A stretch of 64,000 bases of DNA from Microbotryum silenes-acaulis (Eukaryota; Basidiomycota; Microbotryomycetes; Microbotryales; Microbotryaceae). The notes under the pieces are model-generated. The model searched no databases and was not told where the DNA came from. It saw nothing but the letters and a program-made list of their open reading frames with translations. Below are positions 1 through 64,000 of this stretch, one piece after another; position 1 is the stretch's first letter, and every line of letters begins with the position of its first letter. Location: assembly GCA_003665825.1 (NCBI GenBank), contig QPFY01000015.1, positions 787,763 to 851,762 on the forward strand, written 5' to 3'. Both the position numbers and the translations under genes were made by a program.

Positions 1-2599
1 GAGCCTGCAATGTGCTCTTCAAGCATGTACTTGAGCGCAGGCTGAAATCGTGAAATGTCGTACGAGTCCTCTTCGGGCCGTTGTTTGAACAGAGCCTTGC
101 GCTTTTTGCCGGAGTCTTTCGAGACGTTGATCCCCATTTGCGACAAATTGTCGACAGCGTCCATTTCGTGCAGTGCCAAGCGTGCGTGCTGGTAGAGTCG
201 CCTCCTGTCGCCTTCCGGCACGCCGTCACGGTGCATGATGTACAGGGCAATGATCCGGAGTTTGTCAGTCGAGCTGCGATGTGCTCGTCCGCTCATGTCA
301 GCTCTCGTGACAATGCGTCTATACCCTATTTTGCGTAGAGCCCAGGGCTCAGATCTTACCTTACTGATCTATCATCAAGCAGCGGAACCATCTCCTCCAC
401 TAAGGTCTTAGGTATCTTTCCTTCTGGTGTGACACCTGTGGCGCAGCACTTTGCGACAAGGGATCAAAATAAGTGGGCGGTACGGTCGGGATCGCCGAAG
501 CCCAGTACCGACATACCTGCTCCACAAACGCGGCCGAGGGCAACTTCTTCTTTTCGAACAGGTGCATGCACTTCTCCGCCATTGTCAGATGCAGCGAAAG
601 CTGAACGCATGATTGGCATAGAGTGAGATGACTTTGCACGTGCACGTTGATAGGGTACTGGCGACCCAGAACCCACCTTTTCTTTAGCTTCTCGCAGCTG
701 GGGAAGACTTGCGAGCATGTCCTTCATGTCATTCAAGCTCGTTCCTCCACTCTGACCAAACTTGCCATCGTGCTCCCCTGCATACGCTTTAAAGTCGGCG
801 ATAAGCTTGTCCAGCGCATCTTTCATGTGCATATGTCGCACTTCCGTCCACACGCTGTCCTCCTCGGTGAGAATGGCTTCCTTGTCCTCGACGTCGTTCG
901 CAGCATTGCGAAATGTGTACCTGCGACGATTGGTGACTCGTGTGGGTTACGCCAATATTCCTGGCCACTTCGTCAACTTGAGCTCACCTATACGTGCGAC
1001 CATCTTCGATGTCGAGCAGGTCGTTGCACATGGCTTGGTACGTAAACTCATGAACGAATGGCGCATACAGATCCATCGACCGGTCGGTGATGAGCAGAAC
1101 TCCGCGAGGCCGTGGGGGATCAGATATCGGCTGTGGATCGATGCAGCATCGCAAGTTCGTCAGGCCGCGGGGGGATAGAAGGCGGACAGCCCGTCAATCA
1201 CTAACCGGGAAATCGCTGTTGTCCCGAGCATACGCGTCGATCTCGGCCTGCACTCGCTCGGCCAACCGCTTGCACATGGGTTCCCCAGCGGCAGCAGCAG
1301 GCCCGAGCAGACCATGAAATGAGGAAGGCGGGCTGTAGTATCGAATCACGGGATATTCACCCAGTGTCGCCAGAGCATTGACGAGCTGAGGAAGCGAGTA
1401 ATTCGAGCCAAAGTTCAAAAATGAGTATTTTCCGTGCGACACTCGATGGAGGCCGCACATGACTGACGGTGTGACTCATGCGAGAGATCTCATAGTTCCA
1501 CCGAGCGACACTGTCGTCGACTTTTGGTCCCGGGGGTGAGAAAAGGCTCAGGAAGGCGTGCGGCGACTTGAGACTGAAGACCCGAGATTCGAGCGCTGAT
1601 GGAGACAGAGGGGTTAGGAAAGACGCTCTTGGATCTGCTTCGCACTCAGGACGCACCGTGGAGGTTGAGGTATAGCTCTTTGAGGGCCAGAAGATAGGTG
1701 TGGGGAAGCTCAGACGTCAATCTACCGACAAGTTGGTCGTCGATGCCTGCCGGAGATGTTCGCGCCGGTAAGAGGCAGGTTGGACTCCGATCGCTTTTGC
1801 TCGTCGAGAGTAGAGTCGGCAACACAAGACGGACTGACCCTCTAAAAATTGAAGGTAGGCCGAAGCGTACCGGGGAGGCTCTGCCTGTGCGCTCGAATGC
1901 GCCGGCTCGCGTTTCTTGGAGGAACGCTGCGCAGAGTTGGAGTTGGGCGACGAGTGGGGAGCAAAGTCGCGCAAAATCAGGTCCACGTTTTGTGCGGTCG
2001 GCATGACGAGGTAGATAGCCGCCAGACGGGGCTGCGGCGAACGGGGCGCGGTGATGACATCGACCTCTGTGCAAAAGCCGAGCCGAACACCGGTACGAGG
2101 GTGAGCAGGGTTCCAGTGGAGCTATGTCATTTCCAGAATGCGCTGGGCGAGTTGAAGCCAGTGCCGAGTGAGATAGATGTTGTGATGATAGATGTCGCGT
2201 ACTGCCTGTCACCCGGAGACGCGGGAGTCTGGCTTGAGCGTGAGCCCCACTCCCCACGTCCCAAGTCCCGCTGTCCCAACCCCCCTGGTGCCGTGGTGGT
2301 GGCCCACGTCGCACCGGTCGACGGCATGTGCGCTTACGTTGAACACCTTCCTCGAGGATGTCGTAGGTCGACAGCACTGAATTGAGCATCGGGCGCGTAT
2401 ACTCGTCGACGATGAGGACTTTCCACCGCGACGGTACCGACCGCAGCATCTCGAGATAGCCTGCATTCTCGATTCCAGGAGGTGGGAACTGTCAGTCCAT
2501 CGGCCAATGAACCGCCTGCGTCGCTCCGTGAACCTCGCCTGGGCAGCACGGCCCAGGGGCCAGAAATAACTCACGTTGACGCAGCAATTCGAGTAGCAT
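1..2599 (-). CDS. SEC1: Sec1/Munc18-family exocytosis protein (5' part; 3' end off the window)
   Basis: Sec1 binds SNARE syntaxin complexes and promotes vesicle fusion at the plasma membrane. Exon 1 is 25 nt (2599-2575, MLLELLRQ...) and splices at GTGAGT into an exon starting at 2460, giving RYLEMLRS then [10 protein letters not shown] and YDILEE, the usual Sec1 N-terminus. Further exons on this strand encode [13 protein letters not shown] (about 2004-1960), [14 protein letters not shown] (about 1500), SLPQLVNAL and PVIRYYSPP (1400-1330), [14 protein letters not shown] and [17 protein letters not shown] (1110-1010), then [12 protein letters not shown] (about 730) and [19 protein letters not shown] (about 570). 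The last visible exon gives [15 protein letters not shown] (about 270) and continues to base 1, so the C-terminus is missing. The EFTYQAM and MKDMLASLP motifs fit Sec1 better than Sly1, Vps45 or Vps33. At least seven short introns are implied; exact borders of internal exons were not all fixed. Confidence 0.9.
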
Positions 2600-3672
2600 T
2601 GTTGACGGGTGCCCGCACAGCGAACTGTTGAGGCGGCGGGGCGGTGGGGGGAGGGGGTTCGCTGGCCTGGGTACAAAAGCATGCCAGCGTGGCAACTGCC
2701 TGCAGCTGCCTGCGCCTGCCTGCGCCTGCCTGCGCCTGCCTGCAGCTGCCTGCGCCTGCCTGCGCCTGCCTGCGCCTGCCTGCGCCTGCCTGCGCCTGCC
2801 TGCGCCTGCCTGCGCCGCCTGCGCCCTGCCTGCGCTGCAGTGCCGGCTACGCCTGGCATCGTCGGGCCTGTGAGACAGGTCGGTGCGCGCTGCTCTGCGC
2901 TGCTGCCAGGCCCTGGTATGGTCAAGCCAGGTGGAGCCAGGTCAAGCCCTCAGGGCCTCACGCGCGAAGGGACGGCCCGACCCACACTCCCGCTCTAACA
3001 TCGACGACGTTCGATCCACAATCGAACACCGACCCACCACCCACCTCCCCCTCCTGCAGCGACTGTTCTTTGGTCGACTCGGAGCCTCTGTTACAGACGA
3101 GCACGCCCCCAGCTCGCTCATTGTTCTGGTACTCGATCCCGATCGACGCCTGGATCCCCAAGTCTCCCATTCAAACCAAAAAGTGTCGTCGTCGACCGCA
3201 CGACAAAAATGTGAGCGCATACACGCGGGGGACCTTCCCCTGCGGTCTGCTGGCGATTGGAGTTAGGCCATCTCATCTAAGGCGGGCGCTGACCGAGATC
3301 CAACCCTCTTACACACCTTGGTTCTACGTTCCATCCGAACGTACCGCCTACGCCACATTGTCCTTGTCCGACGCCCTCGCCTGACGGCCACCGTTACCCG
3401 CGCCGCGCCCATCGTTGACTCCCGTCTTCCCGCTTCCCGTCCTTGTCGTCGTTGCCTCCTTCGCACGCCGCCGATTTCGATCGACCACCGCCTCCCGCTT
3501 CCTCGGACCGTGTTCGCCCCACCGCCCTACCCGTCATCGCTACAACTGCCACTTTCCTGGTCATTGCGTCTCGTTGTCTTGACCTGGGCCTGCGTTTCTC
3601 AAACCGATTAGACAAGTCACCTCGCCCGCAGAGACTCGCGATCTCACCCGGCCGCGCCAGCTCGCTTCATCA
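2600..3672. promoter_or_regulatory. Divergent promoter region between SEC1 and eIF4G
   Basis: This 1.07-kb interval separates two genes transcribed away from each other, so it must hold both promoters and both 5' leaders. The half next to SEC1 carries a GC-rich minisatellite. The half next to eIF4G is pyrimidine-rich on the plus strand, as is common in fungal 5' leaders. Open frames here are explained by the repeat and by GC content. No TATA box was assigned. Confidence 0.6.
2696..2845. repeat. 10-bp minisatellite (TGCGCCTGCC units)
   Basis: About a dozen tandem copies of TGCGCCTGCC, with TGCAGCTGCC variants near the start and decayed copies at the end, starting about 100 bp upstream of the SEC1 start codon. 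All three frames read through it as Cys/Leu/Pro/Ala-rich strings. The unit length is not a multiple of three and no gene model uses it, so it is read as non-coding. Confidence 0.85.
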
Positions 3673-6600
3673 ATGAGCAGGACTCCCTCGGCTGCACCCT
3701 CGTTAAGCACCGCTCCAGGCTCGACTGCAAGCGGCCCCTCGGCTGCAAGTGACAAGAAGCCCTCTGGTATCAAGGCCAACGCTTACGCCGTGTCCGACAT
3801 TCCAGCCTTCCGTGCGCCGATCGCCGGCATCAATTATGCACAGGCAGCATCCAAGTCCAAGCCCTCGCCCCCGACTCTGCAGGGCAAGGATGTACCCGTG
3901 AGCGGCACTTTTGGAGGTGCTTCGCCCTTGATTCCTGCTGCAACAGCCATGGCCAACGCCGCGGCGACAGGTGCTAGCGCTGCCGTCTCATTGGCCCCTG
4001 CAGGTGGCCATATGAGGAACCAGAGCGTCAAGGTCGACGCGATCAACGTTCCCGCATCTCGAGTGAATGCGATCAGGACCGGTGCTGCTGATGGTACGTG
4101 TACTCCACCTAGGTTGCTTGAATTGGACATGGGCTCTTGGCCACTTCTCTTATAGAAACAATATTTGACAGGGGCTGACCACTCATTTCTTCCCCCCCCC
4201 CCCCCGGCAGCGATTGCATTCGGCAACGTCAACGACCGAAACGCCGTGCTGTCGTCATCACCTGCGGCACCCCCTCCGGCTTCGAATGGCAACCCGAAGA
4301 CGTTCGGAACCGTCCCCGCGGGATCTTCTCCTGTCGCAGCTGCTAAAGCGCCCATCAACCTGCATTCGTTCTTCACTGGAAGCGGGGCTGCCGTCTCGCC
4401 TGCCCCCGCATCCTCGCCGGCCCCGAGTGGCAATGATCGCCGACCGAGCCTGGGCTACGATGCATCGCGTCCCCCGCAAATCTCGAGTCCCTCCACAACA
4501 TCCCAGCATCTTTCTCAACTCTCGAGCGCATCGGCCTCCTTTGCCCCGAGGCAACAGGCACCTCCGTTCATCCCCGGGCAGCAGCAGCAGCACTCGGCTC
4601 GCCTCTCTCAAGGCAGTTTCCCTTCGCCATCGCTCCAATTCGCGCACCTGCCCGCATCCTCCTCATTCGTCCAACCCGGTTACGGGCCCAAGTCGCCTGC
4701 TATGCAGTCCGCAAATGTCGGCCAGTACAGCCCTGGGCCGAGCGGGGGCGCCTCAGCTCAGCGAAACGGATCTTTCACCGGTGCCTCGATCGTCGCAGGC
4801 AGGCCCAATGTTCCTGGCAACCGCTCTTTCGGCAACGCCGGCCCGACAAGCCCTCGCATGCAGAGCTCGAGCCTGCCTTCTCAGCAGGCACCTTATGGCC
4901 AACAGCCTAGTTGGCAGCAACCTGTGGGTTCTCACGCACTTCTCTACTTGCCTGGTGCCCGTGTTCGGTGCAGATGTTGACGTAACGTACTTTCCTGCTC
5001 TGCAGCCGTATGGACAGCAACAATATGGTTATTACGGCATGCAGTTCCCGCCACAGAACGCCTATGCGCCGTCACAGCAAGGTGGACCGAACGTATCATC
5101 TTCCCTTGCTCCTAATGGATCCTCGACCCCTGCCAACATACGGTCACCCGCGCCAGCAGCTACGGCAACTCCCGGGTTGGCTCCGTCCCCCTCGCCGTCT
5201 CATTCCCACTCTACGACGCCCACGACGCCACAGTACTCGGCTTACTCTTCGCCGCAACCTCCTGCCGCCCTTCCATCCCACCACCCCTCGTTCCATCCCA
5301 CTCACGCGAGCGCCAGCGGCACACCCCTTCGCACCTTGTCGAGTGCTGCTCACGCGCCCGAGTTTAAACCGAATGCCGATGCCGCTGTCTGGACCCCGCG
5401 CAAGAGTGCAGCAATCCAGATCCGAGATCCCAAGAAAGAGGCAGCGGCGGCCGCGGCCGCTGCGACGGCGCCAAAGGCCACCGAGGCTGCAGGTGCGAAG
5501 GCTGATAAATCCGAAGCGTCTGCGTCAGCGACGACATCACTGCCGGCGCCTAGACCTGCGAAGGATGTGACAACACCGGTGGAAGAGATAGCAAAGAACG
5601 AGGTCAAGATCTCGTCTACTGCCGAGGATAGACCCGAAACGAAGCTCGAAGTCGCAGAAGTCGCCAGTGTCAAGGACGAGCCGAAGACGGAACCCGCCTC
5701 CGCCATTACCAAGCCCGAGGTTGCAGTTGCCGTACCAACGGTGAAGATCGACGAGAAGAAGGACGAGTCCGTGACCGAGGTTGAGACTAAGTCCGCGATC
5801 GCCGTTGATGGGAAGGAGGTGATGCCAGAAGCCGAGGCCCTAGCCCAGGTAGCCGAGGCGAAGTCTGGCGATGCCAAGAAGAACAACGCTGCTGCCGCGG
5901 TTTCTACCGCCTCTTCGCCTGCGTCGGCATCACAGTCGGCTCCCGTTCGGGATGAGAGGGCTTCGGCAAGCCAGGACTTCGGTGGCGCCCTGGCCAAAGC
6001 ACGCTTCGCCGAGCAAGTCCAGCTTGGCGATGCAACTCCCGCCTCTGGCGCTCCCGCTCCGTCCGCTAACGGTGCCGTCGATGCTGTCGACGAATTGCTG
6101 GCCGCAGGTGCCTCCACAGCGGCATTGTCCGAGGCGCGCAAGATCGACGATCTCGCTTCGGTTTCATATCCTGAAGACATCCACTCGCCCAAGGCCGAGC
6201 TCAACGCCAACGCTGAATCGGGTCGCTACCGATACGATCGCGAGTTCCTCCTGCAGTTCATGAACGTATGCACGGAAAAGCCTGAGGCGTTGCCGAATCT
6301 TGAAACGATCGGGATGATAGATGCGGGCGCCGAAGCCGGTTCGAGTCGAGGCAATTTCGGAGCTGGCAACCGACGAGCGGCTATGGGCCCCCCCGCAGTG
6401 CCCGGGCGTGGCGCAGGACCGGCAGGCGGATTTGGCACACGGAGTGCGAGTGTTGGAGGCGTCGGCGCTGGGTTTGGGTCGATGGGCAGTTTTGGCCAGG
6501 CACCCCTCGGTACAAGCGAAGCTCGCTTCGCGCAGTCGTCGATGCGAGCTGCTAGTGGGGCTTTTGGCGGCGGGCGAGCAGGCAACATGTCTCGCACGAC

Positions 6601-8888
6601 AAGTCAAAGTGGTCTTCTCGGTGGTGCTTTTGTCCCGGCGGCGCCGTCCCAGACTGGCCGAATCCGCAGCGAACGAGGCAAGCGCCGCGAAGAGCCCGGA
6701 CGTGCTGGAGGTGACCGTGGACACGGCGGAGGTGGAAAGCACACGGCTGGTGACGGCTTCGAGAACGCAACGCTTGCGCCGCGAAGTGAGACTGGCTGGG
6801 TACCCACTGTTATTGGAGGCGCTCCCACGCTCGACGCCAACTCGCCCGAACTGGTGCAGCGCAAGGTCAAGGCCTTGCTCAATAAACTTACGCTGGAGCG
6901 TTTCGAGTCGATCTCCAATCAGATTCTCGAATGGGCGGACAAGAGTATCACCGAAACCGACGGCCGCATCCTCCGACAGGTTATCGCGCTCATCTTTGAA
7001 AAGGCGACCGACGAGGCGAACTGGTCCGAGATGTACGCCCGGCTGTGTCGCAAATTGATGGAGACGGTCTCGATGAGCATCAAGGACGAGTCGGTCAAGA
7101 GTGCCGATGGCTCCTTTGTTGTCGGCGGCGCCTTGTTCCGCAAATATTTGCTCAACCGGTGCCAGGAGGATTACGAATCGGGATGGAAGCTGAAGGAGAC
7201 AGCAGCGGCAGCGGCGGCTGGCAAGGCGGCTGATGACAACGCCAAGAAAGATCTGAATGAGCAAGCCGAGAAAGAAGCCAAGGAAAAGGGAGAATCCGAG
7301 CCCTCGAAAGAGGCTGAGCTGCTTTCCGAGGAATACTATGCCGCGGCGAAGGCGAAGCGACGAGGACTCGGTCTCGTCCGATTCATCGGCGAGTTGTATC
7401 GATTGCAGATGTTGACGGAACGCATCATGCACGAGTGCATCAAAAAACTTCTGGCCAACACGGACAACCCAGACGAGGAGGATGTCGAGTCGCTGTGCCG
7501 ATTGCTGACGACCGTCGGTAAGCACCTCGACAATGCGAAGGCGAAGCAACACATGGACATCTACTTTCAGAGGATGCACACGATTGCCAACAACCCAAAG
7601 ACACCGTCGCGCATGCGCTTCATGATCCTCGACGTCGCTGATCTGCGATCGAATCACTGGCAACCCCGCCACGACTCCGCCGGCCCCAAGCTCATCTCCG
7701 AAATTCACTCCGATGCACAACGGGCCGCCGAGGAGTCGAGCCGAAGAGTGGCAAGCTCAGGCGGCAAGGGTCTCCCCCGGCTCAACGATCAGTTGTCGCG
7801 ACCCAACTCACGGCGGGGGCAAGGCCGTGATGGCATCAGTGCTCCCGCAGCGGACGGTTGGAGCCAACCCGTTCCTCAACGGCCTGCCAAGGCTGGCGAT
7901 CTCAGTGCTTTCGGCAAGACTCGAGAGAATGTCGCTCCGTTCACGTTTGGCCCTACTGGTGCCTTTGCCGCCAAGGCCAACAAGGCCAAAGAAGCTGCGC
8001 GTCCTGCCACACCGAGCAATCCTTTCGCTCTGCTCAGCGGTGGGGGTTCAGATTCTGCTGCCGAAGCCTCTACCAGTCAACGACCCAAGCTCAATTTGGC
8101 GCCAAGGACGAAGCCTTTGGAAGGAGAGTTGTCTGCACAAGCCGACGGGACTCAGAGCGAGGACCTTGCCGTAGACGGGGATGAGCATGCCGAAGAGAAG
8201 GATGAAGACGAAGATGATGGTGCCATCGATCCTAACGCTATCAGCATGTCCCGGGCAGAAGCGGAGCGACGGTCAGGCAACAGTGTCAAGGAGGTCAGTT
8301 TTTTTTGTGGTTCTGGCTTCTGCGGACACGACCTTGCGTGTTGACCCCCTACTTGCCTCGTGTCCGGTCACAGTTCTTCTCGGTCAAAAATATTGCAGAA
8401 GGGACAGCATCGGTCGAAGCCTTGCCATCAGAGTACCGAGGCATCCTCATCGCTGCCTTGGCCGACGCCGCCGTCGACAAGAAAGCCGATGATGTCAACA
8501 TTACCCGCCAGCTCTTTTCGGATGTTTCGACCAAAAACATCGTGCGACATCAAGTCATGCTCGACTCGCTTCAGACACTCGTCACAGGTCTTATTGACCT
8601 ATCGGTCGATGTCCCCAACATTTATACCTTTGCCGTGAGTATGAATGCAGCACGAATGGTGAACAGGTGCCCTCATCCGAGGTTTCAAGTAGCTGATTCC
8701 CTTTCCTCTTGTTCTTGGGTGAATTACGCTCTTCACAGGCATCGTTGCTCATGGGCGCACAAGCAACACGGGAAGAGGTCGAGACCATGGCACAGAGCAT
8801 GATTTCAGAAGAGGACGATGACGAGGAAGAGTTGGAGCGTGGGCGACAACAACTGTATGCCGCTTTCGAGAAAGCTTCAGGTGTCTAA
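3673..8888 (+). CDS. TIF4631: Eukaryotic translation initiation factor 4G (eIF4G)
   Basis: eIF4G is the scaffold of the cytoplasmic cap-binding complex eIF4F and bridges eIF4E, eIF4A and eIF3. Five exons can be placed: 3673-4093, 4211-4923, 5006-8293, 8374-8634 and 8739-8888. All junctions are GT-AG and keep one frame of about 1610 aa, the usual size for fungal eIF4G. Residues 1-780 are low complexity (Ala, Ser, Pro, Gln, then Lys/Glu/Ala). A canonical eIF4E-binding site, YDREFLL, lies at residues 788-794 and is followed by a Gly/Arg-rich RNA-binding-like stretch. The MIF4G HEAT domain runs from about 990 (VQRKVKALLNKLTLE) to about 1255 (FMILDVADLR). The C-terminal 140 residues contain a conserved helix pair (SVKNIAEGTASVEA, LPSEYRG) and an acidic end. 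The start is the first ATG of the reading frame, after a pyrimidine-rich leader. The symbol follows the yeast paralogue name. Confidence 0.93.
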
Positions 8889-9042
8889 GCCAGGAGGACG
8901 ACCGTCTGCCACCTCTTTCGTAGATTACAGCTTTCAACTTCCCTCGCTTTACATAATTCAGTCTTGAGTTCACACTCTAGGTGGACCTTTGATGGGTACA
9001 GCGCTCGATCGAGGCGATTGAGCACGAGCTTGGCTATTCAGA

Positions 9043-10246
9043 TCACTGGGAGTCTGTATCAACAAAGAAGTGGCAGCGATAGTGCTTGAGCTCCTCGATG
9101 CTGTCTCGGATATCGGACATCGCTCTGAAACAACAGCAAATAATTTAACTAGGCGTTCGATCACAACCAGGGGACAACAGTCGTTGAAAGTGGGCGGATC
9201 TCGAGGGAGTGAAGACGGACTCACCTGTGCTGTGAATCAGACTTCTCCTTGGGCGGTTTAGGCGCCGACGGGTACCATTGTGCAACGAGAATTTTGAGCG
9301 AGCTGACGTCGACGATGCGATAATGCAGCGTGGATGACAGGGACGGAAGGTCCTTTCTGATAAAACCCCTAGTTTGCGTCAGAATGCAAAGCGTGGCTCA
9401 GCCTGGAGCATGATTCCATGATCAGTTTGGCCAAAACTCGAATGACGAACAAGTCCACATGGACCGAATTTCCTGCGATCACAGCCGGGGCATCAAAGTG
9501 CCGGGTCACGTAGGCCCTGCACGCAGCGTCGACGTCCTTGATCGAATGGGGCGAGTCGAGGCAAGCTTTCGTCAAGCCCGTCTTTCCATGCTGCTTGATG
9601 CACCTGCATTTGATGCTCGTAACCTTACATCAGTACCGGTGCCACTTAACACCGATGGCGACCGCTTCGTCACGTGATGCAAGGCGCACAGCTCTGACTT
9701 CACGGGCGACTGACCAATCGACCATCGAGTCTAGTACGTGGCTGTGGGAGAAGAAGATCAGGACGCAGGCACGGCGCGGAACCCATTCTTAGGGTTCGCG
9801 AAGATGCTTGTACGCATGCGCACCGCTCGGTCCGGACGATCATCTCGAGGCCTTCATCAAGTGGCCGCAGGTCGCTGTCGGTAGCGATCATGGCGATCTA
9901 CAATGGGCGAGTACTGGACGAATTTAGGCATGTGTCATGTCTGTGCCGGCTGAGTGCAGTCCTGCGGAGCTCACCTCTAGTATCCGGTCAGGTTGGAATG
10001 TTTCGCCTTGGCCGAGCGTCGGCGGTGGGAGGTAAGGGTTGAGCCCTGTCATCTCGCAATCTGATCCATAGAGTGGTGGTGAACGAGCAGAGTCAGTCGC
10101 ACATCCTCGGTACTCTAGAGTCGTATGTTGTCCATCTATCGGCATCCCTGCGCCTGCGGTGGACCACATTTGATTACCTGCAGGACTGAGATGGACCACT
10201 GACCGATCCATAACAAACGACCTTGGCAGGGGCCTGAAGGGGACAT
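9043..10246 (-). CDS. REX2: Oligoribonuclease / REXO2-type 3'-5' exonuclease
   Basis: DEDDh-family exonuclease that degrades 2-5-nt RNA, usually mitochondrial and cytosolic. Exons read from the minus strand: 10246-10204 (MSPSGPCQGRLLWI), 10060-9975 (DCEMTGLN...DRILE), from 9897 (IAMIATDSDLRPLDEG), a short exon ending at 9715 (HVLDSMVDW), from 9603 (CIKQHGKTGLTKACLDS ... AGNSVHVD), then FIRKDLPSLSSTLHYRIVDVSS, and the last exon MSDIRDSIEELKHYR with stop at 9045-9043. The Asp codon of DCEM is split by intron 1. All five DEDDh residues are present: D and E in DCE, D in NSVHVD, D in RIVDV, and H/D in the HRAMSDIRDS helix. Length is about 200 aa, normal for the family. Seven exons in 1.2 kb is very intron-dense. 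An alternative ATG at 10211 lies inside intron 1 and is rejected. Confidence 0.9.
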
Positions 10247-10764
10247 GAGGACCTCGAAGTTGTCCTGGGTCAAAACTCCACGACTCTAGGCCGCTGCCAG
10301 TGATGCTTGATGTAAGCGGTGTAGTGTTTAGGATAACGACGCCGATGACCGCGCTTTCTTGCGCGGTGGCGCCTGATCCAGGTCATGCAGGGTCATGCAG
10401 GCTAGTGCAGGCTCATGCGGCCCCGGCCACTGTGGCGCGCCAGATGGGTACATTCCAGCGGCGGCCTTTAGGCCAGCTTCGTTATACGATGACGGGATTG
10501 GAGCCCCGAAAAGATCCCAAGCAGCTTTGTGCTTTGAATAGAGCCCTGAAAACGACAGGACAAGTCGTGCTTGGCCCAGGCACAGATTCGGATTCGAACC
10601 GTTTGGGGTTGCGCAAAACTCGCTCTAAAAGGTCATCTGGCCGCACAAAATGTTTTTCTTGCAACATTTGTCAAAAAAATAAAATGGTACTCATGATGAT
10701 GATTGTGGGGGGTGGGTTCCAACGTTCCGACGGTTGTCGACGGGTTGCCGCGGGAAACGTCGAC
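10247..10764. other. Intergenic region between REX2 and GNA1
   Basis: About 520 bp between the 5' end of REX2 and the 3' end of GNA1, holding the REX2 promoter. It contains a short GTCATGCAGG-type direct repeat near 10380-10425. A plus-strand open frame of 160 codons (10300-10782) has no recognisable composition or motif. No gene is supported. Confidence 0.5.
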
Positions 10765-11605
10765 TCAGTCCGCCCCCGTTAAAGGTTCAATCTTGTACCT
10801 GGACATCTCGACGCCCTTGTTCTCATATCTGTGTCGCGCTAAAATCTTTTAGACACAGAAAGCTCCACGAAGGCCCATCGATGTTGCTCACCCGCATTTG
10901 GCGTAGAATGCTGAATCGCTCGAGAATGTAGGAGTATCAGCTCGGAGAGAAAGACGTTTCCGGGTTCAACAGAAAGGGTTTCTTTTGCGCCTTACCTACG
11001 TTTTTGGGATCACAGTCGAGGATGGACTGTGGTCAAAAGTTCGGACACCTACTTGTCAGAACGCGTTGCTGCCACTCGAAGCTGCCTAGCAGCGTGTGAA
11101 GCGACTTGAAGCAGGATGCGTCAAATCTTGGCTGACTGACTTTGTAGCAGCCGAGCTCCTCGCTCAGGGTTGACAAGGCAGAGATGAGAGTCTTGCCTAG
11201 GCCTTTTCCCTGCTGTGATGGCGAGACTGAAATGTCCTCAATGTGCCCGACCATGCCCGCGCTGCGCAAGAATTTGCGTTCGACAACCAGAGTCCCCGTC
11301 GCGACAAGCCGGTCCGCTGCGGTGTCGACGATCACGAGCGGGTAGTAGGTCGCCTGTGTGTGCTTCATTTCGTAGAATCGATCTGACCACGCTCGAGCTC
11401 CAATGTCGGGCGCGAAGGTCAAGGTCGACAATAGCTCCAAGTGCCCTTTGACGTAGTCCGAAGCGCACAGCGGTCGAAGCTTCAGGCCCATCGCGACGAC
11501 GGGTTCCACCAGAGATGTTGGCAAGCAAGCGAGGGAGGCTTCGTCAAAAGCATACTCAAATTCTGCAATTGAACTCGATGCCATTATGAGCTGACACGTG
11601 GCCAC
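10765..11605 (-). CDS. GNA1: Glucosamine-6-phosphate N-acetyltransferase
   Basis: A GNAT enzyme that acetylates glucosamine-6-phosphate with acetyl-CoA on the path to UDP-GlcNAc for chitin, N-glycans and GPI anchors. Four exons on the minus strand: 11605-11141, 11026-10996, 10910-10892 and 10828-10765, which together are exactly 193 codons including the stop. Exon 1 holds LKLRPLCASDYVKGHLELL, GTLVVERKF, the motif GHIEDISVSPSQQGKGLGK (acetyl-CoA pyrophosphate loop) and ELGCYK. Two tiny exons complete ILDCDPKNVAFYAKCG, and the last gives YENKGVEMSRYKIEPL and the stop. At 192 aa it is slightly longer than yeast Gna1 because of the N-terminus; a second ATG at 11584 is possible. The 19-nt and 31-nt exons are easy to miss: without splicing the frame ends at 11033 with an unrelated tail. 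Confidence 0.93.
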
Positions 11606-11995
11606 TGGCGTGGTCGCCGAGCGCCTTTGACGCGAACACGACGCGAGGTTGGAAATGTGCGGGGCGAACGGTGGACCACTAGAGCGCAGGAGGCGACAGA
11701 AGGCGAGGAATAGGGGAGAGTGAAACCGTCACCTTGGTACAGTTCTTTGCAACAAGGAGTGTCACCTTCTCCGGGATGCAAGCCACGCGAGGAGAGTCTG
11801 GATCTGGGGCGAGTCTAAGCTCATCAAATCCCCTGGGAGGGGCTCACACATCAGCGGCGCGTCTGGCAGCGTCTGGCCCGGTTGCGCACCGAATTCTCCA
11901 GTGGGCCAAAAAAGGGTGGTTTACTGTATCATGGCAAGTATTGTATAACTGTTCACACCAGTGAAGTTCTAAGCTCGTCTCGATTAAAAAACATT
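11606..11995. other. Divergent intergenic region, GNA1 / unknown gene
   Basis: About 390 bp between two divergent genes, expected to hold both promoters. A few short open frames occur on both strands with no recognisable domain. Upstream exons of the next gene could lie here. Confidence 0.4.
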
Positions 11996-13590
11996 ATGCG
12001 CCAAGTGAGCAACCTTGTGATGAAGTTGAAGTCAAGCTGCAGCAGCTCACTGAACGTGCCATCCGAGACGGCCTTAGGTGAAGATTGGTCCAAACTAGCC
12101 AAGACGAAGGTCGTCTGCTCGGACGTAGACGACGAACCCGACGACACGTTCGAGGTGCGCTCTTATGTGCCTTGAGAGGAATCCGCATCCTGCTGACTGC
12201 CATTGCGTCTCATGCAGGTCTGTACTCGCCAGTCGAATAACCCACAAGCGCATATCGATAACCCTTGCAAGGTGAGCTGTGACCGATGCGATCATCCGCC
12301 ACGCTTCGCGCCACTGACAAGAGTCATGACCCACTGCTCTCTGGCATCGACCGTCGTTGGCCTGCCAATCTTACAGTCCTCGACCGAAGAACCCGATGCC
12401 AAGAGCCTTGAAGATCAGCTTGGCCAGGTACGACGCGACCTCCAGGCATTACGTGCCATGCTCGAGCCAGTGATCACGTTCATCAACACGCCAAGCATCG
12501 ACCATCTCAAGGTACGTGTGATCTCCACGCGTGAGGACGCGAAGCATAGATTCAACTGACGAGACGTATTCCACAACCATTGGCAGAGTCGACTCCCCCC
12601 CGTGGTAAAGATCTTTGTGGCTACCCCCTTCTTTTACAAGCAATTGGCCTCCGAGTCGGCTGAGCCTTTTGCAGTACGTGACCTTCACTTCGGTACCAGC
12701 GCACGATTGTCTCATACAGGCTTCATCACCCGCAGTTGGTCTTGACAAAAAGCGGCCTCGTCCCTACCGAAGCGTACAACAAGAATCTCACGTTCCGCCA
12801 CAACCTGCTTTCAAACATTCCGGCTCTGTTGGTGCAGGGTCGTAGTGATCTCCTCCGACACGTGAGCAGACGCCTCGCGTCTTGTGGTCTCCGAGCGGTC
12901 CTGACAAAATTGTAACTCTTCCCAGATCAATAAAGCTCAAAAGGACAAAGCTACTCTCGGCCGTACCATCAATCAATGGTACAAAGGCCAACAGGTTGCC
13001 ATCACCCAAGGACACGTCATCTGGTGGAGTATACTGGTGCGTATATATGAAGAGCTCGCCTCCACCCTCGATCCTGACCTGCGCTTGTAATCACCATACC
13101 AGTGGCAGGCAATGAAGGCTTCAAACATCCTCGACCCAAAAGACTCCGAGGCCAACAGCTTCGCGAACAAGCTCAAGCGCTACGGTGACAGCCTCGCCAA
13201 AGACGCCGCGACAGCACATCTTGCGGGCGGCTACAAGAGAAATGCCGGATTTGATCATCAAGCGTGAGCTTCATGCTTCATGGTGAGATACATGGCTAAT
13301 ATGCCGACACTTGGTGACTTTCTTGGCGCGTACAAGGTTTCTCTTCGACATGGTCACGGTCAAGCTTGAAGATGAAGCGACATTCCGGCATCCGGACGGC
13401 TGGCCACAACACCCTCTGCGACCACATAATTCAGGCGGTCTGTTCCGAAGTCGTCGAGGATCCCACCAACAACCTCAGCTTTGCAAGCCGAGTAGCCGTG
13501 AGTGGCGCCCTCAGTCGACCACATGCCGAACTTGGACTGACGAACGATCCCCCGGAGCGAACACAGGACGCAGTCCAGGATGGGTTATAA
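11996..13590 (+). CDS. Unrecognised multi-exon protein
   Basis: I do not recognise the product. A chain of plus-strand exons joins in one frame through consensus GT-AG introns: 11996-12154, 12218-12271, 12377-12511, 12587-12673, 12736-12861, 12926-13036, 13103-13263, then one or two exons up to about 13590. Exon 3 predicts a short coiled coil (SLEDQLGQVRRDLQALRAML). Exon 4 contains PPVVKIFVATPFFYKQLA and exon 6 GRTINQWYKGQQVAITQG. The remaining parts are Lys/Ala-rich and helical, with no transmembrane segment or signal peptide evident. Six consecutive introns of 62-115 nt in phase argue for a real gene. The start and the 3' end (after 13263) are uncertain because two frames remain open there. 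It lies between GNA1 and the hAT-type element, so it may be a host gene or an old domesticated sequence. Confidence 0.5.
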
Positions 13591-14297
13591 TTCGGGAAAG
13601 GCGAGGAGGAAGAAGAGGACCAAGGCCACCAACGATGAGAAGCAGATCGAGGACGGGCAACCCTAAGCAACGCGCTATCGAACAAGCTCTCTGGAGCATT
13701 CGACGTGTGCAAGGGGACTCGGGCGCGACTCGGGGTGGGAGTCGGGGTGGACCATGGGTGGGGCTTTCTCAGACTTATATAACGGGGTTTTTTAGACTTG
13801 TATTAACATGGTTTTAGTGTTTGCAATGAGTGTTGCTTCGTGTGATAAGTCTACAGGAGCAAGAAGAGAGCAATATGTACCTACAGCACCTGGTCCAGCA
13901 TTACTACAGCGTCCACCTGGTCTCCTCATTCATACCCTACGTGTACCACATTGCGTCAATGCTTCTACAGTAAGGCCACCCTATCGTCCCACTATGGCTT
14001 CCTTCGGGGAGCTATATCAAGCCGACCTATGGCTGCCATATGGCTCGCACGTGTTCGTGCCCTATGGGCTGGCCATATATGGGCCATATGGCTATTCGCC
14101 TAAATATTTAGCAAGGCCGTATGCCGGCGCCGTATGGAGCCGTAGGGATGCCTTCAAAAGGGTGCCATAATTCTCGCGCACCCATGTGTAGGTCAGGTCA
14201 GAGGCGATAGCCCAGTTAATGTGGTCCAGCGCCCGATAAGGGTCGTCTCTTTGTAGACTAGCTGGAATTCAAATTCTCATTCTCATTCTCGCAGCCC
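13591..14297. other. Intergenic region with CCATATGG-type repeats
   Basis: About 700 bp without a supported gene. From about 14025 to 14125 the sequence repeats CCATATGG and GCCATATGG-like palindromic words several times. The surrounding DNA is more AT-rich than the flanking genes. It ends at the 8-bp target duplication of the next element. Confidence 0.45.
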
Positions 14298-14305
14298 TTC
14301 GCAGC

Positions 14306-15372
14306 AGGACCCCCGAAAGCCAAGCCAGACTGCGGCCCGCAAATTTGGACATTCTGGGGACCGGAAAATCGGCTAGGCAGCCCGCAATTGGACATTTTTG
14401 GCTCAAAATGGGTCGAGGCTCACCTCATTTTTGGACATTTTCCTCCCTTCGGTCGAACTTGGAAGCGCAGATTAGGGTAACGGTAGGCTGGAGGCGTGCA
14501 GTGCATGCAGTGGGGCATATCGCCGGCCCAGCTGCATCAGCAAAATGGGCACTCGGCGCGCACCGCCTAAAGGCGCTTAAGCGGGCTTAAGCGCCTTTAG
14601 GCGGTGCGCGCCGAGTGCCCATTTTGCTGATGTGCGCGCGGGTAACGGTCCCGCTGTTTGTGTTCGGAGCGCGTTAGAGTCTCTGCATTTGCGATCATTT
14701 ATCGTTTTTGGCCGTCTCTCGCTCGGAACGTCGACTTGTCGAGCTACGTCTCTTCTTCTTCCTTTCGATCTGGAAGATCTCTTGCCGCCGCTGATTGTCG
14801 TCGGATCCTTTGGAACCGACTCGGATCACCGAAACGGCACTCGAGGAGCTCCGGGCGTCAATTCAGGAGTCCAAGGTCGCCTTGTGTCTCTGTAAATCAC
14901 CTCATTGCAAGGGGGTTTTAGTGGGTATGCATATGATTGATTCTGATTCACTGCAGGGTCAATGAGTCCTACACTACTGGCCTAGCCAGTGTGCTTAATT
15001 GCATTTCCTCCGACTTTTCCAAAGATTTCTAGGTATTAGGATCATTGTACTGTCATTGAACTCCATTGAATGTACAAACAAAGATGAGGTCCTATTCACC
15101 TCGAAAAGGCTTGTTGGCGGTCGCGCTGGCGGCGCTCTTGGTGCGCGCGCGGGACCTTTCCGGCCCGCGCGCGGCGAAAACGCAGTCTGCGCGCAGCGCT
15201 GAAAAACTTCTGAGCATTGTACAACTTGTAGAGTAGTTTTGAGAAACTATTCAACACTAGGCGGCCCTCACATTTGGACATTTTCAGCCAGAATCCGGGA
15301 AAATTTTGGACATTTTGCCTCGAAAAAGGCCGTTTTTAGAAGGCCGCCTATGGCTGGGCTTTCGGGGGTCCT
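14306..15372. mobile_element. Non-autonomous hAT-type DNA transposon (1067 bp)
   Basis: Terminal inverted repeats begin AGGACCCCCGAAAGCC (left, 14306) and end GGCTTTCGGGGGTCCT (right, 15372), extending about 22 bp with one mismatch. An exact 8-bp duplication TTCGCAGC abuts both ends (14298-14305 and 15373-15380), the hallmark length for hAT elements. There is no transposase. The ends carry five same-strand copies of a TTTGGACATTTT-like word (about 14343, 14389, 14430, 15270, 15304), probable subterminal binding repeats. A palindromic MITE is inserted within it at 14535-14632. The right end lies about 85 bp upstream of the DRS1 start codon. Confidence 0.85.
14535..14632. mobile_element. Perfect 98-bp palindromic MITE (CATCAGCAAAATGG ends)
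   Basis: Two 48-bp arms are exact reverse complements around a central GG: CATCAGCAAAATGGGCACTC... to ...CCATTTTGCTGATG. A 2-bp TG duplication flanks it (14533-14534, 14633-14634). The ends match Plavaka-like element A and the 39192-39320 MITE, so those transposases are the likely source of mobility. It is nested inside the hAT-type element. Confidence 0.85.
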
Positions 15373-15457
15373 TTCGCAGCCAGTCGCCGAGTCCTACGCG
15401 CGAACATCCGTGGCTGCTGTGTCCTATCTATTCCTTGCCGTAACACGAGGACAAGAA

Positions 15458-18400
15458 ATGTCGGACTTCGTCTACACACTCGACTCCGATGATGAGCTCA
15501 CCCCTCAGGAGGTGCCGGCAAAGTTGGGCCCGAACCTCGCTTCCGCACCCATCCCTGCGACTCGACCCAAGGTTGCGAAGCGATTGCGCGAAGAGACCAA
15601 AGCCGCACGAGCTCGAGGCGGACCCACGCTGCTGAGCAAGAAGGCCGGGTTGGTCACTACGAATAGGGATCAACCATCGACCCAAGGCCACGATCAGAGC
15701 ACCGCAGGCGAGAGCGGAGCTATAGGTGACGAAGGGGCCCAAATCAATTCGAGCTTCGTGTTCGATGGTCTTGGGGGAGGCTACGTCGGCGCAAGCCGCA
15801 ACAGCGTCTGGGTCAGTTGGAGCTTTTCTGAGCTCGGTGTGACCTTCTTATCTTTGTACCGTAGCTAGCACTGACCGCTGACTACCCGAACCGTCAGGAT
15901 GCGGGCGATCCGTATCTGGTGCGACGTCCAAATGCGATTGTGAGTAGAGGCCGGACTCGGTCTCAAGGTGCGGGGGCTTCTATCGTGGGCCTGTAGTGAC
16001 AATGACCCCTTTCTTCCCACTCGGCCCCGTTGACCAATTCTCAGCCTCGCGTGACAGTAGACGAGATTATCGCTCGTCGAGCGCCCACCCGGAAGGTCGT
16101 CAATCCAAACAGAGCTGATAATGCGTCTTTACAGGGTGTAGCTTCTTCGGGTTCTGGCAGTCGCGATGAAGGTGGCCTGCCTTCGACATATACTCCGGGG
16201 AAGCGATCTCATGTCGATGCGGATGCAAAGGATAGAAACTGGCTCGAGCAATGCGTCGACGAAGTGCATGAGGGTCGTGCCTCGACATCTTCTGGAAGAC
16301 GGGCCTATCGCGGTCTACAGACGAGCAGCACACAGGACGAAGGATCCGCGGACAAATCACCTGTATCCCCAAGCTCAATCGCTGAAGGATCGGACCGCAG
16401 TGTTAACAGCGATGGCAGCGACTATAGCGACGATGACAGCACCGAAGACAACAGCGAGAGCCGATCCACGCCTCACACTGGCGGTCAGCATCCCGATGAT
16501 TTTCTCCGTCCTATGGAAAACCTGCGCCTGACCCGAAACAGGTTTTTAATCTTTTTGGCACCTACCACAGGCTTTGCAGCGCTCGCAGAAATAGATCCGG
16601 ATTTGCTTGTCGACGAGGAAGGCTTTGGAACTTCAGTAGGGTCGGACTCGCCCAAGGCCGACTCCTCGAATGAACCCGATGGTGCAGCCGCCACGAAAGC
16701 ATTTTTCGCACCCCACACTGTCACTTCGTCCTCGAGCACAAATTTATCTTTTGCCACTCTCCCCGGCTGCACCATCTCTCGTCAGCTTCTGCTCGCTCTC
16801 AGCAGTCTGAGTCTGGCCGTCCCAACGCCAATTCAACGCGAATGCATACCGATCGCAATGATGGGCAAGGACATCGTAGCGAGCTCGGCCACTGGGTCGG
16901 GGAAAACGGTGGCCTTCTGGATCGGCGTGCTTGAGCGCCTCCTCCACCGGGACCGCCGAAACTCCGTGACTCGCGTTGTCGTCATCACCCCCACTCGCGA
17001 ACTCGCGGTGCAAGTCCACGGCGTGGGCAAAGCGTTGGCGCGCTACACGGACGTCGAGTTCTGTCTCTGTGTTGGCGGACTGTCTCTCAAAGTACAGGAA
17101 GCCGAGCTCAAGCAGCGTCCCGACATCGTAGTATCCACGCCCGGACGGTTGATCGATCACGTTCGCAACACGCCCTCGTTCACCATGGACAGCGTAGAAA
17201 TTTTGGTACTCGACGAAGCGGACCGCATGCTCGAAGAGGTCGGTTTTTTGCAGTGACTGTCTAAGCGTGTTGGACCTGATGAGTTTGGCTTTGATCATGC
17301 CTTATGCAGGGTTTCCGATCCGAACTCGAAGAAATTATTGAGGCCACGCCTCGGTCACGCCAAACCTTGCTCTTCTCCGCTACTGTGACCGAGTCCATCG
17401 CCCAGCTCACTCGGCTGTCGATGAACAAGCCCGTGCGCGTCAAGGTCGACCAGATGGGCGCCACTGCTCCAGGTTTGGTGCAGGAATGTGCGTCATCGTG
17501 ACATGATCTTGGCCGACCCATTTGTTCGAACTGAACCGATGCCTTTTCTGAACATAGTCCTTCGAGTGCGCGGGGATAGACCGGGAGAAGCTATCGAGCG
17601 CGGCTTTCGGTCTGGCGAGCGAACCCGGGAAGCTTTATTGGTCACATTGTGCGCGCGAAGTTTCGCAACCGGACGCACCATAATATTTTTTCGATCGAAG
17701 GCTCAGGCCCATCGCATGAAGATCATATTTTCGCTCGTCGGTCAAGGCTTGCAGAAAGCTGACGAGCTTCACGGAAATCTTACTCAAGAGCAACGCCTGG
17801 AGAGTCTCAAAAGGTTTCGAGAGGGCGAATGTTCGTTCCTTCTCGCTACTGATTTGGCCTCCCGCGGGTACGTGAGCTTGATGGATTTGGCCTTGCGGCC
17901 GCTCTGACATTGATTCGATTCCGCTTTCGACGCCTCGCATTCTCTACAGGCTCGACATTAAGGGTATTGACAATGTCATCAACTATGAGATGCCAAGATC
18001 TATCGAGATCTATCTGCATAGGGTGGGAAGGACAGCGCGCGCTGGCGGGCAAGGAAGGTGAGGCTTTGCAAAGCTCGAGACCGTGCGAGTGGCGGCTTGC
18101 GTGCTGATACTCTAAACACGGTCGAGACTCGACCCTTCGCCAATAATATAATGATCTGCACGACTCACAGAGCGCTAACGCTGGTCGGAGAATCGGACCG
18201 AAAATTGGTCAAGCTCGCAGTCAAGCATGCGCCGCCCGAATCGATACAACAAAGAGTGATACCGGTGGAGGCGCACTTCGATGTATTGGCGCAACTTCAA
18301 GAACTTGAGAGCGAAGTCAAGGCGGTGCAGCGCGAGGAGAGGGAGGAAATCGAGGTCGGTGTTGTTTTCTTCGCATCCTGTCGCTGTTCTTGTGCGCATC

Positions 18401-19106
18401 GGCTGACCTGCTAAGCTGCTAAGCTGCTGCTCGCCTCGGACGCTCTATCCACTCCTCTCCAGACGAGAAAGGGTGAAATGGAACTGTCCAAAGGCCGCAA
18501 CCTGATTCAACACGAACGAGAGATCCATTCCAGGCCGGCTCGCACTTGGTTCCAAACAACTCAGGAAAAAAATATCGCGAAAAGTTAGTCCAACCTGGGA
18601 GGAGGGGGGGAGGGGGGAGGGGGGAGGAGGAACGACGAAAGCCGATCTCACCTACTTCTTGTCCCGCTCTAGGTGCCGGCCTGAACGAATACAACCAGAA
18701 GTTCAGAGACCGCAAGCCTATCAGGCCTACCACAGTGGCGGATGACAGACCGGCCCCAAAGCGCACAGCGTTTTCGGGTCTGTCCAGAAAAGAAAAGCGG
18801 CGCAAATTAGCGTCACTCGAAGACGCTGAGGATGATGATCGCGGCAAGATTGAGGGATCGATTCGTTCGGCCAAGAGAGCAGCGTTGCCGCGTAAAATGA
18901 CTGTGGCCTCCGAGGCACGCGCGACAACCCACCAATCAAGAAAATCCAAGGAGAGACGTGCGGGTGATTTCGATCGAGAGCTCGGGGTCAGTCGGAGTGC
19001 GATCGGTGAACTCGACGACGAGTCTGGGTCTAGGAAGAGCTCGTCTGTTCGAGGCGTAGTCTTCAACGCCAGCCGGAAGGGTAACACGCGCCGTCAAAAG
19101 CGCTGA
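15458..19106 (+). CDS. DRS1: DEAD-box ATP-dependent RNA helicase Drs1 (60S ribosome assembly)
   Basis: Drs1/DDX27 is a nucleolar helicase for pre-60S maturation. Nine exons fit with phase kept throughout: 15458-15811, 15898-15939, 16045-17238, 17310-17487, 17558-17867, 17950-18057, 18171-18354, 18463-18583 and 18673-19106, giving about 974 aa. The acidic N-terminus includes VDEIIARR. The helicase core has the Q-motif region ([10 protein letters not shown]), motif I ATGSGKT at residues 414-420, Ia (TPTRELA), Ib (STPGRL), motif II DEAD at 522-525, motif III SAT, then IIFFRSK, motif V ([13 protein letters not shown]) and motif VI ([10 protein letters not shown]). The C-terminal [10 protein letters not shown] and a Lys/Arg-rich tail are specific to Drs1 rather than other DEAD-box helicases. 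The promoter is truncated or displaced by the hAT-type insertion at 14306-15372. Confidence 0.94.
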
Positions 19107-19984
19107 TGTATTAATCTCCGCAGCGTCTCAGACTTCTGGGTGTGCGTGGTTGTGGCATAATATCATGCAATTTATATCACTGAGGTTACTGCAGACCTCG
19201 ACGCTCATTCTCTAAGCTCCCGACTAAAAACGTTTCGCGCGTTTTCCATCACGCATCGCTTCACTTACAAATGATGCACTCTTGGCTCGAGTTCGGTGCG
19301 TTTGCTCCGGAAAAGTGGTCCGTTTACCAATTGACGACGGTGCATTTACCGTTAGGTAGCTCGGCAATCCGCTGTATCTCGTGCAGTATGCCACGTATCA
19401 CATTGACACTTGACGAGCTTTCTTATGTGACTACCAAGTATCGACTCCAGTAAGAAGCACTCTCACCAGGATCTCATGTAGTCGGAAATCGTGCCCGCGC
19501 ACCGGGCCGGAGTCCCCCCGGGCTCGGCGACTCAGGCGCTCAGACATCGAAATAATCACTCTTCCTTTACTGGGCTTTACAGCGGGTCAAGTGATCCAAT
19601 CATGCGTAACACTCTCGCCTCGACTAACGTAAACTAGGCCGTGTACCCACTGCACCGCCGAGCATCGCCGATCCGCCGCTTGCGACCCTGGTCGGAGGCC
19701 GACGGCCGATTTTGTCGGCGTCTCGTGAGGAAGCTCTCTGTCTGACTCAACCCTCTTGCCGAAGCTTAGATGCTATGCTATCAAATAGCTGTCATCTATA
19801 ACACTCCCTCCAGCGTCACGAATCCGGACACTTCAGCGCGTGCTGCTCGCAGGGCAAGGTGCAGCTGCCTCCCCCTCCCCAGCCCAATCTCGAGTATCGG
19901 CAGCTTCTTGAAGGCTCGGATAGCGGTCAGTTGCTCCGTCCAACAACATTCGTCTACAGTAGACCCACATGCTGAACTGTGCGA
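19107..19984. other. Intergenic region downstream of DRS1
   Basis: About 880 bp without a supported gene. A GC-rich stretch occurs at 19490-19520. Plus-strand frames are short and featureless. The Helitron relic begins at its right end. Confidence 0.4.
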
Positions 19985-21343
19985 CAATCTTCCCACGACA
20001 ATCTTCCCACGCACACAGAAGCTAAAGCGTTCCGCGAGAACGCCCGGTCGTACAATAACGCGTTGTCGTTTACTTCGCTCGCTGCCCACTGGGACCAAAC
20101 TCAAGTGGGCACTCTAGGACCTCCCGTGTTTCGCGTGTTCGGTCGCCTCTATCATCGACTCGGTGCCCTGATCCCTGCCATAAATCAACGCCCAGCCTTT
20201 GCTCGGACATGGCTCATCGACCCGGCCGAGGCCACCGACACTCGACTTGGACCCGACGGCGCAGACAGTCGCATACAAAGATCTACGTTGACCAAGCTCG
20301 AGTCCATGTTGCGCACCGGCAATCGCTTTGTGAGGAAGTTCGCATCGGCCAAAGCTCGCGCAGGTTGGGATACGGCCAAAGAGTGGATCCTGCGCCTCTG
20401 CCTCCCGCCAGGCCGAGACCGACGCACCCACAACCTTCCTACGTCAAGCACGGAAATGGCGATGCTTATCTGCGATTCCGACACCAACACGGGAGATCCT
20501 AGACCGCAAGATATTATTCTCCAGGTGCACGGTGATCGATTCCCGATGGTCGGCCCAAGTACCAAATTGTTAGCTCGCTCCATCCGTCTGCGATGCTTCT
20601 CCGGTACCCACTACTCTTCCCCGCGGGGGAAGATGGCTTCCACCCCAACATTCCTCTTTGCGGATTCAACCAAGCTGGGCCGCCCTTCGCCGGAAGACCG
20701 CCATGATGAGGATGAAGACGACGAGGAAGAGGACGAAGAGAAAGGTGATGGTGAACGTAAGCGTCTTCGGCTCTTTCTCGGATGTTCCATTCTGTTTAGG
20801 CGCAGGCACAGACTGACATAGAAAGTTTAACACCTAGGACGAAGGTCAAGTAACGGGGGCTGAGGTGGCGAGTCTCGCGTTCACAATTCTTTGCGTATTA
20901 CTTGCACAAACGCGTCGAGTACTGCTCCATCTCGCACTGCACCCAACGTCCCTTCCTGGAGTTCGTGATCGACGGGTACTCCCAAGTCGAGACCGATCGA
21001 CTCAACTACATCCGCTGGCATCAAGAAACCCTGCGCCTCATCACCGCCCAAGGCATCAACGGCTTGACCCTGGACCAGATTGGACGTTCGATGATTGTGG
21101 GGTCGACGTTCAAGAATAGCCCGCGCGAGGGTCACGCAGCGTTACCAAGATGCGATGGCGTGCGTTGTCAAACTTGGAAAGCCTCCGCTGTTCATCACGG
21201 TGACGTGCAATGGCTGGAAATCAAGGCTACACTGGGGCCGAACGACAAAGCCTGCAACCGTCCGGTTCTCATCGGTTCTCATTGCACGAGTGTTTGAAGC
21301 CAAGCTGAACCGACTCTGCGACGACGTTTTTGGCAACAAGTAA
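19985..21343 (+). pseudogene. Helitron Rep relic (N-terminal and HUH-proximal parts)
   Basis: Broken pieces of a Helitron replicase in shifting frames. The Helitron-like N-terminal region is at 20029-20580 (FRENARSYNNALSF, FRVFGRLYHRLGALIP, LCLPPGRDRRTHNLPT). It continues in another frame at about 20590-20705 (YPLLFPAGEDGFHPNIPL), then at 20890-21115 (YYLHKRVEYC, PFLEFVIDGYSQVE, IRWHQETLRL), then at 21130-21343 (QRYQDAMACV, GKPPLFITVTCN, FEAKLNRLCDDVFG). Frameshifts separate the pieces, and no HUH motif or helicase follows. It is a different Helitron lineage from the one at 23-43.6 kb but matches the inverted relic at 47.3-47.75 kb. Confidence 0.8.
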
Positions 21344-21434
21344 CGGCGATGAATGGAGGATGAATGGAGGATGAGTGCCGAATTGTTTCATTGCTGTTGT
21401 TCGTATTGTGTTTTCTTGACTTCCGCTGGAAATC

Positions 21435-21520
21435 ATGTAGACTGTTCGATTCTTCTGCTGTTTGAATTTCTTCCTCCCGTTAATTTAACGGGTTCCCACT
21501 GGTTTTATTCTATAGTTTTA
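21435..21520 (+). repeat. Repeat shared with 46085-46165 (inverted)
   Basis: The stretch with CCTCCCGTTAATTTAACGGG, followed by TTCCCACTGG and preceded by TTTGAATTTC, recurs in reverse orientation at 46085-46165. Both copies lie just downstream of related Helitron relics, so they are probably 3' flanking parts of the same relic element. Confidence 0.6.
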
Positions 21521-22514
21521 AGGATAAGGATAAGGATACCGTCATCCCTAAGCACAGCCATGTCAAGTCATAACTCACGCATGCAGTGTCACCAGCTGAT
21601 GGTGTGGGATTTGAGGAGCTAACGGAAAACTACCAAGCAGCAATTCCCTTCAACTCGTCCTCTTTGAATGTCAACTCTCGAGTTATTTTTCTTCACCAAG
21701 AGCACAGGTCATGAAGTTACTTACTCGAATCCTTAGCTATGCTGCATGCTGCAGCCATTTCTTGAGAAGACTTGTCCCGTATTCGTTGCAGAGCTTCCAC
21801 GACGACCGCTTCGAGTGTCGCGAGCTCGAGGCCGATTTGTCTCGAGCACAGTTCGAGTCGGCCTACCCGTTCGATGTCCGCATCTCTGAGGCTGAATGGG
21901 CGGTTGGTTGACGTCATGAAGGTATATCAGCGGGCTGCTCCCCTAAACGTTTTGCTGTTCGCGTCAGTTACTACACGGGAGGCATCCCTGTTGAGGGATT
22001 GATCAATCGACACGATCTTCCCGAGCATTGTGACAACTACTTGAGCCGTGTCGTGGGCCAGGACCGTGTGACCATAGTTACCTTCGGGACACTTGACTAT
22101 TTCGTGGCCGTCGGCCTTCAGGGAAGAGACGGTCGTGCGTTGTTTCGCGTACATCGCGGCAAGTCGATCGACGTCATCGACTGACAGAGCTGTTCGTTTT
22201 CCATCCGCGACGTTGTAAGATGGCTGTGTTGAGGCTTCTTTCATGAATGGCGATGGGATGAGGTGTGATGGGTAAGGTGTGAAGAGCAGGAGGGCGAAAG
22301 ATGGAGAAGCCTGCGCGTCAATCCCTGAAGGTTTCATTTCGAAAAATGGGGGGGTCCCAGCCTCGAAAATGTTGAATTCCATACACTCTTGCTTAGATCG
22401 ATCTCCAACCCGCGCCAAGCCCAGCCAGCTGCGCGCCGCTTGGACCCCTTTTGGACTTAGAGATATTTCGCCAGAAGCAACAGTTCTGGATCTGGCTCAA
22501 CAGTCAATGGGCAA
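21521..22514. other. Region with small uncertain minus-strand frames
   Basis: About 1 kb where no gene is secure. On the minus strand a 66-codon frame (21917-21717: ...LRDADIERVGRLELCSRQ...) is helical and looks coding. A frame at 22418-21927 contains SVDDVDRLAAMYAKQ. They could be exons of one small gene, but an in-frame TGA directly precedes the ATG of the 66-codon frame, so no simple splice joins them. I do not recognise either. Confidence 0.3.
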
Positions 22515-22883
22515 CAGCTGTCGACCTTCATGCACTTCTACTTTGAATGTGACCATTCACGTGAGTTCTGGCGCCTGAACTTGCAGCTGCTGAGGGTTGC
22601 ACTTGGCCAGGCAGGTGATTTCGAACCTGGCGAAGTTGACTCTCCTCAGATCATGCTTGGCCTTCCTCGGGTGCGTGGCGGAAGTCCTGACTCTCGGACC
22701 TACATCGTCGTTCAGGTCGTTCTTGCGATTGCTTTCAACAAGCTCTACCTTGCTCGATGGCATCAGCACAAGGAACAAATTCCCCTACCAACCCCGTACT
22801 CTCTTACTCGCGAAGTCCGCTCGCATCTCAAATTCCGACTTCGACGTCTGCCAGACGGCGAGCTTCTGGACCAGATGATGTGA
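22515..22883 (+). pseudogene. LINE ORF2 C-terminal fragment
   Basis: Reads MHFYFECDHSREFW then a helical region ending LPDGELLDQMM and a stop. HFYFEC followed by W is the second half (H-x4-C) of the zinc-knuckle at the end of non-LTR retrotransposon ORF2; compare HYFFDC...W in the intact ORF2 at 54.67 kb. No reverse transcriptase precedes it, so it is a 5'-truncated remnant. A CT-rich tract follows. Confidence 0.65.
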
Positions 22884-22941
22884 CTTGACGTTTTCATGAG
22901 TACGGAGTTTCTGAGTTTTCTCTCCTGATTTTTCTCCCCCC

Positions 22942-22948
22942 TCTCTTC

Positions 22949-22979
<31 letters not shown>
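22942..22979. repeat. (CT)n microsatellite
   Basis: About 38 bp of nearly uninterrupted CT dinucleotides, just downstream of the LINE fragment and just outside the Helitron 3' end. Confidence 0.9.
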
Positions 22980-23008
22980 GATTGTGCCTATTCTTTAACA
23001 CCATGGAA

Positions 23009-23036
23009 CTAGGTGCGGCGGCGCGCTCCGCGCGCC
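23009..23036 (-). other. Helitron 3' terminus (hairpin + CTAG)
   Basis: On the minus strand GGCGCGCGGAGCGCGCC (23036-23020) forms a 7-bp-stem hairpin, followed by 7 nt, then CTAG (23012-23009) and T. Helitrons end in a short hairpin and CTRR and insert between A and T, so this fits exactly. Three CGTTGTAAC-type direct repeats lie just inside (23046-23077). Confidence 0.75.
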
Positions 23037-23173
23037 ACCTCACACCGTAACCGTTGTAACCGTTGTAACCGTTGTTCAAGTCGGGAGAAGACTGCGCGAC
23101 GACGATGAAATGTACAGAGCCTTGATTTCATCACTGAACTACTTTTTTGTCTATGGAGCTTTGAGATAACTCT

Positions 23174-23496
23174 TCATTTCATCAACTCAAAAACCATTCT
23201 GTTTTCTGTTACATTGTCCGCTTCTCCATTCTCAGTCTGATGAAGCAAAACTCTGACACCGTCCACATTCGTTGCTCGGGACAACGCGACGTACAACTGG
23301 CCGTGAGAAAAGACGGGCGTCTCTAGACACACTCCTACCTGCGCGAGTGACTGGCCTTGCGACTTGTTGATCGTCATAGCCATTGCGAGCGGAATCGGAA
23401 ACTGCGTCCGATGCAGAGTGAACGGAAGCTCAGCCAATGACCCTGTCTTCAGCGTGATCCGTGGCAACAAAACGGGCTGTCCAGCATGATCTCCTG
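23174..23496 (-). pseudogene. Helitron helicase C-terminus (severed part)
   Basis: Encodes [35 protein letters not shown] and [12 protein letters not shown], the Pif1/RecD-like helicase motifs V-VI that close Helitron proteins, then a stop. It is the continuation of the reading frame that breaks off at about 39093. Element A begins a few bases upstream of it. Confidence 0.85.
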
Positions 23497-23919
23497 TGAG
23501 AATGATGCAGCAAAATGGCCACGCGCGCGAACCCGCTTAAGGATTCGCCCGAGATTACGCGCGCTTAACAGCGCTTAACGGTGCATAAGATGTGCATAAG
23601 GACGCATACGCGCGCGGCTGAATTGGGCGAACCTCATAATCCGCGCATAGCCAGCGCTGCGATGACTCGCCCTGCTTAAGGATCGCTTAACGCGCGCTTA
23701 ACGTTTGACCTCGCTTACACTTCGCATACGTAACTGCGAAGCCTGTACTTGCACACGAGCGGGCGGATTGCTTTCTTGACCCCAACAAGTTTCTGTGCTA
23801 AAATCCCATCAAAAGGCGCTTCACTTGATTTTATTCAATGAGGCTAAGGAGCATATATTCAGGAAGTAGTTGGTCCATATAACACCGTAATTTCTACAAA
23901 AATGACTTTCCAGCAAAAT

Positions 23920-26900
23920 CTATGAGTCCGCCACTGGAGGCCGTCGAGCAGGCCGCAATGTGCCCTGCAATGCTTCACGTAATAGGTTTATGGTGAAATG
24001 ACGCCCAAGGTGACGAAAAACATGTTGATCCTGGGCGAGATTCACCACAAACTCCCCATTCCATTGATCCATCACATTCCGAAAATCCAGGTCGGGTGCC
24101 AATTCCGCATGGCCTAACAACGGCTGAACAAATGCGGGGCGCAATACGTCCTGAACACGGAAGATTTGTTGCACACACTGCCCATCACTTTTCAATCGCT
24201 TTTTCAGCACCGGCTGTAGGATTGCCAGATTTTGTTCACTGTTTGGGCACTGCAAAGGCGGGGATTAGGACAGATTCGTAATGGTGTTCGAACTTAGCGA
24301 CCATGATCACCGCACGGTAGTAGTACTCACCCACTCAAATTCATCTCCAATGCAAAGCTCGTGGCAAGTGCCACCTATGTCCAAGGTAAAAATACCTCTC
24401 AAGCGGAAGATCGTGAAAGGGAGGACGAAGTGCCAGGCTCTGTCCTTGAAAGTCGCATGGTTGTGGTATTTGCCGATTGGACCGTAGTTCAAGTTGTGCA
24501 CAAAGACACAGTCAAAGCGAGTACAGTATCCATCCTGATTGCCGTGCTTGTAACGAAAGGTTGCTCGTATGACGTGTTTGATGATATCTGAGCGTACATG
24601 AGACAAATCAGTATGCTGAGGAGACCAGTGCAGCGTTCTCCTAGTACCAGCTCACCTGCGTCATCCCTCGTCTGTTCCGGTGTGTTCTGATATATGCGGT
24701 TGGAGACTTTGAAGCTGTGATACCACTTTGCTTTCTCATCGTCCAAGGATTCGACGTCTTCACTTGAGTGTCCAAATTCGAGGAGGTAGCATGTTGTCTA
24801 CAAGGCCAGGTGCCACATACGTCAGTTTGACGCCTGTTGAACACTCAAAGAAGAGAAGTGGACAGTGGACCGCACTTATTTGCGAGCTGAAGAAGGCGAG
24901 GCTGTTGGAGAGAGACCTGGAGTTCGTTCATCGTGATCATGCATCGATTGTTGCCGGCTGAATGGGATGGCAGATGGGTTCAAAGTCAGCTAAGGGCTAG
25001 GCAAGACTTGCAGTTACAGGCCGGAAACTCACAAGGTCGCGCAGAAAGGTGGAACTCATGTGGAACTGGATCAGGTATGGGTAATATGATTCGATCTCCA
25101 GTAGATCTCACAAGCTTGTCAAGATCTATCACATTCTCCAAAGATCTGATTTTATCGGCTCGTCTTGAGTAGTTGATGAGTTGCGAAGCGGTGTTGCACT
25201 TGTTGCTGGCTCTATATGCGACCTTGACCGAGTCAATATGGGCACGCTTGGGTCGATACAGTAGGTCAGTGTAACGTTCGCTCAAGAATTCTATCAGATC
25301 AGAGACTGACCTCCGATGTGTTTGTATCGGAGTGTACAGGAACGCCCCACTTCTTGGTCCATTCCGCGTAGTGCGATACGGAGTGAAGGCGGGGCCAATT
25401 GAACCCCAATTTTTCGACCTGTCCGTCGACAATTCGAAATCGATCATACGTGTTTCTCGCAAGCTGAAATCCGAAGGCACGGAAAGTCACGTAAGTTGAA
25501 GCATGCAAAAATTCGTTCAGAGGGCATTGACTCACAAACATGTAAGCATCGTACGCAAAATCCATATCGTCTACGTCATCAGCCGTGGCCTCTAGGGACG
25601 TGGCGTACATAATTAGCACGGAAAGCAGTGTCATAATTTGGGCGTTTTCGTCGACGAGGGTTCGTGATTCGTAGTCGTCTCCGATGATCTGAACATCTGC
25701 TTAGAAGCATGTGAATGAATCAGTCAGCACAAGCATTGCGGTCCGAAGATGTAGTATTTTGGAGGCGCGACTTACCCCACACACCGGCAGGAAAAATCTG
25801 CGTGATCCCGGCAGAAGATATCAGGATCGACGCTACTATTAAAAACACATGAAGTTGAAAGAATTCACTCACTTTCATCAAGTCGCGCGTATGTTTACCG
25901 GTCCAGTTGGAATGCTGAAACCCGTCCTTGAAGCGACGCAGTTGTGAATGAAGGGGCATCAAACGCATACTGTTGTACAATATTCGACATCTCAGATCGC
26001 ATGCTTGTTCTTGATTGATTCAATCAAACTTACTTCAGCTCGATTCTGCCAATTAGTTCGTCGAGTTTTTGCTTGTTTCTCCTGGGATGAGCATCAGCGG
26101 CGATTTGTATGTCTCAATGAACAAGTCGTCAATAGTGATGTCTTTCACCATGCCTGATGAGAGAGGACGAGGAGAGAAAGAAAGGATCAATGAAAAGGAG
26201 AAGCCGTCTATAGCTAGCAACACTGACCTTTGATCAGCTGGTGGAGAGGATCAGCCACCATGAGCTCATGCCCATTGACCCCTAAATAATCCCAGACGGT
26301 CTGAGCCTCAGGAAGGGACTGATTCAGTGAACAGGAGCCGAGGGGGAAATCCTGCAAAATTTACCCTGCCAAGGTGATAGCCTTCTTCTTTGGCCGCCTT
26401 TGTCTGCGCTGTGATTGTCCTGAGCTGGCTTGCTGCCCTTCTGACTTCGTAGGCATCGGCACTCGTACGAGGGGCGGCAGGGCCTTCTTGAAGCTTGAGT
26501 GGCTCTTGTACACAGCTAGCAGCGCAAACAGAGTGAGCCCATGTAAGTTAAGTCAACTCTGCAGGCGATCAAACGCTAGCTGTCGTCCACCTACCAAGGA
26601 ACGTAGCCCTGAACAAGGGATGTAAGCCAACACTCCTCCAGATAGTCAACAGATACCGGTCCAAAGTACACCCTGATGTATCGATAGTGGCCATCCACAA
26701 ATTGGAAGAGGTGTCGGCCTGAAAGAAGGTGTCTGATCGGAGCCCACACTATCCTGTAGGATTTGAGCTATTCTATCAGAGCTCTCCGCTACGTCGACCG
26801 AGCCGAGACAGCTTACTCTAGAGCTCGATGGAGCACCCTGCGTTTGTATATACGGAACATCTCGTCATTGCCTTTGTCCGCCCCTTGGATTTGAGTGGGA

Positions 26901-28379
26901 GGCGGATGCCACAGCATTAGCAACAGCCAGCCCACCGTTGGCAAAATAGAAGCCCCGGGCGATACTCACTTTCCACTTTAGGAAGGAAAGCTATAACGAC
27001 CAAACCGCCATGGTTTTCACGTTTGAGGAATCCGGCGTTGACCCCTAGAGACATATACACAGGATGGGCTGAGGCAGTCCCAGTTCCGATCGACAAGACA
27101 GTTGAATCCGAGCTGGTGTCAATGTGAACGGCCACATCGGTCGGGTTGTCGAGAATGTCCTGCGGACGGCTACTAGTCAGTTCTCTTGATGGACTTTGCG
27201 CCGGGCGATTTCAACATCCATCCAGCGCTTACTTGCATTTCCCACGCTTTGTCTGCGGTATGGGGCGCCCCATATACCCGTTGCTCCTGACCGTTTGATT
27301 TGACCTCGAACACCTTCATGGGCCGCAGATGCTGGTGACCGCAGAATACGGGATTGGAGAGAAGATGTTGGAGCACATGATGCGCGTCCCGACATCGGAA
27401 CGTATGTTCCTGTGAATAGAGGTGTCGAGGTTAATCGGCTCGAACCTGCTCGTGTCCCTGTCCTGGACTGGCAGCGCTTACCAGCTGCAAAAATGGAAGT
27501 TCAGCAGCACTATTCGACCACCCTAAGTCCTCCGCAGTTATGATGATTTTTTCTTCGCGCCATTCAGTGTGATGAGCTAAGTAATGGAGGAGCACGATTT
27601 AGAGTTAGGTGGAAGATTGGAGAGCTCAAAACACTTGTACAAAGCTCATCATAGGGTATTTTTTCGATTGTAGATCTGAGTTGAAGCCTGTTGCTGAAGG
27701 CATGGTCCGCCTGCGGAGTGATATCTCGGGACTTAGATGGCGGATATGACCCCGTTCCAGCGTCCACAACTTCGGCCGAACATACCTGAAGAAACGTGTT
27801 GTTGAAAGTGACCATCGCATTGAATAGAGACTCAGACATTGAGCGAGTCAACAGTGCATACTGATAATCCTTTTCGTCCTGGAACGGATAAAAGACGTTG
27901 TTCGGGTCGAACAAATGGGCATGCGGAACCGTTGGAGGCGGAGTGTGTTCGTCACAAAGTTGTCCGTCGGCTCGGCTCGCCCAGCCTGCGAGTGGAGGTT
28001 GTTCTACTCGAAATTTTCTCTTTTGGCGAGCGTCCCACTCGGGCTGGTCATCGAGGGTATGATCATACTCAGAGTCTGATGAACTGTCGCTCGAGGAGTC
28101 GTCATCGTAGTCGCTACCGCTCGAGTTGAAGCCATCGACGTCGCAGTCGGGCCAACCGTTTCTGAGGTTCTTCTGTCGTCTGCGGCGTCGGCGAAAGAAC
28201 TCTTGGCGAGAGCGCTGTTGTCTAAGAACTTGGAGGTGACTTCGTTCAGCAGCCGATGACGTGGGTAGTACGCGGTCGAGCGGTCGGGGCCTTTCGTGAA
28301 CGTGCAAATGTGCTTCGAGATTGCGCACATGGTGGAATGATCTCTGACAACCAGCAATGTTGCATCGGAATTGACTCAT
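23920..28379 (-). CDS. Plavaka-like transposase A
   Basis: Multi-exon transposase on the minus strand. It starts at MSQFRC (28379), with an N-terminal C2H2 finger C-x4-C-x12-H-x3-H (CNIAGC...AHLHVH). A basic and then Ser/Asp-rich stretch follows, then PFQDEKDYQYALL (a Plavaka-type landmark, about 27870), the block VFCGHQHLRPMKVFEVKSNG (about 27340) and SAHPVYMSLGVNAGFLKREN (about 27060). Next come RRFKDGFQHSNWTGKHTRDL (about 25900), LGFNWPRLHSVSHYAEWTKK (about 25400), and the last exon VQDVLRPAFVQPLL ... NLAQDQHVFRHLG with stop at 23920. It is homologous throughout to transposase B. Exons alternate with about a dozen short introns; borders were not all fixed. No frame break was noticed in the conserved blocks, so it may be intact. 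I assigned no catalytic residues. Confidence 0.7.
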
Positions 28380-28789
28380 TTGCAAACGAGAGCCTTCATG
28401 TTCAAGCGACATCCCGAAGGCCTGTACGACGAGTCTACTGTCAGCGAGAGTGGACTGAAGCTGGAGGAAGGCAAGGGACGCGCGTAAACACAGCCTGAAT
28501 GCAGGCATATTTTCTCGAAATGCGCTAAGTTGTCCAAAACTACGCCGCGCAGCTAGCGCGTTGCGGCGCGACGTGGCAGCATAGGGGCCACTGCATATGT
28601 TGGCGCACGCTAAACCGCGCCCTAAAAAAACACCGAACAACAAATGCGATGTGTCACGCGCGCTCGTTCTGTTTACCACCTTTTGACTCCCTCCCTCTTC
28701 CTCCTCACTCACTCACCGTCCCTTCCTCGCCTGTCGTCTTGTCTCGGTCGTAGCCCTTCCACCCAGTGCCTGTCCAGCGATCTGTTCAC
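28380..28789. promoter_or_regulatory. Divergent promoter of element A
   Basis: A 410-bp gap between the divergent starts of transposase A (28379) and accessory gene A (28790). Element B has the matching arrangement (32252-32674, 423 bp), so shared control of the two genes is likely. The half next to the accessory start is pyrimidine-rich. Confidence 0.55.
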
Positions 28790-29762
28790 ATGTCTTCTCG
28801 ACCTTCTCGAGCGAGTGCCACCGCGTCTGTGCGCCTTGCTACAATGCGGGACCGCGACACGCCGGCGGACCGACGGGAGAGGGCGCAAGCCCAGCAAAAA
28901 CGAAAGGCGGCGAACACGAAGGCGGCCGACAACAAGCGGCGGCGACTCGACGTCGCTGTCGGTGTGAGCCAAATCAACGCAGCGAAGAAGCAAGACGCTT
29001 GGCAACGCCACAAAGCCGCAAAGGAGCAGAAGGAGAAGTACGTGCAAGTGTGATCTCTTAACTCTACTGTATCTTTTCTTGAATGTAGGTGAACTGAGGC
29101 CTCGCCCGTCCTTGTTTCCAGTGCACCCCCAGCAGCCCCTGCACACGCGTCCAGGCTTGCGGTGACACGCACCTCTTCTCTTCACACCGTTCATGCAGAT
29201 ACCACACGTCAGCTTTTCCGTGCACAGCAGACTTCTGTTGAGCCATACAGCGGCGAAGATAGCGGCGACGAGGACTCCTATATCGATCCTGCTATAAAGG
29301 ACCTTGTGTTGGGTGGACAAGCCGAGGACCCCTGTGACTTTTCGGACAACGGTCAGGACGAGGCAGACTCGGACGAGGGCGAAGACTTAGTCGGACCCAC
29401 GGTTGTGGATGGCGCCGATGGGGCCGCACCTGTCGCCATTGTCAACAAGGTAGCGACCAGCATCATGGACGATGATGACGAAAGCGTCATTCCAGGCGTA
29501 GTGAGTAGCATTCAAGCAGGTTTCGGTACTTGCGTGCAGGCATTCAATGGGTCGTATCAACACTTGCAGACACCCCAGCCCAAGGCTCAGGCTCTACAGT
29601 CCTCAATCGCCGGACAAGCTTTAAGACGCAATCCACCGCAAGGTAGGGTTGCCAGTCGTACGCCAGGCTCGTCTTCGTCGTTTGCGAGATCGTCGCCCCT
29701 GGTCAAAGGGAACCTCGATGACAATGCCCCCTACGACGGGGCGCACAACCGCAAGCCAATAG
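28790..29762 (+). pseudogene. Accessory gene A, 5' part (interrupted by element B)
   Basis: Exon 1 starts MSSRPSRAS and is Lys/Arg/Ala/Gln-rich (TPADRRERAQAQQKRKA..., ends near 29037). A later exon (from about 29199) is acidic (GEDSGDEDSYIDPAIKDLV..., QDEADSDEGEDL), then Ser/Gln-rich up to NRKPI. There element B is inserted. The N-terminus resembles that of accessory gene B (ADRDTVSDRRDQRAVKTKAK). The exact splice between exon 1 and the acidic exon was not fixed. Confidence 0.6.
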
Positions 29763-29774
29763 CATCAGCAACTT

Positions 29775-29960
29775 TGCCACTCGCGCTTTAGTGCAATTTA
29801 GCGCACTTTAGCGCACTTTAGCGAACTTTAGTGAAATTTAGCTCGTTTTCTATAATCTCCGGTGGGTCGCTAAATGACACTTAAAAGGCACTTAACTTAA
29901 GTGCCATTTAGTGCTTCCGTGCCATTTAGTGCACTTTATAGTGGTTTTGCAACAGCAACC
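29775..29960. repeat. Subterminal repeats of element B (left)
   Basis: Repeated words of the type GCACTTTAGCG, CACTTTAGCGAAC and GCCATTTAGTGC on both strands. The right end carries the same words at 37440-37505 (GCGCACTTTAGCG, GCCATTTAGTGCC). Such subterminal arrays are usual transposase-binding sites in CACTA-like elements. Confidence 0.65.
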
Positions 29961-30073
29961 TGATTCAGTGCTATTATGTGTATAAGCGCACTTTAGCGAC
30001 CAATGCTATGCCTGGTAGTACTTCTTTATACTTATATTCCACTTCTAATTCTGCAGTGCTGAGTACTAAGTTA

Positions 30074-32251
30074 CTACCAACTAAATAACTCATTCTGAGC
30101 GACCGCTTCTTGCGTATCAATCGGGGCAAAGTTTGCCGAAGTACCCGACCTCCGTCCCCGCCTCGAGCGAGTTCTCGGCCACGCTGCCTCCACACTCGCC
30201 CAAACGCGCTTCGTGATCAAGTCTGAACTTGAGGCATACCCCCCGCTGCGGAAACGGCTCATTATGCCGGCAACGAAAGGTGCTTGAACCTCGCCCGAAA
30301 ATTCCGCATTTGAATTGAACACCCGCTCGAGAGACACGCGCGCCTATCGATGAGACCAGTAGACAATGTTAGGTCGAACGCCAGCCGGATGATCCCGGAG
30401 AAGTCTCGACTCACCGCAGCATAAGCGTGACACACTAGCCCAAAAGCGATGGCGTGCTGGTGCGGCTTCGTTAAATCAAGCGTTTCCCAGTCGAGAGAGG
30501 CCAGCTTTTTGCTCTTGGCGCGGACTGCGAACACGGCGGCGAGAGTGTAGAACAATGGGTTTGACAGGTCCTGTGGCATCTGGCCGGCCGGAAGGTATTG
30601 CTGCAGGCACGCAAAAAGTGAACACCGAAGTTCAGCGCTGCGCGGGAGTACAACTCTTTGAAGCTCACCCTGTAAGTGGGGCCACAGCGAAGTTCCAAGA
30701 ACCCCTCCGAACAATTCTTAGCCTCGCTAAGAAGGGACGTGGCTGATGCGGTTGCCAGTTCCCCGCCGCCCTCGTCAATTTTGTACGCAGCCAGTGTAGG
30801 TACCTCGGCCTCCGTCCTCATCATCGATAGTACCGCCTGGTTTGTTGCCCGCACCTGTTAGTGAAGTGTAGGCTCGCTATGTCAGTCTGTGACCCAAGCA
30901 GGGAGAAATTCGGGTAGTGTGAGACATACTTTTGCTACCATCGCGTCGGTTACCTCGTAGGTTTTATCGTCGGTTACGATCGGATAAGTCTTGGCGACTT
31001 GCAAAAGCTGGTCACGAATCTGCGACGCCGTTACCCATAATCCAGATTCCTTTTGGATATTCATCAGGAAAATGTGCTTGTACCAGACTGCGGCGACCTC
31101 GGCTTCATCCGGGGGTAGAGGGTCGGCCTTGACATTGATTCGGTTCCGTCGCGCAGAGGTGCTCCTGGACGACGGCAACAAGCCTTCGCGAGCTGGAAGT
31201 TGCCCGGGGTTCCGCTCAGATGCAGATGATGAAGCGGATGCCGTAGGGGCTTGGGTAGTACTCGACCTGACTCTGGACGCGGCCGAGGATGCGACAACCT
31301 GCCCGCATGCAAGGATCAAATGGCAGCAGTCAGGCACTAGTTGCTTCTCAGGGAAGAAAAGACAATCTCACCTTCTCCTTGCAAGCCCTCGCGAAGTCTG
31401 CCAGTGAAATATCAGCACAAAAACGTGGTGGCAATTGATGCTAAGAACCACCGTACCGTCTCCGTCCTCGTCCTCGCCCTCATCGGCATCATCATCGTCG
31501 TCTTCGTCGCCGCTCTCGTCGCTGTCGCTCTCATCGTCGTCCTCACTATCATCGTCGTCCTCACTATCATCGTCGTCCTCACTATCGTCTTCGTCCTGGT
31601 CTTCTTCTGATATGGTATGCGCGGTATAGACAGTAACCGCTTCGTAAATATTAACTCAGTGCGATGGTGTAGACCTGGCTCACCGTGCATCTCGATCGGA
31701 CGACTGCTACGGCCTACGCGGCCGTTGACGACTAGCAGCGTCTCAGTAGAGGATGCAGCAGGGTCGGGTAGGGTGATCGAAGCTTTAGATCTGCAAAATA
31801 CTGGCGCGACTCAATGTCTGCTGCCGCGCGTCACGATATGATCCACGCCACCACTGAGCGCTGAACTCACTTGCGACCCTTCTTACCCGGCTTGTCGCAG
31901 GCGAGAGCAGGAGCGTGTTCCGAGTCTTGACCGCGTTTGTTCCTATGGACGTACGAGATGAGTTTGACATGCCAGACACATAGATAGATGGTATTAACCG
32001 AAATCAAAGGCTCCTCACTCAGGAAGGTCTGCGACAGACTGATAAGCATTCGCGCTGGCGAGGGAGATGGCCGCTTTTCTGGACTTCGCATTTTTGGCCT
32101 GCTTGGCCGCCTTGCTCTGCGCTCGAACCTGCTTGGCCTTTGTTTTGACCGCGCGTTGATCCCGCCGGTCGCTGACGGTGTCCCGGTCGGCGGCTACCGC
32201 CTTGGCCACACCTTTCGATGCCTGCCGGGCAGGTGCCATGGATCGATTCAC
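30074..32251 (-). CDS. Plavaka accessory protein B (DUF6532-like C-terminus)
   Basis: Product not assigned a function. The first exon (from 32251, MNRSMAPARQASKG) is strongly basic. A middle exon (about 31620-31445) is an Asp/Glu/Ser repeat tract. Then come VWYKHIFLMNIQKESGLW (about 31100), TYEVTDAMVAKV (about 30960), PQDLSNPLFYTLAAVFAV (about 30560), DLTKPHQHAIAFGLVCHAYA (about 30460), and the last exon SGEVQAPFVAGIMSRFRSGG with stop at 30074. The blocks align one by one with accessory gene A. The NPLFYTL...HAIAFGLVCHAYAA part resembles the DUF6532 domain seen in basidiomycete mobile-element-associated proteins; this is a tentative match from memory. It is divergent from transposase B. Confidence 0.6.
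31440..31620 (-). repeat. 18-bp acidic coding repeat inside accessory gene B
   Basis: GTCGTCCTCACTATCATC-type 18-bp units repeat about three times on the plus strand, within a longer GTC/ATC-rich tract. On the minus strand they encode SEDDDD units inside a 45-residue Asp/Glu/Ser run. The plus-strand hydrophobic frame across it is only its antisense shadow. Confidence 0.7.
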
Positions 32252-32674
32252 AAGGAACCGGTCAGGGCGAGATGGACAGGCGAGGGTGGGCGCAAGAGGG
32301 ACGGGTGGGGATCGTTGGCGGCGGCAGTGAGCGGGAGGAAGGAAAAAGAGGCCCGTGACGGCGCGTGGCCTTGGTAAACAACACGCGGCCGTGGCCTAAT
32401 GCGAGTCACTTCGACGCGACGGCGCTCGCGCTCGCGTCCGAGCAAAGGCCCGGTTCACGCCAAGTTGGAGGGCTGAAGCGCTGACCAGCGGTTCGACACC
32501 CTCTGGCCGCGTGGGCGACGCGCGAGGGAATCTCTTCTGCCTTACTCACAAATCTATTCAAGTCTCGGCCCCCTATCAACAGGCGTAAGAGGCGCAGTCG
32601 ATCCCTCTTGCCTTCGCCGCATAGCGACTTCAATCTACGATACTCGCCGGCCTTCACACTGGCTCTGTCACTGC
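32252..32674. promoter_or_regulatory. Divergent promoter of element B
   Basis: A 423-bp gap between accessory gene B (minus start 32251) and transposase B (plus start 32675). It matches the 410-bp gap of element A in position and length. GC-rich, with no obvious TATA box. Confidence 0.5.
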
Positions 32675-35600
32675 ATGGATCCAGGGCCGCGCGTGGCCTA
32701 CGCATGTGACTTTGACTACTGTGAGCGTGAGTTCAGGTCTCTGCGGGGGTTGTCTCTGCACAGGCGACAGATACATCGGCCGCCTGTCGACAAGGAACCT
32801 TGCACTGCCGACGAAGCCGAACAACAGCGGCTCGCTGCTCTCACATGGAACGCGACGGTTCAAGCCAATATCGAGTACCAAAATCGTGTGCGGCTTTGCG
32901 AACGGCTCGGCATCCCATACGACTCGGACGTCAGCGCCAGCGAATCGGATTCTGACGCGTCATCAACGGAGTCGGACGACGAGGGACGGGCCAAGCAAAC
33001 ACATTGGGACCGTCGGCAGCATCGGAAGTTCCGGGCTGAGTCATACCCCGAGGCGGGATGGGCGTGCGACGCCGAAGGGAACTACTGCGAGACCCAATCG
33101 CCTCCTCCGACGCACGACGCGCGCCTGCATGATCCGACCAATCCCTACTTTCCTTTCGAGGACGAACTCAGCTTCGAATTCGCCAGACTGGCGGAGAAGA
33201 ACCGCTTTTCGAAGAGGGTCTTCGATGATCTATTGCACCTTCATAGAAAAGCCGGAGTGAGTACGAGTACTACGGCGTTCACTGCCTGTCCAGGCGCTGG
33301 AAGCTAGACTGTGTCGGGTGGCCACTGCAGCGAGCTAATCAATCGATCAACTAACTCTCACAGCTCGAGTATCAATACAAGACTCGCAAAGCTTATCGTA
33401 AAATCCTGAAAAAGGTTCCTTATGGTGCGTTTGTCCAGGTCTTGGTGTATTCTATCCTCATGCTGAGTTTGACTTGATCATCCAATTGACGTCCGCAGCA
33501 AAGTGGACCGAATGGAAGAAGAAATCCTTAAAATTGACGAGAGGAAATCTCGGTATTCCTGAGGGGTTCGGCAGTCTTCCTTTCTTGGACCAGGTGAGAA
33601 CGTTCATGCTACAGCCGCGGATACCGCCGCTGACGTGCGGCGGGGCAACCCGAATGATTTCGCAGTCGTTCGACTACTATATTCGCGATGCGGAGGCGGT
33701 CCTGCGTCATCTTCTCTCGTCCACCGCCTTTTTGGGCCACCAGAGCTTTGCTCCAGAACAACTGTTCCAAGTTCACAAAGACGGTTCCGAAACCCGCTTT
33801 TATTCCGAACCGCTTACAGGCACAGAGGCCTGGGACTTTCAGGTGAGTCGACCTACTCCCTGAGCCCAGCACCCCACCATTCGGCAAGCTGACTGATATT
33901 GCAACAGTGTGCTCTACCCGATAGACGCCATTTCGGCATTCGCATCGATACGGGGCACGACGCAACAGCACTGGCCATGGGAACCGGCACAGCCTCCGCC
34001 CATCCGATCTACCTCTCGCTCGGAAACAACGCCGGCTTTCTCAAGAGGGGCCCTTATGGGGGCATGATCCTCATTGGATATTTCCCTAACATTACTCGTT
34101 CGTCTCCGTCGGACCGCTGGGGTGCATCAATTGGCTGAAAATATGATGACTGACCAGATAAATGAGTTTTGCAGGCACTGACAAAGGCAACGACGAGTTG
34201 TGGCGTTTGTTCACTCGACGAGTGAAACATTGCGTACTCGAGTGAGTTGCCAATTCGAGTCGCAACTGTTTCCCTGGCCCCGCCTGACCTATGAACCTTT
34301 TAGGCAATTGTGGCAACCGATCAAGCGCTTTCTCACCGAGAGTCATTTGTTTCTGTGCGCCGACGGCCACTATCGTTTCGCGCGCGTGTACTTCGGCCCA
34401 ACAGCTGTCGACTATCCGGAAGCGTGCTGGTTGCTGGGTGTGGCATCAGGGCATGTCGTTTGGTAAGCCTCGAGCAAGCTATCTTCCATGGGTAGATACA
34501 GAACACTGATGCCTGAACCATGTCGTTGCCAGCTGTACGCTTAAGCATGGCGAACTCCACCAGTCGCCAGGGGAACCGAGGACTAGTGCCAAGTCAGCGG
34601 CCCTTCGTGATGAAGCGAAGCAAGTCGATGGGAGTATGCACAAGCAGATTGCCGCCCTACGGATTCATGGGCTAAATTTCGGTTGGGTGAGTCATGTGCC
34701 CAGGCCGGAACCGCCCGATACCACCAGCGGCTGACGAAGGTTTGCCCGTGTCTTCCCCGCAAAGACTGTTTGGGATGGGCTTGGAATCAACGGTCACAAA
34801 CTTTGCGGTGCGGATTCCCTTCATCAACTGATTAAAGGTATGCGCTTCTGTTCAATGATGTCAAAGTTATACTGTCAAGTGCTAATGTTCGCATCCAAAT
34901 GGTGACAGGCATGGTCAAGGACATCACCATCGACACTCTTTTGATCAGCTTCTGCAAAGACGACGAATCAAGGTTCGTGTTCGATCAGATCACCACCAGT
35001 ATTGGCGCACAGTGAGTGACTCGATCTGCCAAGAGACGCTGATTTGCGACCGAAACCGAGTTCTGACGTACCCATCGAATGTGAACGCGATCTCGCGATG
35101 CCACAGTCTCAGATGCATGCCGATGCATTCGCTGCAACGCCGATTCAAGGACGGCTTCCTGCATACGAACTGGACGGGTGCACATACTCGCAAGCTGATG
35201 AATGTACGTCGCAGATGGATCAGACTGTGACTTGGTTCGCGCTGATCTTGAGGACCAACCTGCCTGGAGTGTAGATTTTCCCCGCTGCGATATGGGGTAG
35301 GTGCCAATTTTCGTCGCTTTTTGTTGACGTCGCGTGAAGGCTCATCGAGGCGCCTTGATTGTCCTGATTACATCGTGCGCAGAGGTGACATGGGTTGACA
35401 AAGACAGGGTCTCTTGCACCATGGTCGACGATATATGCCTTATCATGGCCATCCTTTCCTACATCATCATGCACGCCACTTCTCTTGAATCCACCGAGGA
35501 GAGCTTGGAGGACTTGGAGTTGCTGATTTCCGAATACATGCTAGTAAGTTCACACTCTTGCGTGCGGATACCACTATTTCGGCGAGTTTCAGATAGCTTA

Positions 35601-37167
35601 TGATTCGTTGCTGCTTTTCCTTGGGCAGCTCGTCTCGAGGAACTTCACTCGCGATCGAATGAGGAAGAACGGCGAAGTCACAAACCTTGGGTTCAATTGG
35701 CCCCGATTGCACGCAATAGGACACTACCCCGAATGGACAAGAAAGTGGGGGGTTGCACCGCACTCAAACACAGCGGATGGAGAGGTGAGCTCATGCCGAG
35801 CCAGGTATTTTGCGACCATGAGATGCTGACCAGTCCTGCCACGCATGATTCACTAGCGCGCTCACATCGACTATGCTAAAGTTCACTGGCGTGCCAGCAA
35901 CAAGTGCAATGCGGATGGCCAAATACGTGAAGGGGCTAGCCGTTCGGAGACAATGCGATCTCTTGTCGAAACGTTGACGATTGCAGGGCGCATGGAAACA
36001 ACCTTCGACACAGCCCTGATTCCAATTCCGGCCCGTCCGGTCCGAAAAGTTGCGCTATCTGAGCGAGCTGGTGAGATCGGCATCGGGTCGCGCGAGGTTT
36101 ACGGAGTTAGATAACTCGACACTTTGTCTGCAGGTGGTAAATACCGGCGAATGATGGATCTCGATGCGCTGTCGAGGGCATTGGGCCAAGAAGATCTTGT
36201 AATGCTTGTGAGTTAGATGCAGTACTCTGCACTTGGCCGAGATCGTATTCTGACCCGTTGCTCCAAAAACCATCGCATACACAGACCGCAGACTACCTCG
36301 GATCCAATGAGTATGACGACATTCGGGCTGGATATTTGGCTACCAAGTGGCAGTACAGCTTCAAGATCGGAGGGGCGATGTACAAGAACCCTCCTAAGCC
36401 TACACTCGACGCCGCTAGTGAGTCGGAAGTTTTCCAAATCACTTACCAAACATAACTCATCGCGCTGACACAATGACTTTTATTGAGTTCCGCTCGTGCA
36501 AACGATCTGGGCCAACCCAAATTACCCTTATCGTGGAGAAGGAACGGTCGGTCCGCGCTTTGATTGCGTATTCGTTCACAATTATAGTCGCCTACCACCC
36601 CCGGGTCGACGAGGAGAGACCTACTGGGACATTGCGTGGAACGCCCTCCGGCCCTTCACGGTGTTTCACATCCGAGGAATCTTTTCAGTCAAAGTGAATG
36701 GGTTGTGGCACGGGCTCTGCATTGGCGATGAATTTGAGTGGGTCAGTCGCAGCGTATGGAACCTATCAGGTCTCTAATTGCAGATCTGGAGCCCATTTGC
36801 TGACGCCAATCTCAATGTGCGACAGGACGAGAACGCGGACGAGAACAGTGCCCTTCTTTCGCCGATTCTTAAGTTCCGACGTGGCGCCGATGGCAAGAAG
36901 ATGCAACGCGTTTTTCCTATTGAGGATGTCTTGCGATCGGCTTTCGTGCAGCCACTATTCGGACAAACGGAGATCCCGCCGGAGTGGAATTTCCAGAATA
37001 TCATGGATAACTGGGATGACAAGTTCACTGTGAATCTGGTTCAGGATCAACACATATTTCACCACTTTGGGATGGTGTTTAGCATCAATATTCTACGTGA
37101 TCAGAAAACACCTCGGAATCGCAGGAAGGGGAAAGGGAGGGCGGCGCAAATGGATCTGTCAGAATAG
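32675..37167 (+). CDS. Plavaka-like transposase B
   Basis: Starts MDPGPRVAYACDF with a C2H2 finger C-x4-C-x12-H-x4-H (CDFDYC...HRRQIH). Then come an acidic linker, WDRRQHRKFRAESYPEAGW, PFEDELSFEFARL, and AVLRHLLSSTAFLGHQSF (about 33700). Next are FGIRIDTGHDATALAMGTG and SAHPIYLSLGNNAGFLKRG (33930-34050), LTESHLFLCADGHYRF and VDYPEACWLLGVASGHVVWC (34330-34540), HGLNFGW, and VWDGLGINGHKLCGADSLHQ (34770-34830). The later part has RRFKDGFLHTNWTGAHTRKL (35140), LGFNWPRLHAIGHYPEWTRK (35690), FDCVFVHNYSRLPPPG (36560), and the last exon IEDVLRSAFVQPLFG ... NLVQDQHIFHHFG with stop at 37167. The order and motifs match Plavaka-type transposases of basidiomycetes (CACTA-related) and transposase A. About fifteen short introns; no break noticed, so it may be intact. 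Confidence 0.75.
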
Positions 37168-37530
37168 CCCCTGTCATGAGTTTGGTCACTTGAATCATCA
37201 GTACTATAGCTTCAGTTCTGGTAGGAATCGTGGTATTTTGTAATACTGCAAAACATGTGTCAAGAGCAAATTATGTCTTTATGTATCTATTGCAAGTCGA
37301 GTACTTGGTATACTGATACCTAGAGATTATAATAAGAAGTATAGAAACCAAGGTCCTTACATTGATACACCTCACCACGGCACTGCTCCAAATGTTAAGT
37401 GTCAACTTCATCAAACTGTGCTAAGTTCATCAAACAGTGCCAATTTTAGCGCCATTTAGTGCCATTTTGCGCACTTTAGCGCTCGAGATTTATTTAGTGG
37501 CGTTTAGCAAGTGGCAAAGTTGCTGATGAG

Positions 37531-38744
37531 ATCAAGAGACGTTGGATTCAAAGCCCAACCGCCGACAAGCATCCGACTTGACTCTAGAGCAGAAGATGGT
37601 CGCTGGCGCCTGGTTTCAAACTATTTTCATGCAGAATATTCTCGACGGCCAAGGCCTGTGGCGAACAAAGAGATCACTTTACACCCAGTCTCAGCTCGTA
37701 TCGGAGGTCTACAACGAAAACGCTGAGAGGCCTATCGAGTGGTCATCGAAGATCGCCGACCTTGTGCGGCATTCTTCCCCGCCTACGGTGATACCTTGCC
37801 AGCGCTGACAACACCTGTGTTTCCTTCAAGCAGATCGTTTCGAAGAATCTGGGAGTCTTGAATTTGATCAAAAGGACGGCGCTGAAATACACCTACAAAG
37901 CATACAAACTGGACCCGGACAGGCAACGTGAGGCATCGACCGCCAAGGCCGTACTCTATCTCCAACCTACTAAATGGGCGGTCAAAGAGTTACGTTGCGG
38001 TGCAGGAACGGTAAGCCTTTCCAAAGCCCCGCTACCAGCTCCTTCGAGTGCGATTCAGCGTTGTGGCCATATGTTTTGGCACCAAGCTGCTTACAACATC
38101 TTTCTCCCTCAGGGTGGGGTCGACATGAACAATTGCTCCTTCGAGGCCGAGGATGATTTTCAGAACGACCTTCTATACGAGATCTTTGTTCAGATCGTCG
38201 CCGGCATAAGGAAAGAAAAATCTGCTGCTTTCCAATGGCCAAAGGAAGGTCTCGACCCGAACGACAATGATCATCGCGAGCTTGCATTCGCTCTTTTGAC
38301 TCATGCATATGCCGGCGTAAGTTCCTCAACTGTTCAGCAATGTCCATTTCAAACTACCAATCATATCGTTACATTCTTGCTATGACGGATCAGGTTTGGT
38401 ATGCCATGCAGGTCCTTACGCCGCCCCCATCGCTCCCCGAATCGTCCGACGCTGGCAGAAATGCGAATGTGGCGAAGCAAACCGTAGCGCTCTGGCACGA
38501 GTTCTCGGCCACTCACTATCAGGTTCCCGTCATGGCCATACTGCGTAGGCGTCGTAGAGAAGGCTCTGGGCCTTTTTACTCAGAAGCTATGCAGGTACGA
38601 GTCACCAATCGAGTACAGAACAGCGTGGAAGTAGCACTCCTCGAGGAGTATCGAGGGCCCGGGGTTTCTAGGCGGGGAACCAGTGACGAGATGAGGATCA
38701 CAGCCCAACGGGCTTGCGACTTTGAAGAGTCTCTCTTCACTTGA
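37531..38744 (+). pseudogene. Accessory gene A, 3' part (after element B)
   Basis: Continues the frame of 28790-29762 directly: the codon at the junction is split g|at and reads on through TLDSKPNRRQASDLTLEQKM, then AGAWFQTIFMQNILDGQGLW, KNLGVLNLIKRTALKYTYKA, NDLLYEIFVQIVAGIRKEKS, NDNDHRELAFALLTHAYAG, and the tail ...FSATHYQVPVMAILRRRRRE... with stop at 38742-38744. Introns at about 37765-37832, 38010-38120 and 38317-38393 have GT-AG ends. It aligns with accessory protein B in all blocks, including the DUF6532-like part. The gene is split by a 7.77-kb insertion and so cannot make a normal product unless element B is removed. Confidence 0.65.
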
Positions 38745-39092
38745 CTGTAGTATATGAGTGTAACATAGGTTTATAATGACAACAGATCAGGGGCTGCGAA
38801 GATAAGACTGCCTAAACAGCCGCTTAAAACACGGTCTGTGGTTCGGATAAAGTCGCTTTAGGACCGCTTTACGCCGCATAAGAGGGCTTACGGACCGCTT
38901 TGCGTATGCAAACAAAGCGCGCCGTAAGTGCGCCGTAAGAGTCCCTTATCTAGGGTACACTTAAGCGACACTTAACGCGCGCGCGGCTTAACGAGTGGTT
39001 AAGGGCGCTTAAGAGCAGCTCTAGGCCGCTTAACGACTGCTTTACGAGGTTTCGCGCGCTTACGCGCGTTTGGCCATTTTGCTGATGGAAGC

Positions 39093-42000
39093 TCATGTGG
39101 GAGCGCGATGGAGTCTTCTGTCTTGTTCGCCGAGCCGTCTCCAACTCCTAGGAGCCAATTTGCAAAGTCCTGTGCCTTTGCCCGTTCCGTTCATCAGCAA
39201 AATGGGCACTCGGCGCGCACCGCTTAAGGACGCTTAAGGACGCTTAACAAGACGTCCTTAAGCCTCGCGTCTTGTTAAGCGTCCTTAAGCGGTGCGCGCC
39301 GAGTGCCCATTTTGCTGATGTTTCGGTCATGCGGTCTGCAGCGGCCAGAAGACGCATGTTTGTCTGCGCTTGCACCGTGCCGCTGTTAGTATAGGGTCCA
39401 ACAGTCAGGCAAGGACTACTACTTACAGAGAGATGCAGCACCTCAACTTCCCCCCAGAAGTCGGCATTCATGATGCAAGCGTTGACGATTTGTGCAGGCG
39501 ATGACTTGGGAATAACGGGAAGGCATTGCTTCGGATCTCCTGTGATGTCACAGTCCAACCGGTCAGTTAATCATACTGCCCTGCGCTGTGCTGTTGAAAG
39601 ATTGGTACACACCTGCCAACACAACGGTCACTCCACCAAACCGAGCCGTTGACGATCGCACATCCTGCAACATCCTGTCCACAAGCTGGAAACATCGACG
39701 GTGCTGCATCGGTGCCTCGTCCCAGACGATCAAGTCGCACATCCGAAAAAGCTCGGCGAGCTGTCCTTGTTTTGGAACGTTGCACGTAGAGTCGTCGAAG
39801 ATGTCGATCGGGATCTTGAACCGTGAATGTGCCGTTCTGCCTTTTGGCAGTAGCAGTGCAGCAATACCCGATGATGCAACGGCAAGAGCGTATTTTCCCT
39901 CTGACCGAATCCGAGCAAGGATCATTTTTTCCAAGAACGTTTTGCCTGTCCCTCCCGGAGCATCAACAAAAAAGACTTTTCCGCGGCTGTTCAGAATCGA
40001 GTCAAGAACTGTCTCAACAACAACGCGTTGTTCGGCGTTGCAAGACTCGAAGTTGTTCCTCCAGAAACCCTCCAACTCGTTGAGCTCCGCTGCTGTGGCT
40101 GATTCCTCCATGATAAGACGATTTGTTGAAGCTTCGTCATCGAACTGAATCGTTGGCAGCGGCAGGCCGTGGTCTGACAATGAGGAGTCGAGTCGTTGCA
40201 GAATATTGCTGAGCTGCAGCAGCCCCCAGCTGGCTACATGCTCGGGTGTGATGATCGGCTGTCGTCTTTGGTTTCGTAGCTGGTATTCGACGTCTTGGGT
40301 GAGGTTGTCATAGTGCTTTGTCCATAACTGCGCCGCGTTTGTCACTCCATCATCGGCCGTTAACAGCATGGCAAATAGGTGTCGCAGCTCGTGGCCAGTA
40401 CGGAAGACCGCTGCTTCGGTCAGACATCTGTCGGCTTCAGCATTGTTGCGTAGGAGCCCCCGTTCGACACAGGCTTCCCGGAATGTTCGAAACTCAACAC
40501 CATTGAAAGTCCTCAGATCTGCAAACGATGTCGGAGAAGGCACCTTGAGAAGAAGTATTCGCAAGTAGTATCGCTCTCCGCCTTCAGGACCACAAAAGTA
40601 GATTCTTCTGATTGTCCGGTTGTCAACTTTTCGTGGAACCCAAGCTCGATCTTCGTTGTTCCATCTGAATCGGGTTGGCACGTCGATGTAAAGCAATTCT
40701 TGTGCGTTGTGATCGGGCGGCGTCTTGGCGCACAATTTGATGAATGCGGTTAACGTCGTTTCCGGTGGCGCTGATAAATCTGGTGCTCCCTGATCTGGGT
40801 CGAACCGAACTTCTTGCTCATTCGGGAGGTGCAGCGCAAGTCTGGTCACTGCGGGATCCCGATCGTGCATCCCGAATCGAAATATCCGGTGAATGGCCTT
40901 GGGGGCGCAAACATATCGAGCGTCGAGGAAGTTGTTGATTTCGTCTTGAGCTCCGGGTTCGTCGATCGTGAATGAAGTACGGTCGTGGCCCTTGTAAACG
41001 TAGTTGTACAGGTATTTGATCGCAGCAACACCGCTTGCAATTTCCACGTTGACATGACAGTTGTACTTGGAAGCAAGGAACGGATTTGTTGGAATAACGT
41101 TTGCATCCGTAAAAACTTCTTCTTGCGCTGTGCCCGGGAATTTGACATATTGGTGTATGCCGCGACACCGGTAGTGTGGATAGCCACCGTCTTCGCTGGT
41201 CGTGCGTGGTTGGAGTCGTTTTGGAAACCCTTTGGTGCATTTTCCATGGTCGTCGTGGCAGGTATGCTTGCCGGGACGATCACATCGCCGGTGTAGCATG
41301 GAGTTTGTGATGGTCTCAAACAATGCAGGGAATTTGTCGGGGTCGGGTATTTCTGCGGTCACTATCTTGTCGTAGTTGTCGTTTGTTTTTGGTTTGTCTT
41401 CTGGATCCATGATCAAAAGGATGTGTGCGTGAGGTAGCCCGCGCTTTTGAAATTCGACAACATAGACATATGCAATGACCTGTGCAAAGAATTGAGACTC
41501 GTGAGCATTCTATCCATTTAATATTGACCGCGCCGATTGACATACCTTTCCAAAGACTCCCGGCGCACGATGAACGCCTAATACATCCGCAAGAAGAGCT
41601 TTCAATTTGCCGTGAAAGACCCGTGTTACTATGTCGGGACGGTCGGATGCGGTTTGGCCAGGAAGCAACGCGTTGACGATTTCCGACCAGGCAGGGTTGC
41701 ATGTCATTGTGATGAATATGTCCGGAGCACCAAAAACACGAACGATGGCCATAGCATCTTGGTAAAGTTGGACCATTTGGCGTGGCGATCCGGTGTGTGA
41801 CGACGGTAGAATGACTCTTTTGCCAATCTGCGCGGGATCGAGTCCTTCAGCCAGGCTTGCTTGAAGGGACGAGTACTCTTCGGCTCGGAGCTTTTGCTGA
41901 TTTGTTCTCATCCAATATAGCCGTTCTTGTTCAGTTAATGCCCAGGCGTCCGCGACAAATTTCTGGTACAACCGGCCCCCAAGGAAAAACATCGGGTAAC

Positions 42001-43603
42001 TGATATTCGGAGGACGAATGTGGAAATAAAACGCGTTGAATTGGCTTTGCGTCCACGTTTGGATCCGCCCTTTCCGGTTTGTGGGTTGGCATTGGCGTTA
42101 TCCGGTGTGCGTTGCAAGATGCCGTTTTCGTCTCGCACGCGCCGAGCTGCCTCTGTAGCGATAGCGTTTTGGCTGAGCGGAATTCTGTCGTGGTACCAGT
42201 CTTCGCCATACGGTAACAATAGCGGGTATGTGAGCGCTATGAGTGCAGGGTGACCATCGTGAATGAGCTGAATTCCGCGGCTGTCATTGTTTGGCGGGTG
42301 ACGTAACCGAACGACGATCTCTCTTGTTGAAGATCGGTACTCGGTCTCGTCTCCGGGTAAAATGACGGCCACCTCGTCTTGCGTCGGCAAGTTGTAGGTT
42401 CTTGGGTCTCGATTGCGCGGTGCAAGTAAGCGTAGCTGGTACATGTGAGACGCTTCACTGTCCATGAATTCTTTTGCTGTCTAGAACAGTTTTACGCGCG
42501 TGTTGTGGAGTTGCAGCATGCCGTCGAGTACGGGAACAATCTGCTGCTACGCCGAGTCCAGACGTCGAACTTCTTCAGGCGGTCCGTTGAATCTTTGTCG
42601 GGCTTCAATCCGTTCCGTCGGAGCCAGGAACAGAATCTGAGCAAAGACTGGGTCGTCTCCTGGGCCTGGTGCGAGGGTGCCGATACGGTGAAATACCGTT
42701 CCGCTCAGGTAGAAAGATGGTGGTCCGGAGCCGCTGATGATCCCATGGCCCTTGCTCGTGCCGAATGATGCCATAGCGAAGTTTTCATTGAACGCAAGAA
42801 TACGGTCCCGGAAGATCTTCTCAACTGTTTCATGGATAGTCAGCAAGGCCGTTAGTCCGCTGTACTCAATCTAGCAAGCTGAACGAGTCGACGTGTACTA
42901 ACCCTGGGCCATTGCCAGTCAGAAGCGCAAGCAGCTCGGGCGGGGGCTTTTCGATCCCGGGCAATCAAACTTTGCCGTCTGCGCAACGGATTTTGAACGG
43001 TGTGGCACCGCCTGGGGTCGGTGATTTTTCGAATTCCCAGTGTAGAGCCGAACAGATCGGACATTGCAACGTCATTGATCCAAGATCGTGCCGGGGAAAA
43101 GGCCCTTCTGGCAACGGTAGCAGCGCAGTTGGGACGGTTTGGCTCGATCGCTCACTTGCGCGTTGATGTCGTTGACGCTGCTCCACGAGTCGTCGATCGA
43201 CGACAGTAGTGGCTGAAGTCGCAGTTGCGTCTGTACTTGAAGCCGCGTCGCGAGAGAGGTCTGATACTGCTTCGAAGCGTGGACGAACGAATCTCAAGCC
43301 CGGAGGTGAAGGACTGCGGGCCCGTCGCACTTGCCGTGCGACATTGAGACTGCCTGCTGCCGGTGCAGATTGACTTGACGATCCATTTTGCGCGACATCG
43401 TGTTGATCGATTTCGTGCTGCTGCTTCTCGCGAAGGCGTCGTTGCCGCTGAGCTTCCGATCTGCGATTGTTCGAGGTTGTTGTTGTTGGCGACTGTGCGA
43501 TTAGAGCCGGAGTCGGGTTGTGCGGAGGAGGAGGAACGCGCTCAGCTCGCTCACGTTGCCGACGTCTCTGCTGCCCCTGTGCTCTCCGTGAAGATTGTCG
43601 CAC
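39093..43603 (-). pseudogene. Helitron Rep/helicase (main part)
   Basis: Rolling-circle replicase fused to a Pif1-like helicase. From the N-terminus: a basic start (MRQSSRRAQGQQRRRQRERA), a CPIC-type zinc region (PRHDLGSMTLQCPICSALHW), and the Helitron-like N-terminal domain (FAMASFGTSKG, YQLRLLAPRNRDPRTYNLPT, YPLLLPYGEDWYHDRIPLSQ). Then FYFHIRPPNISYPMFFLGGR, QLYQDAMAIVRVFGAPDIFI, the HUH region EFQKRGLPHAHILLIMDPED (about 41430) and the tyrosine region KYLYNYVYKGHD (about 41000). The helicase has Walker A DAPGGTGKTFLE (about 39955), Walker B DLIVWDEAPM (about 39720), and GDPKQCLPVIP after an intron. Lesions: TGA near 42966, two TAG codons (about 42552 and 42483), and a frameshift near 42045. 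A MITE sits at 39192-39320, and the frame is severed by element A at 39087. Confidence 0.88.
39192..39320. mobile_element. 129-bp palindromic MITE inside the Helitron helicase gene
   Basis: Arms from CATCAGCAAAATGGGCACTC to GAGTGCCCATTTTGCTGATG form an almost complete inverted repeat with a short asymmetric loop (TCCTTAAGCCT region). A 2-bp TT duplication flanks it (39190-39191, 39321-39322). The outer 35 bp equal those of the 14535-14632 MITE; the inner arms differ by extra CTTAAGGACG units. Removing it plus one TT leaves the Helitron helicase frame open across the site. Confidence 0.85.
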
Positions 43604-43640
43604 TGGAGAGCCTCCTGTACGTGAATGTTTGCAGATGACA

Positions 43641-45063
43641 CATTTCGGCAGTGGCAGGAACTGGATGATTGAAGGAACTACGCTACGATGTGGTAGACAC
43701 GCAAAACAGGTCGTCTCAGTCTGCTTCGGGAAGCAGAGCCTGGGTGTAAAGGTCGTGCCTTACAGAGAGTCGTGAGGACGGTCGTAGATCGAAGTCGTGA
43801 CAGTGAGAGGCGGTAGAGGATACTTGTTAAACGTCGTTACTGGGTTTCAGTTCGAAGTAAACTACCAAGAGAGAGATGGGGAAGGGCGTCCCAATTGAGT
43901 GAGGCCGAGGCCCGTGTGGCGAACCATTATATGATCGAGAGCAACGCGCTGTTTGACTGTCATGAGTGCGAACGCGATGGAGACCTACTCGACAGTTGAT
44001 TGGGTGGAACTGCGATGCAGGCTTTGCTCTTGTGGCGCGGCCAATTGATGGTCGCACGGCGTCTCACCAGCCAGTTGGGGAATTCGGCGGCGGGAACCGA
44101 TGTTGTTTGTATCGATTTGGCGTCAGGCGGCGCAACGAGAGGGCGCGTAGTCTTGTACGACATTCATGAGTCGAAGAGGGGGTTTGATGTCATGGTGTTG
44201 GTGTGGTGAAGATGGTTCAGGCCATGCAAGTGCACGGAAGGAAGGTAAGAGAGAATCTGGTTGAACAATGCTATTTATTCATGCGCGCGGCTAACATCTA
44301 CGAGCGGCGCAGGAAATAACAAACATTGCGCTGGGACCGCGGCGCGCACGTTGGTCACGTGCGGGGGCGACGAACTCAACAGACGCGGTGTCGAGACAGG
44401 GAGGCCGAAATGCGCGGCTGAATCAGGTGGCGGAAATCAATCCAAAACTCGCGCGCGAGGACAATAAAAAGTTGGGGTGCTTGGATAGCCTGCCGCGCCC
44501 GTGCGTCGGTGTCAGTCTTGACGTCGGCTACGGGGTCGAAGGCCCGGTCTCAAGGGGGGCGGCCTTACACTGGGTCATGTGTCAGGCTGCTTTGATGGAA
44601 AATGGAACCTCGGCGAACGTAGGCAAAACGGCCTGTGGCTGGCCGACCCATTCTGAAACAGCGCTAGCTAGCTGGGACGCGAGAGCTGCCTATGACGTCA
44701 CGCCACGTGGTTTGTCTTTCGTTCTTTGACGTTCTTTGTGTAGAGGGACAGTTGATATTAGAGTATAGTAGATAGTAGATAGTTTTAAGGATTAGTAGAT
44801 AATGACACTTATTGAAATCTATCAAATAGAAAAGTGTAAATACGGTAATAGAGTAGTAGGGTCATTAGGGTAAGAGGGTTATGATCTCTGTCTCGGTCGG
44901 AATCCCAGTTACGCTCGCCACATCGGCTCGTCCTTTCCGACTCGACCTTCTATTGCAGGCCCATACTTGTGCCCAAGTGTCCTACAACTGGTTTACCCTT
45001 GGAAGGCTAACCAGCGCGTCATACATACAGTGACGGTCAAAATCCACCTGTGGCTCTGCTTCC
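43641..45063. other. Region between Helitron gene and SVIP-like gene
   Basis: About 1.4 kb. The left part probably holds the Helitron promoter and 5' terminus, not identified. At 44755-44890 there is an AT-rich stretch with AGTAGATAGTAGATAG-type repeats. Plus-strand frames at 44261-44729 lack recognisable features. The 3' end should include the 5' leader of the SVIP-like gene. Confidence 0.35.
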
Positions 45064-45757
45064 AGTACGTGAGACGTGACCCGAGTCCACCACTCCCCAC
45101 ACCTCGGCGAGTGGAAGAGCAGTCTATGAGTTCAGCGGCGACCGCACTGATTGTTGTAGGCGCAAATGATCAACTCTTTACAGTGGGTGCGTTATGTGGC
45201 AAGGAGTCCCACTTCGAGCAGCTAGGCGGCCAAGGTCATGTCCTAGGCCAGCCGAGCGCCAAGCCACCGCCGCGAAGCACGTCGAGTGGAATCGTTAAAC
45301 AGCCCTCGCCTCGTACACTGTCCCAAACACTCGGAAGCTCCCCGCTCCCACCGCCTGCCGCTCTCGACTCGACACAGGATCAGGAAGGCGCACATCGGAG
45401 AGAAGCGATGCTTCGCGCCGCGGAGGAGCGCAGTCGAACTGTGAGTGAATCATGGTCCAGAGAAGCGTTTGCGGACGACCGTCGACCTATACCGTTTTGG
45501 GTCTACGCCAGCTCAATACTGATAATCCTCAGTAACTTGACCGGCCAGGCCAACTCGAGAGGGACGTCAGGTGGCAAGCTGGCGACGCAACTTGCAGCCC
45601 AAAGAGCCGATGGCAATCGCGCTGTTGATGCGAGGCACGCCGGCGAGACACGTGACTTGCCACTGGTGGTTAGTAACTGCTGGATCCGCATAACATATTT
45701 CGGAACGGCCTTCAGACCAAGCATACTGATCACTGGTTGGTTACCTAGTGGGATTAA
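45064..45757 (+). CDS. SVIP-like small Cdc48/p97-binding protein, likely N-myristoylated
   Basis: SVIP-type proteins are lipid-anchored peptides that bind the AAA ATPase p97/Cdc48 and inhibit ER-associated degradation. Model: exon 1 ends at A45064 (GTACGT follows), exon 2 is 45184-45440, exon 3 is 45549-45668 and exon 4 is 45749-45757, giving 128 aa. The ATG is split A|TG by intron 1 and gives MGALCGKESHFEQLGGQGHV, where Gly2 and Cys5 suit myristoylation and palmitoylation. RREAMLRAAEERSRTANSRG matches the VCP-interacting motif region of SVIP (AAE-R...SRG). GKLATQLAAQRAD follows and the protein ends VWD. Without splicing of intron 1, an in-frame ATG at 45126 would add 20 residues and lose the lipid signal, so the spliced start is preferred. 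It is an isolated host gene between transposon relics. Confidence 0.65.
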
Positions 45758-46451
45758 TTCACGTGATCTTGCTCTGTTTTAGTGCGAGGTCTGAAGACAG
45801 CCATCAACTGTGAAATTTGAAAAATTTGAAACTGAACAGCCTCACCAAGAATTAGAACACACGGCACCAAGCAAAGATGCAAAAAGGATAAGCCAAGTAA
45901 ATGCACACTTCAGTTTAGCCATGTGATGCTGGGGAGGTGCAGGCGGAGCTCGCAAAGACTTTCAATTACGCAGGGAGGTGGGCGCACAGCGCCCCCGAGC
46001 CCTATAGCTCATGATGTTGGTGATACAGCAGGACTGCAGGGAGATTGCATTGAGGACTTCGGATGAGGAACGAAGCAGAGCAAGCATTATGATTATACAT
46101 ATACCAGTGGGAACCTGTTAAATTAACGGGAGGACGAAATTCGAATGTCAGGAGAATTGACCGGTTACATGATCTGAGTGGAGGTATAACGCACAATACG
46201 AAGTACAGCGGAACAATTCTCATTGCTGAAACAGCCTGCCCATTGCTTGTTGCCGGAATTGGCTTCAAACCCTTGTGCAATGAGATCCGGAAGGTTTATG
46301 ACGGTCCTCGCGGCAGGAGAGAGGTCTAGGCTGAGACTAGACTTTTGGGGACGAGGTGCGAGGAAGGATCAGGTTAGGACTGTGAAGCAACTGAAGCAGG
46401 ACTTGAACTGTAGGGTTTCTCGAGAAGGGTAAGGAGTGTGATTGCAAACTT
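45758..46451. other. Intergenic region with inverted relic repeat
   Basis: No gene is seen. At 46085-46165 lies the reverse copy of the 21435-21520 repeat (CCAGTGGGAA, TTAAATTAACGGGAGG). It probably belongs to the same relic as 47293-47755, separated from it by the MITE at 46452-47017. Confidence 0.5.
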
Positions 46452-47017
46452 CATCAGCAACTTTACCACTTCCGGGTGCGTGGCTAAATCTGTCTAAATG
46501 ACTTTACCGTCTGAATCGTTCTGGATCGTGTCTAGATCCACCACTTCGTCACACTGAATTCGCTTCTATGATGGTTCTAATACCTCGATTACAGATGTGT
46601 CATCGCAACGTGTGTGGACTAGCCTCGCGGCTTGGGTTGGGCACAAGAAGCTTCGTCGATTGACGGAGGTCGGGACCGGTGCTGCTGGGGCGGCCGAGGT
46701 CGCCGCTGAAGCGGCTTTGTTCGGGTTTGATGCCTAATTTGTGCTCTTAGAAGAACGTAGAGTCTAGAAGGTTTGTCTGTAAATGCAATGAGACCATACC
46801 ATTGCACATAGCCCTACCTGAATATGTCATAATTGTTCTGAAATGGCACTGGAAATACTCTGGAAGCTCTGGAAGTGCACTGAATGCCTGAATTTCCAGA
46901 CAAAATCTAGAGCAATCTAGCAGCGCAGAGCTGAATGCGCTTTACGCCCGGATTGTTCTAGATCGGCTCTGAATTGCTCTGAATTGTCATGAAGCGCGCG
47001 TGGTAAAGTTGCTGATG
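46452..47017. mobile_element. 566-bp MITE related to Plavaka-like element B
   Basis: Ends CATCAGCAACTTTACCAC (46452) and GTGGTAAAGTTGCTGATG (47017) are exact inverted repeats of 18 bp and differ from element B's ends at one position (TACC for TGCC). Internal subterminal words such as TCTGAAT, CTAGATC and TCTAAAT recur in both orientations. There is no coding capacity. A 2-bp duplication is not visible (TT left, AA right). Confidence 0.75.
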
Positions 47018-47292
47018 AAGGAGTGTGGTAGGAGTATGAGTATGAGGATGTATAGTAGTATATGAGTTGTTGCTTGCAGGAAGCAAAGGAGAAACTATCA
47101 GATGGCCGGCTTTTGTAGTAAAAGCCATGGAATGTTATGGAAGGTTTTCTACAAGCGAGATATCACGATGCCCAATGTCCGGGTTGCCAGATGGAAGGTT
47201 GAGGAACGAGGTGGAGTCTTATGGAACGAAGACGACTCTCGGGTTTCGGCGTGCTGTCTCAAAGAGGAAGGTGAGGACAGGACCGGCGCTAG

Positions 47293-47755
47293 TCACGCTT
47301 GATCTTCGAGCCGGACCGGAGTTGGGCTTCGGCTCACCAAGACCGTTACACGGTTGCATGCTTTGTCGTTTGGCCCCAGTGCAGCCTTGATTTCCGGCCG
47401 TTTGGGGTTGCGCGTCACGGTGATGAACAGCAAATGCTTTCCATTATTGACGACGCAAATCATCGCATCTTTGTGATCCTGCGCGGCCTTTTCCTGAACG
47501 TCGTACCCAAAATCACTGAATGTCCAATTTGATCCGCGGTTGGCAAGCCCGTGACGCCTTGGCCCATGGTGAGGCACAAGCATTTTTGATGAAATGAATG
47601 TCTTTTATCCGATCACGCGGCTTGGAAGTTTCCGTCAATCACGAACTCCATGAAGGGACGTTGGGTGCAATGCGGCATTGAGAAGTACTCAACGCGTTTG
47701 TGCAAGTAGTATGCATTGAAGAATTGTGAACTCGAGACATCGTCCTGGATGTTCA
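47293..47755 (-). pseudogene. Helitron Rep relic, inverted relative of 20.9-21.3 kb
   Basis: On the minus strand the pieces HKRVEYFSMPHCTQRPFMEF (about 47710) and, in another frame, KDAMICVVNNGKHLLFITVT and ALGPNDKACNR (about 47475-47360) are the same Helitron Rep segments as at 20890-21260, with high base identity (for example TTGCACAAACGCGT, CACCCAACGTCCCTTC). It contains frameshifts and a TGA. Only about 150 residues remain. Confidence 0.75.
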
Positions 47756-48114
47756 AACTTTCTATGTCAGTCTTGCCGAGTCAAAAACAGTGAGTGCAGG
47801 TATATTCAACTCACCTCTGTTGAGGTATTTATGTTAACCCTTTAATGCGAGAATATAGTATCCGGGAAAAGCCCTTTGAAAGGCACGCTGTCTCGGACAG
47901 CGGAGCCTCACTGGTGACCAAAGATGACAGGTGCAAGTTATATGGATTACAACTAGCTTCTGGTGTCAGCTTGATGAAGAAGCTAGGCACGCACAATCTC
48001 TATTTCTAATGCCTGTGGCCCGTCGTAAGGCCTTGCCTTACACCCTTTCATTAGAATGAGTAATAATCACAGGACAATCACCGGACTAAATCAAGATTGG
48101 GAAACTGTCATGTA
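47756..48114. other. Short intergenic stretch
   Basis: About 360 bp between the Helitron relic and the inverted-repeat element; no gene or RNA recognised. Confidence 0.35.
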
Positions 48115-48406
48115 CACATGCGCGCAAAACTTATGGATCCCGTAGGGCATAACTTGCCATCTGTCGATGTCTGTCTGCAAGGACCAAGTTACCTTGCACC
48201 GTGAACAACTCCCTTCTGATTTCAATCAGCATTGATTGAGATCATTGGTTTTCTTTTTGCTAACCCCTCACAGCTGGACTACACAGCCAAAAAAGCAAAC
48301 AATTTCAATGGATGCGGAATCAGAAGGGAGCCAAGGTTACTTTGGTCCTTGCAGACATACGGCACGTTATGCCCTACGCAATCCATAAGTTTCGCGCGCG
48401 CATGTG
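48115..48406. mobile_element. Foldback/MITE-like inverted repeat (about 290 bp)
   Basis: The left arm CACATGCGCGCAAAACTTAT, followed by GTAGGGCATAAC, CTGCAAGGACCAA and CTCCCTTCTGATT, is repeated in reverse in the right arm ending at 48406, with about 85% identity over 100-130 bp. The arms are too diverged for a recent insertion. No coding capacity; its ends differ from the CATCAG family. Confidence 0.7.
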
Positions 48407-48490
48407 TCAAAGTTTAGACCTAATAGTGGACCCACCTATATGAAAGGCTAGCAGGTTGTGGTGAATCAACAAGGTACCTATTTGTAAAAA

Positions 48491-48503
48491 AATAGATAAA
48501 AAA
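48491..48503 (-). terminator. Pol III terminator of the tRNA
   Basis: Read on the minus strand, TTTTTT follows the discriminator base directly, then a second T run. This fits RNA polymerase III termination. Confidence 0.7.
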
Positions 48504-48584
48504 TGACCGAATCGGGAGTCGAACCCGAGTCCTTCGTAGTCAATAATGGGAAACGAAGATTCTAAACCTCTAAACTATTCGGTC
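48504..48584 (-). tRNA. tRNA, probably tRNA-Gly(CCC), with a small intron
   Basis: The minus strand folds as a cloverleaf. The acceptor is GACCGAA/TTCGGTC with discriminator A. The D-arm has GTTT...GAAT with a GAGGTTTA loop. The T-arm is TCGGG-TTCGACT-CCCGA with a perfect B box. The anticodon stem TTCGT/ACGAA closes a 15-nt loop, so an intron of about 8 nt follows position 37 (TTCCCA then TTATTGAC then T). This gives anticodon CCC. Shifting the stem by one base would give TCC, also glycine. The variable loop has 4 nt. A Pol III terminator follows. Confidence 0.85.
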
Positions 48585-48733
48585 GGCTTCTCCCTTGCTA
48601 TGTTTTTCTGCGGCCTACAGCTAGCAATCATTTGGTGTAGCGTTGCTTTTCATCTTCACTTCACTTCACTTCACTTCGAAATCGCCCTACCGCAGTCTTC
48701 GATACTCGAGTTAACAAGTGATACACCGACAAG

Positions 48734-50993
48734 ATGTCTACAGGAGACCCTGGGTCCCCACTGCCGGCACCGCCACCACCGGTGTCCGCCACCAGCGTCC
48801 AGCCACCCCGCGACCAGATCCCGATAAGCTCGAAGAAGACGCAAGTCACGGGCCCCGCCACCGCCGCACCCAACTATGCCGCCGCTGCGAGTCAGATGGC
48901 GACTCAGTCACCTGAACAACAGCAACAACAACAACAGCGTGCCAAGGCTCTGGGCAGCCTCCTACAAGCCATGGGTGCTGTACCCGGAAACCGCATGGAT
49001 CGTTGGGTCCAGGCCATCTACTTCGCCGAACTCTACCCCGTCGCCACCGCCACATCGCTGAAATTTTCGGCCTTGAACGCGAACCGGTCTGTCGAGAACA
49101 TCTTTGATTACGCCCTTGAAGTGACTCTGTCTCACCAGAGCGCCTCGCGAGCGTCTCATGCCGACAAGACCGATCTCGTGGCCTGCGTCACGAGGCTGCT
49201 ATCGCCGATCTCTCCTATCTGCTTTGAGCCTGGAGTTCCTCTGCCGGACCACCTTGCGGCCTATCAACCACAGATCCTAGGCGTACAACATTCATCAATC
49301 CTGCGTAATGGGGCGGCTCACCATCGCGTTACGGTTGGGTTCGTCACCGGCGAGGCACGTGACTCCACGCTTACGACGCCCCCCGCTCTCACTTGGCGAT
49401 CGGCGAAGGCCCGCTTCGCGAAATCTCACAGGTTCCACCATAACATGGTCGAGCTTCGAATCAACGTCGGTGTTCAAGGAGTGCCTTCCATGGACGCCAT
49501 CATCAAATCGTTCCAATCACTAGTGCAGGACTTGTCAGGCAAGGGACATTCGTGCCAACTTGTGCAGGTTCTGCGCGTTATCAGCGTGGACAACGCCTCG
49601 GCCTTCGCCCACGTTGCCGGAGACTACTCGGCTTTCCTACACTTCGACGACAACTCCCTGTTCCAACGCCCTAACACGACCTTGAAAGAGATCCTACCTT
49701 CGAGAATCGGCCTTCCCACTCGAGGCATCCCGGTCACCGCCCTTCGCCATGACTATGAGAAGGAGGCGGCTTGCGGTAGGTGCCACTTCGTGGGTCACGT
49801 GGGAACCTGCGGATTGGATCAGGAGAGGAAGCGAAAGGAGGCTCACAACGGCAACAGCAACAGCAACAGCAACAAGAACACCATCACCAACGACACCAAC
49901 ATTGTGGAGGCCGAGGTCCCCATTCCTGTGCCGGTTGTTAACAGGATCGCATCACAGAATCGCTTCGCCGGGCTCGAGGTTGAGGAGGGACAGGAGGAAG
50001 CGGTAACTGGCCAGAGCGGACAGGGGCCGGAGGAATCGGGGGAGGAGGACGCTGGTGATAAGGCGGATGACGAGGACTCGGAGGACTCGGAGATGGAATC
50101 GGAGGCGACCGCGAAAACGGAGGTCATCAAAATTGAGAGCGAGGACGAGTCGGTTTTAGAGGACCGCAGAGGATCCGATGGAGAGGTGATTGATGGCGGA
50201 TGGAAGGGGCGAAACAGAAGGCAAGGTGGCGACGGAGATGGAGGAAGGGGAGGTGACGACGGAGATGGAGGAAGAGGAGGTGGCGACGGAGGTGGACGAT
50301 GTGGACGAGGCGGGGGGAGCGACGAAAGCGGAGAATGCGGAAGCGACGGACTTAGGGGAGACGAACAGGCTGGACAATGACGACGACAGCGACGCAACAG
50401 CAACCGCCGCCACCGCTTCCCGCGAATCGACTCCCCACGAACCAACCCCACCTTTGTCACCCGGAACTCTCGCCAAGTCGCTACGCGAGGGGGAGGAGTG
50501 GGACAGGATCAGAGCTAACTGGGTTGAGCAGGCACGACTCGAGCGGGACCAAAGCATCGAGAGGAGGCTTGACGCTGAAGCCCCTTTGGTGCGTCACAAC
50601 TTTGCCACGTGGGATGAGGACGGTGAGATACGTTCCATCAACATCAGGGGGACCGCTGCGAAGTTCAAGAAGCCGGTGATGAAGAGGTCGCAGACTGCGG
50701 CGGACCTCAGTGACCCGAGTGACGAACCGACCGACGCCAAGCGAGTGATCATCAAAGGGAAGAGCCGCGTCGTTGTCAAGGATGGAATAGAGGGGCGGAG
50801 GGTGACGAGGTCGATGTCGGCGGCGGCGGCGATGCCGGTTGGCGTGACGAAGGTGGACCGAGGGAAAGCAAAGGGGGTAGCCGAGGAGAAAAGATGGTCC
50901 GACCACGAGCCCGAGGACGATGTCCTGCCCGCCCTCCCCCTCTTTGAGGACGTCACCACCGCCAAGAGCGCCTCAACCTCAACTACCCATTAA
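48734..50993 (+). pseudogene. LINE copy 1 ORF1 (RNA-binding, one frameshift)
   Basis: Starts [16 protein letters not shown]; a Pro/Gln-rich N-terminus precedes a conserved domain shared with copy 2 ([53 protein letters not shown]). A zinc knuckle [13 protein letters not shown] (C-x2-C-x4-H-x3-C) lies at about residues 343-355. The first frame runs to 50380. The C-terminal part continues in the next frame from about 50190 ([20 protein letters not shown]) to TAA at 50991-50993. A 1-nt shift in the GA-rich repeat tract 50190-50380 therefore breaks an otherwise complete ORF1. The function expected from the family is packaging of the element's RNA. Confidence 0.75.
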
Positions 50994-50995
50994 TG
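50991..50995 (+). promoter_or_regulatory. TAATG stop/start overlap ORF1-ORF2, copy 1
   Basis: The ORF1 stop TAA (50991-50993) shares its last A with the ORF2 ATG (50993-50995). The same TAATGAT occurs in copy 2. Such overlaps in non-LTR elements mediate termination-reinitiation, the likely way ORF2 is translated. Confidence 0.75.
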
Positions 50996-53900
50996 ATCAA
51001 GCACACCATCATAACCTGGAACGTGAGGAGGGGCATGGGGGTCCCGGAGAAACGACGCAACATTTACGCTTACCTATCCACTTTCAAAGCATCGGCCATT
51101 CTCGTACAAGAGCACTTCATCAGACCGCACCTCTGGCAACTCATCAAGGACGAGTACGAGGGCAAGCTCTTCATCAACCAACATTGTCTGACTCTGATTC
51201 CGGCTGACTCCCCCCTGATCGACGCCGAGCTCTTGCGCACCCACTTGGCACTCAACGGACGGATCCTGGTCACCTCCTTTCGTCTGCGGGGCGACACTAA
51301 AATTTTCGAAATGAACAACATCTACGCGCCCGTTGAACCAAAACAACGAGCAAAATTCTTTGACAAACTCTTATTTCAAAAAACACAGAAATCCCACGTC
51401 CGACTCCTTGGCGGCGATCTCAACGACTGCCCGCGCCCAGAAGTCGATCGGCGGAACCAAAGTCGGCGCGGCCACCACTGGCCGATCCTGATAGGCAAGC
51501 TCGACTCGGCCTACACGGACTGCATCCGCTACAAGCACCCCATCACCCCATCTTTCACTCGACCCAACCCCAATCGCAAGCGACCCAACTCATTTTCCCG
51601 GCTTGATTACTTTCTCCTACAACGAACTCACCAGAAAAGGCTCGACCAGGCCTCGACGATCTACGACTACCCCAAGGATCTCTCCGATCACCGACCGGTC
51701 TTGATTGTGCTGGCTCTCTCAGACGATCTTGATGCGACTCTCCCACAGCTCAGCCTACCTACCACATCCAACCAACTACATCGAATTAATACCACAACCT
51801 TCAAGACGGTGGAATTTCAGCGGATGATGGAAGGATGGTTGGAAGGGGCAAGCAGGGAGGAACCGGTGGGGGAGCTCGAGGTCATTCTGGAGGCGTGCAG
51901 GGATAGGGGTGGTGAGCTGGCGAGGAGGCTGCATCGGGAGCGGTCGGAACGGATGGAGTATTTGGTGGGGAGGGTGCAGGATCTGGAGGCGTTACCGATA
52001 TGGAGGGACGAGGACACGGCAGAATGGACGAGGACGTCGGAGGAACTCAAGCGGGCGGTCGAGGAGCGCGCGCGCCTACTCCGGATCCGAGCCCACGTCC
52101 CCGAGATCGCTTCCGAGGAACGACTGTCGCGGCCGGTCCACTCCAAGCTCGCGGCGCGGAACTCGGATTCCAAGATCACAGCACTGCGCTTGGCCAACGG
52201 AGAGCTAACGCATGACATTGATATTGCTCTTGACCACACGCAGGCGCATTTTCAGCGCCTCTACCACATCGAGCCTCGCGACCCGGACCGCGTCGCTCGA
52301 CTTCGGGACGAATTCCTCGCGCCAATCAGGGCGGCGCGGACTTGCGACGACCCGCGCTCGGATCCGCTCTTTCTGCGCCGACTCTCGGAATCGCAGATCG
52401 ACTTACTCCAGCGACCGATCACCGAGGACGAGGTCGTGGCCGCGATCGGGACGACGCACCCGGGGCGATCGCCGGGACCGTCGGGCGTGCCCTACGAACT
52501 GTACCAGACCGCACCCGAGGCGTGGGCCAAGGTGCTGACCAAGGCCTACAACGCGATGATCGAGCGAGGCTCACTCTCTCCCAAGCAGGGGCAGGGACTC
52601 GTGCGCCTGATTTACAAGCCCCACAAGAAACATGCCGATCGCGCCGACCTTTCGTCGTACCGGCCTATCACCCTGCGCGAGTGCGATTACAAGATCTTTA
52701 CCAAGGTCTACGTTGCCCGACTCAACCACCTTCTGCCCGATCTCCTCCCGCCGCAGCAGCACGGATTCGTCAAGGACCGCCGATCGGCCGACGCTGCGCT
52801 ACACCTTCGTCTCCTGGTCGAGGAACTTGGTGCGCGCAGGACCGAGTTCCCCATGGCCGCGCTCTTGTCTCTTGACCAATCATCCGCCTACGACCTCGTC
52901 GAGCATGACTGGATCTTTGCCATCTTCGACGCTCTGGGCGCTCCTGCCATCTTTCTTCGCGTGCTGAGGATGCTCTACTCGGGTGACTCGACCTCGGCCC
53001 GCTACATCATCAATGGGTTCCTGACGGCGCCGGTGCGACTGACGTGTGGGCTCGGCCAAGGGGACCCGGCGTCGTCATCGGTCTGGGACATCGTGTTTCA
53101 GCCGTTCCTGGATGCTCTACACCGTCGAAACATTGCGCTGAATCTTGCAATCCCTGCCCTTTATCCGTACCCACAGAGCCGCGCCATTACATCACTTGCA
53201 TTTGCCGATGACGTTGTCGTCGCCGTCGCGGGCTTGGAGTCACTCAACTTGCTCGATGACCTGGCGCTCGACTGGAGGCAGGCAACGAATGGCCGGCTCA
53301 ACACGGACAAGACGGTCGTCCTACCGATCGGACGCCGCTGGGACCCGGGGGAACGCCCGCTCGTCGTCAAGGCCGCAGGCGAGTCGCTCGAGTGGATCGG
53401 CCTCCCCTTCGACCCCAGCGGCGACACCGAACTCGCCTACGCGAATCTCATCGAACGCCTCGAGGCGACGCTGGAGGCGGTCCAGCATCGCTGGCTCACG
53501 CACCACACCCGTGCCTTTTACGTCAATCGGTACGCCATCCCCAAGATCCTGCACTTCCTTGCAGCCGACATCCCGCCGCCCGAAGTCGTCAAGAAGCTCG
53601 ATGACATGCTCGTCGATTTCGTCCGTGGGGGCAAGGGCAGGACCAGCTACGGCAGAGACATCGTGTTCACAGCCAAGCTCAAGGGGGGACTGGGGGTGAT
53701 CAGGATGCAGGACGTCGTGGATGCGGTTGCGGCACGGATCTGGGACGTTCTTCTCGGCGGTTCTGGCGCGATCTGGCAAGGACTTGCGCGCGCGGCACTC
53801 CAGCGAGCTCAGCCCGACCTCGACCTGGCCACCGATCTCTGGCCACATCCATCCACTCCCATCCCCAACGACCTTCATCCCCGATGGCACGCCGCACTGG

Positions 53901-55012
53901 GCGTTCCGAAACATCACGACGCGCAGGTCAACCCGAGGGCCTTGACCACCGCGAACCTGCTCGCGCTGCCCACCCTGCTCGGCAGCCTCCACACCCCCAT
54001 CAGAGGGAAACAGACCATCGACGCGGTTCATGTACCTGACTACCTTCGTCTCCAGGGCTACCCGAAGGTGGCGGATCTCTATCGGCGCGAGTTGTATGCG
54101 GGTGGGGGGTTTCACCTCTGGACGCCGCCGGCGGATGTGCTCGGCGACAACAGCGAGTACGATCGACGCTGGCTCCCACAGCGACTGGCAATCGCGGCCT
54201 GGTACCGGTTCACTGTCGATCGACACAAGAACACGCCCTTGGCGGCGGCGGTGGCGGCGGGACGGCTCAACGTGCCTCCCCGGATCGGCACCAGCGCACT
54301 GCTCGAGGCAATCCTCCCCAAGCCCGTGGCCCGCTTCGCAATGGAGCAGCGCCTTCCGGACCCGGTGCTTCCACAACAGGCGAGCCAGTACAAGCTGCTG
54401 AACATGGCTCGACCCTACACGATCCGTAGCATCCGCCAGGTCCTGAACGCGAAGGCCTTTACCAACACGCTCGGGCTCAAGGGACCACCGCAGCCGGACG
54501 ATCTCAGGAGCTTCTGGAAGGCGGTCAACTCGAAGGCACTGACGGCGAGGGAGAGGGAAGTTTGGTTCAAGCTGATTCTCCGCTTCACCCCGACGCGCAA
54601 GCTGCAGCACCAACAAAACCACGACACTTCTCCCGCGTGCCTCGTCTGCAAAGCGCCGGTGGACGACACCGACCACTACTTTTTCGACTGCGTTGACTCG
54701 CGGAACGTCTGGATCGCGGCAAGGGGCGTGCTCTGCGACGCACTCGGGTGCGACACGATCAAGGACGCCCAGTACACGACACTGCAACGGCTCTTTGGCC
54801 TCCCCAAGCTCAAGGCCAAGCTCAGCGAACAGGAAGGGGCGGGCAGGACGATCGAGATCTTCACGGGGATGGTTTTGGAGATGATCAGCAGTGGGAGATG
54901 GAGGATGCAGAAGCACGGGACGAGGATGGAAAGCGTGGAGAGGAGGAGGGTGGTACTGGAGGAGAGGATGAAGTTGAGGGCGGGAGGAGCAAGGGGCGGG
55001 CGAGGGCAGTAG
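50993..55012 (+). CDS. LINE copy 1 ORF2: endonuclease-reverse transcriptase (intact, 1339 aa)
   Basis: Performs target-primed reverse transcription. The N-terminal apurinic-type endonuclease (about 1-240) has [32 protein letters not shown] and SDHRPV. The reverse transcriptase core (about 490-800) has [68 protein letters not shown] and the catalytic FADD at residues 737-740, then [11 protein letters not shown]-terminal CCHC knuckle [18 protein letters not shown] (C-x2-C-x8-H-x4-C) lies at about 1215-1233. No RNase H domain was recognised. One uninterrupted frame of normal LINE length with all visible motifs intact, so it may be active. Upstream it overlaps ORF1 by TAATG. Confidence 0.93.
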
Positions 55013-55449
55013 AGGCTGGGTTCGATTTCCCCCCACCATCCCACACACACACCACATCACACTTCCTCTTCCAAAACTGTATACTAAATATCTTGCTTTC
55101 ATCTTTCATCTATTACAGGTCTGCTTTCGTTGCTCATGGACCGGCTCGCGATTTGGGATTGACTCGACGGTGGCTCACGCTCTTTGGCTTCGGGGTTCTG
55201 AGTCAAGGGAGGGATCAGCAGACACAGGCAGAAAGTCGGCTTTGAGGGGCCAGGGACTGCTGAGGTGGAGGTTTTGAGGGACCTCCACCGCGTCTTGCTG
55301 TGACCGAGCATAGACTTGGGGCTTCGTGGGTCAGGGTAGTTGCGCAGTCGCTCTCCTGTCTTTGTCTCGACCGAGTTGGGAAGTGGGTGCGGGGTGGGCC
55401 TCTTGTCGTTAGTAAATCGTTTTATTACTCTTTCTCTCCTTCTCTCTCT

Positions 55450-55652
55450 CTCATTCGTCTCCTGAGGGGGAGCAACCGCTTGGCTGGGGCACTTGAATCC
55501 CAAGTATCGGATTGGTGGACACCGGCCCGTTTCTCGCATCTTACGGGCGGTTTGTGTTATCATCGTCGACTTCCATCTAGTTTTTCCGTAGGCTAATCAG
55601 GGGGAACAGGAATTGGGGGCAATATGATGAACAAGTTCTACAAAAAAAAAAA
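55450..55652 (+). repeat. Conserved 3' end of LINE copy 1 with poly(A)
   Basis: Matches 62966-63162 at the end of copy 2: TCATTCGTCTC, GGGGAGCAACCG, ACTTGAA, GGATTGGT/GGGTTGGT, CGGCGGTTGTG-like, ATCATCGT, TTCCGTAGG, then AAGTTCTAC/AGTTTCATAC and poly(A). The rest of the two 3' UTRs looks unrelated. This is likely the part read by the reverse transcriptase. In antisense it contains a tRNA B-box-like GATTCAAGT. Confidence 0.75.
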
Positions 55653-55743
55653 CATCTTTCATCTTTCATCCCAATCGCACTACCCTACCTCTGCAAACGT
55701 CAATATATCGAATACATCAACTGCTACACCAGCTATCGACCCG

Positions 55744-57738
55744 ATGTCCGACCAGGCACCGCCTGATCCGGGCCGCGGCCCTCCGGAGCCGGCAGCGACG
55801 GGACAACCACGTGGTGACGCGGGGGCGGAAGCCGATGCCGCCGAGGGACCAGCGAACCCCGGCCTAGCGCTGTACCAGGAAAAGCGTGATGAAGAAAAGA
55901 AGAGGAAAGAGGATGTCGCGAGAATTCTGAAGATGATCAGTGTCGAAGATGGCACACGCCAGGGCACCCGCATCCTTGTGCTCAAAGACGCACTCGGCTT
56001 CGGCAAGGACCGGGCCACCTCCCTGCGCTTCAGCGCACTCAATGCAACGAAACCAATTACCGACACGTCTGGTGCCGTTCTGGAAGTCACGTTCGAACAC
56101 ACCGGCGTGGCCACCGAACGCGAGAAGTCCGAGTTGTACTCGAAGGTGCTCCGTACCCTGTCACCCGACACGTCGTTGTGTTTTAACCTGCCCGCAGGAG
56201 TTGTCCTCCCGCCCGAGCTCCAGAAATACGCTCCAATCATCCATGGAGTTGCACCGGAATCGATCATCCAAAGCGGTAACACCCGGTTCAAGTTCGTGGT
56301 GCGCTGCGCTAGCGCAGCGGCGCTCGACCAAGTCCACGACGCGGCGACCAAGATCGAGTGGAAACGCTCCTTTGCCCAAGTCCGCAAGCGCTTGGCGTTC
56401 GTCAAAAACGTCGTCGAACTGCGTTTCATTATCAGTCCTGAGGCCGAATACACGAACGACGACCTCTGGAACAAACTGCAAGGCGTCGTCGCCAAGCTTA
56501 CCGGGGACGGCCACAAGTGCGACTTGCTCCAACTCCAGCAGCCTCTAACGGTCGTTCAAGGCTCGTACCTCGTCGCTCGAGGAAACTACGCGGCCATCGT
56601 CCAGTTCGACGACGACGACCTGTTCAAGAACAACGGTGCTCAACTTCGGCAGGTTCTACCGACGAGGATCGACCTTCGGGGACGACTCGCAACACTCACG
56701 CCCCTTCGCTACGACTACGAGGCCGAAGCCTCGTGCCGCCGATGCGGCTTTGTAGGCCACTCCGACAACTGCGTTCAAAAGCCGGTCCAGCGTCAGCAGG
56801 CCTCCCAGAAAAACAACAACAACCAAAGGCCCCAGGCCGAGCCCCAAAGCAACATCGAGCAAACCTCGACCCCCCAAAAACAACGCAGAGGTGATGTAGC
56901 CTCTCCCTCTCCCCCAATGTCTCCTGTCGCGTCCAAGCGTTCAAAGAAGAACGCATCTCCCACAAGGGACACTAACAACTCACCACGAGTCTACCCTACT
57001 CGTTCACAAAGCTCTACACCCATAGCATCCGCCCCTCGCGGTTTCATCGTCGCCGCAAACCCATTCGCAAGTCTGGCCGGCGACGTAGCCGAGGAGGCGC
57101 AGGAGGAGCCCGCTCAGGCCCTCGAGGACGACGAGGACGCGATGAGCGTAGTCGAGGCACAGCTGGAACAACAGCAGGAGGTGCCGCCGCTGGAGCCTTC
57201 GGATCTGTCGGATCTGCAGGACCGCGGAGCGGAGGGGAACCAGGGGGAACACACGGAGACGAGTGACGCGGAAGAAGGGGAATCGCAGTCGGCCGAGACG
57301 GGGTCTGTGCCTGAGATTGTTTCGACGACTCCTGAGCATACCCCTGAGCTGACGCGGTCCCGATCGGCCAGTCACCATCAGCTTGATATGGACGGCCTTC
57401 CCGACGACTGGATGAATCGTGTGTCGGATCGCGAGCGCAAACAGGATGCTGGTCTATACGATGAGATCACCGAGTTGGACCGCACCCCGTCTGTGACCGG
57501 TTGGATGCCTTCGCCGTCTCCAGGTCCAGTGTTTGATCCCGAGCCCGAGCCCAAGCAGGAGGTGGACGAAGGAAGTTCCCAGGGTCTTCGCCGGTCCGAG
57601 CGTATCCAGCGTCTCACCAGCGTCGCGCGCACATCGGACTGGAACGAATCGACTGCTGCGGACCCGCTCCCCTCACCCACATTCGGACCTATGTTGTCCA
57701 TCAAGGGAGCTGCTGCTGCAACGAAGGCGCGATCGTAA
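55744..57738 (+). CDS. LINE copy 2 ORF1 (664 aa, intact)
   Basis: Starts MSDQAPPDPGRGPPEP, the counterpart of MSTGDPGSP in copy 1. An in-frame start at 55624 lies in the previous element's tail and is rejected. The conserved domain has TSLRFSALNATKPITDTSGA, VVELRFIISPEAEYTNDDLW and YAAIVQFDDDDLFKNNGAQL. The zinc knuckle is CRRCGFVGHSDNC (C-x2-C-x4-H-x3-C). A Gln/Ser/Glu-rich linker leads to the C-terminal RTPSVTGWMPSPSPGP and RRSERIQRLTSVARTSDW. It ends in TAA at 57736-57738, overlapping the ORF2 ATG. Confidence 0.88.
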   Translation: MSDQAPPDPGRGPPEPAATGQPRGDAGAEADAAEGPANPGLALYQEKRDEEKKRKEDVARILKMISVEDGTRQGTRILVLKDALGFGKDRATSLRFSALNATKPITDTSGAVLEVTFEHTGVATEREKSELYSKVLRTLSPDTSLCFNLPAGVVLPPELQKYAPIIHGVAPESIIQSGNTRFKFVVRCASAAALDQVHDAATKIEWKRSFAQVRKRLAFVKNVVELRFIISPEAEYTNDDLWNKLQGVVAKLTGDGHKCDLLQLQQPLTVVQGSYLVARGNYAAIVQFDDDDLFKNNGAQLRQVLPTRIDLRGRLATLTPLRYDYEAEASCRRCGFVGHSDNCVQKPVQRQQASQKNNNNQRPQAEPQSNIEQTSTPQKQRRGDVASPSPPMSPVASKRSKKNASPTRDTNNSPRVYPTRSQSSTPIASAPRGFIVAANPFASLAGDVAEEAQEEPAQALEDDEDAMSVVEAQLEQQQEVPPLEPSDLSDLQDRGAEGNQGEHTETSDAEEGESQSAETGSVPEIVSTTPEHTPELTRSRSASHHQLDMDGLPDDWMNRVSDRERKQDAGLYDEITELDRTPSVTGWMPSPSPGPVFDPEPEPKQEVDEGSSQGLRRSERIQRLTSVARTSDWNESTAADPLPSPTFGPMLSIKGAAAATKARS

Positions 57739-57740
57739 TG
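57736..57740 (+). promoter_or_regulatory. TAATG stop/start overlap ORF1-ORF2, copy 2
   Basis: TAA (57736-57738) and ATG (57738-57740) share an A, exactly as in copy 1, although the flanking protein sequence has diverged. Confidence 0.75.
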
Positions 57741-60700
57741 ATTGACTTCATCATCATGACCTGGAACGTCAACAGGGGCTTCAATACCCCTGAACGACGT
57801 CGTCTGCTTCTTTCGTATTTCACTTCGCTCACACCTCCCCCTTCTGCTATCCTTCTCCAGGAACACAATGTTCCTAAATCACGACAATCTCACATACGCC
57901 ACGAGTACGCCCAGTCCCACCAGGGCGAGGCCTACTTTTCTCAACACTGCCTCACTTTGATTCCAAGCTCTTCTCCTCTTCTCGGTGGTCATCGTCGTCG
58001 CACGCGTCAGTCTCTTGGCGGGCGCTTACTCGTGACCACCTTCGATGTGCGGGGTTCGACGGACGTCGTCAAACTCAACAATATCTACGCTCCGGTTCAA
58101 CCCGCCGAGCGCCTCCTCTTCTTCACCTCCCTTCACTTTCGGGCGACCGTCTCCTCTCACATTCGGGTCATCGCGGGCGATCTCAACGACTGCCCTATCC
58201 CCGCGGTGGATCAAGTGCGACAGGTGGACCGCCCGAACACCCACCACTGGCCCGCGCTTATGTCTTGGCTCGACGGGGCGTACACGGATGCCATTCGGCT
58301 CATGCACCCACTGTCGCCGGCGACCACGCGCCCGCATCTCAGCAAGGACGGCCGGCTCATTTCGCGCGCGCGCATCGACTTTGTTCTGGTGCAGCGGCGA
58401 CACGAGCGACGGATCGTTTCTGCTTCCACTCTGTACAATATCTCTCGATCCATGTCGGATCATCGACCGGTTACGGTCACATTTAGGCTGCGCGCAAGTG
58501 GTGCCGAGGTCGAAGCGGAGCTCTGCCTTCCCCAGGCGGCTCATTTTCTGACCCGCATCAACTCGTCGACCTTCAAACACGCCGAGTTTAAGGAGTTCGT
58601 CACTCCTCTCCTTGAGCAAGCACCGTCTGGGGATCCGGTCGCGGACCTTCAGCGCGTACTCTCGGAGTCTCGGGTCCAAGCTCTCGAGCTGTCTCGGCGT
58701 CTGTTTCGGGAGCGCAACACCCTCGAGATGATGCTGGTATCTCGACTGCAGGACATTGAGTCTCGTCGGGTGATGAGCCCTTTGACGTCATCGACTGGAC
58801 GAACACCCACGACGCTCTCACCAAACTTGTGAACGAGCGAGCAAGGCAGTCCCGGATCAGGGCGCACGTGCCCGAGATTGCATCCGAGGAACGTCTCAGT
58901 CGTCCGGTTCATGCCAAACTGGCTGCTCGGTCCCGGGATGTGAAGTTTCAGAGTATCCGGCTCGCTGATGCGAGCTCACCACTGACATTGAGCGCGCGCT
59001 CGAGCACACCATTCTCATTTCCAGCAGCACTACCTTGTCGAAGCGAAGGATCCGGAACAGGTCGTGACGATGCGGGATGAGCTCTTGGGACCCATCAGAT
59101 CAGCAAGACCTTGTGACGACCCGCTTTCCGACGCTCGCTTCCTTCGGCGCTTCTCGAATTCGCACATCGACATTCTTGCCGAGCCCATCAGCGAGGCCGA
59201 GGTGCTCGCAGCGATTCGAACCACGCACGAAGGTCGATCTCCGGGTCCTTCAGGGGTCCCCTATGAGATGTATCGAGCCTGCCCCTTGCTTTGGGCCCCT
59301 CTCTTGACTCGAGCCTACAACGAGCTGATTACTCGAGGCTCCCTTACTCCACAACAGAGCCAGGCGAATGTGCGCCTCTTGTTCAACACAACAAACCTGG
59401 TGCAGTGCGGTGCGACCTCAAATTGTATCGTCCGATCACCTTGCGGGACTGCGACTACAAGATCTTCACCAAGGTCTACGTGGCTCGTCTGAACCGGATC
59501 CTCCCCGATGTTCTTCCGGCCGGACAGCATGGGTTCGTCAAGGGGTGAAGACCAGCGGACGCGGCTTTGCATCTGAGGCTCCTGATCGACGAGATTAGGG
59601 GTCGTGGGGCAGAGTTCCCGACAGCAGCGCTCCTCTCCCTGGATCAGAGCTCGGCTTACGACATGGTCGAGCACGATTGGGTCTTTGCGGTGTTTGAGGC
59701 TCTCGGCGCGCCGGAATCTTTCCAGCGCGTCTTGCGGATGCTCTACAACGGCGAGACGTCCACAGCGCGGTACATTGTCAACGGTTTCCTTACCGAGACG
59801 GTGCGACTCCTGTGCGGTCTTGGCCAGGGCGATCCTCTCTCTTCTTCTGTCTGGGATGTGGTATTCCAACCCTTCCTTGATTCTCTCAGTCGACGCAACA
59901 TTGCACTGACTATCACTCTTCCGGAGCTGGCTCCTCGTCCGCAGACTCGATGCATCACCAATTTGGCGTTCGCGGATGACGCCGTCGTCGCTGTCGCTGG
60001 ACCGGAAGCTATTGCTTCGCTCGAGGCGTTAGCTCGGGATTGGCGACTCGCGACGAACGGCCGTCTAAACACCGAAAAAACCGTGGTGATGCCATTGGGC
60101 GCGACGTTGTGGGATCGCGCGGACTTGTCCAAACTGTCGTTCGTGGCACCGGACGAGTCTCTTCCCTGGATCGGTCTCCAGTTTGCGCCTGACGGCAACA
60201 ACAGGCTGGGATTCCATGATCTTGAGCGAAGGGTCGATCGAGTGATTCTCTCGGTGCGCGACCGATGGATGACGCATCATACCCGGGCTTTCTATCTCAA
60301 CTGCTACGGCATCTCCAAGGTGCTGCACTCTCTCTCCGCCGACGTACCGCCATCCGACGTGATCAAGGCGATCGAGCGCAAGCTTGCCGACTTTGTGAAG
60401 GGAGGACCGCGGCGCAGCGACTACAAGCAATCGGTCGTCTTCACGGCACGGGCGCGAGGTGGTCTCAGCGTCGTGAGCATCCAAGATGTGGTGGATTCAG
60501 TCTCGGTACGGATTTGGGACGTGCTGGCCGGCGGGTCAACTGCGATTTGGAGCGATCTGGCTCGGAGTTCCATCCGGCGAGCGCTTCCGACCTTTGACTT
60601 TGCTACGGATCTGTGGACGTGGAGGAACGCCGACGCACCCCGGGAGCTACATCCCCGCTGGCGAGCGGTGCTCTCGGTCGCTGAACGCTACCCTGCCGTC

Positions 60701-61772
60701 GTCGATCCTGCCAAACTTTCGGTCTCCAATTTTCTTTCTCTTTCTCCCCTCCAACCTGGTCTGCATGACTCGCGGGCGTTCTCGGAGCAGGATAAGCGTT
60801 TGGCGAAGCTTTTCAGTTTCGAACGCACCATCGCTGACATCTATGCGCGAGCCCAATACCCCGCAGCTCCAACGGTACCCTGGACCCCTGAGAAGCATCC
60901 CAAGGCGACGGCTCGGAGCTGTCCAACCTTTGGCAATGGAAGCGCGATCAAGTCCAGGCGTGGATCCAGGTCGCAGGCGATTGCCTCATCCCGCCGCTTC
61001 CGCCTCCTGTTCCCGTCCTCGCACGTCGACCACCCGTCATTCGTGTTGTTGGAGCACCTGGAGTCCGGCCCGGCGGTCCCTCGAGCACATCTTGCCCAGA
61101 GCGACTCCGGTCGGCATGCCTGATCAAAAACTTCCCCTCCCCTCCGGCCCCTTGTGTGCTGATCAGTGGAGAATGTTGAACTTGGACAGACCTTACAACC
61201 ATTGCGCGACTTCGACGCGTCATCAACCATCGACGTTTCGACCACACACAACGCCCTGGATCACTCGCCACACCCAAAGAAAGGCGACTCTTCTGGGTGT
61301 GGTTCCACACCGGGCCCGCACGGCCGCGAGCGCGAGGTGCACTTCAAGCTGGCGTACCACTTCACGCCAACGCGGAAGCGCCAGTTTTGTGCAGCGGCAT
61401 GGCAACTCAGCCTGCTGCCTCGTGCAGGCATGCAGCCTGGCAGGGGTGGAGGATGACTTTACTCCACTTTTGGCATGATTGCCCTGACTCTTGCAAGCAG
61501 CTAGGTCCGTTCTCTGCGACGCGCTGGGGGTCGTGTCGATCCTCGACCTCGACTACACGGCACTTCAGATCGAGCACGGCCTCCCTCGACTGCGCGCTCG
61601 CCTTCCGACGTCGAAAAAGCGCCCAATCCGCGCCTTCATTGCGCTGGCGCTCCGACACTCTCAGCAACCGACGCTGGGATCTCCATCGCCACGCCAGAGC
61701 GATGTCGAGCATGGACAAGGAGATGGCGGGACTGAAGGAGAGGTTGGAGCTCAGATTGGCACAATGAAGTAG
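57738..61772 (+). pseudogene. LINE copy 2 ORF2: endonuclease-reverse transcriptase (broken)
   Basis: Same domain order as copy 1. The endonuclease (57738-58480: TWNVNRG, QEH, NNIYAPV, AGDLNDC, RARIDFVL, SDHRPV) is intact. Frameshifts occur near 58780-58830, near 59000-59075 and near 59390-59410. A TGA at 59546-59548 replaces an Arg codon seen in copy 1 (HGFVKG then stop then RPADAA). The reverse transcriptase core is then open ([35 protein letters not shown] at about 59970). More frameshifts follow after about 60900, and the zinc-knuckle region is scrambled. The last recognisable block (VSILDLDYTALQIEHGLPRL) ends at 61772. Confidence 0.85.
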
Positions 61773-62965
61773 ACGGCGCTCCTCCCTACCCAGCCAAGAA
61801 CCACAAACCAAAAACCAAATAAAAAATCACAAGTCCCCTTTCCCTCTTTCTCATCTCCAAAATGTCTCCCAAACAGCCAGAATACTGAACCTGTTTTCTC
61901 TCGCTCTTTTTGCCATTCTCCTCATAGGCTTCCGTACTCCCCAGGAGCCTCGGGTTCTTTGCGCCGGCGGGCATTGTCGCCCTTGGTTCGAGCTTCTGCC
62001 ACATCACGATGACACACAGCGAAAGCGGATCCCCTTGACCCTCTCCTGGACTACGCCGTGAGTTTTCCACTCCTCTCAAGGGCCGGGTCTGTCTTCTCTT
62101 TCGGTCGAGCGACTCCGTGATCTCCTGTTCAAGGCCGGCACAAACTGCCTGCGTGGCTCGCCTCTCCTTGCTTTGCTGCTCGCTCGGAGTCGCGGCCGCG
62201 CGGCGGGTGACTCGGGTACCGAACCGCCATACACATCCACACTCAAGCGAGGTCCCACACAATGACATCACCGTCGTGGGCCTCATGCTCCTTCTTTCCC
62301 CAGTATCTGCGGTGATTGGGAACCACCTGCACGTACAACGGGACTCGAGTGTGCGTTCCGAGATTGGGAGTACGCCGCAGGGAAGCGAGGCCCCTGCGGA
62401 AGGTATACCCCGCCTCTGGTCTCCAGCCGCGCGCCGGTGTTGTCAGCCACCCGCCCGCGCTGCAGACCGAGGCATGTCCAATGGACTGTCACATGCTCCG
62501 TGACTTTCCCCGGAAATCTTGGGATTGTGTGTTTTTGTGCGAAGTAGGCCTGTTTCGCAGTTGCAGTCATTGAAATGGGGGTGATCTGGGGTCGTGCGGT
62601 CGCGAGGGGGGGGCCAACTTTGGTAACTGAAAAGGGGTTTGGAATCCGCGGTGCAGATCCAGCGCAGTTGGGTACAAGGGGTAGGTGATTGCTGCAGTCG
62701 CAGGGGGTTACATCCCCCTTTGGACCACGTGAATCATTCGGATTGAGCGGGATGTTTGTGCCATCGGAGGCCTTGTTCGACGCGTGTCAAAGAATTAAGG
62801 GGCTTCAAGGAGTAGGGCGGTCTCAGGGGGGGTCTGAAGTCAAAAGATCGAAGAAGGTTCAACTGTACAACTATAATCGGATTCGCCTGTACAACACATG
62901 TACCACCACCAACAATTCCTCCATCGTTTCCCAATTCCTTGTGTATTATCTTCAATCTTCCTTTC
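61773..62965 (+). other. Long 3' UTR of LINE copy 2
   Basis: About 1.2 kb between the ORF2 remnant and the conserved 3' block. No gene, no obvious nested element and no clear similarity to the shorter 3' UTR of copy 1. Short open frames on both strands are unconvincing. Confidence 0.45.
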
Positions 62966-63162
62966 ATTCGTCTCTGGGAGGGAGCAACCGTGGGTGGGGG
63001 GACTTGAACTCGGATGTATTGGGTTGGTCTGTTCTGCTAGTTACAACGCATCGAGCGGCGGTTGTGGTCATCATCGTGCATACTGGGCAGCATCTCCTTT
63101 AGTTCCGTAGGGGGTTTTCTCGTCTTGCAAATTAGCGATGAGTTTCATACAAAAAAAAAAAA
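62966..63162 (+). repeat. Conserved 3' end of LINE copy 2 with poly(A)
   Basis: Counterpart of 55450-55652, ending AGTTTCATAC and twelve A. In antisense it carries GAGTTCAAGTCC, close to a Pol III B box, but no full cloverleaf forms. Confidence 0.7.
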
Positions 63163-64000
63163 GCCGATACACACACACACACACACACACAAAAGTGAGT
63201 TTTTGCGGTGTAGCGTGTGTAGTTGACCTCGTACCCCCTTAAGTGTTACAGGTCAACACGAACAAACGATGCCGGATCCGCCCGGCGCCCATGCGGCCCC
63301 GCTCAATGACCGTTGGGTGCTAACCGCGCGAGTGACGAAAGATCACTCAACACGCAAACGCGTGAACCGGTCACTGGAGGAACCGCAAATCCTCCAGCGT
63401 GGTCCACTGAGGCGACTCAGGCTCGACTGGACTGTGAAAAGGCGATGCAGAAGACCTTTAGAGCACTCGGTATCGTTCCCTCCGGCAAGTCGACCCGCCG
63501 ACTGATGGTCCTGATGCACGACGCCTCGACCCCGCCTTCGCAGGCGCCAGTGCTCGCACGGCCGCCAAAAGAGCGGTGCGAAACGACGCAGCCCCGGCCT
63601 CCAATGTGATCCGAGTCATTATGGATGGTCCTGGATCACCCAGAGGTCCTGTACAGATCGCGCTGCGCAAGCACTTTGGATTGGCCGAGACGCCGTTCAT
63701 GTTCGCGCGGCCCGAGGGCGTCGTGCTCGACCCGAGGTTGAGAAGCTTTTCTCGAAATGTGTGAAGCTGAACCCGATTGTGACGAAAGCCACGAAGAGGT
63801 TCCCGATCGCTCGTCACACGTACAAGCTTGTTTTCGAATCCGACCAAGCCTGTCTCGAAGCCGCTGCAGCGGGCCCATTCCTTACCACGGCAAGGAGATG
63901 GTTACCGAGCTCCCCAGCGCCTCTCCCCTTAACCACGTCGTTCAGGTGCGATTCACCTTGCCCCTCCTCCTCCAGCGCGATCCCCGCTTCCGTGCTCCGA
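63163..64000 (+). mobile_element. Third tandem non-LTR element, 5' part only
   Basis: Starts right after the poly(A) of copy 2 with GCCGATACACAC and an AC microsatellite. A reading frame starts MPDPPGAHAAPL at 63269 and jumps frame: ARLDCEKAMQKTFRALGIVP (about 63430), then NVIRVIMDGPGSPRGPVQIA (about 63605), then VKLNPIVTKATKRFPIARHT (about 63765). It has the look of a LINE ORF1 of another subfamily, broken by at least two frameshifts. The window ends before any diagnostic motif, so the identification rests on position and style. Confidence 0.5.
63168..63191. repeat. (AC)n microsatellite
   Basis: About 12 AC repeats immediately after the poly(A) junction of the tandem elements. Confidence 0.9.

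Follow-up and report, generated by a model that had tools for sequence, protein, structure and literature searches.

The window, a stretch of 64,000 nucleotides from Microbotryum silenes-acaulis, contains two nested Plavaka-type elements, each with one Plavaka transposase gene and one divergent accessory gene, in the place where the original prediction had put them. The proteins encoded by the accessory genes, Acc1 and Acc2, have a homologous C-terminal domain, and short repeats specific to each element family cluster at its two ends. By analogy with En/Spm (CACTA) transposons we propose, with about an even chance of being right, that the accessory protein is a TnpA-like second protein, which would bind the subterminal repeats of its own element and work together with the transposase.

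Element 1 consists of a left part (23505..29762) and a right part (37531..39087, end ..CATTTTGCTGATG), separated by Element 2 (29763..37528; 7766 bp), which has the ends CATCAGCAACTTTGCCACT..AGTGGCAAAGTTGCTGATG and, according to the end analysis, is bordered by the target site duplication AG (left 29761..29762, right 37529-37530). The left end of Element 1 was placed at about 23505, where the sequence agrees with the right end at 19 of 24 bases, the best match among positions 15001-28500; the inner inverted repeat has been kept there, while the leading CAT is gone. The right end is defined by the end motif and by the match to other loci, which stops exactly at 39087 in 10 of the 15 compared. 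Insertion of Element 2 has cut the Acc1 gene (plus strand) in two. Its 5' part (28790..29762; exons 28790-29037 and 29122-29762) follows from a splice model and the empty-site join, and its 3' part (37531..38744; exons to 37763, 37834-38010, 38113-38316 and 38394-38744), which encodes the shared C-terminal domain, from the splice model and uninterrupted copies. At 11 other loci the interruption point is intact and the match is unbroken.

The transposase gene of Element 1 (from about 23941 to 28379, minus strand, ATG at 28379) is separated from the start of Acc1 by a promoter gap of 410 bp (28380..28789). In Element 2 the Acc2 gene (30074..32239, minus strand; splice model with 9 exons, 528 aa) and the transposase gene (32675..37167, plus strand; 18-exon model, 1065 aa) diverge from a gap of 435 bp between the modelled gene starts (32240..32674). 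The gaps had been described as nearly equal, at 410 and 423 bp; the first value stands, the second is replaced by that of the new gene model, and because of the resulting difference near-equality was dropped as evidence. The occurrence of such divergent gaps in two families would suit a transcriptional regulator (an auto-repressor or activator) acting on the shared promoter and setting the transposase dose. However, a divergent layout alone is no sign of regulation, and the family-specific repeats are found at the element ends and not in the gap, so that we consider a regulator distinctly unlikely.

The Element 2 transposase matches the Plavaka transposase domain PF18759 with E=3.4e-43 (148.5 bits). 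In Element 1, PF18759 exons above the cut-off were found at G000:C15:814995-815198 and 814736-814900, and a tblastn search with the Element 2 transposase as query gave homologous pieces of 29-51% identity, down to about 23941. The PlavakaB termini CATCA..TGATG are present at both ends of Element 2 and at the right end of Element 1, the left end of Element 1 being altered here. Target duplications of 2 bp, within the 2-3 bp characteristic of PlavakaB, flank 6 of the 7 Element 2 copies examined, and local matches between copies are 99.4-100% identical; Element 2 has thus been mobile recently. Two small Element-1-like MITEs consist of little more than the inverted repeat and copies of GCTTAA, and show duplications of 2 bp. 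Both elements are best explained as cut-and-paste transposons of the PlavakaB lineage (CMCT clade; Kojima 2025, PMC12730594) with two genes each. They resemble PlavakaB in transposase domain, termini and target duplications, but differ in carrying an unnamed second gene; the excerpted text of that paper names TET/JBP as the extra gene of some Plavaka families and mentions no partner of this kind.

The C-terminal domains of Acc1 and Acc2 are homologous (blastp 27% identity over 284 aa, E=3.6e-16), with a Smith-Waterman score of 173, whereas none of 1000 shuffles scored above 61, which bears out the common domain that had been predicted. Among the motifs listed for this domain, W[YF]xxIFxxNIxxxxGLW and HAYA match without deviation in Acc1 and Acc2, whereas FxxxxQxPxxxxIxxRxR occurs in Acc2 (454-471) and fits Acc1 only if its spacing is altered. 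The N-termini align weakly, with a score reached by 3 of 1000 shuffles, and have DRDTxxDRR in common. Net-charge counts agree with the predicted basic N-terminus (+13 for Acc1 1-82 and +13 for Acc2 1-66) and acidic middle (-19 for Acc1 120-180 and -40 for Acc2 133-184).

Neither protein has a Pfam match over the cut-off, whether of TnpA/TNP1 type, to an enzyme domain or to Myb/SANT; the only weak match of note is to the ORC6 cyclin-like domain (E=0.05 and 0.018; 14.5 bits against a cut-off of 27 bits). A resemblance to DUF6532 (PF20149), an impression in the original prediction, found no profile match: there was none in Pfam at E<=1 for Acc1 or Acc2, and three domain sequences searched at E<=10 also gave none, although the filters of that search drop most weak matches. 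A genome profile search likewise gave no DUF6532 exon, a weak result since control profiles also lacked matches. Membership of DUF6532 is therefore rejected at the sensitivity of Pfam. No solved structure matched at E<=1, and two AlphaFold2 predictions were all-helical with pLDDT values of 39.7 and 40.3, a confidence too low for use. In protein searches, relatives were found only in Microbotryum, and none outside it at E<=0.01, E<=1 or E<=10; an absence elsewhere is not established by this, as the searches rely on shared 5-residue words and, at E<=1 and E<=10, scored only the 7990 and 7999 candidates, respectively, that had the largest numbers of such words in common. A match from M. saponariae (P0002) is nearer to Acc1 than another match (P0003) is. 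The accessory protein is fast-changing and belongs to no named family.

Within this Microbotryum genome the accessory gene accompanies the transposase, in agreement with the expected co-conservation. Of the 14 Element-1-type transposases, 13 have a divergent accessory gene no more than 15 kb away; such a gene is also part of 8 of the 10 Element-2-type copies, the other two being unchecked. The single transposase of a third family (1/1) is adjoined by a divergent accessory gene start, comprising at least the first half of the gene. Conservation between diverged elements thus extends to homologous genes in two families and to at least the first half in the third. The Acc1 C-terminal domain is under purifying selection, with a dN/dS of 0.17 over 301 codons between Acc1 and a diverged relative, a single pair with dS of 1.24, near saturation. 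Near-identical copies (14 sequences) gave a pN/pS of 0.46; this value is inflated because dead copies decay, and the deeper comparison was therefore used instead. Of the further Acc1 copies, 11 span 85% or more of exons 2-5, and seven of these are broken by a frameshift, a stop or a truncation.

For ten accessory loci, which account for 11 of the 25 listed places, no Plavaka transposase other than a nested Element 2 lies within 15 kb. One of them, C11:834k, keeps a C-terminal domain that is free of stops in the exon model, and its 4 kb of upstream sequence gave no transposase. Such loci could be taken to indicate a passenger gene, which would act on the host or be mere selfish cargo and have no role in transposition. 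Several of them are, however, fragments, a nested copy or a contig end, and both the purifying selection and the presence of a homologous, divergent accessory gene in three element families argue against a passenger, to which we give only a slim chance.

The family-specific subterminal repeats had not been mentioned in the original prediction. In 250-bp bins, Element 2 contains 13 copies of TTTAG[CT]G, of which nine lie in the first bin (29763..30012) and four in the last full bin (37263..37512). Element 1 has 11 copies of GCTTAA, six in the first bin (23505..23754) and five in the last two (38773..39087). Neither repeat occurs in the promoter gaps. In each element, the best hexamer common to both ends scored higher than all of 300 random pairs of interior windows, a result for which composition accounts in part, since the ends of Element 1 are also rich in CGCGCG (6+5 versus 3 inside) and the interior control windows are largely coding.

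The main rival reading is an anti-silencer resembling VANC of VANDAL MULEs, in which the accessory protein would bind the element-specific repeats and lift DNA methylation or a RIP-like attack, keeping the element expressed. VANC proteins are likewise variable, element-encoded and directed at short repeated motifs that change among families (PMC5735166); moreover, RIP-like mutation at TCG sites has been described in Microbotryum (PMC10502011), and TET/JBP genes carried by transposons are thought to counter methylation (PMC12730594). On the other hand, VANDAL elements belong to another superfamily, and VANC motifs are also found in introns and upstream of genes (PMC5735166), whereas the two repeats described here are confined to the ends. 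The accessory proteins also lack an enzyme domain in Pfam, although VANC need not have one. We regard an anti-silencer as unlikely.

In the TnpA-like reading that we prefer, a central divergent promoter region would drive the DDE-type transposase one way and the accessory protein the other. Through its family-specific part the accessory protein would bind the short repeats close to either end of its own element, and through the conserved C-terminal domain it may multimerise or hold the transposase; in this way both ends would be drawn together for excision and insertion. The homology of Acc1 and Acc2, the genome-wide co-conservation, the purifying selection and the end repeats point to such a protein, which may be needed for transposition or its control. 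TNPA recognises subterminal repeats and is required together with TNPD (PMC2613891), by which it is bound (PMC1636069), and TNPA-type proteins and their repeats vary among families (PMC2613891). Plavaka has been grouped with EnSpm in CMCT (PMC12730594), and the two systems have in common two proteins, family-specific short repeats at both ends and a poorly conserved partner. They differ in that the En/Spm proteins derive from one alternatively spliced unit rather than from two divergent genes, and in that the accessory proteins have no match of TnpA/TNP1 type, a comparison made by Pfam domains and not directly with TnpA. Nuwa (Harbinger) is also a DNA transposon with a transposase and a second protein, which is however of Myb/SANT type (PMC12730594). 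Against a TnpA-like role, the C2H2-like N-terminus of the transposases, judged by eye, could bind the ends alone; the link between repeats and partner is correlational and comes from two families; and the accessory loci without their own transposase, the broken Acc1 copies and the lack of relatives outside Microbotryum in the word-based searches also count against it.

More broadly, and more tentatively, PlavakaB elements may be obligate two-component transposons, in which a second protein of an undescribed family would co-evolve with family-specific subterminal repeats, this key-and-lock pair mobilising each family while the catalytic protein stays alike; we hold this possible, at less than even confidence. 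About half of the DNA elements in the genome of one mushroom belong to KDZ and Plavaka (PMC8290104), and in the excerpted literature Plavaka is characterised by the transposase and the ends, with TET/JBP in some cases. A conserved second gene, if true, would change the definition of an autonomous Plavaka element, and transposase-only copies would possibly be dependent ones. The recently mobile family offers a test case for the co-evolution of accessory proteins and subterminal repeats.

Element 2 is a Plavaka-type DNA transposon that occupies positions 29763-37528; its ends are inverted (CATCAGCAACTTTGCCACT..AGTGGCAAAGTTGCTGATG) and its target duplication is AG. It is nested in and splits the accessory gene of a second Plavaka-type transposon, Element 1. 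The product of the split gene (Acc1) is a single open frame once the flanks of Element 2 are joined, and the insertion point is crossed unbroken by 11 other loci fetched from the same genome (L042, L044, L047-L055). Element 1 extends from about 23505, where the leading CAT is absent in the window copy, to 39087, at which the match stops exactly in 10 of the 15 other loci compared. Movement of Element 2 has been recent: the 2-bp flanks match in six of the seven copies looked at and local identity is 99.4–100%. The seventh copy (L015, C2:2300572-2308203) lies at the same point of an Element 1 accessory gene on its right side, with a right flank shared with the window copy and a different, unmatched left flank; copying or recombination of this nested pair is the likely origin. 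In the assembly of 29.85 Mb, the start of contig C53 (L039) matches about 37951-40244 of the window at 99.6%; since this match runs beyond the end of Element 1, the stretch is either duplicated or doubly assembled.

Gene models predicted from splice-site scoring and homology give an Element 2 transposase of 18 exons and 1065 aa (Plavaka domain, E=3.4e-43), with a divergent accessory gene of nine exons encoding 528 aa (Acc2). The Element 1 transposase is akin to that of Element 2 (29–51% identity in pieces), and Acc1, encoded divergently from it, has 617 aa. The layout first described, in which a basic N-terminus is followed by an acidic middle and a common C-terminal domain, holds for both accessory proteins. 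Their C-terminal domains share 27% identity over 284 aa (E=3.6e-16), and their Smith-Waterman score is 173, compared to a maximum of 61 in 1000 shuffles. Two of the three proposed shared motifs are exact in both proteins; the third fits Acc1 only with changed spacing. The start-to-start gap of 410 bp in Element 1 was reproduced, and that of Element 2 is 435 rather than 423 bp. The tentative resemblance of the accessory proteins to DUF6532 (PF20149) found no support. The sole, weak domain hint is an ORC6 cyclin-like domain on Acc2, under its cut-off (E=0.05 and 0.018). One list of additional domains, given for two Ganoderma species in the available text of PMC8955403, includes both Plavaka and DUF6532; such joint listing is no evidence for a physical link. 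Every protein relative recovered comes from Microbotryum (M. silenes-dioicae, M. saponariae, M. lychnidis-dioicae), which makes an anther smut of this genus the most likely source of the window.

Across the genome, 58 matches to the Plavaka transposase profile PF18759 were merged into 25 transposase places and compared with 25 accessory places, hand-picked from 82 matches. Judged by profile matches, DNA alignments and neighbours, 14 transposases are of the Element 1 type, ten of the Element 2 type and one (on contig C21) of a third type. A divergent accessory gene is present within 15 kb of 13 of the 14 Element 1-type transposases, two of them rearranged or partial (C11 and C8:517k), and the copy of the fourteenth (C18:402510) ends abruptly within accessory exon 1; element copies are non-independent events. 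Of the ten Element 2-type transposases, the eight that were checked all belong to DNA-aligned elements including the Acc2 region, one of these (C6) being in three pieces; the other two form an apparent inverted pair on C4. Piecewise identity between the C21 and Element 2 transposases is 43–70%, and the C21 transposase has a divergent accessory start akin to Acc2 (41% over 83 aa), with no more accessory match in the following 1.2 kb. Seen from the accessory side, 10 loci, which account for 11 of the 25 places, lack a transposase within 15 kb when nested Element 2 is set aside; decayed transposases may have been missed. Some of these places are fragments, one is a nested copy and one a contig end. 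At three places in the genome (C18:402510/408400, C11:307.7-312.6k and C4:1391573/1397709), Plavaka copies apparently lie inverted head to head, and may originate from aberrant transposition or from assembly.

Diverged accessory relatives are found at C11:834k and C8:1198k (L069, L070), matching Acc1 at about 50–71% in pieces. The exon model of the C11:834k relative has no stops in its C-terminal domain, and a transposase was not detected in the 4 kb upstream of it; comparison of Acc1 with this relative gives dN 0.21 and dS 1.24, a ratio of 0.17 (301 codons). Among 11 other Acc1 copies covering at least 85% of exons 2–5 (exon 1 left out), four are free of frameshifts and early stops (L047, L052, L053, and L042, in which 15 bases are missing in frame), and seven carry a frameshift, early stop or truncation (L044, L048-L051, L054, L055).

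Short subterminal repeats, initially spotted by eye and counted in 250-bp bins, are confined to the ends of both elements. Element 2 has 13 copies of TTTAG[CT]G (nine in the first bin, four in the last full bin, none between) and Element 1 has 11 of GCTTAA (six in the first bin, five in the last two, none between); neither occurs in the bins containing the divergent promoter gaps. In an unbiased test of all hexamers common to both ends, the ends of each element exceeded every one of 300 randomly drawn pairs of interior windows, these control windows being mostly coding. CGCGCG is also end-enriched in Element 1 (6+5 versus 3 inside), and the heptamer CGCGCGC more so than any GCTTAA heptamer. 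Two palindromic MITEs, at 14535-14632 (98 bp, target duplication TG) and 39192-39320 (129 bp, target duplication TT), are made up almost wholly of Element-1-like ends carrying GCTTAA repeats. The second of them adjoins a minus-strand gene of Helitron-helicase-like type (about 39.2–42 kb, from ORF reading). A 566-bp nonautonomous element at 46452-47017 has Element-2-like ends and no matching target duplication. The first 119 bp or so of Element 2 recur as short dispersed MITE-like copies at 19 places in the genome (e.g. C8:737440, C13:190910), in many of which the first 44 bp are repeated alongside in inverted order.

In the available text of PMC2613891, En/Spm requires a second protein, TNPA, which recognises subterminal repeats, and CACTA families differ in their TNPA-type proteins and repeats; TNPA is an interaction partner of TNPD (PMC1636069, in part). 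We propose that the accessory protein is a TnpA-like second protein, which would bind the family-specific end repeats and may be needed in transposition. Variation of the product by family, together with family-specific repeats located at the ends, is better matched by such a role than by control of the promoter. The main rival to a TnpA-like role is an anti-silencing role like that of VANC, as presented in the available text of PMC5735166.

The portions available of the literature covered (PMC12730594, PMC8290104, PMC11075540, PMC9674265, PMC8955403) describe no second Plavaka gene of this kind, and an earlier description is possible. Kojima places Plavaka next to EnSpm within CMCT (PMC12730594, in part), and the present elements are filed as PlavakaB. 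Among the Pucciniomycotina studied in PMC12210899, CACTA elements are, in its available text, reported only in rusts, a report that the Plavaka (CMCT) elements of the window qualify. The accessory proteins are classed as an unnamed protein family, and the elements as a variation on the known two-protein CMCT transposon.
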